Below, piece by piece: positions 1 through 64,000 of a DNA stretch of 64,000 bases. How positions within the stretch are numbered: the stretch's first letter is position 1; each line of letters begins with the position of its first letter. The stretch is from Niveispirillum cyanobacteriorum (lineage in GTDB: Bacteria; Pseudomonadota; Alphaproteobacteria; Azospirillales; Azospirillaceae): assembly GCF_002868735.1 (NCBI RefSeq), contig NZ_CP025612.1, positions 496,001-560,000 on the forward strand, in the 5' to 3' direction. Both the position numbers and the translations under genes were made by a program. The notes beneath the pieces were generated by a model. That model saw only the letters and a program-made list of their open reading frames with translations, was not told the origin of the DNA and made no database searches.

Positions 1-1
1 C

Positions 2-551
2 GACGTGCGCGATGCCGCTGCTAAATATGGCGTGGAGGCCGTGATCAGCGATGATCATCTGGAGGTGGAGGCCGCGATAGTGGCCGCCCGGCCCGAACTG
101 GTGCTGGGCACGCAGATGGAACGCCACATCGCAAAGCGGCTGCGTGTGCCCTGCGCCGTCATCTCTGCCCCCACGCATGTGCAGGATTTCCCGGCCCGCT
201 ATTCCCCCCAAATGGGGTTTGAAGGAGCGAATGTCATTTTCGACAGCTGGGTTCATCCGCTGATGATGGGGCTGGAGGAACATCTGTTGCAGATGTTCCG
301 CGACGATTTCGAATTCAACGACAGCGCCAGCGCCTCGCACCTGCATCCGCAGGCGCCGGCCGTCAAGACGGTGGAGGCAGCGCCGGCCCCGGTGGTGGCA
401 GCCGCCCCGACCGGGGTGATCGCCACCTGGACATTGGAGGCTGAAAGAGAGCTTCAGAAGGTTCCGTTCTTCGTCCGGGGCAAGGCCCGGCGTAACACCG
501 AACTCTTTGCCCAGGGCAAGGGGATTCATCCGATAACCGTGGAGACGCTGT

Positions 552-580
<29 letters not shown>
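2..580 (+). CDS. bchB: Light-independent protochlorophyllide reductase subunit B, C-terminal part (BchB)
   Basis: This is the last 192 codons of BchB, cut by the left edge of the window. BchN2B2 with the reductase BchL reduces the D-ring double bond of protochlorophyllide to chlorophyllide without light. The visible part shows a nitrogenase-like fold end with the family signature [17 protein letters not shown], then an Ala/Pro-rich linker (roughly residues 105-140 of the fragment). It ends in the small C-terminal domain with [25 protein letters not shown], which is diagnostic of BchB/ChlB. The frame is open to base 2, so the true start lies upstream. The end overlaps bchH by 29 bases, indicating translational coupling. 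Identification is firm from the C-terminal domain and the bchB-bchH-bchL-bchM order. Confidence 0.97.
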
Positions 581-5251
<4,671 letters not shown>

Positions 5252-5263
5252 CGGGGGCCTGCA

Positions 5264-5977
5264 ATGACGCATGTCGACCACATACGCCGAACCGGCGAGA
5301 TCGAACATTACTTCGATCGCACCGCCCTGGATGCCTGGAAGAAGCTGACCGGTGAACAGCCGGTCAGCGGCATCCGCGCGACCGTCCGGCGGGGCCGGGA
5401 CACCATGCGTCAAATCCTGATGGGCCTGTTGCCGAAGGACCTGACAGGCTGGCGCATTTTGGACGCCGGTTGCGGATCCGGCGTGATGTCGCTGGAACTG
5501 ATGGATCGCGGTGCCGATGTTCTGGGTATCGACCTGTCGGCACAGATGGTGGAATTCGCCCGTCAGCGTGCGACTGAGTATCGGTCTGGCGGCGCGCATG
5601 TGGGCACGGTGCGGTTCGACAGCGGCGACATGCTGGATGTGCAGCATGGCCGGTTCGATGCCGTGGTGGCCATGGATGTGCTGATCCATTATGAGGCCGC
5701 GCATGCGACGCGCGTGCTGGAACAGCTGGCGGCGCGCACCGACCGCAAGATGGTTTTCACGCTGGCGCCGGGCTCGCGCTTCCTGCGCACCATGTTGGCG
5801 GCAGGCCGGGCCTTCCCGCGCGGCAACCGCTCTCCTTCCATCTATCCGGTGGATACCGACCACCTTGTCGCCAACCTGGTCGCCGGCTCGGATATGGCGG
5901 GTTGGCTGGTCGGGCGGACAGAACGCGTTTCCATCGGGTTCTACAAATCCCAAGCCATGGAGGTCTTCCGGCCATGA
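5264..5977 (+). CDS. bchM: Magnesium protoporphyrin IX methyltransferase (BchM)
   Basis: BchM (237 residues) methylates the ring-C propionate of Mg-protoporphyrin IX using S-adenosylmethionine, giving the monomethyl ester that AcsF cyclises. The Rossmann SAM-binding motif ILDAGCGSG is at residues 65-73. The N-terminal EHYFDRTALDAWKKLTGE and the C-terminal ERVSIGFYKSQAMEVFRP segments are typical of the family. It begins 12 bases after bchL and its stop overlaps the lhaA start (ATGA). Its place right after bchH and bchL is conserved in purple bacteria. No unusual features are seen. Confidence 0.97.
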   Translation: MTHVDHIRRTGEIEHYFDRTALDAWKKLTGEQPVSGIRATVRRGRDTMRQILMGLLPKDLTGWRILDAGCGSGVMSLELMDRGADVLGIDLSAQMVEFARQRATEYRSGGAHVGTVRFDSGDMLDVQHGRFDAVVAMDVLIHYEAAHATRVLEQLAARTDRKMVFTLAPGSRFLRTMLAAGRAFPRGNRSPSIYPVDTDHLVANLVAGSDMAGWLVGRTERVSIGFYKSQAMEVFRP

Positions 5978-7413
5978 GCATGGGCGCCGCCAACCGCAGG
6001 ATTATCGGGCTCTGGCAGAAGCTGGGGACCCGTTACATGCCGTTCGCGGATGCGGCGTCCATGGAGATGCCGCTGTCGCGCCTGCTGCGACTGGCTTTGT
6101 TCCAGATATCGGTGGGCTGCGTCATGGTGCTGCTGAACGGCACTTTGAACCGTGTGATGATCGTGGAACTAGGCGTGCCGGTGGAACTGGTGTCCGCGGC
6201 CATCGCCATCCCGGTCCTGGCTGCGCCGTTGCGCCTGTTCTTCGGTTACCGGTCTGATGCCCATCGCTCCGTCCTTGGCTGGCGGCGTGTGCCCTATGTC
6301 TGGCTGGGCAGCCTGTTGCAGTTCGGGGGGCTGGCCATCATGCCGTTCGCCCTGTTGCTGCTGCAATCGCAGACGGTGGGGCCCGAGTGGGCGGGTGCGG
6401 TCGGTGCCTTCGGTGCTTTTATGCTGACTGGCTTTGGCATGCATATGTCACAGACGGCGGGGCTGGCGCTGGCCAGTGATCTGGTCCCGGCGGAAAAGCG
6501 ACCGCGTGTGGTCGCCTTGCTGTACGTCATGCTGCTGATCGGCATGATCGGGGCGTCTGCGTTCTACTCCGTGGCCTTGGTGGATTTCTCCGCCATGCAC
6601 CTGATCCAGGTGATCCAAGGGACAGCGGTCTTCACCATCGTTCTTAATGTCATCGCCATCTGGAAGCAGGAGGCCCGCAACCCGGCCCGGGTCGCCGAAC
6701 GCGGCACGCGTGCCGGCTTCTGGGACGCGCTTGCTCAGTATCGTAGCGATGCAGGCACCGTACGCCTCCTGCTGGCCGTTGCGGTCGGGTCGGCGGCCTT
6801 CTCCATGCAGGATATCCTGCTGGAACCTTATGGAGGTGAAATCCTGGGCATGTCGGTGGGGCGCACGACCCTGCTGACCGGCTTTTGGGCGATGGGCACC
6901 ATGGCGGGTTTCGCGTGGGCAGCGAAAAGCCTGGGCCGGGGCGGGGAGATGTACCGCATCGCCGCGCGCGGCCTGCTGATCGGGATCAGCGCCTTTTCGG
7001 TGATCATCCTGGCAGAGCCGCTGGAAATTCACAGCCTGTTCTATCTGGGCGCTGCCGGTGTCGGGCTGGGGGGCGGGCTGTTCTCTGTGGGTACCCTGCT
7101 GGGGGCCATGGCGGTATCGGCACGGTCGGAAAGCGGCATCGTGGTCGGTGCCTGGGGGGCGGTTCAGTCCACGGCCATGGGCTGCTCCCTGCTGGCCGCC
7201 GGTCTGATCAAGAATGGCGTCAACTCTCTGGCGCTCGATGGGCGCCTGGGTGAGGCGATGACGACCCGCGCTGCCGGCTATCTCACTGTCTATAGTTTTG
7301 AAATCGTACTGCTTTTCGTCTGCTTGGCAGTGATAGGCCCTCTGACGGGCCTGCGCTACCGGGCGGTGGGTTCTGGTGACATGCGTTTGGGCCTGGCGGA
7401 GATGCCCGGCTGA
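5974..7413 (+). CDS. lhaA: LhaA/PucC-type light-harvesting complex assembly transporter-like protein
   Basis: This 479-residue polytopic membrane protein belongs to the BCH2/PucC branch of the major facilitator superfamily. It has about 12 hydrophobic segments, starting with residues ~30-50 (LLRLALFQISVGCVMVLLNG) and including a conserved loop FFGYRSDAHRSVLGWRRVPY. Family members are needed for assembly of LH1 (LhaA) or LH2 (PucC), probably handling bacteriochlorophyll delivery. Position between bchM and puhA is that of lhaA, and no LH2 genes are in view, so LhaA is the better name. I chose the ATG at 5974, which overlaps the bchM stop as ATGA; a longer reading from 5902 lies inside bchM and is not needed. 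Confidence 0.93.
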   Translation: MSMGAANRRIIGLWQKLGTRYMPFADAASMEMPLSRLLRLALFQISVGCVMVLLNGTLNRVMIVELGVPVELVSAAIAIPVLAAPLRLFFGYRSDAHRSVLGWRRVPYVWLGSLLQFGGLAIMPFALLLLQSQTVGPEWAGAVGAFGAFMLTGFGMHMSQTAGLALASDLVPAEKRPRVVALLYVMLLIGMIGASAFYSVALVDFSAMHLIQVIQGTAVFTIVLNVIAIWKQEARNPARVAERGTRAGFWDALAQYRSDAGTVRLLLAVAVGSAAFSMQDILLEPYGGEILGMSVGRTTLLTGFWAMGTMAGFAWAAKSLGRGGEMYRIAARGLLIGISAFSVIILAEPLEIHSLFYLGAAGVGLGGGLFSVGTLLGAMAVSARSESGIVVGAWGAVQSTAMGCSLLAAGLIKNGVNSLALDGRLGEAMTTRAAGYLTVYSFEIVLLFVCLAVIGPLTGLRYRAVGSGDMRLGLAEMPG

Positions 7414-7449
7414 ACGCCGGCGCAAGCGCCATCAACTGGAGGGACAAAA

Positions 7450-8235
7450 ATGACCGGTTCTCTCGGCGGCAGCCTTGATGTGGCGCAGATGGTGCTCTAC
7501 GCCTTCTGGCTCTTCTTTGCCGGCCTTCTCTGGTATCTGCGGCAGGAGGATCGGCGGGAGGGCTACCCGCTGGAGGAGGATGCGACGGGACGGTACAACA
7601 AGAACCCGTTCCTGTTCATTCCCCCGAAAAAGACCTTCGTTCTGCCGCATGGTCAGGGTGCCAAGCAGGTGCCGGACTTTGTGCGCGATACGCGCCCCCT
7701 GTCCGCCAAGCGTTTTGCCAAGGCACCGGGTTCGCCGATCGAACCGCTGGGCAACCCGCTTCTGGCTGGCATCGGTCCCGGCTCCTGGGCGGAGCGGGCC
7801 GAACATCCTGATATGACGGCCCATGGTGATCCGCGCATCGTGCCGCTGCGCACGGCCGCCGGCTTTGCGATTGCCGAAGGCGAAACCGATCCGCGCGGCC
7901 TGTCCGTCGTCGCCTGCGATGGCAAGGTGGCGGGCACCGTTGCCGATGTCTGGGTGGACCGGTCAGAGCATCTGATCCGCTATTACGAAGTGGCCGTCGC
8001 CGCCGGTGAAACGGCGCGCAACGTGCTGCTGCCCAACAACTTCGTTGTGATCCAGACGGGTCGCGGTAACCGGCGTCAGCTTTATGTCCACGCGGTCACC
8101 GCAGCGCAGTTCGCGGACGTGCCGGCCACGGCACAGGACGGGATCGTGACCCTGCGTGAGGAAGACAAGATCGCCGCCTATTTCGGTGCCGGTCTTCTGT
8201 ACGCTGTCAGTGACAGACAGGAGTCGCTGCTGTGA
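7450..8235 (+). CDS. puhA: Photosynthetic reaction centre H subunit (PuhA)
   Basis: PuhA (261 residues) caps the cytoplasmic face of the L/M reaction centre and stabilises the quinone site and proton path. One transmembrane helix lies at about residues 11-30 (AQMVLYAFWLFFAGLLWYL), followed directly by RQEDRREGYPLE, a hallmark of H subunits. The remainder is the cytoplasmic PRC-barrel domain, with LSVVACDGKVAGTVADVWVDRSE near residue 155. A Shine-Dalgarno GGAGGG lies just before the ATG. The 3' end overlaps the puhB GTG start by four bases. It partners pufL and pufM on the other strand. Confidence 0.98.
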   Translation: MTGSLGGSLDVAQMVLYAFWLFFAGLLWYLRQEDRREGYPLEEDATGRYNKNPFLFIPPKKTFVLPHGQGAKQVPDFVRDTRPLSAKRFAKAPGSPIEPLGNPLLAGIGPGSWAERAEHPDMTAHGDPRIVPLRTAAGFAIAEGETDPRGLSVVACDGKVAGTVADVWVDRSEHLIRYYEVAVAAGETARNVLLPNNFVVIQTGRGNRRQLYVHAVTAAQFADVPATAQDGIVTLREEDKIAAYFGAGLLYAVSDRQESLL

Positions 8236-8903
8236 AACAGTTCATTGCCCGCGAACATGAGATTGAGCCGATCCCCGGCCTGCCGGGGCATTTGCCGGCA
8301 GGTGAGGAGATTCTCTGGCAGGGGCGTCCCTCCGCCCGGCTGGTGGCTAAGCATGTGCTCAAAAGCAACTGGATCGGCGGCTATTTCGTCGTCCTGGGCC
8401 TTTGGGCCGCCGCTGCCGGTGTGGCGGACGGCCAGCCGGTGGGTGGCATCCTGTTTTCTGTCGCCGTGCTGATTGGTCTGGCGGCATTGGCGCTTGGCCT
8501 GCTGGAACTGTTCGCCTGGGCGGTGGAGCGGACGACGCTTTATACCGTCACAAGCGAAAGGGTGGTGATGCGGTTCGGTGTGGCCCTGTCGATGACGCTG
8601 AACCTGCCCTTCTCCCAGATCGATACGGTCGCGCTGGGCCGGCTGGGCGGCAAGGCGGGGACCATCGCCATGGCCCTACGACAGGGGTATCGGCTGTCCT
8701 GGATGGTGCAGTGGCCGCATGTTCGTGGCTGGCGATTTGCATCCCCGGAACCCAGCCTGATCTGCCTGGCCGACGCCGAAGCGGTGGCCGCCATTATGAC
8801 CCTGGCCTATGGGCAGAATGCCAGCGCCCGGTCCGACCATCCGCGTCTGCAGGTGGCCGCCAATTTGGTTGATACCATCCCGCATGCTGTTGATGCGGAA
8901 TAG
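8232..8903 (+). CDS. puhB: Photosynthetic complex assembly protein PuhB
   Basis: PuhB (223 residues) is a PH-domain membrane protein that promotes assembly of the reaction centre-LH1 complex. The sequence has an N-terminal segment with LPAGEEILWQGRPS (residues ~18-31), two hydrophobic stretches (about 47-65 and 73-97) and then the bacterial PH-like domain with YTVTSERVVMRFG. Start is GTG at 8232, overlapping the puhA stop as GTGA. It lies in the fixed order puhA-puhB-puhC. The assignment rests on the PH-like domain plus context. Confidence 0.95.
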   Translation: MKQFIAREHEIEPIPGLPGHLPAGEEILWQGRPSARLVAKHVLKSNWIGGYFVVLGLWAAAAGVADGQPVGGILFSVAVLIGLAALALGLLELFAWAVERTTLYTVTSERVVMRFGVALSMTLNLPFSQIDTVALGRLGGKAGTIAMALRQGYRLSWMVQWPHVRGWRFASPEPSLICLADAEAVAAIMTLAYGQNASARSDHPRLQVAANLVDTIPHAVDAE

Positions 8904-8912
8904 GAGGGGATG

Positions 8913-9407
8913 ATGCCATCCGCGCTTAGCCTGGGTTATCTCGACAGCCGGAAGCGGCGGGGGACGAACCGGTTCCCGCGCTGGATATTGTTGTCCACCG
9001 CCATGCTTCTGACCTTCGCCACAGCCGCCGTTATGTTCGGTCAGGAAACGGGGATCGGGGTGGTGCGGGAGGAGGCGAGCCGTCCCGTCGCGATCCGCGA
9101 TATCACCATCACCCGCGCCGCAGGCGATAGGGTGATGGTCACGGACGCGACGACGGGGGCGGTGATTGCCGACTACCCCGTTGATGAGGGCGGGTTCGTT
9201 CGTGGCTCCTTGCGGGCCTTTGAACGGATGCGCGATGTGGCGGCGGCACCCAAGGACGCGCCCTACCGTCTGATCCGTTGGGAATCCGGGCGGGTTAGCC
9301 TGTCGGACACCGCGACGGGCGAACGCATCTATCTTGACGCATTTGGCCGGGACAACGCGGCGGCCTTTGCCGCCCTGCTCGGCCTGCAAGGGGGAGCGAA
9401 GTCATGA
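8913..9407 (+). CDS. puhC: Photosynthetic complex assembly protein PuhC
   Basis: PuhC (164 residues) is an LH1/reaction-centre assembly factor with one N-terminal membrane anchor (about residues 20-40, ILLSTAMLLTFATAAVMFG) and a periplasmic domain. The segment RDITITRAAGDRVMVTDATTG and the ending RLIRWESGRVSLSDTATGERIYLDAFG match the PuhC family pattern. Two ATGs occur in tandem at 8910 and 8913; AGGAGG at 8902-8907 is better spaced for the second, so I start at 8913. The stop overlaps the next gene by four bases. It is poorly conserved in sequence across bacteria, and context supports the name. Confidence 0.92.
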   Translation: MPSALSLGYLDSRKRRGTNRFPRWILLSTAMLLTFATAAVMFGQETGIGVVREEASRPVAIRDITITRAAGDRVMVTDATTGAVIADYPVDEGGFVRGSLRAFERMRDVAAAPKDAPYRLIRWESGRVSLSDTATGERIYLDAFGRDNAAAFAALLGLQGGAKS

Positions 9408-9709
9408 ACCCCGTCTTTGTCCTGATGCGGCGGCGGGAAACCGTCGACTGCACCGTCGAGATCAACAATACGTTCGAAGCGTTGGGCGCTCATCTGCGCT
9501 TCGATAATGGCGTCATCGTCCATCCGGGGGACGAGGTGCTGGTGCATGGGGCGCCGGTGCAGGTGCCCTATGGCGAAAGCCGCAGTTTCCGCCGCCAGGC
9601 GACCATTACCCGGGCCGGTGCGCTGGAGCGGGCCTGGACCCGGGCGACCGGCGATCTGGACATGCTGGAATTATGCGAATTCAACTTCACGGAGAGGGCG
9701 TTGTCATGA
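9404..9709 (+). CDS. Conserved photosynthesis-cluster protein of unknown function (101 aa)
   Basis: A 101-residue protein wedged between puhC and acsF, sharing four-base ATGA overlaps with both. A gene of this size at this place is common in photosynthesis clusters of purple bacteria, but I know of no assigned role. It has no signal peptide or membrane segment. It begins VFVLMRRRETVDCTVEIN, has a beta-rich middle (GVIVHPGDEVLVHGAPVQVPYGE) and an acidic end with LDMLELCEFNFTERALS. The tight overlap with acsF suggests made-together amounts and perhaps a role with the cyclase or in complex assembly; that is inference. Not to be confused with BciE/Ycf54-type cyclase partners, whose motifs I do not see. 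Confidence 0.85.
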   Translation: MNPVFVLMRRRETVDCTVEINNTFEALGAHLRFDNGVIVHPGDEVLVHGAPVQVPYGESRSFRRQATITRAGALERAWTRATGDLDMLELCEFNFTERALS

Positions 9710-10815
9710 GCAACCAGGCACTGAAGGCCAATCTCCACGACCATGAACCCTCAATCGAGGAAAAGCTGGCGGCGGTCAATGACACCACGCGCAGCGCGAT
9801 GGTCTCCACCATGCTGGCGCCGCGCTTCTACACCACCGATTTCGACGAGATGGATCGGATCAATGTGGAGCCGGTGCGCGCCGAATGGGACGCGCTGATC
9901 GCGCAAATGCGTAGCGACCCGAACAGGGGACATTTCCGCCGCAATGCCGACTGGGACAATATTGACATCAACGATCTTGAGCCAGCACTGCGCGAGGAAC
10001 TGACCGATTTCCTGGTCTCCTCCCTGACGTCGGAGTTTTCAGGCTGCGTCCTTTACAAGGAAATGAAGCGGCGGGGGACCAACAAGGAAATCTGTGAGCT
10101 GTTCGGCTACATGAGCCGTGATGAGTCCCGCCATGCCAGTTTCATCAATGACGCGCTGAAGGATTTCGGCATCGGCGTCAATATGGGCTTCCTGGCCAAG
10201 GCCAAGAAGTACACCTACTTCAAGCCCAAGTTCATTTATTACGCCACCTACCTGTCGGAAAAGATCGGCTACGCCCGATACATTACCATCTTCCGCCATC
10301 TGGAAAAGAACCCGGATCGCCGGTTTCACCCGATTTTCAAATGGTTCAAGGAATGGTGTAATGACGAATTCTCGCATGGTGAGGCGTTCTCTTTGATCAT
10401 CCGTTCGGATGAACGTTTGATGCAGGGCGTCAACAAGCTATGGATCAAGTTTTTCCTGTTGGCTGTGTTCGCCACCATGTATGTGCGCGACCATATGCGC
10501 CCGGCCTTTCATGCCGCCATGGGCGTGAATATTGATGATTACGACATGCGCGTTTTCCGCCTGACGTCGGAGATTTCGCGCCAATGCTTCCCGCTGGTCC
10601 TGGACCTGGACAATCCCGCCCTGTGCGAGGGGTTCCGGCGCATGGAACGGATTAACCAGCGCATGATGGCGGCCAAACAGCGCGGTGGCGTTATGGGCGC
10701 GGTCGGCAAGGCTTTCTGGGGCGCTGCTGCGGGCGTCAACTTCCTGCGCATGTACATGATCCCGGCAAAGACGAACGCGATCCCCGCGACCTCCCGCCTT
10801 CAGCCGGTCTGGTAG
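9706..10815 (+). CDS. acsF: Aerobic Mg-protoporphyrin IX monomethyl ester oxidative cyclase (AcsF)
   Basis: AcsF (369 residues) is the diiron, O2-dependent enzyme that forms the fifth ring of chlorophylls, turning Mg-protoporphyrin monomethyl ester into divinyl protochlorophyllide. Diiron ligand motifs are visible as DESRH (residues 139-143) and NDEFSHGEAF (Glu221, His224), with LTSEFSGCVLYKEM before them. The start at 9706 gives MSNQALKANLHDHE and overlaps the upstream stop (ATGA); the longer in-frame start at 9673 lies in the preceding gene. No anaerobic cyclase bchE is in the window, so pigment synthesis here at least can proceed with oxygen, as in aerobic anoxygenic phototrophs. Confidence 0.97.
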   Translation: MSNQALKANLHDHEPSIEEKLAAVNDTTRSAMVSTMLAPRFYTTDFDEMDRINVEPVRAEWDALIAQMRSDPNRGHFRRNADWDNIDINDLEPALREELTDFLVSSLTSEFSGCVLYKEMKRRGTNKEICELFGYMSRDESRHASFINDALKDFGIGVNMGFLAKAKKYTYFKPKFIYYATYLSEKIGYARYITIFRHLEKNPDRRFHPIFKWFKEWCNDEFSHGEAFSLIIRSDERLMQGVNKLWIKFFLLAVFATMYVRDHMRPAFHAAMGVNIDDYDMRVFRLTSEISRQCFPLVLDLDNPALCEGFRRMERINQRMMAAKQRGGVMGAVGKAFWGAAAGVNFLRMYMIPAKTNAIPATSRLQPVW

Positions 10816-10821
10816 GGCGCC

Positions 10822-11643
10822 ATGGAAGTCGCCAACCCGGTCATCGTTGTGCTGATCGCCATCGGGGTCTGGTGGTTGTCGACCGGGCTTGTTCTGGCCA
10901 TGGTCCATCGGACCGAGCGTGGCGGCTGGGGTCCGGTACAGGTCATGCCGCTGATGACGCTGTTCGGCGTCGCCGGCGTTGGTCTGATGTGGATTGGGGC
11001 GCAGGAGAAAACCTCGTTCGGGTCCTATGCCGGGTTCTTCGGGGCGCTGCTGGTCTGGGCCTGGCATGAAGCGGCGTTCCTGACCGGTGTCCTGATGGGT
11101 GGTCGGTCTGGGGAATGCCCGCCGGCCTTGTCCGGTTTCGCCCGGTTCCGGGCGGCGTGGGAAGCAATCAGTGACCATGAGATCGCCATCCTGATCACAG
11201 GGCTGGTACTGTGGCTGCTGCTGTCGGACAGTCCCAACCTGTTCGGTCTGGCGGCGTTCGGGCTGCTGTGGGGGATGCGGATTTCTGCCAAGCTGCTGAT
11301 CTTCTTCGGGGCGCCCAACGCAATCAGCGAATTGATGCCAAGCCGCATCGCGCATCTGAAAAGCTACTTCAAGACCGATCACCTAACGCCGCTTTTCTAT
11401 CTGCTGATGGGGGTGGCGGTGGCCCTGTTCGTCCTTCTGGTCATCGCAGCCAGTGAGGCGACACAGGATCATTCCGTGGTCGGGCACTCACTGCTGGCGA
11501 CGTTTATGGCGCTGGCCATCCTTGAACATCTGGTTCTCGTCCTTCCCGTCTCCGATACGGCGCTTTGGCGCTGGGCGGTGCCGGGTGGGGTCAAACATGG
11601 CCGGTCGCCCATTGTCGGGCCAGCGGCCGACAAGCAGCAATAA
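10822..11643 (+). CDS. puhE: Photosynthesis-cluster integral membrane protein PuhE
   Basis: PuhE (273 residues) is a DUF3623-type polytopic membrane protein of photosynthesis clusters; mutants in other species have altered bacteriochlorophyll and LH1 levels, but its exact action is unknown. About seven hydrophobic helices are seen, starting at residues 6-27 (PVIVVLIAIGVWWLSTGLVL). The conserved segments WAWHEAAFLTGVLMG and MRISAKLLIFFGAPN are present. It starts 6 bases after acsF and precedes hemA, the usual acsF-puhE-hemA order. The last ~20 residues are hydrophilic. Confidence 0.94.
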   Translation: MEVANPVIVVLIAIGVWWLSTGLVLAMVHRTERGGWGPVQVMPLMTLFGVAGVGLMWIGAQEKTSFGSYAGFFGALLVWAWHEAAFLTGVLMGGRSGECPPALSGFARFRAAWEAISDHEIAILITGLVLWLLLSDSPNLFGLAAFGLLWGMRISAKLLIFFGAPNAISELMPSRIAHLKSYFKTDHLTPLFYLLMGVAVALFVLLVIAASEATQDHSVVGHSLLATFMALAILEHLVLVLPVSDTALWRWAVPGGVKHGRSPIVGPAADKQQ

Positions 11644-11676
11644 ATCTGGAATACAGGGACGGAAAGGGGATTAAAG

Positions 11677-12894
11677 ATGGACATTTTCGCTCATATGCAA
11701 CAGGCATTGCACGACCTGAAGACAGCGGGCAATTACCGCGTCTTCGCTGAACTGGAACGTCAGTGCAGTGCCTTTCCCCGGGCGACAGTCCACCGTGCCG
11801 ATGGTGACACAGGTGAAGTCACCGTCTGGTGTTCCAATGATTATCTGGGCATGGGACAGAATCCCAAAGTGACCGGGCGGATGACGGAAATCATCGCCAA
11901 ATGCGGGGCAGGGGCCGGCGGCACCCGCAATATCTCCGGCACCAACCATTACCATGTGCAGTTGGAGAAGGAGCTCGCTGACCTGCATGGCAAGGAAGCG
12001 GCGCTCATCTTCACTTCCGGCTATGTCTCTAACTGGGCGGCGCTGGGTACCCTGCTGTCACGCATCCCGGGCATCATTGTCTATTCCGATGCCCTGAACC
12101 ATGCCTCGATGATCGAGGGCATCCGCCATTCCGGTTGTGAGCGCCGTGTCTTCCGGCACAATGATTATCAGCATTTGCGCAAGCTGATGGCCGCCGATGA
12201 TCCGAAGCTGCCGAAGATGGTCGCGTTTGAATCCGTCTATTCGATGGATGGCGACATCGCGCCGATCAAGGAGATCTGCGACGTGGCCGATGAATTCGGT
12301 GCCATCACCTATATCGATGAAGTGCATGCCGTCGGCATGTACGGCCCCCGTGGCGGCGGCGTGGCAGAGCGGGAAGGCCTGATGGACCGGATCACGGTTA
12401 TCGAAGGCACGCTTGGCAAGGCCTATGGCTGCATGGGCGGTTATATCACGGGATCGGAAGTGCTGGTCGATTTCGTCCGCTCCTTCGCATCCGGCTTCAT
12501 CTTCACCACGGCCCTGCCGCCGGCACTGGCCGCCGGTGCCACCGAGGCAATCCGGCATCTGAAGGAAAGCCAGGTCGAACGGGCCCGCCATCAGGCGACG
12601 GTGGCCAAGGTGCGCCAGGCACTGGACGCGCGCGGCATCCCACACATGCATAATCCCAGCCATATTGTGCCGGTGATGGTGGGCAATGCTGCCAAGTGCA
12701 AATGGATTTCCGACATCCTGCTGGATCAGTTCGGGATCTATGTGCAGCCCATCAACTATCCCACCGTTCCGGTGGGCACCGAACGTCTGCGCATCACGCC
12801 GACGCCGTTGCATTCGGACGCTGATATCAAGCATCTGGCCGATGCATTGTCGTCCCTGTGGTCTCAATGTGCGCTGGCCCGGAAGGTGGCGTGA
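11677..12894 (+). CDS. hemA: 5-aminolevulinate synthase (HemA/ALAS)
   Basis: This 405-residue PLP enzyme condenses glycine and succinyl-CoA to 5-aminolevulinate, the first step of tetrapyrrole synthesis by the C4 (Shemin) route used by alphaproteobacteria. The PLP lysine is Lys248 in the segment EGTLGKAYG, and the cofactor aspartate lies in [13 protein letters not shown] (Asp214). Other family stretches are [13 protein letters not shown] and [12 protein letters not shown]. Location within the photosynthesis operon would couple precursor supply to pigment demand; a second ALAS gene elsewhere in the genome is possible but not visible. A GGAAAGGGG ribosome site precedes the ATG. Confidence 0.97.
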
Positions 12895-12909
12895 CCCCGG
12901 GAGGCGGCC

Positions 12910-13452
12910 ATGGGCATGATTGATCGAAAAATCGTCATTCCGGCGGTGGCCGCCGACGGATCGCTTTATCCAATCGAGAAGATGCAGGCCCATATCACGG
13001 GCCAACTGCATCTGGCGGTGTCGGTCTTCGTCTTTGACAGGGACCGATTGCTGCTGCAGAAGCGTGCCCAGGGCAAATATCATTGCGGGGGTCTTTGGGC
13101 CAACACCTGCTGCTCCCACCCGCACTGGCAGGAAACGGTTGAAGATTGCGCCGCCCGCCGTTTGACAGAGGAACTGGGGATTACGCTGCCCCTGCGGCGT
13201 CACCAGACTGTCGATTATGAGGCTGATGTCGGCGCTGGCCTGCGCGAGCATGAGCGTGTGACGCTGTTCAGCGCCTCGGCTGATAGGACCCGTCTGGTCT
13301 CATTTCCGGACCCGGAAGAGGTTGAGGCTATCCGATGGATCAGCTTGGCCAACCTACGGCGTGAAATCGCGCGCGATCCCAACAGCTTCACACCGTGGCT
13401 GCGGATCTACATGGACCGGTTTCCCGACCTGTCCTTCGGCCAAGCGGCCTGA
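12910..13452 (+). CDS. idi: Isopentenyl-diphosphate delta-isomerase, type I (Idi)
   Basis: Idi (180 residues) interconverts isopentenyl and dimethylallyl diphosphate, feeding CrtE and the geranylgeranyl tail of bacteriochlorophyll. It has the Nudix fold with the catalytic cysteine in LWANTCCSHP (about residues 60-69) and the Nudix helix ARRLTEELGI (about 83-92). It begins 15 bases after hemA and is the last gene of the plus-strand operon. A type I Idi inside a photosynthesis cluster is known from other purple bacteria. A hairpin beyond it (13527-13550) separates it from convergent pufC. Confidence 0.95.
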   Translation: MGMIDRKIVIPAVAADGSLYPIEKMQAHITGQLHLAVSVFVFDRDRLLLQKRAQGKYHCGGLWANTCCSHPHWQETVEDCAARRLTEELGITLPLRRHQTVDYEADVGAGLREHERVTLFSASADRTRLVSFPDPEEVEAIRWISLANLRREIARDPNSFTPWLRIYMDRFPDLSFGQAA

Positions 13453-13526
13453 TTTTCAAAGTCGTGGATCAGCGATGAGCGTCGGCGACTGCTAGCCCGT
13501 TTCACATGCGCTGGACAAAAGAAAAC

Positions 13527-13550
13527 AGGGGGAGCCTTGCGGCTCCCCCT
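13527..13550 (-). terminator. Intrinsic terminator of the puf operon
   Basis: A perfect 10-bp stem (AGGGGGAGCC / GGCTCCCCCT) with a 4-base TTGC loop. Read on the minus strand, it is followed by TGTTTTCTTTT, a U-rich tail, so it fits a rho-independent terminator for pufC transcription about 75 bases past the pufC stop. There is no T tract on the plus strand, but the stem may also slow idi readthrough. Confidence 0.8.
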
Positions 13551-13623
13551 GGAGTTGTCGCCGTCATGGGGGAACGACGGCCCATGACAGGGGAAGCTGC
13601 GGGACGTGCCCGCAGCAGGCCCT

Positions 13624-14733
13624 TTATGGCTGGGTAACGGGCGTGGCGGCGCTGCCACCCAGCACTTCGGTCTTGCCCGGAATATAAGTGCTGAAGTTCG
13701 GCACATCGGACGGACCCTTGACGGCAACAGCGTCGATGTAATCCTTCAGCATAGACACACCATAAAGCGGCTTCTGCACCCCGTTATGGCACGTCGCACA
13801 ACCGATTTTCAGGACATCACCCTCCGGACCCTTACGATTGGCCGGAAACACGGGTGACAGGCCTTCCATGTAGTTCACGTTCAGATGTCGGGCCATCTTG
13901 ATACCGTGCCAGGCGGTCACCCGCTGCGGCGGGCTCTGGTCCCAGTCATTGAAGGCGCGGGTGTTGTGGCAGGTCGTGCAGTTCACGCCGAGCGATTCCG
14001 ACATGTGCACCATCAGTGCCCATGTTTCTTCGGTTTCCTTGGTCCCGGCGGGGTTCTTGCCCGTGGGAAGGGCCGTCGTGGAATGCACCCGGATCGGCTT
14101 GTCACCCAGCAGATAATCCGACAGAGCGTTCTGCGGCAGGGAGGTTTTGCCGGCATTGACCGCGACAACATTCTGACCGCTGCGGTTGGACGTCATATTG
14201 CCCGCAGGCTTGGGGTCCAACGTCGTGCTCCAGACTTGAGCTGGGACACCCTTGCCACGATGGCAGGTGTAGCAGGTGACACCCGTTTCAGCCACATGGG
14301 GCTTCCAGTCGACGTTGATTGACTGGGTCATCTGGATCATGCGTCGGGCGACGACCTTTTGATAGATCTCGTCTGACGCCATATTGTCGGGGTTATGACA
14401 GTAGTTACAGCCAGCTTCCGGCGCCACCCATTCGGTGATGGAGGCCATGAACTGATTGAACTGGTCGCCCGACAGATTGCCCAGGACCTGGACGTTCTGA
14501 TAAAGCGCAGAGGCCTTGTCCCCTGATGGGTCAGCTTCCCAGGGGGCGGGGGGGGCGACATTGGCGGCCTTGAGGGCAGCCTCCGTCTCCACGTCCCGAT
14601 GGTGATACATGCCGGTGCCGCGAAAGCCGAGCTGTTCGGTGGCAACGGGCGGTGCATCCCAGCCCGCGCCGACGAAGCTGGCCACGGCCAGCAAGGCGCC
14701 AGCGGAGGCGGCGAATGGTAACCAGAGTTTCAT
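13624..14733 (-). CDS. pufC: Reaction-centre tetraheme cytochrome c subunit (PufC)
   Basis: PufC (369 residues) sits on the periplasmic face of the reaction centre and re-reduces the oxidised special pair. Four c-type heme sites are seen: CNYCH (109-113), CYTCH (154-158), CTTCH (252-256) and CATCH (312-316). The N-terminus is a hydrophobic signal/anchor (residues 4-24) without a lipobox cysteine, so it appears membrane-anchored by a helix rather than by lipid. The ATG at 14733 gives MKLWLPFAAS, with a GGGAGG ribosome site; an upstream in-frame extension overlaps pufM and is not needed. It starts 13 bases after pufM. Confidence 0.97.
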   Translation of the reverse strand: MKLWLPFAASAGALLAVASFVGAGWDAPPVATEQLGFRGTGMYHHRDVETEAALKAANVAPPAPWEADPSGDKASALYQNVQVLGNLSGDQFNQFMASITEWVAPEAGCNYCHNPDNMASDEIYQKVVARRMIQMTQSINVDWKPHVAETGVTCYTCHRGKGVPAQVWSTTLDPKPAGNMTSNRSGQNVVAVNAGKTSLPQNALSDYLLGDKPIRVHSTTALPTGKNPAGTKETEETWALMVHMSESLGVNCTTCHNTRAFNDWDQSPPQRVTAWHGIKMARHLNVNYMEGLSPVFPANRKGPEGDVLKIGCATCHNGVQKPLYGVSMLKDYIDAVAVKGPSDVPNFSTYIPGKTEVLGGSAATPVTQP

Positions 14734-14746
14734 GGTCCTCCCTCCC

Positions 14747-15709
14747 TTATTGCGCCGGATCGACGACGTTGGGCCACAAGTCGGGCAGCGGTGAGACAAG
14801 CCCGTGGTTGACGCCCCACAGGTACCAATTGTCGACCACGGTGCCGGTCAGCAGGATGCCGATGCCGCCCGTCAGCGGTGTTAGGATGGCGAACCACCAG
14901 GCCCAGCGGTGAACGGATTCCATGGTTGCATTGAAACCCATCGTCCAGCGCCAGAACAAAGCGGCACGTTCAGAGGCGGTGCCCCGGTCAGTGATCTGTT
15001 CCAGCTCACGCTCGCCGCCATACTTGCCCACCGCCAGGATCGTCGCGCCATGCATGGCGAACAGCAGGACCGATCCGTACAGGAAGACGATGGAAAGGCA
15101 GTGGAAAGGGTTGTAGTAGAGATTGCCATAGCGGATGGAGAAGGCGGCCGTCCAGTCCAGATGCGGGAAGATGCCGAAGGGCACCGCCTCGGAGAAGTTG
15201 CCCATCAGCAGCGGGCGGATGAAGCCCAGCACCAGGAACAGCCAGATCGCCGCCGCAAAGGCCCAGGCCACATGCGTGCCCATCTCCAATTGGCGTGCAC
15301 GGCGATAGACGCGAACCCACCAGAGCAGAACCGACAGGGTCAGGAAGAAGCCGGCGATCAGCCACCATCCCCCTTCCGCCAGCGGCGGCAGGACCTTCAG
15401 CCCATATTTGGCGGCTGGCGGTTCAAGGCCCAGCCAGAAAAGCTGACGGACGAACTGGATCGGGTCCCAGCCGACGGAAGCCAGCATGTTCAGACCAATG
15501 ATCTCGAACGCGATGAAGCCGAAGACCAGCGACAGGGTGCCTAGGTAGCCCAGGTAAATCGGCCCGAGCTGCGCATTTCCGATCATACCGAACAGACGCA
15601 CGAAGAACGGCTTACCGGTACGCGGACTATCGCCCCGGGGCAGCGGCATGCCTTCTTCGGCGGGGCCGCTGACTTGGATCGGGGTGATGATGTTCTGATA
15701 TTGTGCCAT
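14747..15709 (-). CDS. pufM: Photosynthetic reaction centre M subunit (PufM)
   Basis: PufM (320 residues) forms with PufL the five-helix-each core binding the bacteriochlorophyll special pair, bacteriopheophytins, quinones and iron. The special-pair histidine lies in [14 protein letters not shown], and the iron-site region is [17 protein letters not shown]. The ending contains the family segment [21 protein letters not shown] use ATG 15709, preceded by GAGGAGGA seven bases upstream; a GTG one codon earlier is possible. It lies 12 bases after pufL. PufM is a standard marker for anoxygenic phototrophs. Confidence 0.98.
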
Positions 15710-15721
15710 CACACGTCCTCC

Positions 15722-16567
15722 TCAGCGCCAGATCGGAAGTTCAAGCCACCAGCTCCACCACTGGGGCCAGCCCTTATTCCAGAAGGGCCCACTGATGATG
15801 ATGCAGACGGCGCTCCAGAATCCGGCATTCAGCGCCAGGACAAGACCCAGACGGTGGATACCCAGCGTGCCGATCGAATAGCCGATGATGTCGCGGAAGA
15901 AGGTGTCTTCATACTCCGGCGTCTTTACTTCTGCCTGTTTGCCCGGCTCGTCGAGCGAGGCGCCGGGATTAGCGGCGGACAGGATCAGGCCACCATGCAG
16001 CGACAGCGCCAGCGTCGTCGTGAAGAAGAACGACACGGCGATCATGTGTGCAGGATTGTAATGGAAATGCAGATATTGGTACCCGACATTCGACACCCAG
16101 TCGAGATGACTGAAGATGCCGTATGGAAAGCCGTTCCCCCAGGCGCCCAGCAGCAGCGGGCGGAATACCACCAGCGTCGCATAGGCGAAGATGGCGAACG
16201 AGAAGGCAAACGGTACGTGATACCCGATCCCCAGCTTTCGGCAGATTTCCACCTCGCGCAATGCCCAAGAGCAAAAGGCCCCTAAGGCGCAGACGGTGAT
16301 CAACTGCCAAAGCCCCCCTTGTTTCAGCGGCGCAAGCGCCAGCCCATAGGACAAGTCAGGGGGAGCGATGGAAATTTGCCAGATGTTCCATGTTGGTCCG
16401 ATCGCCGCCCCGTACAGGATCAGCGCCGTACCCAAAGCGGCAAAAAAAGCGGTGGTGACGCCGAAGAACCCGACATAGAAGGGCCCGACCCAGAAGTCGA
16501 ACAGGTCGCCGCCGATCAGCGTTCCACCGCGCACGCGATATTTGCGTTCAAAACTGAGCAGCGCCAT
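15722..16567 (-). CDS. pufL: Photosynthetic reaction centre L subunit (PufL)
   Basis: PufL (281 residues) is the second core reaction-centre subunit and carries the active electron-transfer branch. It begins [21 protein letters not shown]. The helix-D region [18 protein letters not shown] holds the special-pair histidine, and [14 protein letters not shown] the iron ligand region. Length and spacing are normal. The 116-base gap from pufA upstream holds a long imperfect hairpin (16634-16671), consistent with separate mRNA stability for antenna and reaction-centre segments. Confidence 0.98.
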
Positions 16568-16633
16568 GTACGTGCCCTCCGAGAGAGGCCAGCCAGTTGG
16601 TCATCCAGTTGGCGATGTCTTTTGGTGAAAGTT

Positions 16634-16671
16634 GGCGGCGGGCGGGGCCGTCACCGGCCACGCCTGCTGCC
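16634..16671 (-). promoter_or_regulatory. pufA-pufL intercistronic mRNA hairpin
   Basis: On the minus strand this forms a 17-bp GC-rich stem with three internal mismatches and a 4-base loop (GTGA), just after pufA and before pufL. In Rhodobacter an equivalent hairpin protects the pufBA message from 3' decay, giving more LH1 than reaction centre. Position and strength fit the same job here; that function is inferred. Confidence 0.6.
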
Positions 16672-16683
16672 GTCTTGAGGTTC

Positions 16684-16881
16684 TCAGCCGACGCTCGGTT
16701 GATCCGCATCCAGGGAGAGCGAATGTTCGATCGCGCTGGTCTTGAGGGGCTTGCCCTCCAGCCAGTTGAACCGTTCAGTGCTCAACAGGATGAAATGGAT
16801 CAGGATGGCGAGCGTGAACAGAAACACGGACAGTGCAACCAGCGCCTTGCGCGGGTCGAACATCAGCCAGATTCTCCACAT
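16684..16881 (-). CDS. pufA: Light-harvesting 1 alpha polypeptide (PufA)
   Basis: LH1 alpha (65 residues), a single-helix antenna protein. It has the typical N-terminus [17 protein letters not shown], a membrane helix at about residues 14-34 and the bacteriochlorophyll-ligating His29 ([19 protein letters not shown]). The ending after residue 45 is a loose periplasmic tail. A GGAGAAAG ribosome site lies before the ATG. It follows pufB by 12 bases. With PufB it makes the ring around the reaction centre. Confidence 0.97.
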
Positions 16882-16893
16882 GTCGCTTTCTCC

Positions 16894-17115
16894 TTAGCCG
16901 ATCATCGGCAGCAGTGATTGTGCCGTTTGGCCAATGCCTTCCAGAGAGGCATAACCATTGGGACCAGGGATCCACGGACGCCACATCCAGACCAGAACAT
17001 GCGCGGCGATGGCAATCACCGTGAAGATCAGGAAACCCTGGATGAAGAACGAATGGACCTCGCGAGCTTCGCTTTCGGTCAGACCCGAAAGTGAGACGTT
17101 TGATGAGTCAGCCAT
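16894..17115 (-). CDS. pufB: Light-harvesting 1 beta polypeptide (PufB)
   Basis: LH1 beta (73 residues). It has the beta-type polar N-terminal domain SGLTESEAREVHSFFIQGF with His21, a membrane helix at about 27-46, the bacteriochlorophyll ligand His39 (AIAAHVLVWMWRPWIPG) and a somewhat long tail after residue 55. I start at ATG 17115, which has GGAGGTGG eight bases upstream; an ATG three codons earlier would bury that ribosome site. It is the first antenna gene of the pufBALMC set. Confidence 0.96.
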   Translation of the reverse strand: MADSSNVSLSGLTESEAREVHSFFIQGFLIFTVIAIAAHVLVWMWRPWIPGPNGYASLEGIGQTAQSLLPMIG

Positions 17116-17139
17116 CAAATCCACCTCCTAGTCTCGAAT

Positions 17140-17158
17140 GCCGCGGCGCCCCCGCGGC
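17140..17158 (-). promoter_or_regulatory. Hairpin upstream of pufB
   Basis: A perfect 7-bp GC stem (GCCGCGG / CCGCGGC) with a 5-base loop, ending about 10 bases before the pufB ribosome site. It could act as a 5' stabiliser of the pufBA message after processing of the longer pufQBALMC transcript. The stem is seen; the role is inferred. Confidence 0.4.
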
Positions 17159-17231
17159 AGGGTTCCAGCAGTGCCACCAAGGCGGCATTACCGGGTTTTT
17201 GACGGTGTCGAGCACACCGGCAAGGAAGTGG

Positions 17232-17453
17232 TTACACGTTGAACGCGTAACCGATGGCGGCGTGGGCCGACGAACGGGCCTCAGCAAAGATGGACTGCAC
17301 GGGGCGCACTGCCCGGCGGTCGAAAATGTGGGTAATCCGGCTGGCCATCGCGGCCATCAGGCAGAGCGGATAGGAAATCAGGAAGACGAGGCGCATTTCT
17401 GCGCGCTCCAACTGGCGGTCCCTGGCGCCCCCATGTCCAATGCTGAACATCAT
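17232..17453 (-). CDS. pufQ: PufQ, small membrane protein of the puf operon
   Basis: A 73-residue protein between bchZ and pufB, the exact place of pufQ in purple bacteria. It has one hydrophobic helix (about residues 21-41, RLVFLISYPLCLMAAMASRI) and the PufQ-like ending SIFAEARSSAHAAIGYAFNV. PufQ affects bacteriochlorophyll levels and has been proposed to act as a tetrapyrrole carrier or regulator. The tandem ATGs at 17453/17450 are preceded by GGGGAGG with five bases of spacing, which decides this start; a longer reading from 17486 lacks such a site. Sequence similarity in this family is weak, so position carries much of the call. Confidence 0.8.
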   Translation of the reverse strand: MMFSIGHGGARDRQLERAEMRLVFLISYPLCLMAAMASRITHIFDRRAVRPVQSIFAEARSSAHAAIGYAFNV

Positions 17454-17499
17454 CTTGTCCTCCCCGCTGCCGTCCCCCGACGGCATTCTGATTACTTCT

Positions 17500-18939
17500 T
17501 CAAGCGTGTACCCTCGCCGCCCCGTCGACATGACGCAGCGTGACTTCCGACGCGCCGTCGCGGCGCGCCTCACGTTCGGCTGCTTCGCGCACGCGCTTGG
17601 CAGCTGAAATCCGGACCAGAACAGGCTCCGCAAGGATGCGACGCTCCAGCAGCGCCTGCGCATCCGCCGTCCAGGGCATGGCACCGCTCCGGGTTGTTGT
17701 CGGTTCGATGGCATCCAGTTCACCCGCCCGGGGCAGGATGTCGAACAGCATGTCGAACAGGGCGTTGCAGACCTCCTGGATCAACCAGGCCGCACCCGAA
17801 TAGCCCATGACCGGCGTGCCGATATGGCGACGGACAATGGCACCGGGATAGGAAAGCTGAATGAACTTGCCCCGCTGGCCCCGTTCGTTCATGTACATGC
17901 GTTCATTGAAGGAACCGAACATCACCATCGGCGGCTTGCCGGTGATCAGGTCCTGGACCGCATCATTGTCGGTCTTGACCCCCGGCTTGCGCTGTACCGC
18001 GAAGGCGCAGGGCAGGCCCATTTCCTCTTCGAGGAAATTGCGCACGCCGCGCGTATAGGTCTCGCTCGCCACGATGGCAAAGCTGGCCGTGCCAAAGAAA
18101 TCCTGCGTCACCGACCGCCAGAGATCCCAGAGCGGCTTCAGCGTCGTGTGCTTTTCACGGCGAATGAAGGGTTCCGGGTCGAGCCCCAGCATCTCACCCA
18201 GCTGCCGCAGGAAGGCGGTCGTGGAGTGAATACCGATGGGGGCCTGCAAGTAGGGTCGATCCAACGTCTCGCACAAAAGGCGCCCGAATTCCCGGTACAG
18301 GCAGATATTGGCATCGGCATCGGCCAGCTTGCGCACATCATCGACATGGCTGCCCAGGGGGAAGACCATGTTGATCTCAGCCCCCAACCCTTCGACCAGA
18401 CGCCGGATTTCGGCCAAGTCAGATGGCATGTTGTAGGTGCCATAGATCGGGCCGATGATATTGACCCGAGGCTTGGCCCCGTCGGGCCGGCGGCGCGGGG
18501 CAGGGACCTTGCCACCCTTGGGCCCGAATTCCGTCCACAGCCATTTCATGGCGCGGTCGGCACTCTGCCATTGATCCTCGTCGATTGTGCGCGGCAGGAA
18601 GCGGACGATGTTCGACCCTTCCGGCGTGACACCACCGCCGATCATCTCCGCTATCGACCCGGTTACCACCACAGCGGGAAGGTTTGGGTCCAGCGCCTGA
18701 CGCGCCCGCTTCATCGCCCCTTCGGTGCCATGGCGGCCCAGTTCATCCTCCGACAGGCCGCTGACGACGATGGGCAGCTCATGCGGGGGCAGGGCGTCGG
18801 TATAGTGCAGGACGGAGGTGACAGGCAGGTTTTCGCAGCCCACGGGGCCGTCGATGATGACCTGCAGCCCCTTGATCGCCGTGAAGGCGTAGACGCTGCC
18901 CCAATAGCCACCGGCTCTGTCATGGTCGAGGATCAGCAT
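17500..18939 (-). CDS. bchZ: Chlorophyllide a reductase subunit Z (BchZ)
   Basis: BchZ (479 residues) with BchY forms the catalytic heterotetramer of chlorophyllide a oxidoreductase, a nitrogenase-like complex reducing ring B to give 3-vinyl bacteriochlorophyllide a. It starts [20 protein letters not shown] and includes [26 protein letters not shown] with cluster-ligand cysteine Cys35, plus the C-terminal [27 protein letters not shown] segment split over the BchB/BchZ-type small domain. The start overlaps the bchY stop (ATGCTGA). pufQ follows after 46 bases, making the bchCXYZ-puf superoperon. Confidence 0.97.
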
Positions 18940-20492
18940 CCGACGCTATCTCCATTCTCGACCGCATTGCGCGATTGGTTGACACGGGCACCGTACTTGC
19001 GGCGGAACGCGCTGCGGTCCTGGGGCACATCTTCCCAGATGCCGGCGGCATCACCGGTGCCGACCCCTTCAAAGAAGGCGTTCATGGCATCAAAGCGATG
19101 CTTGTTAGCAATGGCCGCGTTGATGACCGGTGGCAGCGACCCCGGCCCCGCAGGACCCATCAGGGGACGGGCGGAAATCAGGTTGGTGAAGTACAGGGCC
19201 GGCGTTCCCGCTTCCTTGGCCTTCTGGACCACGGGCGTGGTGCCAATGGCCAGATCAGGTTTGAACTCGGCAAACGCCGCCAGATCCTGCTCCAGCGAGG
19301 CGCGGAAGCGGACGATCACGCCCTTGGCTTTCAGCCATTCCGCATCTTCGGCATTGTACGGCGTCTTGGGACAGGCCGTGCCGACATAACGCAGGTCCGC
19401 CCCCAGTTCGACCAGCAGTCGCCCGACCAGCAGTTCGGACCCTTCATAGCCCGACAGGGTGATACGGCCATTGATACGGTTGGCGGCAAGACCCGCCGTG
19501 ATGGCCGCGCGCATGGCGTTGCGCGTCTGATCAATCCGCGTCTGCGGCAAGTCGCAGCGTTGCCCGATGGCCGACAGCCAAGCATCTGTGCCGTCCAGCC
19601 CGATGGGAGCCGACCCCACGATGGGCCGTCCGGCGGCAGTGAATTCACGGAACGTCGCCGTGTAGAAGGGGTGGATGGCCGCCACGGCGGCACAATCCAG
19701 CGCGGCATAGAGATCGCGCCACTCCCGCACGGGAATGGTCGGCCCCACGGCCAGACCCATCGGCTCCAGCATATTACCGATCACCACGGGATCGGCGGGG
19801 AACATCTCCCCCACCAGCGTTACCGTGGGTTTATCCTTCAGGCCGGCGCGCGGCATCTGCACCGGGCCGGCCTCGGCCTCCTGCCGGGCGTAGGCCAGCA
19901 TGGCGCCCGACAGCACATCCTTGGCCTCCGCATGCGTGGGCACGCCAAAGCCGGGGACATCGATACCGATAATGCGAACCCCGTCAATCTGCTTCGGCAG
20001 CATTTTCAACGGCACGCCGGAGGCTGTGGGCACGCAGAGATTGGTGACGATAACGGCATCATACTTGCCGGGATCGGCCATCTGATGAACCGCCTCCACA
20101 ATATCCTCGTACAGCTTGCCAGTGACCAGCGTCTCTGAACTGAACGGCACATAGCCGACAGAGCGCTTGGCACCGTAAAAGTGCGAGGTGAAGGTGAGGC
20201 CATAGACGCAGCAGGCGGACCCCGACAGGATGGTGCCCACCCGCCGCATGCGCAGACCGACGCGCAGTGACCCGAAGGCCGGGCACATGGATTGCGGCTG
20301 GTCATGCGGCCCCTTAGGGTAATCGCGTTCCAGCCGGTCCATCACCTCGTCATTACCAGCCGCACGGGCGGCGGCACGCGACAGTTCGACACCACCATGG
20401 CACCCGGCGGCAGTGGCAGAGTGTCCGTCGTCCCCCGAAAGGGCCGTCTCGCCGGCAGCGTCGCGTGTGAAGTCCAAAGGCTGGTCGTCCAT
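18933..20492 (-). CDS. bchY: Chlorophyllide a reductase subunit Y (BchY)
   Basis: BchY (519 residues) is the second catalytic subunit of chlorophyllide a reductase. Conserved stretches include [17 protein letters not shown] and [29 protein letters not shown] (roughly residues 67-125) with the cluster cysteines. The first ~50 residues are a variable, low-complexity leader with DGHSATAAG, so the real start could be further in; I keep the ATG at 20492. It lies 12 bases after bchX and its 3' end overlaps bchZ by seven bases. Confidence 0.96.
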
Positions 20493-20504
20493 CTTATGTG
20501 CCCC

Positions 20505-21515
20505 TCAGACCCGGTCGTAGATGACTTCGAGCGAGGCGCGTTTCAGCGCGCCCGCGGGGCACATATCTTCTGGCGTTGCCGGTTCCAGCTGGAAATTGCC
20601 ACCCGTCTGGCTGGCATCGAACAGGCCCAGCAGGCCGTCCTGATCCAGTGGGCGGGGCAGCACCGGCGGGGCTTCGGCCAGATTGATGGACAGCGCCTCA
20701 AACAGCGGGCCCCAGCGGTTATCGGGCGTGCCGATGATCTGGTAGTTGGCGCTTTTGCGGCGAATATCCTCATCCTGCGGGATGGAGGCCAGGACCGGGA
20801 TGCCGACGGCGTCCGCGAAAGCCTGCGCCTCACCGGTGCCGTCATCCTTGTTGATGACCAGACCGGCCACACCTACATTGCCGCCCAGATTGCGGAAATA
20901 CTTCACCGCCGAGCAGACATTGTTGGCGACATACAGCGACTGGAGGTCGTTGGAACCAACCACCACCACCTTCTGGCACATGTCGCGGGCAATCGGCAGG
21001 CCGAAGCCGCCGCAGACCACATCACCCAGGAAATCCAGCAGGACATAATCGAAGTCCCATTCATGGAACCCCAGCTTTTCCAGTGTCTCAAACCCATGGA
21101 TGATGCCACGACCACCGCAGCCACGGCCCACTTCCGGCCCACCGAGTTCCATGGCGAACACGCCATCGCGCTTGAAGCAGACATCGGAGATGGACACTTC
21201 CTGGCCCGCATCCTTGCGGCGCGAGGCCGTCTGGATGATGGTGGGGCAGGCACGGCCGCCGAACAGCAGCGATGTCGTATCGCTTTTCGGATCGCATCCG
21301 ATCAGCAGCACTTTCTTACCCAGCTGCGCCAGCATGTAGGACAGGTTGGCGAGCGTGAAGCTCTTGCCGATGCCGCCCTTGCCATAGATAGCGATGATCT
21401 GGGTTTCCTTGGTGACCTTGCCGACATGCGGCGCATCGGGTTCGATGGCCGCCTCCTCACGCAGGCGCCTGCTCATGGTTTTCGGGCTGCTGCGGACGTC
21501 CAGATCAAGACTCAT
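20505..21515 (-). CDS. bchX: Chlorophyllide a reductase iron protein (BchX)
   Basis: BchX (336 residues) is the NifH-like ATP-dependent reductase for BchYZ. The P-loop GKGGIGKS is at residues 45-52. Cluster cysteines are in GRGCGGRG and DVVCGGFG. It is longer than BchL because of an N-terminal extension and a C-terminal tail ending CPAGALKRASLEVIYDRV. Its start overlaps the bchC stop by four bases. Being oxygen-sensitive, it is likely a main reason for repression of this operon in air. Confidence 0.97.
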   Translation of the reverse strand: MSLDLDVRSSPKTMSRRLREEAAIEPDAPHVGKVTKETQIIAIYGKGGIGKSFTLANLSYMLAQLGKKVLLIGCDPKSDTTSLLFGGRACPTIIQTASRRKDAGQEVSISDVCFKRDGVFAMELGGPEVGRGCGGRGIIHGFETLEKLGFHEWDFDYVLLDFLGDVVCGGFGLPIARDMCQKVVVVGSNDLQSLYVANNVCSAVKYFRNLGGNVGVAGLVINKDDGTGEAQAFADAVGIPVLASIPQDEDIRRKSANYQIIGTPDNRWGPLFEALSINLAEAPPVLPRPLDQDGLLGLFDASQTGGNFQLEPATPEDMCPAGALKRASLEVIYDRV

Positions 21516-22450
21516 GCGGCTTTCCTCCAGTCGATCACCATTTTCAGGCAGCCGAGGTCGTTGAACGCGGTTGAGTAGGCGGATGACGCCTGGGCCGGTG
21601 CGGCCTGGTGAGTCAGCAAACCGTCGAGGGACAGGCGCCCGGTTTCCACCAGCGCGATGACGGCGGAAACATCGTCGGGACGGAATTCCGCCGCGATGGA
21701 CAGTGTCAGTTCCCGCATGAAGGCCGGGGCGAAGGCATAGCCAACGCGTTCTCCGTAAAATCCGGCCAGAACCAGCTCCGCCGGCTTGCGCAGGCGTGTG
21801 ATGATCCCGTCGATAGCGGCGGCATCGCCGCTGGCATCGACGGCGGTGCCGTAGCGGACGTCGCCGTCATCACCGGGATCAGTCACCGTGTAACCGGTGG
21901 CACCGGGACGGCGCACAGACGCCTTTTCCCAAACCACGGGTGCCGCAAAACCAAGCGCCATCACAATGCGGGCGATCAACCGTCCCAGCACGCCATGGCC
22001 GATGACCAGATCGACCGGCCCCCGCGCCCGCATCACCGCGTGGTGCGCCGTTGCCGCCAGGGCCAGCAGCACCCCATTCTCTTCCAGGTCGGGGCCAATC
22101 GTGAATACCCGTGCGCCCGGCACGATCAGTTGTGACGCGTTGGCCCCGAACAAGCCCGCCGCATCGGCATAGCAACTGGCGCCCGGTACAAACACTATCT
22201 CGCCAACCTGATGTCCTGACAAAGGTCCGGCCTGAACCACGCGACCGACCGTTTCGTACCCAGGGACCAAGGGATAGGCCATGCCGGGAAAACGCGGCAT
22301 GGTCCCCTGGAACAGCATCTTCTCCGTTCCTGTGGAAACGCCGCTGGCAACCGTCTCGACCACGACGTCGGCGGGGCCGGGAACGTGGAGAGCCAGCCGC
22401 CGAACGGCGACCTCTCCCGGTTTCTCGAACACGATGGCCGACGCGTACAT
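21512..22450 (-). CDS. bchC: 3-hydroxyethyl bacteriochlorophyllide a dehydrogenase (BchC)
   Basis: BchC (312 residues) is a medium-chain, alcohol-dehydrogenase-like enzyme that oxidises the 3-hydroxyethyl group to the 3-acetyl group of bacteriochlorophyllide a. It begins MYASAIVFEKPGEVAVRRL, has the N-terminal GroES-like part with STGTEKMLFQG and PLVPGYETVGRV, and a nucleotide-binding domain with LVIGHGVLGRLIARI (about 133-147). I start at ATG 22450, preceded by GGGGAGG; the in-frame extension to 22471 lacks support. Upstream lie two PpsR-type palindromes. Confidence 0.97.
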   Translation of the reverse strand: MYASAIVFEKPGEVAVRRLALHVPGPADVVVETVASGVSTGTEKMLFQGTMPRFPGMAYPLVPGYETVGRVVQAGPLSGHQVGEIVFVPGASCYADAAGLFGANASQLIVPGARVFTIGPDLEENGVLLALAATAHHAVMRARGPVDLVIGHGVLGRLIARIVMALGFAAPVVWEKASVRRPGATGYTVTDPGDDGDVRYGTAVDASGDAAAIDGIITRLRKPAELVLAGFYGERVGYAFAPAFMRELTLSIAAEFRPDDVSAVIALVETGRLSLDGLLTHQAAPAQASSAYSTAFNDLGCLKMVIDWRKAA

Positions 22451-22489
22451 CTTGTCGCCTCCCCAAGGCATAGCTTCTGATTACGCAAG

Positions 22490-22507
22490 TGTCATATTAA
22501 GTTGACA
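22490..22507. promoter_or_regulatory. PpsR/CrtJ-type site, proximal to bchC
   Basis: Exact TGT-N12-ACA (TGTCATATTAAGTTGACA), the established recognition pattern of the redox/light-responsive repressor PpsR (CrtJ). It lies 40 bases before the bchC start and covers the candidate -10 element. It is separated by exactly 8 bases from a second site. Confidence 0.8.
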
Positions 22508-22521
22508 CATATAACTGTCAA
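22494..22521 (-). promoter_or_regulatory. Candidate sigma-70 promoter of bchC
   Basis: On the minus strand TTGACA (22521-22516), a 16-base spacer and TAATAT (22499-22494) lie upstream of bchC. The -35 falls in the distal PpsR site and the -10 in the proximal one, so repressor binding would block RNA polymerase. This matches the arrangement known at bchC in Rhodobacter capsulatus. The elements are seen; transcription start is not tested. Confidence 0.55.
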
Positions 22522-22533
22522 TCAATATTTACA
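22516..22533. promoter_or_regulatory. PpsR/CrtJ-type site, distal to bchC
   Basis: Second exact TGT-N12-ACA (TGTCAATCAATATTTACA), 8 bases from the first. Paired sites at this spacing are known to be bound cooperatively by CrtJ/PpsR. It overlaps the candidate -35 hexamer and lies 26 bases from the crtF stop. Confidence 0.8.
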
Positions 22534-22559
22534 CTTTTTAACCGTCTGGCCCCGTTCCG

Positions 22560-23723
22560 CTATCGGCGCGCGGTGACCAAAGTGGCGATAAGTGGGTTCG
22601 ACGTGGTCACCGTGCGAACCGCCTGAAAGCCGGTGGATGACAGGAAGCCGGCGATTTCCTGCGCGCTACGGCAGCGCCCGGACCCCATTGCCAGGAAATA
22701 GAAGCCGAAATAGGCGGCGCTGAGCCGCGCGCCTTCGGATGTTCCATCCATGGCTTCAGCGACGATCAGCGTTGTTCCGGGGCGCAACGACCGGTGGAGA
22801 TTGGCGAGAAGGGCCGCCACCCGCGAATCATCATGATCGCAGAGAATTCGGACCAGGGTGACGCAATCGGCATCATCGGGCAGCGGGTCGCGAACGAAAT
22901 CCCCGCCATGAACCCGTGTACGCGCTCCCAGCCCCAGTGATTCCAGGTGGCAGACGGCACGGTCGGCGACAGCGGGAAGGTCGAACAGCCGCAGTTGCAG
23001 GCTGGCATGGCGGTCGGCTGCGGCTGCCAGGAACGCGCCGTCGCCACCCCCGACATCAAGCAGGATGCGCGTCTGTCCGAAATCATGGGCCGCCAGGATG
23101 CAGTCGGCCATCATGGCCTGGCTTTCCCGCATCAGCAGGGAATAGCCATCGACCTCTGCCGCCTGTGGCCCCCCGGTCCCCATATCCCGGACATAAGCCC
23201 AGTATTGGCGTAGTTCCGTCTGTGCGCCGGCAGTGCGCAGCAGGTGGTCGGGTTCGGTCAGGTCGCGATACAGCATGGCGTGGTGCAGCACCATGGCACC
23301 GAGTCCCCGGTCACTGGCCAGCACGGCCCCGGCATCATCCAGCACCCAGAGGTCGGGTGCCGGTTCAAGCAGAAGGCCCAGGCAAACGTTGGCCCGCAGC
23401 AGCACGCGCAGGCGCCCCTCCGGGATGCCCAGATGCGCGGCCAGAACCCCGGTTGTTGCCGGTGCGCCCTGCAAGGTCTCATAAAGCCCTAGCCGGACAC
23501 CGGCCAGCAGCACCTGGGAGAAGATGAAGCCACCGGTCAGGCGGAACAGGTCGTTAGCCTTGCGGTTGCCGATACTGCGCAACAGCGGCAGCCGGGCAAT
23601 CAGCTGGCGGAACCGGGGCGATGCCACAAGCCGGTTGCGCCAGAGCCGCAGCCGCAGGGCAAGCGGCAGGCTGTCGGTCAGCACCGGCGGGATAATCTGG
23701 CTTTTGGCGGACTGTGCCGACAT
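22560..23723 (-). CDS. crtF: Hydroxyneurosporene/demethylspirilloxanthin O-methyltransferase (CrtF)
   Basis: CrtF (387 residues) is a SAM-dependent O-methyltransferase that methylates the C-1 hydroxyl of acyclic carotenoids, giving the methoxy groups of spheroidene or spirilloxanthin. It shows the N-terminal dimerisation domain (about residues 60-180, with ANDLFRLTGGFIFSQVLLAG), then the SAM fold with RILLDVGGGDGAFL (about 216-229) and LVRILCDHDD. It begins 7 bases after crtE with no strong ribosome site, suggesting translational coupling. The crtEF-bchCXYZ-puf order is the classic superoperon. Confidence 0.95.
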   Translation of the reverse strand: MSAQSAKSQIIPPVLTDSLPLALRLRLWRNRLVASPRFRQLIARLPLLRSIGNRKANDLFRLTGGFIFSQVLLAGVRLGLYETLQGAPATTGVLAAHLGIPEGRLRVLLRANVCLGLLLEPAPDLWVLDDAGAVLASDRGLGAMVLHHAMLYRDLTEPDHLLRTAGAQTELRQYWAYVRDMGTGGPQAAEVDGYSLLMRESQAMMADCILAAHDFGQTRILLDVGGGDGAFLAAAADRHASLQLRLFDLPAVADRAVCHLESLGLGARTRVHGGDFVRDPLPDDADCVTLVRILCDHDDSRVAALLANLHRSLRPGTTLIVAEAMDGTSEGARLSAAYFGFYFLAMGSGRCRSAQEIAGFLSSTGFQAVRTVTTSNPLIATLVTARR

Positions 23724-23730
23724 GCCTGTG

Positions 23731-24600
23731 TCAAGCTGCGCTGACAGAGAGCGTCTTTGGCATCAGCCGTGTCGCCTCGTTCCGGATCATCGCGCGAAAC
23801 GCATCCCGCCCGGCACAATCGGGCACACTGTCCGCAGCCGTTTCCACCAGGGTGCGCAGATGTTTCAGGACGGCGGGAATGCCGAGGGACATCGCGATGT
23901 TGGGTTTGCCATTGCGCCCATCCTGGCCGACCGGCTTGCCCATGCTGCCCGTCAGGCCGATCGCATCATAAAGATCATCTGCAACCTGATAGGCGGAACC
24001 CAGGGCATCGGCCAAAGTCAGCCAATCCTGTGGGCTGCCGCCGGAGGCCAACGCGCCGGCAGAGACCGCGCCCGCGAACAACGACGCCGTCTTGGCGCGA
24101 TGATACTGGGTGATGTCGATCTCTGGTTCACTCTCCCACGCTTGACCGGCGACAAGCCCATAGGGTGATCCCACGGCCTTGGCGATGGTGGCGATCAATG
24201 GCGCTGTCAGGCGGGGGTTGTGCAGGGTTTCCCGCGCCACCGTCTCAAACGCCGCCACGATCAGGCCGTCACCCACCAGAAGGGCGATGTCCTCCCCAAA
24301 CTCCGTATGCACGGATGTCTGTCCCCGGCGGGTGGCGGCATTGTCGAAGCAGGGCATGTCGTCATGCACTAGTGAGGCGCAGTGCAGCAGCTCAATCCCC
24401 ACAGCCGCCGCGGTGGCGGCCTGCGGGTCCCGATCACCGCAGGCCGTCGCCACGGCCAGACACAGACGGGGACGGATACGTGCGCCGCCGGGGAAAACCG
24501 CGTGGCGCAGCCCCTTGGCCAGAAGGGGAGGACAGCCATTGGCCGTGGACAGCCGCAGGGCGAGCTGCAGTCCGGTTTCAATGCGCTCGGGCAAATCCAT
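23731..24600 (-). CDS. crtE: Geranylgeranyl diphosphate synthase (CrtE)
   Basis: CrtE (289 residues) makes C20 geranylgeranyl diphosphate for carotenoids and the bacteriochlorophyll tail. The first Asp-rich motif DDMPCFD is at residues 80-86 and the second DDLYD at 208-212; GGARIRPRL precedes the first. I use the ATG at 24600 (MDLPERIETG), with GAGGAG upstream; a GTG at 24618 is the only longer option. It opens the superoperon and is divergent from crtD across a region carrying two PpsR-type sites. Confidence 0.96.
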   Translation of the reverse strand: MDLPERIETGLQLALRLSTANGCPPLLAKGLRHAVFPGGARIRPRLCLAVATACGDRDPQAATAAAVGIELLHCASLVHDDMPCFDNAATRRGQTSVHTEFGEDIALLVGDGLIVAAFETVARETLHNPRLTAPLIATIAKAVGSPYGLVAGQAWESEPEIDITQYHRAKTASLFAGAVSAGALASGGSPQDWLTLADALGSAYQVADDLYDAIGLTGSMGKPVGQDGRNGKPNIAMSLGIPAVLKHLRTLVETAADSVPDCAGRDAFRAMIRNEATRLMPKTLSVSAA

Positions 24601-24623
24601 GGGGCCGTCTCCTCGCACTTATT

Positions 24624-24641
24624 TGTCAATTTCATTTGACG
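24624..24641. promoter_or_regulatory. PpsR/CrtJ-type site, crtE side of crtE-crtD region
   Basis: TGTCAATTTCATTTGACG matches TGT-N12-ACA at 5 of 6 fixed bases (last A is G). It lies 24 bases before the crtE start and exactly 8 bases from a perfect site, the same spacing as at bchC, so it is probably half of a cooperative pair controlling both divergent carotenoid promoters. Confidence 0.65.
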
Positions 24642-24649
24642 ATAAAAAG

Positions 24650-24667
24650 TGTAAATCTAAATTGACA
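24650..24667. promoter_or_regulatory. PpsR/CrtJ-type site, crtD side of crtE-crtD region
   Basis: Exact TGT-N12-ACA (TGTAAATCTAAATTGACA), 36 bases before the crtD start. Together with the neighbouring site it fills most of the divergent promoter region. Confidence 0.78.
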
Positions 24668-24702
24668 CACCTTAAGCGAATGTCAATCCGCGAGGGACGG
24701 GC

Positions 24703-26280
24703 GTGAGCGGCGGAACTGAAAATGACGTGGTGATCGTTGGTGCCGGGATGGGCGGCCTGTCGGCTGCCCTGGTTCTGGCGAGTGCCGGTTTCAAGGTCGT
24801 GGTGATCGATGGAGCGGCGGGGCCGGGTGGAAAACTGCGGCAGGTAACGGCTGGCGGGCATTCATTCGATGCCGGTCCGACCGTTCTGACTATGAAGTGG
24901 GTGTTCGATACGCTTCTTTCCCGATGCGGCACGTCGTTGGAGACGGAGGTGGCATTGGTCCGCTCCGATCTGCTGGCCCGGCATTACTGGCGGGGCGGGG
25001 ACGGGTTGGACCTGTTCGCGGATGTTGACCGCAACGCCGATGCCATTGGCGATTTCGCGGGCGCGTGTGAGGCCGCTGGTTTCCGACGTTTCGCCAATGA
25101 CAGCGCCCGCATCTACCGATTGCTGGAACGCAGCTTTATTGATGCGCCCCGGCCCAATCCCTTATCGCTGTCAGCCCGTATCGGGCTGCATCGGCCAGGG
25201 TCGCTGCTGGCGCTGAAGCCTTACAGCACGCTGTGGTCGGCGCTGTCGGGCTATTTTGCAGATCCGCGTCTGCGGCAATTATTCGGGCGTTATGCCACCT
25301 ATTGCGGTTCGTCACCGTTCCTGGCACCGGCCACGCTGATGCTGGTGGCGCATGTGGAACAGGATGGTGTGTGGATCGTCCAGGGCGGTATGCATCTCCT
25401 TGCACGGCGCCTGATGGCGGTGGCGGAACGCCTGGGGGTCGTGTTCCGGTTCGCAGAGAATGTCGTGTCCATCGATAAGGACCGTTCGGGCCGTGCCATC
25501 ACGGGTGTCACGACCGACCAGCAGCGGCAGGTCAGGGCGGCATCGGTGATCTTCAATGGTGATGCTGCGGCCCTGGCCCAGCTGTTGGACCCGGGCAAGG
25601 TACCCCGCCGGCGGGTAGGGCAGCGGTCTTTGTCGGCACTGGTGGCCTGCGGTCCGGCCATCCCATCGGGCGTGCCGCTGGCCCATCACACAGTCTTCTT
25701 CTCCGACGATTACAAGGCGGAATTCGACGCCATCTTGCGCCAGCATCGCCCACCGGCGGACCCCACAATCTATGTCTGCGCCCAGGACCGCACCGACGCC
25801 GGCGCCTTGCGCGGGACGGCGGCGGGGAGCGGGGAACGGCTTTACAGCCTGATGAACATGCCGGCGGACGGTGATGGCCATGCCTACACGGAAAGCGAGA
25901 TCGACCGATGTCTGTCTTCGATGGAACGCCGTCTGGCCCGCAACGGGCTGCCCCTGCTGTTGGACAGGCAGGTGATGTCGATCACGGCACCGGACGGGTT
26001 CAACCGTCTGTTTCCGGGTACGGGCGGCGCGCTGTACGGGATGGCATCGCATGGCGCCATGGCGTCCTTCCGACGGCCATCGTCGCAGGGCCCGATCACG
26101 GGCCTGTATCTGGCTGGGGGCAGCGTGCATCCGGGGCCAGGGGTGCCGATGGCGGCCCTGTCGGGCAAGATCGCCGCCGAACGATTGATGGCGGACCGGG
26201 CTTTGATCGGCCGGTCCCGCCCGGTGGCTATCACTGGTGGTATGCCGATGCGGTCAGTGACTGCGGACACTACGCCCTGA
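24703..26280 (+). CDS. crtD: Acyclic carotenoid C-3,4 desaturase (CrtD)
   Basis: CrtD (525 residues) is an FAD-binding desaturase of the CrtI family acting on 1-hydroxy (or methoxy) carotenoids at C3-C4, on the path to spirilloxanthin. The dinucleotide motif VIVGAGMGGLSAAL is at residues 10-23 and GLYLAGGSVHPGPGVPMAALSGK near 465-487. It is distinguished from CrtI, also present here, by HSFDAGPTVLTMKWVFDTL and its pairing with crtC. Start is GTG at 24703, following GAGGGACGGG. The last ~27 residues, after KIAAERLMADRA, look like an out-of-frame overlap with crtC, not a conserved tail. Confidence 0.93.
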   Translation: MSGGTENDVVIVGAGMGGLSAALVLASAGFKVVVIDGAAGPGGKLRQVTAGGHSFDAGPTVLTMKWVFDTLLSRCGTSLETEVALVRSDLLARHYWRGGDGLDLFADVDRNADAIGDFAGACEAAGFRRFANDSARIYRLLERSFIDAPRPNPLSLSARIGLHRPGSLLALKPYSTLWSALSGYFADPRLRQLFGRYATYCGSSPFLAPATLMLVAHVEQDGVWIVQGGMHLLARRLMAVAERLGVVFRFAENVVSIDKDRSGRAITGVTTDQQRQVRAASVIFNGDAAALAQLLDPGKVPRRRVGQRSLSALVACGPAIPSGVPLAHHTVFFSDDYKAEFDAILRQHRPPADPTIYVCAQDRTDAGALRGTAAGSGERLYSLMNMPADGDGHAYTESEIDRCLSSMERRLARNGLPLLLDRQVMSITAPDGFNRLFPGTGGALYGMASHGAMASFRRPSSQGPITGLYLAGGSVHPGPGVPMAALSGKIAAERLMADRALIGRSRPVAITGGMPMRSVTADTTP

Positions 26281-27146
26281 CCATCATTGCCTTCATCGGC
26301 TCCGTCTTCTCCCCCTATTATCATTGGTCCGGGCGGGAGCGGCCCGATGATCACGTCGCCTTTAATGTCGCGCTCTATGGCCCTAACGGCAATATCTGGT
26401 GCATGACCGAACGCGGGCAGGCCAGTCTGGACCGTGGGCGGAATCACCTGCGGATCGGGTCCAGCGGCATGGTGATGCACGATGGCAGGCTGGTGATCGA
26501 TTTCACGGAAACGGCCCTGCCCTGGCCGGGGCAGCGCCTGTTGCCACGGCGGGTCACCGGACGGGTTGAGTTGCACCCGGATATTGTCAGCGACGGCTAT
26601 GTCGACCTGGATTCGGAGGGGCGGCACGTCTGGTCCCCCCGCATGCCCAAGGCCACGGCGATTGTCAGCTGCGATGCGCTGCCGGGCGGCGGCTGGCGGG
26701 GGCGTGCCTATCATGACATGAATTACGGTCAGCGCCCGGTTGAACAGGATTTCATCGGCTGGGACTGGGCGCGGGGTAATGTGGGTACCGGGGGGGATGC
26801 CGTCATCCTTTATGATGCCGTACCGCGCGTTGGGCCGCCCCGCCGTCTGGCGCTTCGGTACAGCACTTCAGGGACGCCAGATATCCTTGATCTGCCGGCG
26901 CGTCAGGAACTGCCGCGTGGGTTCTGGGGCGTGCGCAGTGGTGTTGCCTGTGACGTGGACTGGTCCCCGACGCTTGTTAAGCGGCTGGAGGATTCGCCCT
27001 TTTATACAAGGGCCTGTATTGAGACCACGTTAGCCGGACAGCGTCTTGAGATGGTGCACGAGACGCTGGATTGCCGCCGGCTGTCCAACCCATTGGTCCG
27101 GTTGATGCTGCCCTTCCGTATGCCGCGTCGGGCGCGGCCGGGCTGA
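26184..27146 (+). CDS. crtC: Acyclic carotenoid 1,2-hydratase (CrtC), start codon non-canonical
   Basis: CrtC adds water across the terminal double bond of neurosporene or lycopene, the first step to spirilloxanthin-type carotenoids. The clear homologous region runs from GPGFDRPVPPGGYHWWYADA through IIAFIGSVFSPYYHWSG, NVALYGPNGNIWCMTERG and YHDMNYGQRPVEQDFIGWDW to the end. No ATG, GTG or TTG is in frame between 25908 (deep inside crtD) and the middle of the conserved region. I therefore place the start provisionally at ATT 26184 (320 residues); CTG at 26277, which overlaps the crtD stop, is the other candidate. A frameshift giving a CrtD-CrtC fusion or a sequence error are alternatives. Function is firm, start is not. 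Confidence 0.85.
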   Translation: MDGGPGFDRPVPPGGYHWWYADAVSDCGHYALTIIAFIGSVFSPYYHWSGRERPDDHVAFNVALYGPNGNIWCMTERGQASLDRGRNHLRIGSSGMVMHDGRLVIDFTETALPWPGQRLLPRRVTGRVELHPDIVSDGYVDLDSEGRHVWSPRMPKATAIVSCDALPGGGWRGRAYHDMNYGQRPVEQDFIGWDWARGNVGTGGDAVILYDAVPRVGPPRRLALRYSTSGTPDILDLPARQELPRGFWGVRSGVACDVDWSPTLVKRLEDSPFYTRACIETTLAGQRLEMVHETLDCRRLSNPLVRLMLPFRMPRRARPG

Positions 27147-27148
27147 GT

Positions 27149-27307
27149 TCACGGGGCCTTGTTATCTGCCTTGGCTCGTTTGGCCTCCCGTGCGGCGCGA
27201 TCCTGCTTTTCATACCGGCGCAGGTCACGCCGCTGCCAGATATAGAAGGCGATGGCGAGGCCGAAGACCATTCCCGCCTCGATCAGGCCGAAATAATTCT
27301 CAGCCAA
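27149..27307 (-). CDS. Small membrane protein downstream of crtB (52 aa)
   Basis: A predicted 52-residue protein at the end of the bchI-bchD-bchO-crtI-crtB operon. It has one hydrophobic helix (residues ~6-23, FGLIEAGMVFGLAIAFYI) followed by WQRRDLRRYEKQDRAAREAKRAKADNKAP, a strongly basic cytoplasmic tail. I chose TTG at 27307, overlapping the crtB stop as TTGGCTGA with AAGGTGG upstream; an ATG at 27358 would give 69 residues with a leader lying inside crtB. The sequence is tidy enough to be a real gene, but I do not know a function. The shape (one helix, charged tail) resembles small assembly or carotenoid-linked proteins in photosynthesis clusters. Confidence 0.68.
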   Translation of the reverse strand: MAENYFGLIEAGMVFGLAIAFYIWQRRDLRRYEKQDRAAREAKRAKADNKAP

Positions 27308-28490
27308 GATGCGCCACCTTCTGCCAGCGTTGCAGCCGTCGTATGCGCCGATCCTCAAGCCGCCGCTGCTGCAAATCCATCAGGATGGTGGTTACCCGTT
27401 CGATCTGTGATCCCTGCCTTTGCGTCGTCACACGCCGGCCTTCCGCCAATGCAAAAGCGTCGGCGGCGGCGGCAACAAGGCGGGCAACCGATGGATCGGC
27501 GGGCGCCGATGCGGCCATGGCATTGGTATCCGGTGCCAGGATGACAGGCCGGCTTGCCCGCAACACCAGGGACAGTTTGCGGGGCAGCGTGGTCCGGGCC
27601 CGCTGGGAAACACTGTCATAGCCGTTTTGGGCGATGCAGCGCCCGATATCCTGATAAGTCAGGGCGGCGGTGCGGATGGCATGCCGGCAGCCAGCGGGCA
27701 GGCGGGCAATACCGGCATGACCCAACAGGTAATGGCGATCCGCCTCATCCAGCAGCCGTTTCACCACCCCGGCCAGCGCCGGCGTGAAACGGGGATCGCG
27801 CAGAAAGGCATCGCCCTCTATCCCGGCATCACGCAGCCAGTCCAGCGGCAGGTAGAGCCGGCCATTGCGTGCATCCTCTCCCACATCGCGGGCGATATTG
27901 GTCAACTGCATGGCAAGGCCCAGGTCGGCGGCCCGCGCCAGGGTCCAGGCATCGCCGGTTCGCATGACCAGCGACATCATCAGCCCAACAGTAGAGGCCA
28001 CCCGCGCCGCATATTGCTTTACCTCTGCAATGCTGCGGTACCGGCGGTCCACCATATCCATGGCAAACCCGTCCAGCAGGGACAAAGGGATGGTCTTGGA
28101 AATGCTGTGACCGCTCACAATGCGTTCAAAGGCGCGGTCACAGGCATGGTCGCAGGGCACGCCCTCATAAATCCTGTCCAGCCGTTGCCGCAGGCGTAGC
28201 AGGGCGTCGGGCCGCCGGGCCTGATCATCGATCAGATCGTCGGAATGGCGGCAGAAGGCGTAGAGCGCGTGAGCCGCCTGGCGTGTGCCGCGCGGCAACA
28301 ACAGGGAGGCGATGTGAAACGATTTCGATCCACGCCGAATGGAGGCGGTGCAGGCATCCAGATCAACCCCGTCACCGGTAAAGCCGTAATTCATGTCCAC
28401 CGTCCGTCGCGGGGCCAAGCGAGCCTTGTCAGGGCCGTCGGATGAAATCCTGATATCGTTGCAATCATTGGCGGGTAACCTGTCTTTCAC
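27300..28490 (-). CDS. crtB: Phytoene synthase (CrtB)
   Basis: CrtB (396 residues) joins two geranylgeranyl diphosphates to phytoene. The two Asp-rich motifs are RHSDDLIDD (about residues 80-88) and LTNIARDVGEDARNGRLYLP (about 195-214). It is longer than the usual ~340 residues: the C-terminal ~90 residues (from RASRPVILAPD) are Arg/Ala-rich with possible coiled coil, and the first ~30 residues are also extra. Start is GTG at 28490, overlapping the crtI stop (GTGA), so it is coupled to crtI. Confidence 0.95.
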   Translation of the reverse strand: MKDRLPANDCNDIRISSDGPDKARLAPRRTVDMNYGFTGDGVDLDACTASIRRGSKSFHIASLLLPRGTRQAAHALYAFCRHSDDLIDDQARRPDALLRLRQRLDRIYEGVPCDHACDRAFERIVSGHSISKTIPLSLLDGFAMDMVDRRYRSIAEVKQYAARVASTVGLMMSLVMRTGDAWTLARAADLGLAMQLTNIARDVGEDARNGRLYLPLDWLRDAGIEGDAFLRDPRFTPALAGVVKRLLDEADRHYLLGHAGIARLPAGCRHAIRTAALTYQDIGRCIAQNGYDSVSQRARTTLPRKLSLVLRASRPVILAPDTNAMAASAPADPSVARLVAAAADAFALAEGRRVTTQRQGSQIERVTTILMDLQQRRLEDRRIRRLQRWQKVAHLG

Positions 28491-30049
28491 GGTCGGTTAC
28501 TCCCGCTGCCGTAACTGGTGACCGCGGCGGCATCTGGAACCAGCCCATCCACGATCCGTGCGGACGACAAAACACCGGGCAGCCCAGCGCCCGGATGCGT
28601 CCCGGCACCGCACAGGAAAAGATTGTCCAACTCCTCGCTGCGGTTATGTGGCCGGAACCAGGCGCTTTGCAGCAGTTTCGGTTCCAGCGCGAATGCCGCC
28701 CCCTGCCAAGACAGAAGCCGATCGCGGAAATCCAGCGGCGTGGCCATCTTGGACACGACGACATGGCGCTCCAGATCAGGCAGAAGCGTGCGCGACAGAT
28801 GGGCCGCGATACGTTGTCGATAGGTTTCCGCCATGTCCTGCCAGTCTGTGGTGCCGCCCAGGTTTGGAACCGGGCTCAACACATAGAAGGCGTCGCAGCC
28901 GTCAGGCGCTACACTGGGGTCCACGGCGCTGGGGCGGTGCAGGTAGAGGCTGAAATCATCGGCCAGATGCTGCCGCTTGAAGATGTCGGTCAACAGGCCC
29001 TTGTACCGGGGGCCGAACAGCATGGTGTGGTGATCGACATCGTCATAGCGACGATTGGTGCCGAAATACCAGACGAACAGCCCCATCGAATAATCGCCGC
29101 GCGCGATTTTGGCATCGGTCCAACGGCGGCGGGGATGTTGGCTCAACAGCTTGCCATAGGTTGTGGCCGGGTCACCGTTGGAGATGACGATGTCCGCTGG
29201 CACGATCTCTCCCGATTTCAGGCGCACGCCCGTGGCCCGGCGACCCTGGGTCAGGATGGTTTCAACCGTCTCTCCCAACCGGATGACGCCGCCATTGCGG
29301 CGGACCAGATTGGCGATGCCATGGACCAGAGCATTTGTGCCCCCTACGGCATAATGCACCCCATATCGCCCCTCCAGATGCGCGATCAGGCAATAGAAAG
29401 AGGTGGCGGAAAAGGGATTGCCGCCAATCAGCAGCGGATGAAAGGAGAAGATGTTGCGAAGCCGCTCGTTCCTGAAATGCTTGGAAACAACCGAATAAAC
29501 GGAACGATACCCACCCAGGCGGACCAGCCTTGCCAGGGTTTTGGCGGTGAAGGTCAGGCTGTGGAAAGGCTGATCGGCCAGTTGTTCAAAAGCCACCTCA
29601 TAGATGCGGCGGCTTTCATCCATGAAGCTGCGATAACCCGCAACGTCGCGGGGATCGAAACGTGCAACCTCTGCCTCCATGGCTGCAGGGTCGCCGGAAT
29701 AGTTGAACCAAGCACCGTCATCAAAGCGGATTTTATAGAATGGGTTGCAGGGCCGGATCTGCACATCATCGGATAGGCGCCCACCACAGTCGCGCCACAA
29801 ATCCTCAAACATCCACGGTGCGGTGATGATGGTCGGGCCGGCATCAAAGACGAAACCATCCTGCCGGTGGGCGTAGGCCCGGCCGCCCGGTGCATCCAGC
29901 GGATCGATGATGGTGACGCCATAGCCTCGTGCTGCTAGCAGGGCGCCCGCCGACAGGCCGCCGACACCCGCACCGATGACCACGGCCTGTGGCCGTGACG
30001 GGTCGGGTGCCTGGGCGTCGGGCCTGACATGGGGGGTGATCATGTTCAT
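28487..30049 (-). CDS. crtI: Phytoene desaturase (CrtI)
   Basis: CrtI (520 residues) performs the serial desaturations of phytoene to neurosporene or lycopene. FAD motif VVIGAGVGGLSAGALLAARG is at about residues 23-42; GPTIITAPWMFEDLW and FSFHPLLIGGNPF are typical; the C-terminal signature is LFLCGAGTHPGAGLPGVLSSA. It starts at ATG 30049, overlapping bchO (ATGA), and overlaps crtB downstream. With CrtC, CrtD and CrtF in the same cluster, a four-step desaturation ending in spirilloxanthin is likely, but the number of steps cannot be read from sequence. Confidence 0.96.
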   Translation of the reverse strand: MNMITPHVRPDAQAPDPSRPQAVVIGAGVGGLSAGALLAARGYGVTIIDPLDAPGGRAYAHRQDGFVFDAGPTIITAPWMFEDLWRDCGGRLSDDVQIRPCNPFYKIRFDDGAWFNYSGDPAAMEAEVARFDPRDVAGYRSFMDESRRIYEVAFEQLADQPFHSLTFTAKTLARLVRLGGYRSVYSVVSKHFRNERLRNIFSFHPLLIGGNPFSATSFYCLIAHLEGRYGVHYAVGGTNALVHGIANLVRRNGGVIRLGETVETILTQGRRATGVRLKSGEIVPADIVISNGDPATTYGKLLSQHPRRRWTDAKIARGDYSMGLFVWYFGTNRRYDDVDHHTMLFGPRYKGLLTDIFKRQHLADDFSLYLHRPSAVDPSVAPDGCDAFYVLSPVPNLGGTTDWQDMAETYRQRIAAHLSRTLLPDLERHVVVSKMATPLDFRDRLLSWQGAAFALEPKLLQSAWFRPHNRSEELDNLFLCGAGTHPGAGLPGVLSSARIVDGLVPDAAAVTSYGSGSNRP

Positions 30050-30951
30050 GCGGCATCCACCCTGTTGGTGGGGCAGTTATGTATGGCGTCGGAAATCAGT
30101 CCCGCGACCATGTCGGCCCTGACTTCATGCAGAAGGTGACCGCCACGATCCACCGGCCTTAACCGGGCATCCCGCGCAATATCCCCCGCATGGCGCGTGT
30201 CTGACCAGGGAACCATGGGGTCGTCCTTTGCGGCGATCAGCGTGGGCGGGACGGGAAGGGCCGCCAGCAAGGCATCGAACCGTGTCAGATCCCATGCGGC
30301 CATCATGCCCAGTGCACCGCGCACATGACCGGAGGAGGTGAGAAGGCGGCGATAGAGCAATGCCCCGGCATTGTCGATCTGCGATCCGGTGGCCGTCAGC
30401 AGGTTGTCGCCGAACCAGCCGCCCCGTGCCACCGCTGCGAACAGGCTGGCCGACAGGGGGGCCGCGAACAAAGCCTTCGCCAGGGGGGAGAAGACCCGGT
30501 CCCCCCGGATGGGCCGAAAGGCGCCATTGATGGTCACCACCTTGGGGGGCGGCTTGACCGCGTCGCCCGTGCCCAATGATACCGCGATGGCGGCACCCGC
30601 CGAATGACCGATGATGACAGCTGGCACAATGCCAAGGGCGGTCATCAGCGCCTGCAGCGCCATCCGCATGCCGTTCAGCGACAGGTCGGGCCAACGCTGT
30701 GGCCGGGTGAAGCCATGACAGGGCAGGTCGGGCGCCATGACACGGTGTGTAGCGGCCAGGACCGGCAGCAGATGACGCCAGGAATGGCTGGCGGCGCCCG
30801 TCCCGTGCAGCAGCAGCATGACCGGCGCGTCGACTGGCCCCATTTCCTGCACATGCCAACGCAGGCCGCCGGCATCGACAAAGCAGCTGGCGGCCCGATG
30901 GGGCCAGTCCAGTCCGTCCCTGTTCCAGTCCAGCCAGCTGCTGTCCATCAT
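30046..30951 (-). CDS. bchO: BchO, alpha/beta hydrolase of the magnesium chelatase operon
   Basis: BchO (301 residues) is an alpha/beta-hydrolase-fold protein conserved with bchI and bchD; it is taken as a magnesium chelatase accessory protein, with unknown chemistry. Nucleophile Ser117 lies in IGHSAG, the acid probably in AAKDDPMVPW and the histidine in GGHLLHE. The oxyanion region is LLLHGTGAASHSW. Its start overlaps the bchD stop (ATGATGG, ATGA overlap) and its stop overlaps crtI. Confidence 0.94.
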   Translation of the reverse strand: MMDSSWLDWNRDGLDWPHRAASCFVDAGGLRWHVQEMGPVDAPVMLLLHGTGAASHSWRHLLPVLAATHRVMAPDLPCHGFTRPQRWPDLSLNGMRMALQALMTALGIVPAVIIGHSAGAAIAVSLGTGDAVKPPPKVVTINGAFRPIRGDRVFSPLAKALFAAPLSASLFAAVARGGWFGDNLLTATGSQIDNAGALLYRRLLTSSGHVRGALGMMAAWDLTRFDALLAALPVPPTLIAAKDDPMVPWSDTRHAGDIARDARLRPVDRGGHLLHEVRADMVAGLISDAIHNCPTNRVDAA

Positions 30952-32783
30952 ACCGGTGGCCCCCGATGCATAGAGGCACGGACAATCTCCGACATGTGGG
31001 CGGCGTTGGCCTGACGCAGAAGGTGCAGGTCAGCGCCCAGCAGACCCGCGAGATTGGTGACGCTGTCACGCGGCCGTCGCGCAATATCGATGCAGATGGA
31101 TTTCAAGCCTTGTGCGCGATAAAGCCGGGCAATGGTTTCCGTCTGACGTCCGGCCAGCGCGCGGTCGGCGGTGCCATCCAGGGCGATATTGCCGCTACCA
31201 TCGGTCATGACCACCACGACCGGCGTGCTGCCTCGGCGGCGCGCGGCCAGTGCCATTTCCAACCCGCGCTCCAGCCCGGAGGCGAGCGGCGTCGGTCCCC
31301 CGCCCGGCAGGGCCGCCAGCTTGCGTTTGGCGGCCACAAGTGACCGGGTCGGCTGCATCAGGATTTCGGCGGCCTTGCCCCTGAAGGCGATCAACGACAC
31401 CTCATCGCGGCGGACATAACAACTGGCCAGCAATTGTTCGATGGCCCCCTTGGTTTCGCCCAGCCGTTCCAGCGCCGTGGAGCCCGAGGCATCCACGACG
31501 AAAATGGCTGTCGATGCCTGTTGATGCTGCCGCCGGCGATAGCGGAAATCCTCCTTCCGGATCAGCAGGGCGGGGGGAGTGGCCCCGGTCTGTGCCACCA
31601 TCAGGCGGGTGCGTAGCCTTTGCCAGGGGGCGGCGGCGCGAAGCGTTTCCACCAGATCGGGCCGGGCATCGGGGAAGGGCGGTGTATTGCTGCTGCCGAA
31701 GGGGCGACCGCGCCGGACATTGCGGGCCGTTGCCCCGCCCTTGCCGGTACGACTGCCCTGCCGAGCCGCCCGTTCGCCGACCGTCAAGGTCAGGCCGTCC
31801 ACCGCCCCCTGTTCCACAGCGGCCAGCAGTTCCGTCAGGCTATCCAGCTCTTGCGGCATTCCATCGCCGTCGCTTTCGCTGGCGTCTCCGGGCGGGGGTT
31901 GGCTCTGTGCGTCCTGCGCGGCGGCGGATTCCGGTGGCGGTGGAGCTTGGTCAGCTGGCGGCTGGCTTTGCGCCAGACTCACGCCCAGGCAAAGACGCAG
32001 GGCCGCCACGGCATCCTGTGCCTCCGCAACCGACCTCCCGCCAAGGGCCGCATGGATGCGTGTCACCTTGGATACGTGATGGAGGACACGGACAGACATG
32101 TGACCAGTCGCACTGGTGATGGCGCAAAGCTGCTCCAGCATGCCATCGTCCAGGCGGACCAAGCGCCAGTCCGTTGCAGAAGCCAGCGCCGTGTCCGGCA
32201 CCACCGCAGTAATGGTTTGCAGCATCACGCCATCCAGCTGGATATGCAGACCCAGCCGGTCGGACAGGCAGGACGGTATCATTTCCTCCGGTGCCGATGC
32301 CTCGTCCAGAGCCACGATGGTGACGCGGCTGGTGTGCCGCGCTTCGTTGGCGTTTGGCCGCAACCGGGGGCAGGTACCGGTGTCCATGGCCTCCGCGATC
32401 ATGGCCGCCGCCCCAGGATCCAGCCGTTCGGCCATAGGAATGAACAGGATGCCGCCATCCGCCGCGGCCAGGATGCCGCTGTCCCAGACAATGCGCCCTG
32501 CCGCCGTGGAGCGGGCAATATCCAGGTGCCCGCATAGCGCCGTAGCGGTGGTACCCGGCGGCAGCCTTGTCGCCCGCCAGGGCCGTGTCAGGGTGCAGAG
32601 ATGGTCAAGGAAATGATCACGGATGCCCGAGGCCCGCGCCGTCAGCCAAAGTCCCCCGATCTGCGGACCCGCCACTGCCAGAATCCGCGCCGCCATCATT
32701 GCGTCGCGCCAGCGATCCTCACTTTGCCGCTGCAACGCGTCGAAGGGGCCGTCGCCATCCTCATGCATGGCCGTGCCCGACAT
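30948..32783 (-). CDS. bchD: Magnesium chelatase subunit D (BchD)
   Basis: BchD (611 residues from ATG 32783) is the AAA+-like platform that bridges BchI and BchH in magnesium chelatase. The N-terminal half is a degenerate AAA+ domain without a proper P-loop; the middle (about 290-345) is an acidic and proline-rich linker ([19 protein letters not shown]); the C-terminal 200 residues are a von Willebrand A domain with the MIDAS motif [10 protein letters not shown]. Starts at 32783 and 32768 (overlapping the bchI stop) are both possible; neither has a strong ribosome site. Loss of the P-loop is normal for BchD. Confidence 0.95.
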
Positions 32784-33795
32784 CAAGCGCCGCCAGGGCG
32801 CGTTCGATCCGGGGGGCGGTTCCCGCCTCGTCCATCGGATCGCGGCGCAGACGGTGGCAAAGCACCATCGGTGCCACCTCCTCGATATCCGTCCAGTTCA
32901 CCTCCAAGCGCGCATCCAGCGCCGCCGATGCGCGCCCCGCCCGCATCAGGGTTAGTTCACCGCGCATCCCATCGATGCCCAGTCGCATGCATAGCTGTGA
33001 CAGGCGGAACAGGATGGCATCGGGTACCGCGACCTGTTTCATGATCTTGCGCGCGGCCACGACCCGGCTGCGGATGGCGATGTCCCGCTTGGCCCAGCTT
33101 GCCACGAATGCTTCCGGATCAGTTTCATAGTCATCGCGGCGGCGGATCACCTCAATCCGCTGCTTCAGGTCCATGATAGTGCGTACTTCCACCGATAGGC
33201 CGAACCGGTCCAACAGTTGGGGCCGCAGGTCGCCTTCTTCCGGGTTGCCGCTGCCGACCAGAACGAAGCGGGCGGCGTGCCGGATGCTCAAGCCTTCTCG
33301 TTCCACCACGTTGACACCGGATGCCGCCGCATCCAGCAGCAGGTCAACAAGGTGATCTTCCAGCAGGTTGACCTCGTCAATGTACAGAAAGCCGCGGTTG
33401 GCGGCGGCCAGCAGGCCCGGCTCAAACGCCCGTTCTCCCGCCACCAGTGCCTTTTCAATATCCAGCGATCCGCAGACCCGATCCTCCGTCGCGCCCAGCG
33501 GCAGGTCGACCATGGGCGTGCGGATTTTCACCAATGCCGGCTTTTCCGCCCCCGCAGCCTGACAGCGGGCGCAGGCCGGCTGCGGGTCATTCGGCTGACA
33601 GTTATAACGGCAGTTGGTGCGCGTCTCGATCTTCGGAAGAAGTTCGGCAAGGGCGCGCACAGCGGTCGATTTGCCTGTGCCCCTGTCACCCATGACAAGC
33701 ACCCCGCCCAGCAACGGTTCAACCGCAGCCAGCAGCAGCGCCTTCTTCATATCCTCCTGACCGACGATGGCGGAGAATGGAAACGGCTTAGGCAT
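32761..33795 (-). CDS. bchI: Magnesium chelatase ATPase subunit I (BchI)
   Basis: BchI (344 residues) is the AAA+ ATPase motor of magnesium chelatase. Walker [10 protein letters not shown] lies at residues 36-44 and Walker [11 protein letters not shown] near 148-157; the segment [14 protein letters not shown] is the Cys-containing insert seen in BchI/ChlI. It is the first gene of the bchI-bchD-bchO-crtI-crtB-orf52 operon. An exact PpsR-type palindrome lies 22 bases upstream of its ATG. Confidence 0.97.
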
Positions 33796-33817
33796 GGGAC
33801 ACGTTTCCCCCGAAGAG

Positions 33818-33835
33818 TGTCAATCAACATTGACA
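33818..33835. promoter_or_regulatory. PpsR/CrtJ-type site upstream of bchI
   Basis: Exact and near fully palindromic TGT-N12-ACA (TGTCAATCAACATTGACA), 22 bases before the bchI ATG. Only one clear site is present, unlike the pairs at bchC and crtE/crtD. It marks the right-hand edge of the photosynthesis cluster. Confidence 0.75.
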
Positions 33836-33912
33836 CTTTCCCGTGCCTTTATGAAGGGGAAATTGACATCCAAGCCAATAAATCGCCATCGAGAGAAGGG
33901 ATACGGGACTGC

Positions 33913-34551
33913 CTAAGCCTCAAGGGCGCCCAAGTGGGTCACTGCTTCTTCCAGCCCGATAACATCGGCATATTTGGCGTGGAGGTCGAACAGGTTGGCC
34001 TCATGCACACGTGCGTCGCGATCGCCAACGGCCTCTCGCACCACCAGGGGCACAAACCCATGCTGACAGGCATCCAGTGCTGAGGCGCGGACACAGCCCG
34101 AGGTGGACAAGCCCGCGATCAACAATGTGTCAATCCCACTGGACGCCAGGGTGGAGGCCAGGGAGGTGCCGAAAAAGGCGCTGGCATATTGCTTGGTGAT
34201 CACGGGTTCCCCCGCGATGGGTTCCAATCCTTCCGCGAAGGATGCCCAGTGCGGATGTAGGCCGCGTTCAAAGCAGGATAGGGCCTTGACCTTGCGAAAG
34301 AAAACGCCGCCATCCACACCGCCTGGCGTGTAGGCGACGTTGGTGTGAAGGACCGGGGTGCGCGCTGCGCGGGCCGCCAGCAACAACGTTGCCGCCTGAC
34401 CCCGCACCTTCTCCACTCCGGCATAGAGCGGACAGGCGGGGTCCAGATAGGCATTCACGAAATCGATGATCAGCAGGGCGGGGCGCTTGCCCCAGCCCAG
34501 CCGGTTCCCGAACCCCGCCTGTGCATAATCGGCATCCAGATCCTGGGCCAT
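33913..34551 (-). CDS. Isochorismatase-family cysteine amidohydrolase
   Basis: A 212-residue cysteine hydrolase of the isochorismatase/N-carbamoylsarcosine amidase fold. The catalytic triad is visible: Asp in ALLIIDFVNAY (about residue 30), Lys in PVITKQYASAFFGT (about 119) and Cys in LSTSGCVRASALDA (about 152), with the usual cis-peptide region before it. Family members cleave amide or carbamoyl bonds (N-carbamoylsarcosine, maleamate, nicotinamide) or isochorismate. It lies 2 bases after the CoA-transferase gene and near hyuA/hyuB, which fits an amide-hydrolysing step, but the substrate cannot be read from sequence. Confidence 0.85.
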   Translation of the reverse strand: MAQDLDADYAQAGFGNRLGWGKRPALLIIDFVNAYLDPACPLYAGVEKVRGQAATLLLAARAARTPVLHTNVAYTPGGVDGGVFFRKVKALSCFERGLHPHWASFAEGLEPIAGEPVITKQYASAFFGTSLASTLASSGIDTLLIAGLSTSGCVRASALDACQHGFVPLVVREAVGDRDARVHEANLFDLHAKYADVIGLEEAVTHLGALEA

Positions 34552-34553
34552 GG

Positions 34554-35801
34554 TCAGATGATCCCCGCCGCTTTCAGGTCGGCCAGGCGGTCCTCGCCCA
34601 GCCCCAGAATACCGCCCAGCACCTCCACCGTGTGCTCACCCAGTTCCGGTCCGGGATGAACCACCCCGCCCGGCGTATCGGACAGGCGCGGGGCCACATT
34701 CTGCATGGCCAGCTTGCCAAAGATCGGGTGCGCCACCTTGATGATATTCTGCCGCGCCTTGAAATGCGGGTCTTCCATCATCTCCGGTGCACGATAGATG
34801 CGGCCGGCGGGTACCCCATGCTTCTCCATCAGGTCCAGTAGCAGGCCGGATTCAACCGTGCGCGTCCAATCAGAAATCAGGTCGTCCAGTTCCTGCTGCA
34901 CGGCACCGCGCGCCGAATGGGTGGCATAGCGCGGGTCGGTAGCCAGTTCCGGACGGCCCATGGCTTCGGCCAGACGCTTGAACACGGTGTCCTGGTTTGC
35001 GGCGATCAGGATCATCTGGCCGTCGCTTGCCGGGTAGACATTGCTGGGCGCTACATTGGGCAGGATGGGGCCCGTACGTTCACGTACGTAACCAGTTTGG
35101 TCATATTCCGTGACCAGACTTTCCATCATGGCCAGTACAGCCTCGTAAATGGCGCTATCCACCACCTGGCCCCGACCCGTGCGTTCGCGCGCATGGACCG
35201 CCATCAGGGCGCCAAGGGCAGCGTAGGTGGCTGCCAGGCTGTCACCGATTGAAATGCCCATGCGCGAGGGGGCCGTAGACGGATCGCCCACGACATAGCG
35301 CAGACCGCCCATGGCCTCCCCGATGGAGCCATAGCCGGCCTGGGACGAATAGGGACCGGACTGACCGAAGCCTGTGACTCGGACCATCACCAGCTTGGGA
35401 TTGATCTGCGACAGGACGTCATAACCCAGGCCCCAGCGTTCCATGGTGCCGGGACGGAAATTCTCGATCAGGATATCGGACTTGGCCACCAGATCACGTA
35501 CGATCTGCTGCGCCTGCTTTTCACGCAGGTTCAGCGTTACCGACTTCTTGTTGCGGGCAACCACGGGCCACCACAACGACTTGCCATGCGGCTTTTCCCG
35601 ACCCCACTCACGCATCGGGTCACCGCTGCCGGGCTGTTCCAGCTTGATCACCTCCGCACCAAAATCGGCCAGCAGCTGACCACAGAAGGGGCCGGCCAGA
35701 AGCTGCCCCATCTCGATCACGCGCAGGTCCGTCAGGGGGCCCTGGCGCTTGGCCACCTGACCCATGCCGTCATTGGCGTCGATGCTCTGGTCCGTCACCA
35801 T
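34554..35801 (-). CDS. Class III (CaiB/BaiF) CoA-transferase
   Basis: A 415-residue family III CoA-transferase, which moves CoA between carboxylic acids through an aspartyl-CoA intermediate. Conserved parts are LTDLRVIEMGQLLAGPFCGQLLADFGAEVIKLE (split here: N-terminal Rossmann half), SDILIENFRPGTMERWGLGYDVL, and the catalytic aspartate in GISIGDSLAATYAALGAL (about residue 190). Relatives use oxalate, succinate, glutarate, 3-hydroxy-3-methylglutarate, carnitine and others. The ATG at 35801 lies 13 bases from a palindrome shared with other genes of this locus. Its likely partners are the amidohydrolase downstream and the lyase on the opposite strand. Confidence 0.88.
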   Translation of the reverse strand: MVTDQSIDANDGMGQVAKRQGPLTDLRVIEMGQLLAGPFCGQLLADFGAEVIKLEQPGSGDPMREWGREKPHGKSLWWPVVARNKKSVTLNLREKQAQQIVRDLVAKSDILIENFRPGTMERWGLGYDVLSQINPKLVMVRVTGFGQSGPYSSQAGYGSIGEAMGGLRYVVGDPSTAPSRMGISIGDSLAATYAALGALMAVHARERTGRGQVVDSAIYEAVLAMMESLVTEYDQTGYVRERTGPILPNVAPSNVYPASDGQMILIAANQDTVFKRLAEAMGRPELATDPRYATHSARGAVQQELDDLISDWTRTVESGLLLDLMEKHGVPAGRIYRAPEMMEDPHFKARQNIIKVAHPIFGKLAMQNVAPRLSDTPGGVVHPGPELGEHTVEVLGGILGLGEDRLADLKAAGII

Positions 35802-35813
35802 TGTCTCCCGATC

Positions 35814-35825
35814 AATGTATACATT
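35814..35825. promoter_or_regulatory. Palindrome AATGTATACATT, candidate GntR operator
   Basis: Perfect 12-base palindrome 12 bases upstream of the CoA-transferase start. Core TGTATACA recurs upstream of the lyase gene (35973-35980) and, with one change, upstream of the GntR regulator (41865-41872). Palindromes of this type are common operators of GntR/FCD regulators. Assignment to this regulator is inferred. Confidence 0.55.
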
Positions 35826-35971
35826 CGGTTTTGTCGGTCAGTGTGTCCGCCGGTAAAGGGCGGGTGACTGGAATTGTGCTAAAAGATGCACATATTAAGG
35901 CCGGATGGCAAGGGGTGGTGGGGCTTAAATCTGCTGTTTAAATCCTCTTGTCAGGGTCCTGTGTCGCATGG

Positions 35972-35981
35972 TTGTATACAT
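35972..35981. promoter_or_regulatory. TTGTATACAT, candidate GntR operator before HMG-CoA lyase gene
   Basis: TGTATACA core in TTGTATACAT, 61 bases before the lyase ATG at 36043 and about 150 bases from the perfect copy at 35814. The two together cover the divergent promoter region. Confidence 0.5.
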
Positions 35982-36042
35982 TCGAGTGTGATTGGGGCGC
36001 GTCGGGCGGCATGCCCGCATGCCTGTAGCAAGGAAGCAGCGG

Positions 36043-36954
36043 ATGCCTTCCCAGGTGGAAATCGTCGAGGTCAGCCCTCGCGACGGATTGCAGAACGAAG
36101 CCACTCCCGTCAGCACCGAGCAAAAGGTGGAACTGATCAACCGCGCCATTGCGGCGGGTGCAAGGCGGATCGAGGTGACCAGCTTCGTGAACCCCAAGCG
36201 GGTGCCGCAGATGGCGGATGCTGAGGCGGTGCTGGCGGCTTTGCCGCGTAACAATGGCGTCTCTTATATAGGGCTGGCCATGAATGGGCGCGGATTCGAC
36301 CGGGCGCTGGCCGCCGGGGTGACGGAGGTCAACTACGTCCTGGTTGCGTCTGATACCTTTAGTCAGCGCAACAATGGCGCCCCGACGATAGAGACGCTGG
36401 CGGGCTGGGCAGAGGTGGCTGCGGCGGCCCAGACCGCGAAGATGCCGACCAGCATCACTATCGGCGCCTCCTTCGGCTGCCCCTTTGAAGGGGAGGTACC
36501 TGTTGGGCGTGTAGTAGAGGTGGCGAAACGCGCCGCCGACCATGGTGTGGATGAAATCGCGCTGGCCGACACGATCGGCGTCGCCAGCCCCGCTGATGTT
36601 GTGGAACGGTTTGCCGCCGTGTCAGCGGCGCTACCCGGTATCCGGTTACGCGCCCATTTCCACAATACCCGCAACACTGGCATCGCCAATGCCTATGCCG
36701 CCGTGATGGCCGGTGTGGGCGTGCTGGACAGTTCGCTGGGTGGCATTGGCGGCTGCCCCTTCGCGCCGGCAGCCACGGGTAACATCCCGACCGAGGATCT
36801 GGTCTACATGCTGAACCGCATGAAGATCGGGACAGGCGTGGACCTTGCCGCCGCCATTGGGGCCGCTAGTTGGTTGGAAGGGATTATCGGACGCCGGAAT
36901 CCGGCCATGCTGGGCCGGGCGGGCATCTTTCCGCCGCCGACGAACATTCAATAG
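36043..36954 (+). CDS. Hydroxymethylglutaryl-CoA lyase family protein
   Basis: A 303-residue DRE-TIM metallolyase of the HMG-CoA lyase type (HMG-CoA to acetyl-CoA plus acetoacetate). Motifs are VEVSPRDGLQNE (metal Asp, about residue 13-14), RAHFHNTRNTGIAN (metal His pair) and the lyase cysteine loop GIGGCPFAPAATGNIPTEDL near 230. Start ATG 36043 has AAGGA upstream; the in-frame extension to 35992 has none. In this setting the enzyme may cleave HMG-CoA itself, formed by the neighbouring CoA-transferase, or a related 3-hydroxyacyl-CoA. It leads an apparent operon with hyuA and hyuB, 60 bases ahead. Confidence 0.88.
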   Translation: MPSQVEIVEVSPRDGLQNEATPVSTEQKVELINRAIAAGARRIEVTSFVNPKRVPQMADAEAVLAALPRNNGVSYIGLAMNGRGFDRALAAGVTEVNYVLVASDTFSQRNNGAPTIETLAGWAEVAAAAQTAKMPTSITIGASFGCPFEGEVPVGRVVEVAKRAADHGVDEIALADTIGVASPADVVERFAAVSAALPGIRLRAHFHNTRNTGIANAYAAVMAGVGVLDSSLGGIGGCPFAPAATGNIPTEDLVYMLNRMKIGTGVDLAAAIGAASWLEGIIGRRNPAMLGRAGIFPPPTNIQ

Positions 36955-37014
36955 CGGCGGGAAAAATCCACGCCGCATCAAAAGCAGAAAACATTCGGGA
37001 ACAGGAGTTTTAGA

Positions 37015-39072
37015 ATGGCTTACAGGCTCGGCGTGGACGTGGGGGGAACCTTCACGGACCTGCTGCTGATTGAGGATGAGACGGGTGAAACCTTCCGCGA
37101 CAAGGTGCCTTCCACCCCACATGATCCATCGGTCGCTGTCGTCACTGGCACCCTGAAAATCTGTGCCAAGGCGGGAATTGACCCGAAGGATGTGCAGCTG
37201 TTCATGCACGGCACGACTGTTGCCACCAACACGGTGCTTACCAGTACGGGCGCGCGCGTCGGTTTGGTGACCACTGACGGCTACCGCCAGGTCCTGCACA
37301 TCGCACGTAGCTTCGTACCCGGCGGGTTGGCCGGCTGGATCGTCTGGAACAAGCCGCCGCTGACGGCCCCGCTGGAATGTACGGTGGAAGTGCCGGAACG
37401 CATTGGCGCCGACGGGTCCATCGTCACGCCGCTGGACGAAGCTGCCCTGCGTGTGGCGCTGGAACGCCTGAAGGGGGAGGGGATCGAGGCCCTGACCATC
37501 GCCTTCATCAATGCCTATCGCTACGACGCGCATGAGGTGCGGGCCGGCCAGATCGCGCGGGAGATTTTCCCCGACCTGCCCGTGTCACTGTCGTCCGAGG
37601 TCCTGCCGGAGATGCAGGAATATGAACGTGCCCTGACCACCGTCGCCAATTCCTATGTCCGCCCGCGTGTGGCCAATTATGTGCGCAACCTGAAGGCCGA
37701 GTTGAACAAGGCCGGCATGAACGGGCAGATGAACCTGCTGCGCTCCGACGCCGGGTTGATGAGCTTTGAAAAGGCGCAGGACCATCCCGTCAACCTGTTG
37801 ATGAGCGGTCCTGCCGGCGGTGTGGCAGGCGCCCTCTGGGTCTGCGGCAAGTCGGGCTTCAAGAACCTGCTGACTGTGGATGTCGGTGGGACCTCCACCG
37901 ATGTTGCCCTGATCGAAAATGGTCAGCCGCGTCTGGCGCGGGAGACCGAATGCGGCGACCTGAAGGTGCGCGCCACTTCTCTGGATATCCGTACTGTCGG
38001 TGCCGGCGGCGGCTCCATCGCCTTTGTCCCTGAATTGACCAAGGCGCTGCGTGTCGGACCGGCCTCGGCTGGTGCCGTGCCCGGCCCTGTCTGCTACTCG
38101 CGTGGCGGGGACAAGCCCACCGTGACCGATGCCAATGTCGTGCTGGGTTACCTGCCGGAGGAGTTGCTGGGCGGCACCATGCGGCTGGACCGACCGGCGG
38201 CGGCAGCATCGGTGCAGGGGATTGCCGATACGCTGGGCATTGATCTGGCGGCAGCTGCCAACGGCATCTATTCCATCGCCAATGAGACGATGATGGGGGC
38301 GCTGCGCCTGATCTCTGTCCAGCAGGGCTACGATCCGCGCGATTTCGCGCTGGTTGCCTTTGGCGGGGCGGGGCCGCTGCATGCCAATGCGCTGGGCAAG
38401 CTGCTGGGCAGTTGGCCAGTCATCGTGCCGCCCAGCCCGGGTGTGCTCTGTGCCTTCGGTGACGCCACCACGCGGCTGCGCGCCGAACGGGCCAAGTCGG
38501 TGGGCAAGGTTTTTGCCGATGTCAGCAATGGGGATGTTGCCGGCCTGTTGGCCGACCTGCGTGCTGCCGTGGCCCGCGAACTGCTGGCCGAGGGGGTGGC
38601 GGAGGCCGATCAGGAGGTAAGCTTCGAGGCCGGCGTGCGTTATTCCGGTCAGGCGTTTGAGGTGTCACTGCCCGTTTCCCTGGACGGGTTTGCCGAGGGC
38701 GGGCTGGAAGCGCTGGCCGTCGCGTTTGACAAGGAGCATGAACGGCTTTTCACCTTCTGCCTGGACAGTGACCGTGAACTGGTGACCGTGCGCGCCACAG
38801 CCCTGGGCAAGGCGTCGGCCATCCGGTTGGAAAAGCTGCACAAGGGCAATGGCGATCCGTCGGCGGCCAAGGTGCGCGACCATGCCATCTGGGCTGATGG
38901 CAAGGAACATCCGGCAATCATCTATGACCGGGCCAAGCTGAAGGCAGGGGATTTCATCACGGGCCCTGCTATCATCTGTGAGATGGACAGTACGACCGTG
39001 CTGCTGCCCGACCATGGGGCGGAGGTTGACGATTACGGGCTGATTCTGATCCGCCCGCTCGCCGCCGCCTGA
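37015..39072 (+). CDS. Hydantoinase/5-oxoprolinase subunit A family protein (HyuA)
   Basis: A 685-residue HyuA-type protein, the actin-like ATPase subunit of ATP-dependent N-methylhydantoinase/5-oxoprolinase and acetone-carboxylase-like enzymes. The N-terminal LGVDVGGTFTDLLLIEDE (residues 6-23) and the internal LLTVDVGGTSTDVALIENG (about 285-303) are phosphate-binding signatures; GSGGGS-like TVGAGGGSIAFV follows. Members phosphorylate a lactam, imide or ketone before opening or carboxylating it. It is followed 28 bases later by the partner subunit. No gamma subunit of acetone carboxylase is seen, so ring opening is more likely than carboxylation. Confidence 0.9.
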   Translation: MAYRLGVDVGGTFTDLLLIEDETGETFRDKVPSTPHDPSVAVVTGTLKICAKAGIDPKDVQLFMHGTTVATNTVLTSTGARVGLVTTDGYRQVLHIARSFVPGGLAGWIVWNKPPLTAPLECTVEVPERIGADGSIVTPLDEAALRVALERLKGEGIEALTIAFINAYRYDAHEVRAGQIAREIFPDLPVSLSSEVLPEMQEYERALTTVANSYVRPRVANYVRNLKAELNKAGMNGQMNLLRSDAGLMSFEKAQDHPVNLLMSGPAGGVAGALWVCGKSGFKNLLTVDVGGTSTDVALIENGQPRLARETECGDLKVRATSLDIRTVGAGGGSIAFVPELTKALRVGPASAGAVPGPVCYSRGGDKPTVTDANVVLGYLPEELLGGTMRLDRPAAAASVQGIADTLGIDLAAAANGIYSIANETMMGALRLISVQQGYDPRDFALVAFGGAGPLHANALGKLLGSWPVIVPPSPGVLCAFGDATTRLRAERAKSVGKVFADVSNGDVAGLLADLRAAVARELLAEGVAEADQEVSFEAGVRYSGQAFEVSLPVSLDGFAEGGLEALAVAFDKEHERLFTFCLDSDRELVTVRATALGKASAIRLEKLHKGNGDPSAAKVRDHAIWADGKEHPAIIYDRAKLKAGDFITGPAIICEMDSTTVLLPDHGAEVDDYGLILIRPLAAA

Positions 39073-39100
39073 CGATACTTCTGGAAAGAGGGACAGACCC

Positions 39101-40978
39101 ATGGTTGCCAAGATCATCGAAACCAACCCGACCCCGTTTCAGAAGATCGCCATCGACCCGATCACGCTGGACATCATCGAAAACGCCCTGCGCAACGCGC
39201 GGGCCGAAATGGACGCCACCCTGTTCCGCACCGCCATGTCGCCGGGCATCCGCGAACAGGGCGACGCCTTCCCCCTGATTGCTAATAATGAAGGCAAGAT
39301 GGTGGTGGGGCAGTTCGGCTCCTTTCTGGGCGGCTTCCTGAAGAACTACAAGGGCACGATCGAGGAAGGGGACGTCATCTGGCTGTCCGACCCCTATTCG
39401 GTCGAAGGGGCCATCAGCCATCTGAATGACTGGCTGGTTATCCTGCCCGTGTTCAAGGATGGCAAGCTGGTCGCCTGGACCTGCCATTTCGGGCATCAGA
39501 CCGATGTCGGTGGCAAGGTGCCGGGTAGCTTGCCCACAGACGCCACCTCCATCTTCCAGGAAGGCATCCGCATCCCGCCGGTAAAGCTGTACCGCAAGGG
39601 CGTGCTGAACGAGGATCTGTTGGAACTGGTGCTGAACAATACCCGCACACGGGACTGGTGCCGGTCGGACCTGAACGCCATCATCGCGTCCTGCCGCATC
39701 GCCGCGCGGCGCATAACGGAGCTATGCAGCCGTTTCGGAACCGAGACGTTTGTTTCTGCGACAGGAGAGTTGCTGGAACGAAACAAACGCGCCATGGCCA
39801 AGCTGATCGCGACCTCGATCAGTGAGGAGAAGGTCAGCTTTGAGGATTATATCTGCGACGATGGCCGCGGCTATGGACCTTACAAGCTGAAAGCCACCAT
39901 GTGGCGCGAGGGGGAGAAGGTCATTCTGGACTGGGAAGGCACTTCGCCCCAGTCGGAAAGCTCCATCAACTTCTACCTGAATGAAAACATGCTGAAGATG
40001 TTCTTCGGCATCTACATGATCATGGTCTTTGATCCGCAGATCCTGTTCAACGATGGTTTCTATGATTTGGTGGAAACGCGCATTCCGGAAGGATCGCTGC
40101 TGAAGCCGAAATATCCGGCAGCACTCTCCTGCCGTACCCATGGTATCGGCCGCGTGTTCGACGTGCTGGGGGCCTTGTTGGGCCAGCGCACGCCGGAATT
40201 CCTGAACGCTGCCGGCTTCTCGTCCTCCCCGCATTTGATGCTGTCGGGCAGCTATCGCGGGTCGGGCAAGTATTATCAACTGTTCCAGATCGGGTTCGGC
40301 GGCATTCCGGGCCGGCCGTTCGGTGACGGGCCGGACGGTCATTCGTTGTGGCCCAATTTCACCAATGTGCCCAACGAGTTCCTGGAAGCCTATTTCCCGC
40401 TGCGGATTGAGCGGTATGAGACCATTCCCGACAGCGGCGGGCCGGGCCTGCATCGCGGCGGCAACGGCGTGCGCATCGCCTATCGTTTTCTGGAGCCCGG
40501 CGCCATCGCCATTCATGACGACCGCTGGTTCACCTATCCCTGGGGCGTGAATGGCGGCGAACCGGGCTGGCGCTCTCGCCGTGTCCTGATCCGCGCTGAT
40601 GGCTCGGAAAAGGTCCTGGCCGCCAAGATCGACGATATCCAGGTGCGCCCCGGCGACCTGCTGATATTCGACACCTGGGGCGGTGGGGGCTGGGGCGACC
40701 CGCTGGCCCGCGATCCGGCCTTGGTGGCAGCAGACGTCAAGCGTGGGCTGGTCACGGTGGAAGGGGCCAAGCGCTATGGCGTGGTTCTGACTGCTGGCAG
40801 GGCGGTGGATGCGGTGGCGACGGAGGCCCTGCGCGACAGTCTGCGCAAGGCCCGCGGCGAGACCGAGCTGTTCAATTTCGGCGGCGGGATCGAGGAACTG
40901 CGTGAACGCTGCGTCGCTGAAACGGGCCTACCTGCCCCGGTTGATCCCGCACACCAGGAGAGTGTCCGGGCGGCGTGA
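39101..40978 (+). CDS. Hydantoinase/5-oxoprolinase subunit B family protein (HyuB)
   Basis: A 625-residue HyuB-type subunit, partner of the preceding HyuA. Typical parts are DPITLDIIENALRNARAEMDATLFRTAMSPGIREQ split over the N-terminus, GDVIWLSDPYS (about residue 90), HFGHQTDVGGKVPGS (about 128-142) and the late GPGLHRGGNGVRIAYRF and FDTWGGGGWGDPLARDP. The pair would use ATP to act on a cyclic amide or similar. The C-terminal ~40 residues (after LRKARGETELFNFGGG) are variable. It ends the operon; a possible terminator follows at 40990. Confidence 0.9.
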   Translation: MVAKIIETNPTPFQKIAIDPITLDIIENALRNARAEMDATLFRTAMSPGIREQGDAFPLIANNEGKMVVGQFGSFLGGFLKNYKGTIEEGDVIWLSDPYSVEGAISHLNDWLVILPVFKDGKLVAWTCHFGHQTDVGGKVPGSLPTDATSIFQEGIRIPPVKLYRKGVLNEDLLELVLNNTRTRDWCRSDLNAIIASCRIAARRITELCSRFGTETFVSATGELLERNKRAMAKLIATSISEEKVSFEDYICDDGRGYGPYKLKATMWREGEKVILDWEGTSPQSESSINFYLNENMLKMFFGIYMIMVFDPQILFNDGFYDLVETRIPEGSLLKPKYPAALSCRTHGIGRVFDVLGALLGQRTPEFLNAAGFSSSPHLMLSGSYRGSGKYYQLFQIGFGGIPGRPFGDGPDGHSLWPNFTNVPNEFLEAYFPLRIERYETIPDSGGPGLHRGGNGVRIAYRFLEPGAIAIHDDRWFTYPWGVNGGEPGWRSRRVLIRADGSEKVLAAKIDDIQVRPGDLLIFDTWGGGGWGDPLARDPALVAADVKRGLVTVEGAKRYGVVLTAGRAVDAVATEALRDSLRKARGETELFNFGGGIEELRERCVAETGLPAPVDPAHQESVRAA

Positions 40979-40989
40979 TGAGGTTGATC

Positions 40990-41015
40990 GGCGGGGTCGG
41001 TTCCCCGGTCCCGCC
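40990..41015. terminator. Possible bidirectional terminator between hyuB and gntR
   Basis: Inverted repeat GGCGGG / CCCGCC with further partial pairing inside, followed on the plus strand by GTTTA. It lies in the 39-base gap between two convergent genes. Weak U tract, so only moderate support. Confidence 0.4.
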
Positions 41016-41017
41016 GT

Positions 41018-41692
41018 TTACTCCGCCGCCTCCCGCACCGACATCGCCTTCTCCGCCCGGCTTGCCTCAATCGCATGCCAGGCTGCGGCGATATGGCTGC
41101 GCATGACGGAGCCGGCCCAGGCGCCGTCGCGCACCTCGAACGCTGATACGATCTCCATATGGTGGCGTAGGCTGCGGCGCAGGGCCTCGGCGTTGTAGCG
41201 GTGGAAGGTGCGCAGGACCAACGGCACCTCCACCACCTGCGACATCATTAGGGACAGGCGTTGTGTACCGGCGGCCTGGATGATCAGGCGGTGGAATTCG
41301 CCATTGGCCTCCGCGATGCGGGCCAGCGCGTCGGGCGTTCCCTTGGCTTCCAGCGCCAGCATCTCCTCCGCCAGTTGACGCAGGCGTGCCACCTGTTCTG
41401 GGGCGGCCCGTTCGGCGGCGCGTTCGACCGCGTAACCTTCCAGCATGGCGCGAAGGTCGAAGATCTCCTTGATCTCGTCCATCGACCAGTCGGCGACGAA
41501 GGCGCCGTGGTTGCGCATGAACTTGACCGCCCCTTCGGCATTCAGCCGACGCAGCGCCTCGCGGATTGGCGTGCGGCTGACCCCGATCAGGTCGGCCAGT
41601 TCGCCTTCCTTCAGGTGCGCGCCGGGGGGGAATCGGCCGGCATGGATGGCGTCGCGGATTTCGGCATAGGCCTTTTCGACGGCATTACTCAT
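41018..41692 (-). CDS. GntR-family transcriptional regulator, FCD (FadR) subgroup
   Basis: A 224-residue regulator with an N-terminal winged helix (residues ~8-70; GELADLIGVSRTPIREALRRLNAEGAVKF split around the recognition helix) and a C-terminal FCD ligand domain (about 80-205) containing the metal/ligand histidines FHRLI, LRHHMEIV and MRSHI. Such proteins sense acids or related metabolites. ATG 41692 gives MSNAVEKAYAEI; the longer frame to 41851 has non-conserved sequence. It probably controls the neighbouring HMG-lyase/hyu and CoA-transferase operons through TGTATACA-like sites, one of which lies 170 bases upstream of it. Confidence 0.88.
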   Translation of the reverse strand: MSNAVEKAYAEIRDAIHAGRFPPGAHLKEGELADLIGVSRTPIREALRRLNAEGAVKFMRNHGAFVADWSMDEIKEIFDLRAMLEGYAVERAAERAAPEQVARLRQLAEEMLALEAKGTPDALARIAEANGEFHRLIIQAAGTQRLSLMMSQVVEVPLVLRTFHRYNAEALRRSLRHHMEIVSAFEVRDGAWAGSVMRSHIAAAWHAIEASRAEKAMSVREAAE

Positions 41693-42001
41693 TGCTGTAT
41701 GTCCTGGTGGGTTCCGTCCCGGCGGTGTGACGCTTGTTCTTAGCGCAAGGAACCCTGTTCGCACCACCCATCCGTTCTGCCGGGCCGGTACGTTGAGTGA
41801 CAGTTCCCTTCGCTGCGCAGCCTTTGGGGGCCAGCGCGGCTTTCGCGTCACATTCCATCCATAAAGTATACAATGTCATGCATCGGTGCTTGCCGAAAGC
41901 GGAATCTCATATAAGTTTTTGCTGAGGCGAGCGGTACGGCGGATAGTCGGGCCAACCCCGGAAAATCAATAAAATCCATAGAACAGCGGAGACAAGAGAT
42001 C
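41693..42001. other. Intergenic region between gntR and TonB receptor gene
   Basis: 309 bases between divergent genes. It contains the TGTATACA-like element at 41865-41872 (AGTATACA; reverse TGTATACT) and an AT-richer stretch at 41900-41980. A GAGAC-rich ribosome site (GCGGAGACAAGAG) precedes the receptor ATG. I see no RNA gene or clear sigma-70 promoter pair in it. Confidence 0.5.
41865..41872. promoter_or_regulatory. AGTATACA, candidate GntR operator
   Basis: Seven of eight bases of the TGTATACA core, flanked as ATAAAGTATACAATG (reverse strand CATTGTATACTTTAT, very like the TTGTATACAT copy). It lies between gntR and the TonB receptor gene and could serve either. Confidence 0.42.
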
Positions 42002-44311
42002 ATGCGCAACGGCATTTCCTTAGGCCACCTGCTGACTGGCACGGCCATCTGTGCATCCATGATTGTATCCAATATGCCGGCCCAGGCGCAGAACGCTCCG
42101 TCGGCGGGCACCAGCAGCCCGATCATGCTGGAGGAGATCGTTGTTACCGCCCGCCAGCGGAACGAGACGGCGCGCGAAACCCCGGTCGCCGTGGCAGCCT
42201 TCACATCCGAGACCATTGAGAAGGCCGGCATCTCCGGTCCGGCTGACTTCCTGGCTCTGACGCCCAATGTCAGCTTTCTGCAGACCACGAATGTCGGTGA
42301 AAGTCAGGTGCATATCCGCGGCGTGATCCAGCCGCGCGATGCCGAACCGCCCTTTGCCTATGTTCTGGACGGCGTGCTGGTGCCCAATCCCAACGCCTTC
42401 AACCAGGAAATGGTGGATATTGAGCAGATCGAGGTGATCAAGGGGCCGCTGGGGTCGATCTATGGCCGTAACGCTATTGGTGGCGCCATCCTGGTCAACA
42501 CCAAGAAGCCCGGCGACACGCCCGAGGGTCAGGTGCAGGCAGGTTACGAGTTCCGCGGCAATGAATATAAAGTCGGCGGCTATGTCGGCGGTCCGCTGGT
42601 AGAGAACAAGCTTTTCGCCCGCATCACGGCTGTACACAAGGATCGCAAGGGCTATTACGACAATATTACCTTGAAGGAGAAGGAAGATCCCTTCACCGAA
42701 AGCCTGGTGCGTGGCCGTCTGGTCTATAAGGCAACCGAGGATATTGAGGTCGACCTGTCCGCTGGCTATGGCAAGATTGATGGCTACGCCTTCAACTTCA
42801 ACAACCAGACGGCGGGCACGCCCGGCTTCGTCAACGGCGTAAACATCAAGGACACGTCCATCCCCTATGCGGGCAATGTTCGCAGCTTTAACAATCAGGA
42901 ACGCGTAGACCTGTCGGGCAAGATCGACTGGAACGGCGATGCCGGCACCCTGACCTTCACCGCCGCCTATCATGACCTGAAAGAGAATATGGGTGGCGAA
43001 GGCGCCGTCGATCTGGCGCTGTTCGGCGTGCCGTTCCCCGGTGGTCCGGCCCCGTCGGCCTTCTTCACCAATCCCGCCCTGATCGAAGGCTACGGCCCCA
43101 CCCTGCGCGATGGGACGCAGTATCAGGAGCGTAATCAGGACGATACATCCTTCGAACTGCGCTTCACCTCGCCGGGTGAGAACCGCCTGCGCTATATCGC
43201 CGGTGCCTACTACATCAAGTTCAACCGCGAGGTCGTGCTAAACCGCGGCAATGATCTGGGGCAGGGTGTGATTGTATCCGATCCGCTGGGCGGTCCCGCC
43301 AACCCCATCGTGGCAGTTACCTGGACCGACAATGCCAACGAGGCCTGGGCCCTGTTCGGTCAGTTGGCCTATGACATCACGCCCGAACTCGAAATTTCAA
43401 CAGCCATGCGGTACGACAAGGAAGACCGTAAGTCCAAGAACCTGACTCCGGCCGCCTACTCCCCCATTCCCAATGTCACTGGTCTGGTTCGGTCGGATAA
43501 TTTCAGCGCCGCACAGCCGCGCGTCTCCCTGCGCTGGAAGGCCACGGAGGATGTCTCGCTTTACGCCACCTATGGCGAGGGTTTCCGTTCGGGCGGTTTC
43601 AATCCGCTGGGCAGCCGCTTCAACATCATCAATGTCGATGGTGTCCGCAACACCACGGTACAGGATCAGTTCGGCAAGGAAAGCTCCACCTCCTATGAAG
43701 CCGGCGTGAAAAGCCGTCTGCTGGATGGACGTCTGACCCTGAATGTCGCGGCGTTCAGCACGAAGGTCGAAAACGCACAGTTCTTCCAGTTCTTCCCCTT
43801 CTCCCTGTCGCGCGTGATCTCCATTGTGGACCGCAACCAGATTAAGGGCTTCGAACTGGACGGGCAGGCGCGCATTGCCGAGGGTCTGGACCTGTTCTTC
43901 GGCTATGGCTATCTGGACAGTGAGATCAAGAAGAATGCCGAACTGCCGCAGACGGTTGGCAACCGCTTCCCCTTCACGGCCAAGTATGACGTGATCCTGG
44001 GTACGCAGTACACGGTGCCGGTCTTCGCCGACTATGATCTGTCGACGCGTGTGGAGTATAACCGCACCGGCCCGATGTTCTTTGACACGTTGAACACGCC
44101 GGGCACGGAACGACCGGCCCTGGACCTCGTCAATGTCCGCCTGGGTGTGGAGAACGAGACCTGGGGCGCCACGCTCTATGCCCGCAACCTGTTCGACAAG
44201 CGCTACAATGTCGATGGTGTCGTGCTGGTCGTCCCCAACACCACCGTCTTCAACTTCACCACCAAGGCTCCGCCGCGTACGGTTGGTGTGGAACTGAAGG
44301 CCCGGTTCTGA
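42002..44311 (+). CDS. TonB-dependent outer-membrane receptor
   Basis: A 769-residue TonB-dependent receptor. It has a signal peptide (residues 1-30, ending MPAQAQ), a TonB-box-like segment LEEIVVTARQR (about 42-52), a plug domain with IEQIEVIKGPLGSIYGRNAIGGAILVNTKKP split near 137-165, and a beta-barrel ending in an aromatic residue (GVELKARF). It is of the short type without an N-terminal regulatory signalling domain. The neighbour on the 3' side is a rhamnosidase on the opposite strand, so a glycoside or its aglycone is a likely cargo, but a link to the region-2 catabolic genes through the shared upstream region is also possible. Confidence 0.92.
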   Translation: MRNGISLGHLLTGTAICASMIVSNMPAQAQNAPSAGTSSPIMLEEIVVTARQRNETARETPVAVAAFTSETIEKAGISGPADFLALTPNVSFLQTTNVGESQVHIRGVIQPRDAEPPFAYVLDGVLVPNPNAFNQEMVDIEQIEVIKGPLGSIYGRNAIGGAILVNTKKPGDTPEGQVQAGYEFRGNEYKVGGYVGGPLVENKLFARITAVHKDRKGYYDNITLKEKEDPFTESLVRGRLVYKATEDIEVDLSAGYGKIDGYAFNFNNQTAGTPGFVNGVNIKDTSIPYAGNVRSFNNQERVDLSGKIDWNGDAGTLTFTAAYHDLKENMGGEGAVDLALFGVPFPGGPAPSAFFTNPALIEGYGPTLRDGTQYQERNQDDTSFELRFTSPGENRLRYIAGAYYIKFNREVVLNRGNDLGQGVIVSDPLGGPANPIVAVTWTDNANEAWALFGQLAYDITPELEISTAMRYDKEDRKSKNLTPAAYSPIPNVTGLVRSDNFSAAQPRVSLRWKATEDVSLYATYGEGFRSGGFNPLGSRFNIINVDGVRNTTVQDQFGKESSTSYEAGVKSRLLDGRLTLNVAAFSTKVENAQFFQFFPFSLSRVISIVDRNQIKGFELDGQARIAEGLDLFFGYGYLDSEIKKNAELPQTVGNRFPFTAKYDVILGTQYTVPVFADYDLSTRVEYNRTGPMFFDTLNTPGTERPALDLVNVRLGVENETWGATLYARNLFDKRYNVDGVVLVVPNTTVFNFTTKAPPRTVGVELKARF

Positions 44312-44323
44312 CAACGGTTCTGT

Positions 44324-44349
44324 TTCCGGGTCGGTTCGCCGACCCGGAA
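44324..44349. terminator. Bidirectional terminator hairpin between TonB receptor and GH106 gene
   Basis: Perfect 11-bp stem TTCCGGGTCGG / CCGACCCGGAA with a TTCG tetraloop, in the 45-base gap between two convergent genes. It lacks a clear T tract on either strand, but the position and strength suit a two-way terminator. Confidence 0.7.
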
Positions 44350-44356
44350 TGGGGGC

Positions 44357-47300
44357 TTATCGCGTCAGCAATTGTACTGGTCCCAGAAGACCGGAAGGCA
44401 GCAGTTGGGCATCCGCGCTATAGGCGGGGGCCTGGGTGTAGGTGACCTTTTCCCTCCCTGGCTGGGCATCGCCGATCAGGCGATTGACCCAAAGATTGGT
44501 CACCTTTACGTCAATCCGGTTCCGGCCCGGCTTCAGATGGGATGTGATCTCCATCAGGTAAGGCGGATGCCATAGCATGCCCACGGGTTGGCCGTTGATG
44601 CTGATCTCGGCAATGTCCCGCACCACGCCAAGGTCCAGCATTACCGGCTGGCTTTGTTCGGCTCGGCCCTTTGGCAGATCGAATGTCCGGCTGTATGTGG
44701 CTGTGCCGGAGAAGTAACGGATGCCTGGTTCTGTCCGATCCGTCCATGACATAAGCCGGTCGAAGCGGCTTTGGGTGGGGGCACCGCGTTGCGCTTGGAA
44801 CTGCACCTCCCATGGCCCCGTCAGTTCAAGCATAGGCCCCAGGTGTGGGGTTTGCAGGTCCAGCTTGTTCGTCAGGGCGGCTTTGCGGAACAGCACGAAA
44901 AATGCCTCGTGCCCGTCCATTGTCAGCGGCAGATGGGTGCGCCCATCCGAAATCCGGTAAGATACCGGATCAATGCGACCGGCTTCGGCCCGCGCCAGTT
45001 CCGGTGCCTTGCCGCTGATCCGGAAGCTGATCTCACCGTTGAGAGGCGCTGCACTGCGGTTGCTGACGAAATACAAGTCGCCATCTGGCAGACGGCGGTG
45101 CAGCACCTGGATATCCCCCGCCAAGGCACCGGCATCCCAGTCCGGTGTCAGGTTGCGGGTCTTTAGGGCTGCGTCCAGATCGGGGTGAATGCGGCCTGAC
45201 GCCCAGAGCTGATCGGCCAGTATCCGGAACGTACCTGCATCATCGGCAAGGCTCGGCGTGCTCAAAGGTTTCTGCCCCACGATGGTGGCGCCCGCCGCCG
45301 CGAAGGCCGCGATCCGGCGCAGGACAGGTAGTGTCATCATCCGGCTGGAACCGCCCAGCATCAAAATGGGATAGCGCACGCCGCTTTTGCCCACCAGGTC
45401 CCCGTTTTCCATGGAAAGCTGGTTCAGCAGCGCGTCCGCCCCGACAAAGTCGAACGCGTATCCGGCGGGGACTTCGTTCAGCGGGCGCTCACCATAAAGC
45501 CCGGTGATCGGTGCTTCTTCCCCATGGAAATAGGCGATGTCCCGCTGCGATTGCCCCTGTTGCAGCAGGTAGGAGGAGCGGGCCAGATAGTCGGTCCAGC
45601 CCCGCGCCTGTTCGGCCCAGGTTTCACCCCGGCTAAAATACTGGCCCAGTACGGTAGCCAGCGCCAGGCCAGGGACCCGCCCGTCTGTGAAGGGCTGATG
45701 CGGCGAGGTGTGGATGATCGGCCGGTTGACCCCCAGGGCGAACAAGGTATCTGCGGTCGGTTTCAGGTCGCGGGGGGAGAAGGCCCAGGGCTGTCCAAAA
45801 GCCGTGAAGGATTCGGCGGCCACCAGTTTCTGACCATAAAGGTGGGCCACCGATGCCGCACCCTGAAGGTCGGCGATATAGGTGGGCTCGGGCTGTCCCC
45901 CCTTGGGCAGGGTCCACATGGCGCCCATCGGAATATCGGCATGGCGCCGCATCTCCATATCGTCGCCAAGCTGCGGGCGCTGATCCTCCAGCGCTTCGGC
46001 GTAATAGGTCAGTCCCTGTTCCTGCGCCGCCCTGGCCAGTACGCCATAATGGTTCTCGGCCAGCAGTTCCGCGATGGTGCGGCGGAAATCCCAGAGGAAG
46101 CGGTCGCTCGCCTCCGCCCCGCCGATCACTGCACCGGTCAGGGTTGGCAGCCAGGGTAGGGCGTCGTAGCCGCGCCGGGACCGGAATTCGGCCAGCATAG
46201 TGTCGGTCCAGTTCTGCGGCCCGGACTCGATGCTGTCGGAAAGCAGGGCGCGGATCCCCTTGTCCCCCATCAGTTCCGGCCCCACCGCGTCGCGGTACAT
46301 GCCGAAATACTGGGTGGCATAGTCCCCCACATGGCGGGCGTTCAGCTTGTCGACCTCCAGCCCCGTCGCTTCCTTCGGCGCCGGCGCGTTCTGATGCCCG
46401 GTCAGGGAGTAGCCCAACCGGACCACACGCCATTGCCCGGTGGGCGGGGTCCAATCCAGCGTGCCGTCGGACCGCAGGTGACGGGTCACGTCGATAACAT
46501 CCCCCGGTGCCGGTGCGCCACCAACGGCTTCGGCGGGTGTGGCGATGGCGTAATAGTCGGGAACGGTGGCAAACCCGGCCTTTTCCTCTGCCCTATGGAC
46601 GCGCGGGGCGCTGTCCAGGCGGAATTCGGAAAGGCGGTAGCTTGCCGGGGGTGCCGGAAAGCGGGGCATGGCCACACCGGATGCCACCGGGGGCGGACCA
46701 ACAGCGGACGAGGCCTCCACCGACAGGGTTAGACGGAAATGCCGTGCCGTCACCGGCGCGAAGGAGGCGGAGCGAACAGGCGAGCGTGTGGCGGGCAGGG
46801 CGGAGATTTCGCGGAAGGCGACGCCGTCGTCACTGGCCTCCAAGCGGATCAGCGGTGGGGTGGGGGAACCAAACCCGCGCGCACCCGGCTGCCCGACCAC
46901 GACGGAGCGGATGGTGACCGGCTTTTCGAAACTTTGCATGACCCAGGCGGTTGATGACGGGCCACTGAAGGGTAGGTCGATTGTCTCGCCATAGTGCTCG
47001 TCGTTCATCAAGTGGCCGGGAACCGTGCCGCTGCTGGCCGTGAATTGCGCCGGGGGCATGGGATCGTTCTGTGTCCGCCAGGCCAGAACAGCGATATCCC
47101 GGTAGAAGGCCGGTCCATCACCGCTGCCCGGCTTGATCAGGTTTCGCGGAACGTCCTGATAGGGTCCGGCCACATCCGGCGGCGGTGATAATGAAATGCG
47201 CTGCTTTCGCCCCCCCGTAACGGTGGTGCCACTCCATACCAGCTTCTTCATCGCGGCTTCGGGCGTGACCCAGGGACCGCCCGTCGCACTCCATCCGGGG

Positions 47301-47665
47301 GAGGAGGCGATGGCGACGTCCAGCCCCAGTTCCTGCGCCTTTGCGACAGTCCTGCGCAGGGCATCCTTCCAGGCCGGCGACATATAGATCAGCCGTTCAG
47401 GAACCAGTTGCGGCGTTTCCAGATTGCCTTCGAAAAGCTGGACGCCGCCGATCCCGGCCCGCTTCATCCATTCCAGATCAAGCTTTGCCCCGTCGGCGCT
47501 GACATTCCCATTCATCCAGTGCCACCAGACATGCGGGCGTGCCTCTGCCGGTGGGTTGCGGAACTGCTGGTCCAATATGCTATCCGGCTCTCCGGCAAGC
47601 ACCGGGGATACTAGCAGCAGAGTTGCGGCCAGACGAATGGCGGAAAGGCCCTTCGGCGTGATCAT
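44357..47665 (-). CDS. Glycoside hydrolase family 106, probable alpha-L-rhamnosidase
   Basis: A large secreted protein (1102 residues) of the GH106 type. The signal peptide spans about residues 1-25 (LAATLLLVSPVLAG). The N-terminal catalytic barrel signature RPHVWWHWMNGNVS and LDLEWMKRAGIGGVQLFEG (about 42-80), then GLDVAIASSPGWSATGGPWV, is typical. Late parts contain carbohydrate-binding beta-sandwiches (RTFDLPKGRA; LDLGVVRDIAEISINGQPVG). GH106 enzymes release rhamnose from plant glycosides and pectic side chains. Start ATG 47665 has GGAAAG upstream. It follows a tetR gene by 61 bases on the same strand. Confidence 0.88.
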   Translation of the reverse strand: MITPKGLSAIRLAATLLLVSPVLAGEPDSILDQQFRNPPAEARPHVWWHWMNGNVSADGAKLDLEWMKRAGIGGVQLFEGNLETPQLVPERLIYMSPAWKDALRRTVAKAQELGLDVAIASSPGWSATGGPWVTPEAAMKKLVWSGTTVTGGRKQRISLSPPPDVAGPYQDVPRNLIKPGSGDGPAFYRDIAVLAWRTQNDPMPPAQFTASSGTVPGHLMNDEHYGETIDLPFSGPSSTAWVMQSFEKPVTIRSVVVGQPGARGFGSPTPPLIRLEASDDGVAFREISALPATRSPVRSASFAPVTARHFRLTLSVEASSAVGPPPVASGVAMPRFPAPPASYRLSEFRLDSAPRVHRAEEKAGFATVPDYYAIATPAEAVGGAPAPGDVIDVTRHLRSDGTLDWTPPTGQWRVVRLGYSLTGHQNAPAPKEATGLEVDKLNARHVGDYATQYFGMYRDAVGPELMGDKGIRALLSDSIESGPQNWTDTMLAEFRSRRGYDALPWLPTLTGAVIGGAEASDRFLWDFRRTIAELLAENHYGVLARAAQEQGLTYYAEALEDQRPQLGDDMEMRRHADIPMGAMWTLPKGGQPEPTYIADLQGAASVAHLYGQKLVAAESFTAFGQPWAFSPRDLKPTADTLFALGVNRPIIHTSPHQPFTDGRVPGLALATVLGQYFSRGETWAEQARGWTDYLARSSYLLQQGQSQRDIAYFHGEEAPITGLYGERPLNEVPAGYAFDFVGADALLNQLSMENGDLVGKSGVRYPILMLGGSSRMMTLPVLRRIAAFAAAGATIVGQKPLSTPSLADDAGTFRILADQLWASGRIHPDLDAALKTRNLTPDWDAGALAGDIQVLHRRLPDGDLYFVSNRSAAPLNGEISFRISGKAPELARAEAGRIDPVSYRISDGRTHLPLTMDGHEAFFVLFRKAALTNKLDLQTPHLGPMLELTGPWEVQFQAQRGAPTQSRFDRLMSWTDRTEPGIRYFSGTATYSRTFDLPKGRAEQSQPVMLDLGVVRDIAEISINGQPVGMLWHPPYLMEITSHLKPGRNRIDVKVTNLWVNRLIGDAQPGREKVTYTQAPAYSADAQLLPSGLLGPVQLLTR

Positions 47666-47726
47666 GATGTTCACTTTCCAAAGCCGGGGATGGTTTTGCG
47701 GTCGCGCAGTGTGGCGCAGGCGCCGG

Positions 47727-48440
47727 TCAGTTCTTCAGGTAGGAACTGATCATCTTGCACAGTTCCTGGACCACCCAGTCCGGATGCTGCTGTGGCTTGG
47801 TTGGGCGCTGGGTTTCCGGTGTCAGCTGCCAGGCCAGGGCGAAGAAGATCATATGCAGTGCATAGGATGCCTTCAGGTCCAGATCGCCCGGAATGTCATT
47901 CGCGAACGTTTTCAGCGCCTCACGCAACCGCTTCGCGGCCCGCTGTTCATGCAGGTCACCCAGCGTGGCGGCGGCAGGGTCCGTGGCGGCGCGGCGGATA
48001 TTGAGGCGGATGAAAAGCGAGTTGCGCTTCAGTACCTCAAAAAAATCAAGAACATAGAGCTTGATGAACTGATCCAGCGAGGAGGAGCGGTCAAGTGATT
48101 GCTGCTGGACCAGGGTTTCTGCTGCCTCAATCTCATGCATTTCGGCTTCAAGAACCGCGCGGACCAGTTCGTCCTTGCTGCTGAACCGATGGTAGATGGA
48201 GCCGATGGAGACGCTGCCGGTGTTACTCACCTCGTTCAAGGTGAATTCCTCGCCGTCGCGTTCCAGCATCAGGTCGCGGGCGGCGGTCAGCATGCGCTTC
48301 AATGACGCCTGACTGCGCCCCTGGACTGGTTCCCGGTCCAGGTTGAGCAGAACCGGATCGCCCGATGGCACGGAAGCCCGGCGGGATCGCGCCGGGGATT
48401 GTCCGTTTTCAGGCGATTTCAGCTGTTTGACCATAAGCAT
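47727..48440 (-). CDS. TetR-family transcriptional regulator
   Basis: A 237-residue TetR-type repressor. After a ~40-residue basic leader, the helix-turn-helix lies at about residues 50-96 (ARDLMLERDGEEFTLNEVSN, then GSVSIGSIYHRFSSKDELVRAV). The C-terminal ~140 residues form the ligand and dimer domain. The ATG at 48440 has GGAG seven bases ahead. It is upstream of the GH106 gene in the same orientation and divergent from the second TonB receptor, so it probably controls one or both with an aromatic or glycoside inducer; that is inferred from position. Confidence 0.88.
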   Translation of the reverse strand: MLMVKQLKSPENGQSPARSRRASVPSGDPVLLNLDREPVQGRSQASLKRMLTAARDLMLERDGEEFTLNEVSNTGSVSIGSIYHRFSSKDELVRAVLEAEMHEIEAAETLVQQQSLDRSSSLDQFIKLYVLDFFEVLKRNSLFIRLNIRRAATDPAAATLGDLHEQRAAKRLREALKTFANDIPGDLDLKASYALHMIFFALAWQLTPETQRPTKPQQHPDWVVQELCKMISSYLKN

Positions 48441-48857
48441 TGCTTACTCCGAAGACGGCACATTTCGCAACGTCCGTTGCGAGAGAATTTCTGTTCCTTG
48501 ACCCGCCGACTGTTCCGTCGTCGCCGCTTCCAACCCGTGGAGTGCATTTAGGGATGGGTAGGCGAATTATTTTAGATCAATGACTTACGCTGTAACGTCC
48601 ACCCCCTTAGCGGTCTGACGGACTTTCGGGGTAAGGATTCATTCGGGGGGCAAACAAGGGCACTTGACATCGTCCTTCAACAGCCATACTAAAATTATAT
48701 TCCAATTCGGATTTGGCGCAAGAGAATAGCGGTGGCCAAAAGTCGGCCAGTCTCTTGATGGAGGTGAGGTTGGGCCCCGGCGTGCTTCCGGGGCTTTGCG
48801 CCGTCACGCCCGAACTGGGGTTCACAAAATCAAGATAAAGCTTAGGGAGATCCAAGA
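48441..48857. other. Intergenic region between tetR and second TonB receptor gene
   Basis: 417 bases between divergent genes with no convincing ORF. It holds a possible plus-strand promoter (48664-48692) and a 7-bp GC stem (GCCCCGG / CCGGGGC, 48774-48794) in the likely 5' leader of the receptor gene. A GGGAG ribosome site lies before the ATG at 48858. I recognise no known riboswitch here. Confidence 0.5.
48664..48692 (+). promoter_or_regulatory. Possible sigma-70 promoter of the glycoside locus
   Basis: TTGACA (48664-48669), 17-base spacer and TACTAA, in the most AT-rich part of the region. The -35 is perfect, the -10 is poor. It would give a leader of about 160 bases before the receptor gene. 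Confidence 0.35.
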
Positions 48858-51188
48858 ATGAGAACGTGTCAGTCGATCAAGATGCTGCTGCTGGCCTCGT
48901 GTGCCGCCATGGTACCCGGCTTTGCTCTGGCGCAGGCTCCAGCCGCCCAGGATGATGTGCTTGCTGAAATCATCGTGACGGCGCAGCGCCGCAGCGAAAG
49001 TGTGCTGAAGGTGCCGACCAGCGTGGCGGTGGTGTCGGCGGACCTGCTTGAGTCCAATGGGGTCAATGATCTGGCCTCGATCACCAAACTGACGCCCAGC
49101 CTGCAGACCGGCATCGATGACACTTTCTCCATTCGCGGCATTGGCACCAACACCTATGCGCCGACCGTTGAGTCCACCGTGTCGCAGGTTGTCGACGATG
49201 TTGTGCTGGGCATTCCCGCCTTTGCTGCCAATGCCTTCTATGATGTTGCACGGGTTGAGGTTCTGAACGGTCCGCAGGGTCTGCTGTTCGGCAAGAACGC
49301 CTCTGCAGGTCTGGTCAACATCACGACCGCCAATCCGGTTCTGGGGGAGACAAGCGGCTTCATTGATGCCGAGGGAACCAGCCGTTTCCGGCCTGGATCG
49401 AACGGCCTTGGCATCCGCAATCGTGCGGCCCTGAATGTTCCGGTCACGGAAACCAGCGCCCTTCGTGTCGCGGGCACCTATAGTTCCCAGGATTCACTGG
49501 TCCGCAACGTCATCAAGCCTGTGGGCCGGTATGAGGATGATGTTGAGGAAAAGGGCGCCCGCATCAAGTTCCTGAGCGATCCCGGCAATGGCTTTACCGT
49601 CAATCTCGGCGGTGACTACTTCAAGCGCACCGGCATATCAGGTTTCTGGGATACCACCTACCGGACGCTGGGCGCCAATACGCAGTATCGGACGATCCTA
49701 GGCAATGCTGGCATCGTTCCCGGCGCTGACAATCTGGAAATCGCCCAGGATGGCCAGTCCTGGCGTGATATCGAGATGGGTGGTGTTCAGGCGAAGCTCG
49801 CCTATGTCTTCGATGATGGTCTGGAATTGTCCAGCATCTCGGCCTGGAAGAAGATGGATCATTCCTACGCGAATGATTCCGATCAGACCCCGGTCAATTT
49901 CCTGAACGTCAATACCAACAGCACGCAGTATGAGCAGCTCTCACAGGAAGTGCGTCTGGCGCTCCCCGATGATGGTCCCTTTGGTGGACAGGCGGGGCTC
50001 TATTACTTCCAAAGCAATACCGACAATGCTGTGCAGCGCGGCGGCTTCAACAATCTTCCGGCAGCTGCCCTGCCGCGTTTTCCTTTCTGCGTGAACGCCA
50101 CCGTCACGGCCGGGCCGCCGCCGGCTTGCGGTGTCAGCAACCTTTATTTCCTGGGGCAGGATTCACGGCTGGAAAGCCAGGTGCGCAGCTATGCCGCTTT
50201 TGGCCAGTTCAATTACGCCCTGACCGACCAACTGAAGCTGACCACCGGCGGTCGCTTGACCTATGACAAGGCGTCCATCGATCTGGTGGAGAACACCAAG
50301 AAGTATTTCGTTACGCTTGGCGTTCCTAATAATGTCAGCAAGGGCGATGTCGATAACACCAACTTCAGCTGGAAAATCGGCCTGGACTATGACCTTGACC
50401 CGAACACCCTTGTCTATGGCTTCTATGGCCGTGGCTATAAGGGGCCGGGTTTCTCCAACGCATCGCCGAAGGCGGGCGCTGATATCAGTGTGCGTCCTGA
50501 AATCTCGAAGGGGGGTGAGGTTGGCGTCAAGTCGTCACTGCTGGACCGCAAGCTGATCATCTCCGCATCGGTCTTCCACACCCGCTTCACCGATCTTCAG
50601 GTGCAGTCATTTGACGAGGTGCTGCAGGCCAACACCCTGACCAATGCCGCCACGGCGACCACCAAGGGTGCGGACCTGACCCTGCAGGCCCGTCCGATGC
50701 GGGGCCTGACCCTGGGGGCATCGCTATCCTACACGGATGCGAAGTTCAATTCCTACCCTGGGGCGCAGTGCTATGTGCTGCAATCCAATCCCAGCTGTGC
50801 CGTGAACAACACGTTCGATGCCGGCGGATTGCGGGTTCCGCTGTCGGCCAAGTTCACCAGTACGTTGACGGCGGACTACACGGTGCCGGTGACCGATAGC
50901 CTGGATGGTGTCACGGGCGTCACCTATTACCACCGTTCGCCGCTGAATTCCGGCTTTGCGCCGGGGATGACCGTTCCCACCACCGATCGCTTTGACGCCA
51001 ATCTGGGGATCAAGGCCGAAAGCTGGTCGGTCAGCTTGTTCTGCAAGAACTGCTTCAACCAGATCAGGCCCTACGCTATCGGCAATGACGCTGGCGATGC
51101 CGTCAATGCCAAGACCCTGTCTCTGACACAGCGGTTCAACTACGACTCCGTCCGCACCCTCGGTGTGCGCATGGGCGTGAACTTCTGA
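48858..51188 (+). CDS. TonB-dependent outer-membrane receptor of the C-glycoside locus
   Basis: A 776-residue TonB-dependent receptor. Signal peptide at residues 1-26 (LLLASCAAMVPGFALAQA), TonB-box-like LAEIIVTAQRRSE (about 35-47), plug with SIRGIGTNTYAPT and VARVEVLNGPQGLLFGKNASAGLVN, and a barrel that ends RTLGVRMGVNF. It heads a plus-strand gene run with C-glycoside deglycosidase, esterase, GH1, MFS and GMC genes, so it most likely imports a plant polyphenol glycoside across the outer membrane. A Cys-containing loop (FCVNATVTAGPPPACG) could form a disulfide at the cell surface. Confidence 0.92.
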   Translation: MRTCQSIKMLLLASCAAMVPGFALAQAPAAQDDVLAEIIVTAQRRSESVLKVPTSVAVVSADLLESNGVNDLASITKLTPSLQTGIDDTFSIRGIGTNTYAPTVESTVSQVVDDVVLGIPAFAANAFYDVARVEVLNGPQGLLFGKNASAGLVNITTANPVLGETSGFIDAEGTSRFRPGSNGLGIRNRAALNVPVTETSALRVAGTYSSQDSLVRNVIKPVGRYEDDVEEKGARIKFLSDPGNGFTVNLGGDYFKRTGISGFWDTTYRTLGANTQYRTILGNAGIVPGADNLEIAQDGQSWRDIEMGGVQAKLAYVFDDGLELSSISAWKKMDHSYANDSDQTPVNFLNVNTNSTQYEQLSQEVRLALPDDGPFGGQAGLYYFQSNTDNAVQRGGFNNLPAAALPRFPFCVNATVTAGPPPACGVSNLYFLGQDSRLESQVRSYAAFGQFNYALTDQLKLTTGGRLTYDKASIDLVENTKKYFVTLGVPNNVSKGDVDNTNFSWKIGLDYDLDPNTLVYGFYGRGYKGPGFSNASPKAGADISVRPEISKGGEVGVKSSLLDRKLIISASVFHTRFTDLQVQSFDEVLQANTLTNAATATTKGADLTLQARPMRGLTLGASLSYTDAKFNSYPGAQCYVLQSNPSCAVNNTFDAGGLRVPLSAKFTSTLTADYTVPVTDSLDGVTGVTYYHRSPLNSGFAPGMTVPTTDRFDANLGIKAESWSVSLFCKNCFNQIRPYAIGNDAGDAVNAKTLSLTQRFNYDSVRTLGVRMGVNF

Positions 51189-51198
51189 CCCTCACAAC

Positions 51199-51228
51199 CC
51201 GAGGGGGAAGCCACTGTTTCCCCCTCGG
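51199..51228 (+). terminator. Strong hairpin after the TonB receptor gene
   Basis: Perfect 11-bp stem CCGAGGGGGAA / TTCCCCCTCGG with an 8-base loop, 11 bases after the receptor stop, without a T tract. It may be a partial terminator that lowers expression of downstream enzymes relative to the receptor. It ends 3 bases before ATG 51232, which argues that this ATG is not the real start of the next gene. Confidence 0.6.
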
Positions 51229-51267
51229 GCGATGACGGAAATCCTGACCAAGAGGGAGTGCAACGCC

Positions 51268-52185
51268 TTGAGCGCGTTCAAATACGGGGTGTCGCTCTAT
51301 AGCTACACCGAAGATCTCGGTACCGTGATGAGCCTGGAGGATGCCTTCGATCATGTCGCGGGCACCGGCTCCACGGGCATCGAAATCCTGGGCGAAACCA
51401 GCATTCCCACTTATCCGGAGCCGACATCGGCCTGGCTGGACAATTGGTTCGCGCTGCTGGACCGGTACCAGTTGGAGCCGACCAACATGGCGGCCTGGGT
51501 GGATACCCGCATCACCATCGGCCGTAACATGAGTGCGGAGGAGGGGGCGGCGCAGATTGCACAGGACCTGCGGCTGGCCCACCGACTGGGCTTCAAGTTC
51601 CTACGTCCCAAGTTCGGGGTGATTGATGGCGACCTGACGCCCGATCCGATCTGGCAGCCGGCGGTGGAGCGCAATCTCGATCTGGCGCATCAGCTGGGCA
51701 TCGTGATCCTGCCGGAAATCCATTCGCCGACGCCGATCCGCCATCCGGTGACCGATGCCTATATCGCCTTCATCGAACGGACGGGCACAAAGAATTTCGG
51801 CCTGATGATCGATACAGGCATCTTCCAGGACCGCCCCTTGAACAAATGGGGCGGTGGGGAGACGGACGAAATCCGTAAAGCGGCGCTGAGCTTCTTGAAC
51901 GGCATCAAGGTGCCGGTGGAGCATCTGGTCGACGTGATCAAATATGTGCCGTTCATTCAGGCCAAGTTCCACCATATCGACGAGACGCTGCACGACCACC
52001 ACATCCCGTGGGACCGGATCGTGCCCATGCTGAAGAAGCTGGGTTATGCGGGTTACCTGTCCAGCGAATATGAAGGAGCCCGCGATCCCTGGGTGTCGAT
52101 TGAGCAGGTGCGCCGCCAGCATGCGCTGATCCGCAAACTTGAAGCCGAATACGATGCCGCGCACGGGGGGAACATCCATGCTTGA
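51268..52185 (+). CDS. C-glycoside deglycosidase alpha subunit (TIM-barrel, sugar isomerase-like)
   Basis: A 305-residue TIM-barrel protein of the xylose-isomerase-like/AP-endonuclease-2 superfamily, starting MSAFKYGVSLYSYTEDLG. Metal ligands are suggested by Glu150 (VILPEIHSP), Asp182 (GLMIDTGIF), His235/236 (QAKFHHIDE) and Glu267 (YLSSEYEG). The close partnership with a DUF6379-type gene (next, overlapping by eight bases) is the hallmark of C-glycoside deglycosidases, which split C-glycosidic bonds of 3-keto sugars on aromatics. I favour TTG 51268, with AGAGGGAG upstream, over ATG 51232, which abuts a hairpin and lacks a ribosome site. Alone, this fold would only be called a sugar isomerase. 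Confidence 0.8.
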   Translation: MSAFKYGVSLYSYTEDLGTVMSLEDAFDHVAGTGSTGIEILGETSIPTYPEPTSAWLDNWFALLDRYQLEPTNMAAWVDTRITIGRNMSAEEGAAQIAQDLRLAHRLGFKFLRPKFGVIDGDLTPDPIWQPAVERNLDLAHQLGIVILPEIHSPTPIRHPVTDAYIAFIERTGTKNFGLMIDTGIFQDRPLNKWGGGETDEIRKAALSFLNGIKVPVEHLVDVIKYVPFIQAKFHHIDETLHDHHIPWDRIVPMLKKLGYAGYLSSEYEGARDPWVSIEQVRRQHALIRKLEAEYDAAHGGNIHA

Positions 52186-52582
52186 GCGCAGCCATATCCA
52201 GAGCACAGGTTTCCACAATATCGGCCCCGTCGGTGCACGCACCGGCTTTGAGGTCCGCATTCGTCAGCCCAATTACCGCAGCTCCCGCCTCAGCCTGATC
52301 GAAGGGGTCGATCTGGTGATCGACGGGGTAGAGTATCCGGCCGAACAGAGCCGTATCCGCGTCGGCGAGCGGGAATACAGCCATGCCGAAATGGCTGAAG
52401 AGACGGTGGTCCGCCTCTATGTCGGCACCTTCTTCACGGTGATCGTGCCCAAGGTGGGTGGTCTGGCACCCGGTGTCCACCATGTCGCCAGTTCCATCCG
52501 TTTCCGCCACCCCTATTTCCCGCCGGAATTCCAGCCGGTCTTCGTACGCGACGCACGGCACGCGACGATCATTCTGCCTTGA
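52178..52582 (+). CDS. C-glycoside deglycosidase beta subunit (DUF6379 family)
   Basis: A 134-residue protein with the layout of the small beta subunit of C-glycoside deglycosidases. Recognisable parts are TGFEVRIRQPNYRSSRLSLIE (split: residues 26-46), a beta strand LVIDGVEYPAEQSRIRVG, YSHAEMAEETVVRLYVG and TVIVPKVGGLAPGVHHV, with SIRFRHPYFPP near the end. In known enzymes this beta-sandwich packs on the TIM-barrel alpha subunit and helps build the active site. Its ATG overlaps the alpha gene by eight bases (ATGCTTGA), consistent with equal amounts. The family call is from recall of sequence pattern, not a search. Confidence 0.78.
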   Translation: MLERSHIQSTGFHNIGPVGARTGFEVRIRQPNYRSSRLSLIEGVDLVIDGVEYPAEQSRIRVGEREYSHAEMAEETVVRLYVGTFFTVIVPKVGGLAPGVHHVASSIRFRHPYFPPEFQPVFVRDARHATIILP

Positions 52583-52607
52583 TGGCGGATATAGTTGGGA
52601 GGGCCAA

Positions 52608-54146
52608 ATGCGTATCCTCGTCGTTGCTTCTTTTGTCGCTCTCGCCCCCTTTACTGTCGCCGCGCAGGCCGCCGATGTGACGGTGCGGGTGGACACGGGC
52701 GCGCTGGAGGGGGCGGAGCACGATGGTGTCCTCGCCTTCAAGGGCATTCCGTTCGCGGCACCACCAGTGGGGAACTTGCGCTGGCGCGCGCCGGCACCGC
52801 CTACGTCCTGGACGGGCGTACGGCAGGCGAAATCCTTTGGCAATGATTGCCAGCAATTGCCGTTTGCAGGTGATGCGGCCCCCCTGGGTGGTCCCTTGGG
52901 GGAGGATTGTCTTTACCTGAATGTCTGGGCGCCGGCGGACGCGAGCCCGGGAGTCAAATATCCGGTCATGTTCTGGATTTATGGCGGTGGCTTCGTCAAT
53001 GGCGGCACGTCGCCGGGCGTCTATGACGGCAGCGCTTTTGCCCGCAGCGGCGTCATTCTGGTCAGCGCCAATTACCGTATCGGCCGATTGGGTTTCTTTG
53101 CCCACCCTGCTCTCACAGCCGAAGCAGGCGATGGCCCGACCGGCAATTTCGGTTTCATGGACCAGCTTGCGGCCCTGAACTGGGTTCAGCGCAACATCGC
53201 CGCGTTCGGCGGTGATCCTGCGAATGTCACGATCTTTGGTGAATCCGCCGGCGGCCGGTCGGTGCATATGTTGCAGTCGCTGAACACCGGAAGGGGGCTT
53301 TTCAGCCGGGCCATCATGATGTCGGGCGCTGGGCGTCCTGGCAGTGTCATGAGCATGACGGATCGCAAGACGGCGGAAGAAAAAGGCGTGGCCTATGCCC
53401 GTTCCGTCGGTATCACCGATACCGGACCGGCTGGCCTCGCGGCGCTGCGGGCGCTACCGGCATCGACGCTGGGCGATGCAAGTATGGCGAGCCTGCTGAA
53501 ATCCGGCGATCAGTTGATGATCAACCCTCATATTGACGGGCGGTTTGTGACGGATGAGCCGGAACGCCTGCTTACAGCGGGGCATGGCTCGCCCCGCATT
53601 CCGGTCATGGTCGGTGCCACCGGCATGGATGGGTTTCCCCTGGACCGTGACCCGGAGAGAGCGCTTGCCGGCTTCGGACCCAGGGCCGATGAAGCCAGAC
53701 GCCTTTATGCCAGCCCGAATGATCTGATCATGGTTTGGAAGATTGCCGGCGACCGGGGGTTCATCGAGCCGGCACGGTATGTGGTGCGCGCGGCGGCAGC
53801 GCGAAACGCCACCAGTTTCGGTTATCGCTTCTCCTATATTGCGCAATCACAGCAGGCCACAGCCCTGGGTGCCATGCATGCCAGCGAAATTCCCTTTGTC
53901 TTCCGTACCATCAATGTTCGGTTTCCGGGACAGGTGACTCCGGCGGACGAAGCGGCATCGCAGGCAATCCACGACTACTTTGTATCCTTCGCCCGCTCTG
54001 GCGTGCCCACGGCAAAGGGGGGACCGGATTGGCGACCCTACGACCCCGTAGCGGACAAGATTCTGGATTTCACCCTGCACGGCCCCCGTTTCATCGATGA
54101 CCCGTACCGTGCCCGCCTGGATCTGGTGGAAAGCACGGGACCCTGA
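52608..54146 (+). CDS. Secreted type B carboxylesterase
   Basis: A 512-residue carboxylesterase/lipase of type B. Signal peptide at residues 1-22 (VVASFVALAPFTVAAQA). The family N-terminus GVLAFKGIPFAAPPVGNLRW, the oxyanion stretch MFWIYGGGFVNGG (121-133) and the nucleophile Ser213 in TIFGESAGG are present; the histidine is probably in LGAMHASEIPFVF. Start ATG 52608 follows GGGAGG. In this locus it may remove acyl groups (acetyl, malonyl, cinnamoyl) from plant glycosides in the periplasm; the substrate is inferred from the neighbours only. Confidence 0.9.
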   Translation: MRILVVASFVALAPFTVAAQAADVTVRVDTGALEGAEHDGVLAFKGIPFAAPPVGNLRWRAPAPPTSWTGVRQAKSFGNDCQQLPFAGDAAPLGGPLGEDCLYLNVWAPADASPGVKYPVMFWIYGGGFVNGGTSPGVYDGSAFARSGVILVSANYRIGRLGFFAHPALTAEAGDGPTGNFGFMDQLAALNWVQRNIAAFGGDPANVTIFGESAGGRSVHMLQSLNTGRGLFSRAIMMSGAGRPGSVMSMTDRKTAEEKGVAYARSVGITDTGPAGLAALRALPASTLGDASMASLLKSGDQLMINPHIDGRFVTDEPERLLTAGHGSPRIPVMVGATGMDGFPLDRDPERALAGFGPRADEARRLYASPNDLIMVWKIAGDRGFIEPARYVVRAAAARNATSFGYRFSYIAQSQQATALGAMHASEIPFVFRTINVRFPGQVTPADEAASQAIHDYFVSFARSGVPTAKGGPDWRPYDPVADKILDFTLHGPRFIDDPYRARLDLVESTGP

Positions 54147-54198
54147 CGGCTCACCTGAAACTGTTGAACGAAATAAAATGAAAGAGGGAGTTGGAAAC

Positions 54199-55530
54199 AT
54201 GCTCACGAGGCGGCAAATCGGTTTGGGTCTGGCTGGACTTGGGGTGGCTGCTGCGGCCCGCCCGCTGCCCGGTCTGGGGGCAACGGGCCAGCGTCAGTTT
54301 CCCCAGGGTTTCCTGTGGGGTGCCTCCACCTCGGCCTATCAGGTGGAAGGCAATAACATCAATTCCGACGTCTGGACGGCGGAACGTGCGCCGGGATCGC
54401 CCTATGCCGATGTGGCGGGCGATGCCGCCAACAGCTTCATGCTGTGGCCGGTCGATCTGGATCTGGTCAAGAATATGGGGCTGGGCGCCTATCGCTTCAG
54501 CTTGGAATGGGCGCGGATCGAACCGCGTCAGGGCGAATTCTCCATCGCCATGCTGGACCATTACAAGCGCATCATTGAGGGCTGCCACACCCGTGGTCTG
54601 ACGCCATTGGTGACCTTCAACCATTTCACCAACCCGCTCTGGTTCGCGCTGGCCGGCGGCTGGCACAATCCGGAAGCGCCCGACCTGTTCGCCCGCTTCT
54701 GCGCCAAGGCGGCAGCCCATCTGGGCGATGGCATCGCCTCTGCCGCCACCTTGAATGAACCCAATCTGGCCGGCAATCTGGCCAGCGTGCTGCCGCCAAA
54801 GGTGGTCAACTGGCTGGTGCCGGCGGACAAGGCCGCGTGCGAGGCGGTGGCCAAGCGCTTTGGCGTGCCGCTGTTCCTGACCGGCAATAATATCTGGTAT
54901 CCCGATCCCGCCGCCGTGCAGACCCACCTGCTGAAGGGCCACGCCCTGGGCCGGCAGGCCATCAAGGCGGAACGTAGCAATCTGCCCGTCGGTGTTACCT
55001 TGGCCATGGTCGATGATCAGGCGGTGGGCAACGACACCAGCATGCGCGACAGCGTGCGGGAGCGGCTCTATAACCCCTGGCTGCGCGCGGCACGGCAGGA
55101 TGATTATATCGGCGTGCAGAATTACGAACGCGCGCTGTGGGATGCCAAGGGCCGGGTGGAACCGCCGGCTGGTGGTGATCGCAACATGGGCGGGGCGGAG
55201 GTTTATCCGGCTTCCTTGGCCGGTGTGGTGCGCTATGCCCATTCCGTTGCCAAGGTGCCGGTGATCGTGACCGAGCATGGTGTGAACACCCCTGATGACG
55301 CTGTACGCCAACGTCTGATCCCCGCGGCCCTGGCCGAACTGCACAAGGTGATGGCCGATGGCGTGCCGGTGAGGGGCTATTTCCATTGGTCGCTGATCGA
55401 CAATTTCGAATGGGGCTTTGGGTATAAGCCGCAGTTTGGTCTGCACAGTCTGGACCGCCAGACTTTCGCCCGTACGCCCAAGCCCAGCACCACCATCCTG
55501 GGTGCCATCGCGCGCGCCAACGCCTGCTGA
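54199..55530 (+). CDS. Glycoside hydrolase family 1 beta-glucosidase, Tat-exported
   Basis: A 443-residue GH1 beta-glycosidase. It carries a twin-arginine leader (MLTRRQIGLGLAGLGVAAAARPLPG), unusual because most GH1 enzymes are cytoplasmic. The fold begins FPQGFLWGASTSAYQVEG; the acid/base Glu187 is in TLNEPN, and the nucleophile Glu359 in VIVTEHGVNT, where the usual TENG is TEHG. The end has GYFHWSLIDNFEWGFGYKPQFGL as expected. ATG 54199 is chosen for its GAGGGAG ribosome site and the Tat motif. It likely frees O-linked glucose from aryl or flavonoid glycosides in the periplasm. Confidence 0.92.
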   Translation: MLTRRQIGLGLAGLGVAAAARPLPGLGATGQRQFPQGFLWGASTSAYQVEGNNINSDVWTAERAPGSPYADVAGDAANSFMLWPVDLDLVKNMGLGAYRFSLEWARIEPRQGEFSIAMLDHYKRIIEGCHTRGLTPLVTFNHFTNPLWFALAGGWHNPEAPDLFARFCAKAAAHLGDGIASAATLNEPNLAGNLASVLPPKVVNWLVPADKAACEAVAKRFGVPLFLTGNNIWYPDPAAVQTHLLKGHALGRQAIKAERSNLPVGVTLAMVDDQAVGNDTSMRDSVRERLYNPWLRAARQDDYIGVQNYERALWDAKGRVEPPAGGDRNMGGAEVYPASLAGVVRYAHSVAKVPVIVTEHGVNTPDDAVRQRLIPAALAELHKVMADGVPVRGYFHWSLIDNFEWGFGYKPQFGLHSLDRQTFARTPKPSTTILGAIARANAC

Positions 55531-56783
55531 TGAATTTACCGCCGGCGGGACCGATGGTGCCCAGGGCCGGCGAAAACGGGAATGTGATCATGACCGACGC
55601 GACAAAGGCCGGGCAGGGCACGGTGGCCAAAGGCCTCACCCTGATCTATGCCCAGATTCTGCCCGTGATGGCGATTGTTTCGCTGTTTCCCGCCATTCCC
55701 AAGCTGTTTGCCGAATTCGGGTCCAATCCCAATGCCGGTTTCCTGATCCCCGCCATCGTCACGGCGCCATCGCTCTGTGCTGCGCTGTTCGCCCCGCTGG
55801 CGGGGATCATCGCCGACCGATATGGCCGGCGGCGCAGTTTCATCGGTGGCATGGCGCTCTATGTGCTGGCTGGGCTGGTGCCTCTGTTCGTGGCCGATCT
55901 GGGTCTGATCATTGCCAGCCGCGCTGTGCTGGGCATCGCGGAGGCATTTGCCATCACCATTTCCAGCGCCCTGATCGGCGACTATTTTGGCGACCAGCGG
56001 CACCGCTGGACCGCCTGGGTCGGCGTCGCAACCTCTGTGGTGGGAACGGGGTTGATTGCGGCTGGCGGTGCGCTGGCCGATATCAGTTGGCGTGGCCCGT
56101 TCTGCATCTATCTGGCGGCCATTCCCGGCCTGATCATGGCGCTGCTGTTCATCGATGAACCACGCCCCACAGCCAGCGCACAGGGCACCACCCGCCGCCA
56201 ACTGGCGTTCCCGTGGAAGGAAGCGCTGTTGATCGGCACCGTCACCCTGATCAGCTCCGTTCTCTACTATGTCGAACCGCTGAACATTGCCCGCGTGCTG
56301 GATGCCAAGGGGGCCGGGTCATCGACGGAGATCGGCCTGATCCAGGCGGCGACCAGCCTCACCTATATCGCCGGCGCCTTCCTGTATCGCCGCCTGCATC
56401 ACTGGCGCATTGGCGGTCTGCTGGGGCTGGCTGCACTGCTGATTGGTGCCGGACAACTGGTCATCGGTCTGGGGCCGACCTGGCAGATTGTTTCAATGGG
56501 TGCTGCCATTCAGCAGCTTGGCGGGGGCATGGTGATCCCGGCCCTGCTGGCCTGGGGGCAGGCGATCCTGCCGCTGGAACAGCGTGGCCGCGGCATGGGC
56601 ATCTGGGCCACCGCCTTCTTCAGCGGCACCTTCGCCTGCGGCGCCGTCGTCGCCCTGGCCACCAGCCTGACCGGCGGCCTGACCCCGGCCATGACGGCGC
56701 TGGGTGTTGTCACCCTGGTCTTCGCCCTGCTGGCCCGCCTGATCCCGGCGGGCACCCGCCCTACCCGAACCGTGAATAGCTGA
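55530..56783 (+). CDS. Major facilitator superfamily transporter
   Basis: A 417-residue MFS transporter with about 12 membrane helices. The signature loop between helices 2 and 3, GIIADRYGRRRSFIGG, is present (about residues 90-105). The start at 55530 overlaps the GH1 stop (TGATG); ATG 55590 (MTDATKAGQG) is an alternative that removes a hydrophilic leader. Its position between periplasmic hydrolases and a probable cytoplasmic oxidoreductase suggests it imports the trimmed glycoside or aglycone across the inner membrane. The next gene starts 2 bases after it. Confidence 0.88.
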   Translation: MNLPPAGPMVPRAGENGNVIMTDATKAGQGTVAKGLTLIYAQILPVMAIVSLFPAIPKLFAEFGSNPNAGFLIPAIVTAPSLCAALFAPLAGIIADRYGRRRSFIGGMALYVLAGLVPLFVADLGLIIASRAVLGIAEAFAITISSALIGDYFGDQRHRWTAWVGVATSVVGTGLIAAGGALADISWRGPFCIYLAAIPGLIMALLFIDEPRPTASAQGTTRRQLAFPWKEALLIGTVTLISSVLYYVEPLNIARVLDAKGAGSSTEIGLIQAATSLTYIAGAFLYRRLHHWRIGGLLGLAALLIGAGQLVIGLGPTWQIVSMGAAIQQLGGGMVIPALLAWGQAILPLEQRGRGMGIWATAFFSGTFACGAVVALATSLTGGLTPAMTALGVVTLVFALLARLIPAGTRPTRTVNS

Positions 56784-56785
56784 TC

Positions 56786-58399
56786 ATGACCGAGACCGTT
56801 TACGACTACATCATTGTGGGAGCGGGTTCATCCGGCTGCGTCCTGGCCGACCGGTTGAGCGCCAGTGCCAGGCACAAGGTCTTGCTGGTGGAGGCCGGGG
56901 GCCGGAACGAGACCGAACTGGTCAACATGCCGCGTGCCTTCATGAAGATGTTCGGCAACCCCACCCATTTCTGGCATTTTCCCATCAAGCCGCAGCCAGG
57001 CCGCCCGGCGGGAGAGGTCTGGCCCTATGGACGGGGGCTGGGCGGGTCCAGCTCCACCAATGGTACCTGGTATCTGCGGGGCATGCCGGCTGATTATGAA
57101 GGCTGGGGACCGGAATGGTCTTGGACGGAGATTTCGCGCTGTTTCCAGGCTATGGAAAGCTATCGCGGGCAGGGGGCGCATCCCACGCGCGGTCGTGATG
57201 GGCCGTTGCAGGTGACGCAGCTTCCCTACCGTTCCCCTTCCATTGCCGCCTCCATCGAGGCGGGGGTGGAAATGGGCCTGCCGCGGCTGGCCGATATTAA
57301 CACGCCGGGCTCGCTGGGCATCGGCTATACCCAGGCGAGTGTGGATCGACGGGGGCGACGTGCCTCCAGCTACCGTGCCTTCCTGAAACCGGCGCTGTCG
57401 CGCTCCAACCTCACCGTGCTGACCGATACGCTGGTGGAACGGGTGGAGTTGGAGGGTACGCGCGCGACCGGCATCACGATCCGTACCGCCGAGGGGACCC
57501 GCTTCATCAAGGCCGGGCGGGAGGTGATCCTGTCCGCCGGTGCCCTGCAAAGCCCGAAGCTGTTGCAGCTGTCGGGCATTGGTCCCGCCGATCTGCTGAC
57601 GCGGGCCGGTGTGGCGGTGCGGCATGATCTGGCTGCCGTGGGGCGCAATCTGGCCGATCATGCGATGTTTTCCATGTCGTACCGGCTGCATAATGATCCT
57701 GGCTTTAACAGGGAATTCTCAGGCTGGCGTCTGATGATCCACGTTTTGCGCTATTACCTGACGCGCAAGGGTCTGATGGCCTATACCTCACCGGAGGTGA
57801 CGGCGCTGTTGTCCCTTCATGGTCGGCCCGACTGGCCCGATGTGCAGTTCGGTATCGGCCCCTTCTCCATGCGCTCGTCAGAGGAGATCAAGGCAGATCC
57901 GGGGCGCGGCGCGCTGGAGGACAAGCCCGGCATCACCGTCAATGCCATCGCCTTACGCCCCAAAAGCCGGGGCAGCGTCGCGATCCGCAGCGCCGATATC
58001 GCCGACCAGATCGAGGTCGATGCCAACTGGTGGGGCGACCCGGCAGACAAGGCCTTTATGGTGGAGATGGTGCGGCTGGTCCGCAAATACATGCGCCAGC
58101 CCGCCTTGAAGCCGTTTGTGGGGGAGGAGATCGTACCCGGTCCGCGTATTGAAAGTGATGAGCAGATTGCCGATGTGCTGGAATGGCTGACCAGTCCGGG
58201 CGTTCACGCCACCGGCACCTGCCGCATCGGCAATCTGGCGGACAGTGTAGTGGATGGTTGCCTGCGGGTGCATGGGATACAAGGGCTGCGGGTGGTGGAT
58301 TGTTCCGTGATGCCTGTGCCACCCGCCGGCAACACCAATGGTCCCGCCATGGTCATCGGCTGGCGTGCCGCGGAACTGATCCTCCGGGATGCGGAATGA
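56786..58399 (+). CDS. GMC-family FAD oxidoreductase, candidate sugar C3-oxidase
   Basis: A 537-residue glucose-methanol-choline oxidoreductase. The FAD motif YIIVGAGSSGCVLADRLS is at residues 8-25, the GMC signature WPYGRGLGGSSSTNGTWYLRG at about 78-98 (split), the second FAD signature GALQSPKLLQLSGIGP (about 251-266), and the catalytic His in GVHATGTCRIG with Asn in PAGNTNGPAM. No signal peptide, so cytoplasmic. Family members include choline dehydrogenase and C-glycoside 3-oxidases. Being next to a C-glycoside deglycosidase, which needs a 3-keto sugar, it is the best candidate for making that keto group; the family alone would not tell. Confidence 0.88.
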   Translation: MTETVYDYIIVGAGSSGCVLADRLSASARHKVLLVEAGGRNETELVNMPRAFMKMFGNPTHFWHFPIKPQPGRPAGEVWPYGRGLGGSSSTNGTWYLRGMPADYEGWGPEWSWTEISRCFQAMESYRGQGAHPTRGRDGPLQVTQLPYRSPSIAASIEAGVEMGLPRLADINTPGSLGIGYTQASVDRRGRRASSYRAFLKPALSRSNLTVLTDTLVERVELEGTRATGITIRTAEGTRFIKAGREVILSAGALQSPKLLQLSGIGPADLLTRAGVAVRHDLAAVGRNLADHAMFSMSYRLHNDPGFNREFSGWRLMIHVLRYYLTRKGLMAYTSPEVTALLSLHGRPDWPDVQFGIGPFSMRSSEEIKADPGRGALEDKPGITVNAIALRPKSRGSVAIRSADIADQIEVDANWWGDPADKAFMVEMVRLVRKYMRQPALKPFVGEEIVPGPRIESDEQIADVLEWLTSPGVHATGTCRIGNLADSVVDGCLRVHGIQGLRVVDCSVMPVPPAGNTNGPAMVIGWRAAELILRDAE

Positions 58400-58441
58400 T
58401 GGCGGACTGGGGTGGCCTGGAAACGGCTTTTGCCGGTCCGG

Positions 58442-58861
58442 TCATCCCGGAACATAGGTGGCGCTGATCCGGTTCAGGCCGTCTGCCCGGTAGAACTGGA
58501 CCTGTTCGAAGCATCGCTTGATGATGCCGAGCCCACGGCCAGAAGTGGCATCCAGTGCGACATCATCCGTCGCATTGTCGTAGCGTTCCTGGATGCCGTC
58601 CGGCATGGCAAGGCCGGCATCGCTGAAATGCAGGGTGACGCGCTTGCCATCCAGTACGCAGCCAACCTCAATCGAGCCGCTGAGATTTTCGAATGCGTGC
58701 TCGATGATGTTGTTGACCAGTTCAACGACCCCGATTTCCAGCAGGATGAAATCCTCCTCCTGGAGTACGGAGGCCGTGATGGTCCGCAGCCAGCCTGTGA
58801 GCCGTTCGACTTCATCGAGACGGGCTGGCAAGGACATGCTCAACACAGGCTCTTTGCGCAT
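58442..58861 (-). CDS. RsbW-like serine kinase/anti-sigma ATPase
   Basis: A 139-residue HATPase_c_2 protein of the RsbW/SpoIIAB type. The N box VVELVNNIIEHAF is at about residues 44-56, the G1 box FSDAGLAMP at about 79-87, and the G2-like GRGLGIIKRCF at about 108-118. Such proteins bind an output protein or phosphorylate a STAS partner on Ser/Thr. It is the last gene of the set, 13 bases after the STAS gene, so the three make a partner-switching module. No sigma factor is visible in the window as the output. Confidence 0.87.
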   Translation of the reverse strand: MRKEPVLSMSLPARLDEVERLTGWLRTITASVLQEEDFILLEIGVVELVNNIIEHAFENLSGSIEVGCVLDGKRVTLHFSDAGLAMPDGIQERYDNATDDVALDATSGRGLGIIKRCFEQVQFYRADGLNRISATYVPG

Positions 58862-58874
58862 GGCAAGGGGGCTT

Positions 58875-59210
58875 TCAGCCGAGCGAGGCGGCAGCGCTTT
58901 CGACGTCAGGATGGATGGCGAAAACCTTATCCATGCGCGTCAGGGAGAACATGGTCTGAACCGATTTCTGCAGGCCGCAGATGGTGGGCCGCTGCTTCAG
59001 GCCCAGGGCCTTAATGATGGAGATCAGGGCGCCGAGACCGCTGGAATCGATGAAGGAGACGGGGGCCAGATCGATGACGATCCCATTCTCGGCGGCGGGC
59101 AGCTGTTCCAGGAATTGCTGCCGGAAGCGTACCGCCACGGCAGCATCGATGCGCGGCAATGCAACGGTGGCGACGGGGACGGAACCAATATGTCTGATCT
59201 CAATCATCAT
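58875..59210 (-). CDS. STAS-domain anti-anti-sigma-factor-like protein
   Basis: A 111-residue single STAS domain. The phosphorylatable serine is likely in FIDSSGLGALISI (about residues 53-65), matching the conserved DSSG site of SpoIIAA/RsbV. It would be phosphorylated by the adjacent ATPase and dephosphorylated by the PP2C protein encoded just upstream, 4 bases away. No membrane segments. Function as switch is from family knowledge and gene order. Confidence 0.88.
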   Translation of the reverse strand: MMIEIRHIGSVPVATVALPRIDAAVAVRFRQQFLEQLPAAENGIVIDLAPVSFIDSSGLGALISIIKALGLKQRPTICGLQKSVQTMFSLTRMDKVFAIHPDVESAAASLG

Positions 59211-59214
59211 TACC

Positions 59215-60423
59215 TCAATCTATTGTCGCGACTTCAAAGGCCAGCACGCTGACATCATCCTCAAACCTCTCTCCACCCTGCCACGCCGTCAGGGTTTCAT
59301 AGAGCAGGGGTTCCAGAGCGTTCAGGGGCAGGTCCTTCGCCTTCTCCAAAAGGGCGTGCAATCGATCTTGACCGAAATGCGTGCCGTCCGGGTGGGCGCA
59401 TTCGGTCATACCGTCGGAATGCAGAATGATGCGTGATCCGCGCGGCAACGGGACCGTGACCGCCGTGTAATCCTCATGCGCCATCAGGCCCACGGGAAAG
59501 CCGCCATCACCGATCAGTTCAGCCGGCTGACCGGCCTGGATCAGGATGGGGCTGGGGTGTCCCGCCTGGCAGAAGGTCATACTGTCGCCCGCCGGGTTCA
59601 CCACGCCACAGACCATGGTGAAATAATCCAGCATCTCGCCATCCCCCCGGGTGAAACGCCGGTTCAGGTCCGCTACCACCAGATCCGGGCGGGGTGGTCC
59701 GCCATCCACGCCCGACAGAAAGGCCGCCTCGTCCAGCAGATGGTTCAGTGTCACCGACATCAGGGCGGCCCGCGCCCCATGTCCGGCAACGTCGACCATA
59801 TAGAAGGCGACCGATCCGTCCGGCAGTTTCAGGTAATTATACATGTCACCCGACACCAGCGCCGATGGCAGCAGGCAGGAGGCAAAGCGCAGCCGCCCGA
59901 TTTCCCTATAAGGCTCCGGCAGCAGGCAGCGCTGGGCCACAGCTGCCGCCTCCATATCCTCCTTCAGCTTCGCATAGGTCACGCGCAACTGCTCGTTCGC
60001 CTCCGTCAGAAGCTTGTTCTTGCGCTGTAGGCGGTAATGCAGACCCAGAAGTCGTTTCACCACCTCCAGCCGTGCCTTCAGGATCGGCGGACTGATCGGT
60101 TTCAGCAGGAAGTCGTCGGCACCCGCCTCCATGGCCGCGATGAAATCATCCTGCTGCTGGCGGGCGGTCAGCAGGACGAAGTGGATATAGTTCGGCAGAT
60201 GCATCTGCCGTACCGCCCGGCACAGTTCAACTCCGGTGATACCCGGCATTTCCCAGTCACTGATGATCAGATCGACCTCCTGGCCGGCCTGGATGATGCC
60301 CAGGGCGGCGATGCCGTCGCCTGCATGGGTCACCTGGAATTCGTGCTGACGGATCAGGGCCGTCAGCAGTTTGCGCATCAGTGGGTCGTCATCGACAACC
60401 AGAACATGGATAGGTCGTTCCAT
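59215..60423 (-). CDS. Response regulator with PP2C (RsbU/SpoIIE) phosphatase output
   Basis: A 402-residue two-domain protein. The receiver domain (residues ~5-120) has the acidic pair Asp11-13, phosphoacceptor Asp56 (IISDWEMPG), Thr86 and Lys108 (LLKPIS). A coiled-coil linker follows (about 125-165, RLQRKNKLLTEANEQL). The PP2C-type phosphatase domain (about 175-400) keeps metal aspartates in ALVSGDMYNY, YMVDVAGHGARAALMS and FEDDVSVLAFE. Phosphorylation by an unseen histidine kinase would switch on dephosphorylation of the STAS protein. It starts 3 bases after the stop of the large repetitive protein. Confidence 0.92.
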   Translation of the reverse strand: MERPIHVLVVDDDPLMRKLLTALIRQHEFQVTHAGDGIAALGIIQAGQEVDLIISDWEMPGITGVELCRAVRQMHLPNYIHFVLLTARQQQDDFIAAMEAGADDFLLKPISPPILKARLEVVKRLLGLHYRLQRKNKLLTEANEQLRVTYAKLKEDMEAAAVAQRCLLPEPYREIGRLRFASCLLPSALVSGDMYNYLKLPDGSVAFYMVDVAGHGARAALMSVTLNHLLDEAAFLSGVDGGPPRPDLVVADLNRRFTRGDGEMLDYFTMVCGVVNPAGDSMTFCQAGHPSPILIQAGQPAELIGDGGFPVGLMAHEDYTAVTVPLPRGSRIILHSDGMTECAHPDGTHFGQDRLHALLEKAKDLPLNALEPLLYETLTAWQGGERFEDDVSVLAFEVATID

Positions 60424-60426
60424 AGA

Positions 60427-63400
60427 TCAGGTTCCAGTAGGGTCCAGGCGATGAAGTGGATCGTTGGACGGGTCGATAGTGGAACTTCCTCCATCATGCC
60501 CGAATGGATCGGTCACGTGTAGCCCATCCGAAAGCAGTGCCCCATCAAGGCCACCCGTATCGGAACCGCCGATGTCTGGCATCGGTGCGGCCATCATGGC
60601 GGCCATGGCCGATCCGCCATTGCCCATGTCATGATGCAGATCATGGTGGCCCGCCGGGATCACCGCACCCGCCTGATCATAAAGATCAATGGTGATATCC
60701 CGTATTCCGCCCTCCGATCCGGGTTCCAGCGACAGGCTGCGCAGCACGGACTGATAGACCGACGCATCCGCCGTACCTGACAGGATCAGCGTATGGCTGG
60801 TGCCGTTGAAGCCGCCGTCCAGCAGTTCGATATTGGTGCTGGCGATCATTACCTTGCCCGTGGCCGTCGTCTCCAGATGCAGACCTGCCAGCGACAGGCT
60901 GTCGCCCTGATGGAAGTCCAGCGGATCCAGGCTGATGATGGCTCGTGACACGCTTTGCCCACCCAGCAGGGACAGGTCCATGCCAGCTGCGATCAGAATA
61001 TCGTCGGACAGGGCGCCCGTATCGGCAGTCATGGCGACGGACAGGTTCGCCGATAGCGATGTCCGGCTGTTATCTGACCCTTCCACCGCCTTGGCGGTGA
61101 CAGTCAGGTTGACGGTGCCGCTGCTGCCATCGGGGGCCAGCAGCGATAGGTTGGTCAGGTCGCCCGGCGCCAGCGTCCAGGTGCCGTCATGATTGTCCGT
61201 CCCAGCGGACAGCAGGCCCCCCACCGGCACGCCGGCGATGGTGACATGCAGCGCCTCCGACCCATCCAGATCGGTCAGCGCTGACTGGATGTTCAGCGGG
61301 ATGCCATGGCCGGAAACGCCTACTGCGGCGGCAACATTCAGGCTGGGCATATCCGCTACTGGTAGCACGGTGACATGCAGTTGCGCGGTGACGCTGCTGT
61401 CGATGCCGGCCAGACCGGTCACCTTGGCCGTGACACCCAGGTTGAAATCGGCGTCGCTGTTGGCCGGCGGCGTCAGCTTCAACCCGGTCAGCTGTGCCGC
61501 CGTCAAGGTCCAGGTGCCATTGCCATTGTTTGTGCCCGCCGACAGGCTGGCACCGGTCGGCACACCCGTGACCGTGACGGATACGACCCCACCCACGCCC
61601 AACGCATCGGTGGCGATGCGCAGATCCAGGGGTACGGCCACATCCTCCCGGGTGGTGACATCCAGTGCTGCCAGATGGATGGCAGGCGTTGCTCCCTGTA
61701 CCTGTAGGTTCACGGAAGAGCTGACCTGGGCGATGGAGCCGCTGCCAGCCTCTTCCGCGCGGGCCGTGACCGACAGGGTCAGGTTGCCTGAAACAGTATC
61801 CGGCAGCTTCAGGGACAGGCCCGACAGCTGTGCCGCCGTGACGGTCCAGGTGCCGTTGCCGTTGTTGGTGCCCGCTGACAGAGTGGCCCCCGCCGGAAGA
61901 TTGCCGATGGTGACGGTCAACGTCTCTGACCCGTCGGTATCGACCAGCGCACTGTTCAGGTTCAAGGCCACCGTCGCCCCCTGCTGCACCGACAGGGTTG
62001 ATGTCGGCACGGTCAGGGTGGGCGTGTCGGCCACACCTGCCACCGCGACGGACAGGTTGCCACTGACGCTGACCGCGTTGGCCGTGCCATCCTTCGCCGT
62101 GGCGGAGACACCCAGGGTCAGAGTGCCCGAATAATCCGCCGGCGGGGTGATGGTCAGTCCCGACAGATCCGCCGCCGTCAGCGACCAGACACCCCCACCC
62201 AGGGAGGCGCCATGGTTCAGCGTAGCGCCCGCCGGCACACCGGTGATCTGAATGCCGCTGATGCTTTCCGATCCGTCCGTGTCGCCCAACGCCACCCCGA
62301 CATTCAGGGCGATGGCGCTGCCTTCGCTGCCGCTGGCCTTGGCCAAGGTGAGGATGGGCGTATCGGTCATGGGCGCAATGGTGGCCGAAACGCTCTTGAG
62401 GTTCAGGTTGTAATTTCCCTCTAACTCAGAGGCGACGGCCCCAACCTGGAAATTGATGGTGCCGCTGAAATTGGCGGGTGGGTTCAGTTTTAGCCCCACC
62501 GCCTCTGCCGCCGTCACCGACCAGGTGCCCGTGCCGGCATTGTAGCGGCCCGCCGACAGAGTGGTCCCCGCCGGCAACCCCTTCACCACGAAGGACAGGG
62601 CTTCCGATCCGTCCAGATCGCCCAGCACACCACTCAGCGACAGGGCCACGGCCTGATCTTCCGTTCCGGCAGCGGCAGAAAAGGTGACGGTCGGCAGATC
62701 GGCCACGCCCTCGACATTGACGTTCAGCAGGCCGATCTGCGTGGTGATGCCCAGGACCTTCACTGATATGCCCAACTGGAAATCACTGCTGTCGTTGGTT
62801 GGCGGCGTGATCTTCAGCGTGGACAGCAGGCTTTGCCCCACGGTCCAGGTGCCATCGGCATTCTTGGTGCCCGCTGAAAGCGTCGCCCCCGCCGGCACGC
62901 CGCCGATAGTGACGCTCAACGCGCCCAGCAGGTTGAGGCTGACTAGACTGGTGCCGATGGTGATCGACGTATCCTCCAGCCCGTTAATGGCCGGAAGCAG
63001 CAGACCGGTTAGCACCTGCGCCACCTGTGCCGCCACGCTGACATTCAGCGTCTGCGACACCGAATTGGTTGATCCGCCCGCTGTGCTGGACTGTGCCGTC
63101 ACAGTGATGGGCAGGTTGCCATTGAAATTCAGGGGCGGCGTGATGGTCAGGCCGGTCAGCTGACCGGGCAGGACAGTCCAGGAACCGTCGCCATTATTCA
63201 CCCCCGCTGATAGACGTGCCCCGTTGGGGATGCCGGACAGCAGGTAGGTCAGGCTCTCCGAACCTCCCAGATCCGAAAGGGCACCTGAGATGGTCAGCGG
63301 GATGGCTGCGTGATAGGCGCCCGCCACATTGGCAACGGCCAGCGTCGGCAGATCCGCCGCCGCGCTCATCTGCACGGCCAGACTACCATTCACGGTCAGC

Positions 63401-64000
63401 GCATTAGCACCGGCCCCGACGCCGAAGGAGACGGACAGGTTGAAGTTCTGGCTGTAATTGGCGGGCGGAATCAGCTGCAGCCCTGTCAGATCGGCTAGGC
63501 TCAGCAGATAGGACCCGTTGGCCTGCACGGTCCCATGGTTCAGCGTGGCCCCCACCGGCAGACCCGTCACCAGCACCGTGTTGACATCACCGGCCAGCGC
63601 CACCGTCGACAGGCCGGGCAGAAGGTTCAGGGATATCGGCTGATCCTCCACCCCCAGCGTGGTTCCCAGGCTGACCGACAGGTCGGCATGTCCCAGGTTC
63701 GGCGCACCCAGGGCGGGTGCCACGGTGACAGCCAGGAAACCGCTGACGTTGGCCTGACTGCCGCTGAGGCTTTCCGTTGCAATAGCCTTAACCGCCAGGT
63801 TGAGCGTACCGCTGTAACTCTGGGCCGGTGTGAGGGTCAGCCCCGTGAGATCACCCTGCGACAAGGACCAGGTGGTGCTGCCATCGGCTGCCACGGCGGC
63901 AACCATGCCATGGTTCAGCACAGCGCCGGACGGCACGCCGCTGATAGTGACAGACAGCCGCTCCGATCCGTCCAGATCGGTCAGCACAGGGGCAATTACC
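60427..64000 (-). CDS. Very large repetitive surface protein, C-terminal part (partial)
   Basis: At least 1190 codons, open to the right edge, so the N-terminus is missing. It is built of about eleven tandem ~85-115-residue beta-sandwich repeats with the pattern LxDLDGSExLxVTIxGVPxGAxLSAGTxNxxGTW followed by LTGLxLTPPxNxSGxxxLxV (pattern given with x for variable positions). This resembles cadherin-like/VCBS repeats of long adhesins. The last ~120 residues are different, His/Gly/Asp-rich (HHDLHHDMGNGGSAMAAMM), ending LHRLDPTGT without a clear secretion motif that I recognise. Such proteins are usually type I secreted and act in adhesion or biofilm. The downstream signalling genes follow after 3 bases. 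Confidence 0.8.
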   Translation of the reverse strand, partial: VIAPVLTDLDGSERLSVTISGVPSGAVLNHGMVAAVAADGSTTWSLSQGDLTGLTLTPAQSYSGTLNLAVKAIATESLSGSQANVSGFLAVTVAPALGAPNLGHADLSVSLGTTLGVEDQPISLNLLPGLSTVALAGDVNTVLVTGLPVGATLNHGTVQANGSYLLSLADLTGLQLIPPANYSQNFNLSVSFGVGAGANALTVNGSLAVQMSAAADLPTLAVANVAGAYHAAIPLTISGALSDLGGSESLTYLLSGIPNGARLSAGVNNGDGSWTVLPGQLTGLTITPPLNFNGNLPITVTAQSSTAGGSTNSVSQTLNVSVAAQVAQVLTGLLLPAINGLEDTSITIGTSLVSLNLLGALSVTIGGVPAGATLSAGTKNADGTWTVGQSLLSTLKITPPTNDSSDFQLGISVKVLGITTQIGLLNVNVEGVADLPTVTFSAAAGTEDQAVALSLSGVLGDLDGSEALSFVVKGLPAGTTLSAGRYNAGTGTWSVTAAEAVGLKLNPPANFSGTINFQVGAVASELEGNYNLNLKSVSATIAPMTDTPILTLAKASGSEGSAIALNVGVALGDTDGSESISGIQITGVPAGATLNHGASLGGGVWSLTAADLSGLTITPPADYSGTLTLGVSATAKDGTANAVSVSGNLSVAVAGVADTPTLTVPTSTLSVQQGATVALNLNSALVDTDGSETLTVTIGNLPAGATLSAGTNNGNGTWTVTAAQLSGLSLKLPDTVSGNLTLSVTARAEEAGSGSIAQVSSSVNLQVQGATPAIHLAALDVTTREDVAVPLDLRIATDALGVGGVVSVTVTGVPTGASLSAGTNNGNGTWTLTAAQLTGLKLTPPANSDADFNLGVTAKVTGLAGIDSSVTAQLHVTVLPVADMPSLNVAAAVGVSGHGIPLNIQSALTDLDGSEALHVTIAGVPVGGLLSAGTDNHDGTWTLAPGDLTNLSLLAPDGSSGTVNLTVTAKAVEGSDNSRTSLSANLSVAMTADTGALSDDILIAAGMDLSLLGGQSVSRAIISLDPLDFHQGDSLSLAGLHLETTATGKVMIASTNIELLDGGFNGTSHTLILSGTADASVYQSVLRSLSLEPGSEGGIRDITIDLYDQAGAVIPAGHHDLHHDMGNGGSAMAAMMAAPMPDIGGSDTGGLDGALLSDGLHVTDPFGHDGGSSTIDPSNDPLHRLDPTGT
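60427..64000 (-). repeat. Tandem cadherin/VCBS-like coding repeats
   Basis: Coding repeats with a period of roughly 290-340 bases run from about 60,950 to the window edge. Each carries the codons for a DGSE-type calcium-binding-like loop and an SAGTNNGNGTW-like turn. Neighbouring copies are clearly related but not identical, some lacking DGSE, so the array is old or under diversifying pressure, not a recent amplification. Confidence 0.7.

Follow-up and report, generated by a model that had tools for sequence, protein, structure and literature searches.

A predicted glutamine-type C-glycoside deglycosidase in a putative plant-glycoside locus of Niveispirillum cyanobacteriorum

Gene content and setting of the locus

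The window, a stretch of 64,000 nucleotides from N. cyanobacteriorum (contig NZ_CP025612.1, positions 496,001 to 560,000), contains seven plus-strand genes at 48858-58399 which, together with a divergent TetR gene and a GH106 gene, are predicted from their sequences to form a module for the uptake and trimming of plant glycosides that carries a C-glycoside deglycosidase (CGD) (Table 1). Profile searches and a check of the open reading frames (ORFs) find all genes named in an earlier note on this DNA roughly where it had placed them, and the domain matches agree with the uptake and trimming set, GH106 included, that it proposed around the CGD.

Table 1. Features of the CGD locus in window coordinates
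Feature	Position	Strand	Evidence and remarks
Alpha-L-rhamnosidase GH106	44357..47674	-	Pfam PF17132, 955 bits; NCBIfam rhamnoside_JR above cut-off
TetR-family regulator	47727..48440	-	Pfam TetR_N; divergent from operon
Promoter-like TTGACA-N17-TACTAA and conserved block (putative)	48664..48708	+	Start 194 bp upstream of TonB gene
TonB-dependent receptor	48858..51188	+	Pfam barrel 132 bits, plug 48 bits
CGD alpha subunit, glutamine-type	51232..52185	+	AP_endonuc_2 match, PDB matches
CGD beta subunit	52178..52582	+	Pfam CGDB (PF19906), 109 bits
Carboxylesterase type B	52608..54146	+	Pfam COesterase, 357 bits; N-terminal signal peptide (by eye)
GH1 beta-glucosidase	54199..55530	+	Pfam GH1, 182 bits; best PDB 4r27
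MFS transporter	55530..56783	+	Pfam MFS_1, 124 bits
GMC oxidoreductase, choline-dehydrogenase type	56786..58399	+	NCBIfam PRK02106, 429 bits; candidate C3 oxidase

The GH106 protein, the only GH106 match in the genome, shows a C-terminal GH2-like sugar-binding domain and, by eye, an N-terminal signal-like segment. The TetR regulator has an orthologue at the same position in four relatives, and its gene adjoins an 18-bp palindrome (48465-48482), a possible TetR operator, that is intact in three of five aligned sequences, the window included. A block of 25 bp (48684-48708) within the putative promoter region is identical in the window and four aligned relatives. GH1 features a Tat-like signal, judged by eye, and both motifs TLNEPN and TEHGV. 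The MFS start codon overlaps the GH1 stop codon; the protein obtains its best, though weak, NCBIfam scores against drug-efflux families, and its role as an importer is a prediction. The esterase was not found in the operon of one relative (G071). Next to CGDs with glutamine at one metal-ligand position (Gln-type, see below), homologues of the TonB receptor (43-57%) occur in 9 of 19 other proteobacterial loci and those of GH1 (60-64%) in 5. Searches of the window with Rfam at gathering thresholds and with a tRNA scan gave zero matches.

The alpha and beta ORFs share 8 bp (ATGCTTGA), with alpha preceding beta; the alpha ORF starts at 51232, and the start at 51268 given in the earlier note is an in-frame TTG. 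That note recognized a C-glycoside deglycosidase alpha/beta pair and called for a profile check of both genes against the alpha and beta (DUF6379) families. This identification holds: the beta subunit matches PF19906 ("C-glycoside deglycosidase beta subunit") along the full model, positions 1-112 of 112 (E 1.1e-31; cut-off, 27.6 bits). The family has zero matches in 14 control genomes, and of 82 genomes from the taxonomic family of the source genome, itself included, 71 lack it; because of this scarcity, the match is not a chance one. For alpha, a member of AP_endonuc_2 in Pfam with the TIM-barrel fold of CGDs, all eight distinct PDB sequences matched at E 1e-3 are titled as CGD proteins. In relatives, the CGD alpha and beta genes are neighbors or fused, and the co-occurrence of the locus genes, whose absence was to have counted against the proposal, was found.

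The window also contains a Mg-chelatase BchH-type protein (552-4325) and reaction-center genes (C2:510798-512480, i.e., window 14798-16480). The photosynthesis genes noted earlier are therefore present in the same stretch, but a link to the CGD locus was rejected, with no association within the genus, and the setting looks incidental. Among the CGD-bearing Niveispirillum genomes, four contain reaction-center genes and two do not, and four further genomes contain reaction-center genes and no CGD. Both were seen on one contig in the source genome and G070 alone, the assemblies of G072 and G075 being split into many contigs.

C3 oxidation and the second CGD locus

The locus had been proposed as complete, yet neither a hydratase nor a 3-keto-sugar reductase turned up there; at the thresholds used, the hydratase, Gfo, and glycoside-dehydrogenase (GlycDH)-type homologues of the genome all lie outside the window. 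Nor was a DgpA, CarA/PurA, or GlycDH-type C3 oxidoreductase found among the window proteins scanned, a subset of the ORFs, in searches whose queries left out CarA/PurA sequences. Some 83-95 kb from the first, the same genome has a second CGD locus. It encodes a homologue of 2-hydroxy-3-keto-glucal hydratase, a Gfo reductase, a GlycDH-type flavoprotein together with the small subunit of the latter, and a further CGD, whose alpha subunit (alpha2) has 8qvc as its best PDB match. The FAD dehydrogenase (C2:630791-632473) adjoins a Gluconate_2-dh3 subunit, and C2:639576-641794 holds the sole hydratase and Gfo copies that the genome yielded at the search thresholds. These enzymes probably serve the window CGD in trans. 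Across the whole genome, GlycDH homologues at 1e-60 are found at C2:630791 and C1:778637 alone; the latter (49%), which lies with its own dh3 gene at C1:778218-780337, could be an alternative supplier. N. irakense carries an additional GlycDH next to its window-type CGD. No local GlycDH was found in 14 of the 19 other proteobacterial loci, some of them cut by contig ends. GlycDH co-occurs with either CGD locus and therefore does not point to the window enzyme in particular.

Two ideas about these genes were rejected. A single hydratase/Gfo pair per genome, at one locus or the other, is ruled out by two pairs in G071 and three in G075. A DgpA-like C3 oxidase function of Gfo was likewise discarded: the Gfo proteins of the second locus and of locus L025 match DgpA chains weakly (26.6-43.5 bits), with 3v5n as the best match. 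By analogy, the second-locus Gfo is treated as a reductase because the Gfo of the Agrobacterium operon is described as the final reductase in PMC10628242.

A local origin of C3 oxidation would make the operon autonomous up to the eliminase step, with only the hydratase and reductase borrowed. This is somewhat unlikely, and the evidence is divided. The window GMC, which the earlier note took as the C3 oxidase, lies in the same operon directly after MFS and is 89-97% conserved in G070, G071, and G075; G072 holds an incomplete copy on a separate contig. At locus L082, which contains no CGD, a 55% homologue is flanked by an MFS gene on one side and by a hydratase/Gfo pair on the other. The AP_endonuc_2 protein of L082, a tentative candidate for an O-glycoside eliminase, has three PDB matches at 0.01, each IolE-like or a putative isomerase, and 8bvk is not among them. 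The L082 placement of the GMC homologue and the retention of GMC in window-type operons of Niveispirillum favor a local oxidase, and the superfamily fits, as the C3 oxidases of soil bacteria described in PMC10646112 are GMC-superfamily proteins. PMC10628242 assigns flavin-dependent C3 oxidases to the pyranose-oxidase family. Against a local oxidase, the window GMC is of the choline-dehydrogenase type, with a PRK02106 score under the cut-off of 605 bits and a chloramphenicol-inactivating oxidoreductase (8b7s) as the best PDB match, and the pyranose-oxidase model is absent among its nine NCBIfam matches at 1e-3; the second-locus GMC does match that model (48.8 bits, below cut-off). Furthermore, two of the seven Azospirillaceae genomes with a Gln-type CGD have no close copy (G068, no match at 1e-60; G060, 38%), and no homologue is among the matches listed for the 19 other proteobacterial loci. 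The gene is thus present as noted, but it is the weaker candidate.

Metal site and the glutamine branch

PMC8563793 gives the metal site of CGDs as Glu147, Asp179, His269, Lys271, and Glu305 (AgCGD2 numbering). Among the key residues of the window alpha (E162, H164, D194, Q243, K245, E279, and E281), four of these five ligands are retained, while His269 is replaced by Gln243, so that the classical set is incomplete. Glutamine occupies this position in 41 of 76 aligned rows, the deposited CGD 8qrz among them. The tree puts alpha on a CGD branch whose sister is EuCGD, an enzyme from the gut, and all sequences seen in alpha's branch carry the glutamine ligand. For PuCGD and MiCGD, strongly lowered activity of alanine mutants at the His269 position is described in PMC8563793. 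The catalytic residues His149 and Glu307 (AgCGD2 numbering) correspond to H164 and E281 and are invariant in all 76 rows. Equally invariant is Tyr33 of beta, corresponding to Tyr39beta of PuCGE, the residue required for C-C cleavage; this match rests on an offset of 6 from the PDB alignment of beta. The pair is predicted to act as a lyase on 3-keto-C-glycosides.

The altered ligand and the O-linked sugars targeted by GH1 and GH106 would also suit a clade that in practice eliminates 3-keto-O-glycosides beside GH1, C-C cleavage having been lost or never useful, and PuCGE, a known CGD, also cleaves 3-keto-O-glucosides according to PMC10628242. Such a function is improbable, as the beta tyrosine for C-glycosides is invariant although an O-only eliminase would not need it, and the same-clade enzyme of Microbacterium testaceum (8qrz) is deposited, by title, as a C-glucosyl deglycosidase. 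An ordinary sugar isomerase or epimerase in a general aryl-glycoside locus, already disfavored, is very hard to credit, even with Pfam giving alpha just the broad AP_endonuc_2 family and NCBIfam having no match for alpha or beta.

Proposed pathway and comparison with known systems

The preferred reading, held with moderate confidence, combines the uptake and trimming module and its CGD with the C3 dehydrogenase, hydratase, and Gfo of the second locus. Sequence or structure comparison establishes what alpha and beta are, their catalytic residues, which genes make up the set, and that hydratase and Gfo each have one copy (at the thresholds used); the compartments, substrate, step order, and supply in trans are extrapolated. 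A decorated aryl glycoside would enter the periplasm through the TonB receptor, and there the exported esterase, GH1, and GH106 would strip acyl, O-glucosyl, and rhamnosyl groups. The C-glucoside would be oxidized at C3, most likely by the second-locus FAD dehydrogenase with its Gluconate_2-dh3 subunit, and the MFS protein would import the glycoside, or its 3-keto form, to the cytoplasm. There, metal-assisted beta-elimination of the C-C bond by the alpha/beta CGD would release the aglycone and 2-hydroxy-3-keto-glucal, which the hydratase and then the Gfo reductase would convert to 3-keto-glucose and glucose. Because EuCGD acts on C6- and not C8-glycosides, a rhamnose-bearing C6-glucosyl flavone is a first guess at the substrate, made by analogy. 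More tentatively, a single C-glycoside pathway may be spread over two loci about 95 kb apart, in which a Gln-type, EuCGD-like CGD and a Deinococcus-like one, differing in regiospecificity, draw on one hydratase, one reductase, and one membrane-linked C3 dehydrogenase; the window locus would add the trimming at the outer membrane and in the periplasm by which rhamnosylated, acylated flavone C-glycosides become accessible, and the glutamine ligand would tune metal use or the C6/C8 choice.

C-glycosides withstand hydrolysis, and most of the enzymes described as breaking them in PMC8563793 and PMC12724307 stem from anaerobes of the gut and from Actinobacteria. The window locus is predicted to provide a Gram-negative counterpart that runs from the outer membrane to the aglycone, in the named strains N. 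irakense DSM 11586 and AAP38. The natural replacement of histidine by glutamine in the metal site is a testable variant, two CGDs in one cell provide a system for probing division of labor, and the recurrent pairing of CGD with the GH106 rhamnosidase points to rhamnosylated substrates. A literature search joining C-glycoside, TonB, and deglycosylation found no paper with all three among those covered.

The CGD of M. testaceum (8qrz, 8un2), for which no paper was found among the literature matches listed, shares the glutamine ligand (8qrz) and the clade with the window alpha; it is a fused beta-alpha chain, in contrast to the two overlapping genes of the window. EuCGD (DfgA-DfgB) from Eubacterium cellulosolvens (7bvs, 7dre), sister to this clade, is the nearest solved enzyme whose specificity was compared and aligns with the window alpha in one stretch, whereas the alignments of 7bvr and 8qvc contain a gap. 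It differs in its histidine ligand and intestinal host, and the accessible literature on EuCGD makes no mention of a TonB/GH106/GH1 module. The Deinococcus aerius CGD (8qvc), with a histidine ligand and 31% identity to the window alpha, resembles alpha2 of the second locus. The GlycDH-OGE-HYD-Gfo operon of Agrobacterium tumefaciens, as presented in PMC10628242, follows the same four-step logic as the proposed pathway, and the second locus likewise has a Gfo oxidoreductase and a hydratase whose name refers to that operon's hydration reaction; compared by description, its eliminase is O-glycoside specific and unrelated in sequence to CGD. The window locus is a variant of an already known pathway, with its substrate and activity predicted by homology.

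Organization and retention of the CGD operon

In the 6.05-Mb genome of Niveispirillum cyanobacteriorum (window C2:496001-560000), seven closely spaced genes encode a TonB receptor, the alpha and beta subunits of a C-glycoside deglycosidase (CGD), a carboxylesterase, and GH1, MFS, and GMC proteins. The alpha and beta genes share 8 bp, and the GH1 and MFS genes overlap by one base. The assignment of the alpha/beta pair to the CGD family, as proposed in the earlier note, is firm. An 18-bp palindrome next to the TetR gene (48465-48482), intact in three of five aligned sequences including the window, is a possible operator.

Features of the CGD operon and its divergent neighbors (window positions)
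Feature	Position	Strand or orientation
GH106	44357-47674	divergent from operon
TetR	47727-48440	divergent from operon
TonB receptor	48858-51188	+
CGD alpha	51232-52185	+
CGD beta	52178-52582	+
Carboxylesterase	52608-54146	+
GH1	start 54199	+
MFS	55530-56783	+
GMC	56786-58399	+

Elsewhere in the window, positions 34554-44311 contain genes for a CoA-transferase III, hydantoinases A and B, a GntR/FCD regulator, and then a further TonB receptor (42002-44311), while 60427-63987 encodes a protein of 1,186 residues with weak matches to cadherin/Big-like domains.

Of 82 genomes in the taxonomic family, N. cyanobacteriorum itself counted, 11 carry the beta-subunit family CGDB. It is also present in 5 of the 10 other genus members, each with two copies, one per type. 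The same CGD type is found in Niveispirillum sp. SYP-B3756, N. irakense DSM 11586, Azospirillum sp. RU38E, alphaproteobacterium AAP38, and a Niveispirillum metagenome-assembled genome. The expected co-occurrence in relatives holds: gene maps show TetR, TonB, alpha, beta, and GH106 retained in all of these except N. irakense. GH1, MFS, and GMC are retained in AAP38, SYP-B3756, and RU38E; the contig of the metagenome-assembled genome stops before this region, with a partial GMC gene on a different contig. The esterase is retained in AAP38 and RU38E and was not found in the mapped operon of SYP-B3756. In SYP-B3756 and RU38E, a 3-keto-sugar reductase candidate (Gfo) and a hydratase are inserted between GH1 and MFS. 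The N. irakense locus (L021) contains alpha, beta, TonB, one MFS, a Gluconate_2-dh3 (dh3) small subunit, and a glycoside dehydrogenase (GlycDH)-type gene (69%); neither GH1 in the mapped stretch nor GH106 in the whole genome turned up. The mapped genes of the Nitrospirillum locus (L020) include alpha, beta, one MFS, and a partial esterase match.

The photosynthetic setting stressed in the earlier note loses weight, with reaction-centre genes in 8 and CGD in 6 of 11 genus members, both in just 4, and the two sets seen on one contig only in N. cyanobacteriorum and AAP38. The photosynthesis cluster looks like an incidental neighbor.

Wider distribution and the link to GH106

A wider search found 39 related loci. 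Maps were made of 19 further proteobacterial loci (L020, L021, and L042-L058), several of them cut by contig ends: a TonB homologue (43 to 57%) is present in 9, GH1 (60 to 64%) in 5, GH106 in 5, GlycDH with dh3 in 5 (L021, L046, L047, L049, and L056), and Gfo with hydratase (60 to 77%) in L049 only. In 14 of 16 actinobacterial loci (L060-L073 of L060-L075), the Gln-type CGD alpha adjoins at least one CGD alpha of other branches; it is mostly fused to beta, with several CGDs per locus.

GH106 lies inside the roughly 20-kb CGD locus in 11 of 23 chosen genomes (37 GH106 matches, fragments counted), compared to 0.148 genes expected by chance placement; these 11, including five Niveispirillum and three close Novosphingobium genomes, represent about five independent lineages. 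Only 1 of the 16 actinobacterial loci, L065, has a full-length GH106, and it was picked because the gene was already visible on its map. In Duganella guangzhouensis (L055:258-14729), genes for L-rhamnose isomerase and the rhamnose-binding protein RhaS adjoin the CGD alpha/beta-GH106 set. This placement and the Duganella genes back the prediction of a rhamnosylated substrate.

Pathway steps and the second CGD locus

The locus, put forward in the earlier note as a candidate complete set, is not complete. As published (PMC10628242; PMC13273386), the pathway requires oxidation at C3, elimination, hydration, and reduction, and of these four steps the window encodes elimination, together with one GMC of the choline-dehydrogenase type (429 bits; cut-off, 605).

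The second CGDB gene of the genome (C2:643107) lies outside the window in a locus (C2:630791-651370; L076 and L003) comprising TetR, MFS, Gfo, hydratase, a second pair alpha2 and beta2, more MFS genes, and GH3. Ahead of these lie genes for a TonB receptor and an esterase, for a dh3 subunit, and for a GMC of a different, GlycDH type. The hydratase matches 8ro4, named 2-hydroxy-3-keto-glucal hydratase, with 610 bits. The GMC matches large subunits of fructose and glucose dehydrogenases and, weakly, pyranose oxidases and the G3Ox entry 7qf8 (PsG3Ox); it also matches the pyranose-oxidase family model, with a score below the cut-off. Another such flavoprotein/dh3 pair, 49% identical, is located at C1:778218-780337. 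The second locus also encodes a luciferase-like monooxygenase, which could act on the aglycone, and an FMN reductase.

Among 18 genomes of the two CGD-bearing genera, a GlycDH-type gene of at least 67% is present in 11 of 11 with CGD versus 0 of 7 without (46 to 54% pieces in the relative G073 aside), giving 3.1e-5 on the assumption, false here, that the genomes are independent. Hydratase and Gfo are also present in three CGD-less genomes (G061, G064, and G066).

For C3 oxidation, the second-locus dehydrogenase is put first. That the window GMC performs this step is less likely: its position in the operon is conserved, and a 55% homologue adjoins hydratase and Gfo in the RU38E cluster L082, but its family type speaks against it, as do genomes and loci with the same CGD and no close copy, namely N. 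irakense genome-wide and all 19 other proteobacterial loci as mapped. Cluster L082 itself (G075:C51:61000-80999, 3796-15418) lacks CGD and encodes a FAD_oxidored protein, an IolE-like TIM barrel, MFS_2, this GMC, the hydratase, Gfo, and a TonB receptor; it is perhaps a further 3-keto-glycoside pathway using another eliminase. The window module probably leans on the second CGD locus.

Comparison with known systems

CGD homologues in Proteobacteria and PurABC homologues in Pseudomonadota are already recorded in PMC8563793 and PMC12724307, respectively. Among the titles listed in a survey of freely available papers, none describes a locus of this kind in Niveispirillum or any other phototroph. 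What appears to be new here is the variant, a split Gln-type CGD inside a Gram-negative uptake and trimming module with probable dependence on the second CGD locus. PMC10628242 describes the expression of GlycDH as a flavoprotein together with a small subunit of the Tat type, and, by that description, the flavoprotein and small subunit of the second locus resemble it in make-up.
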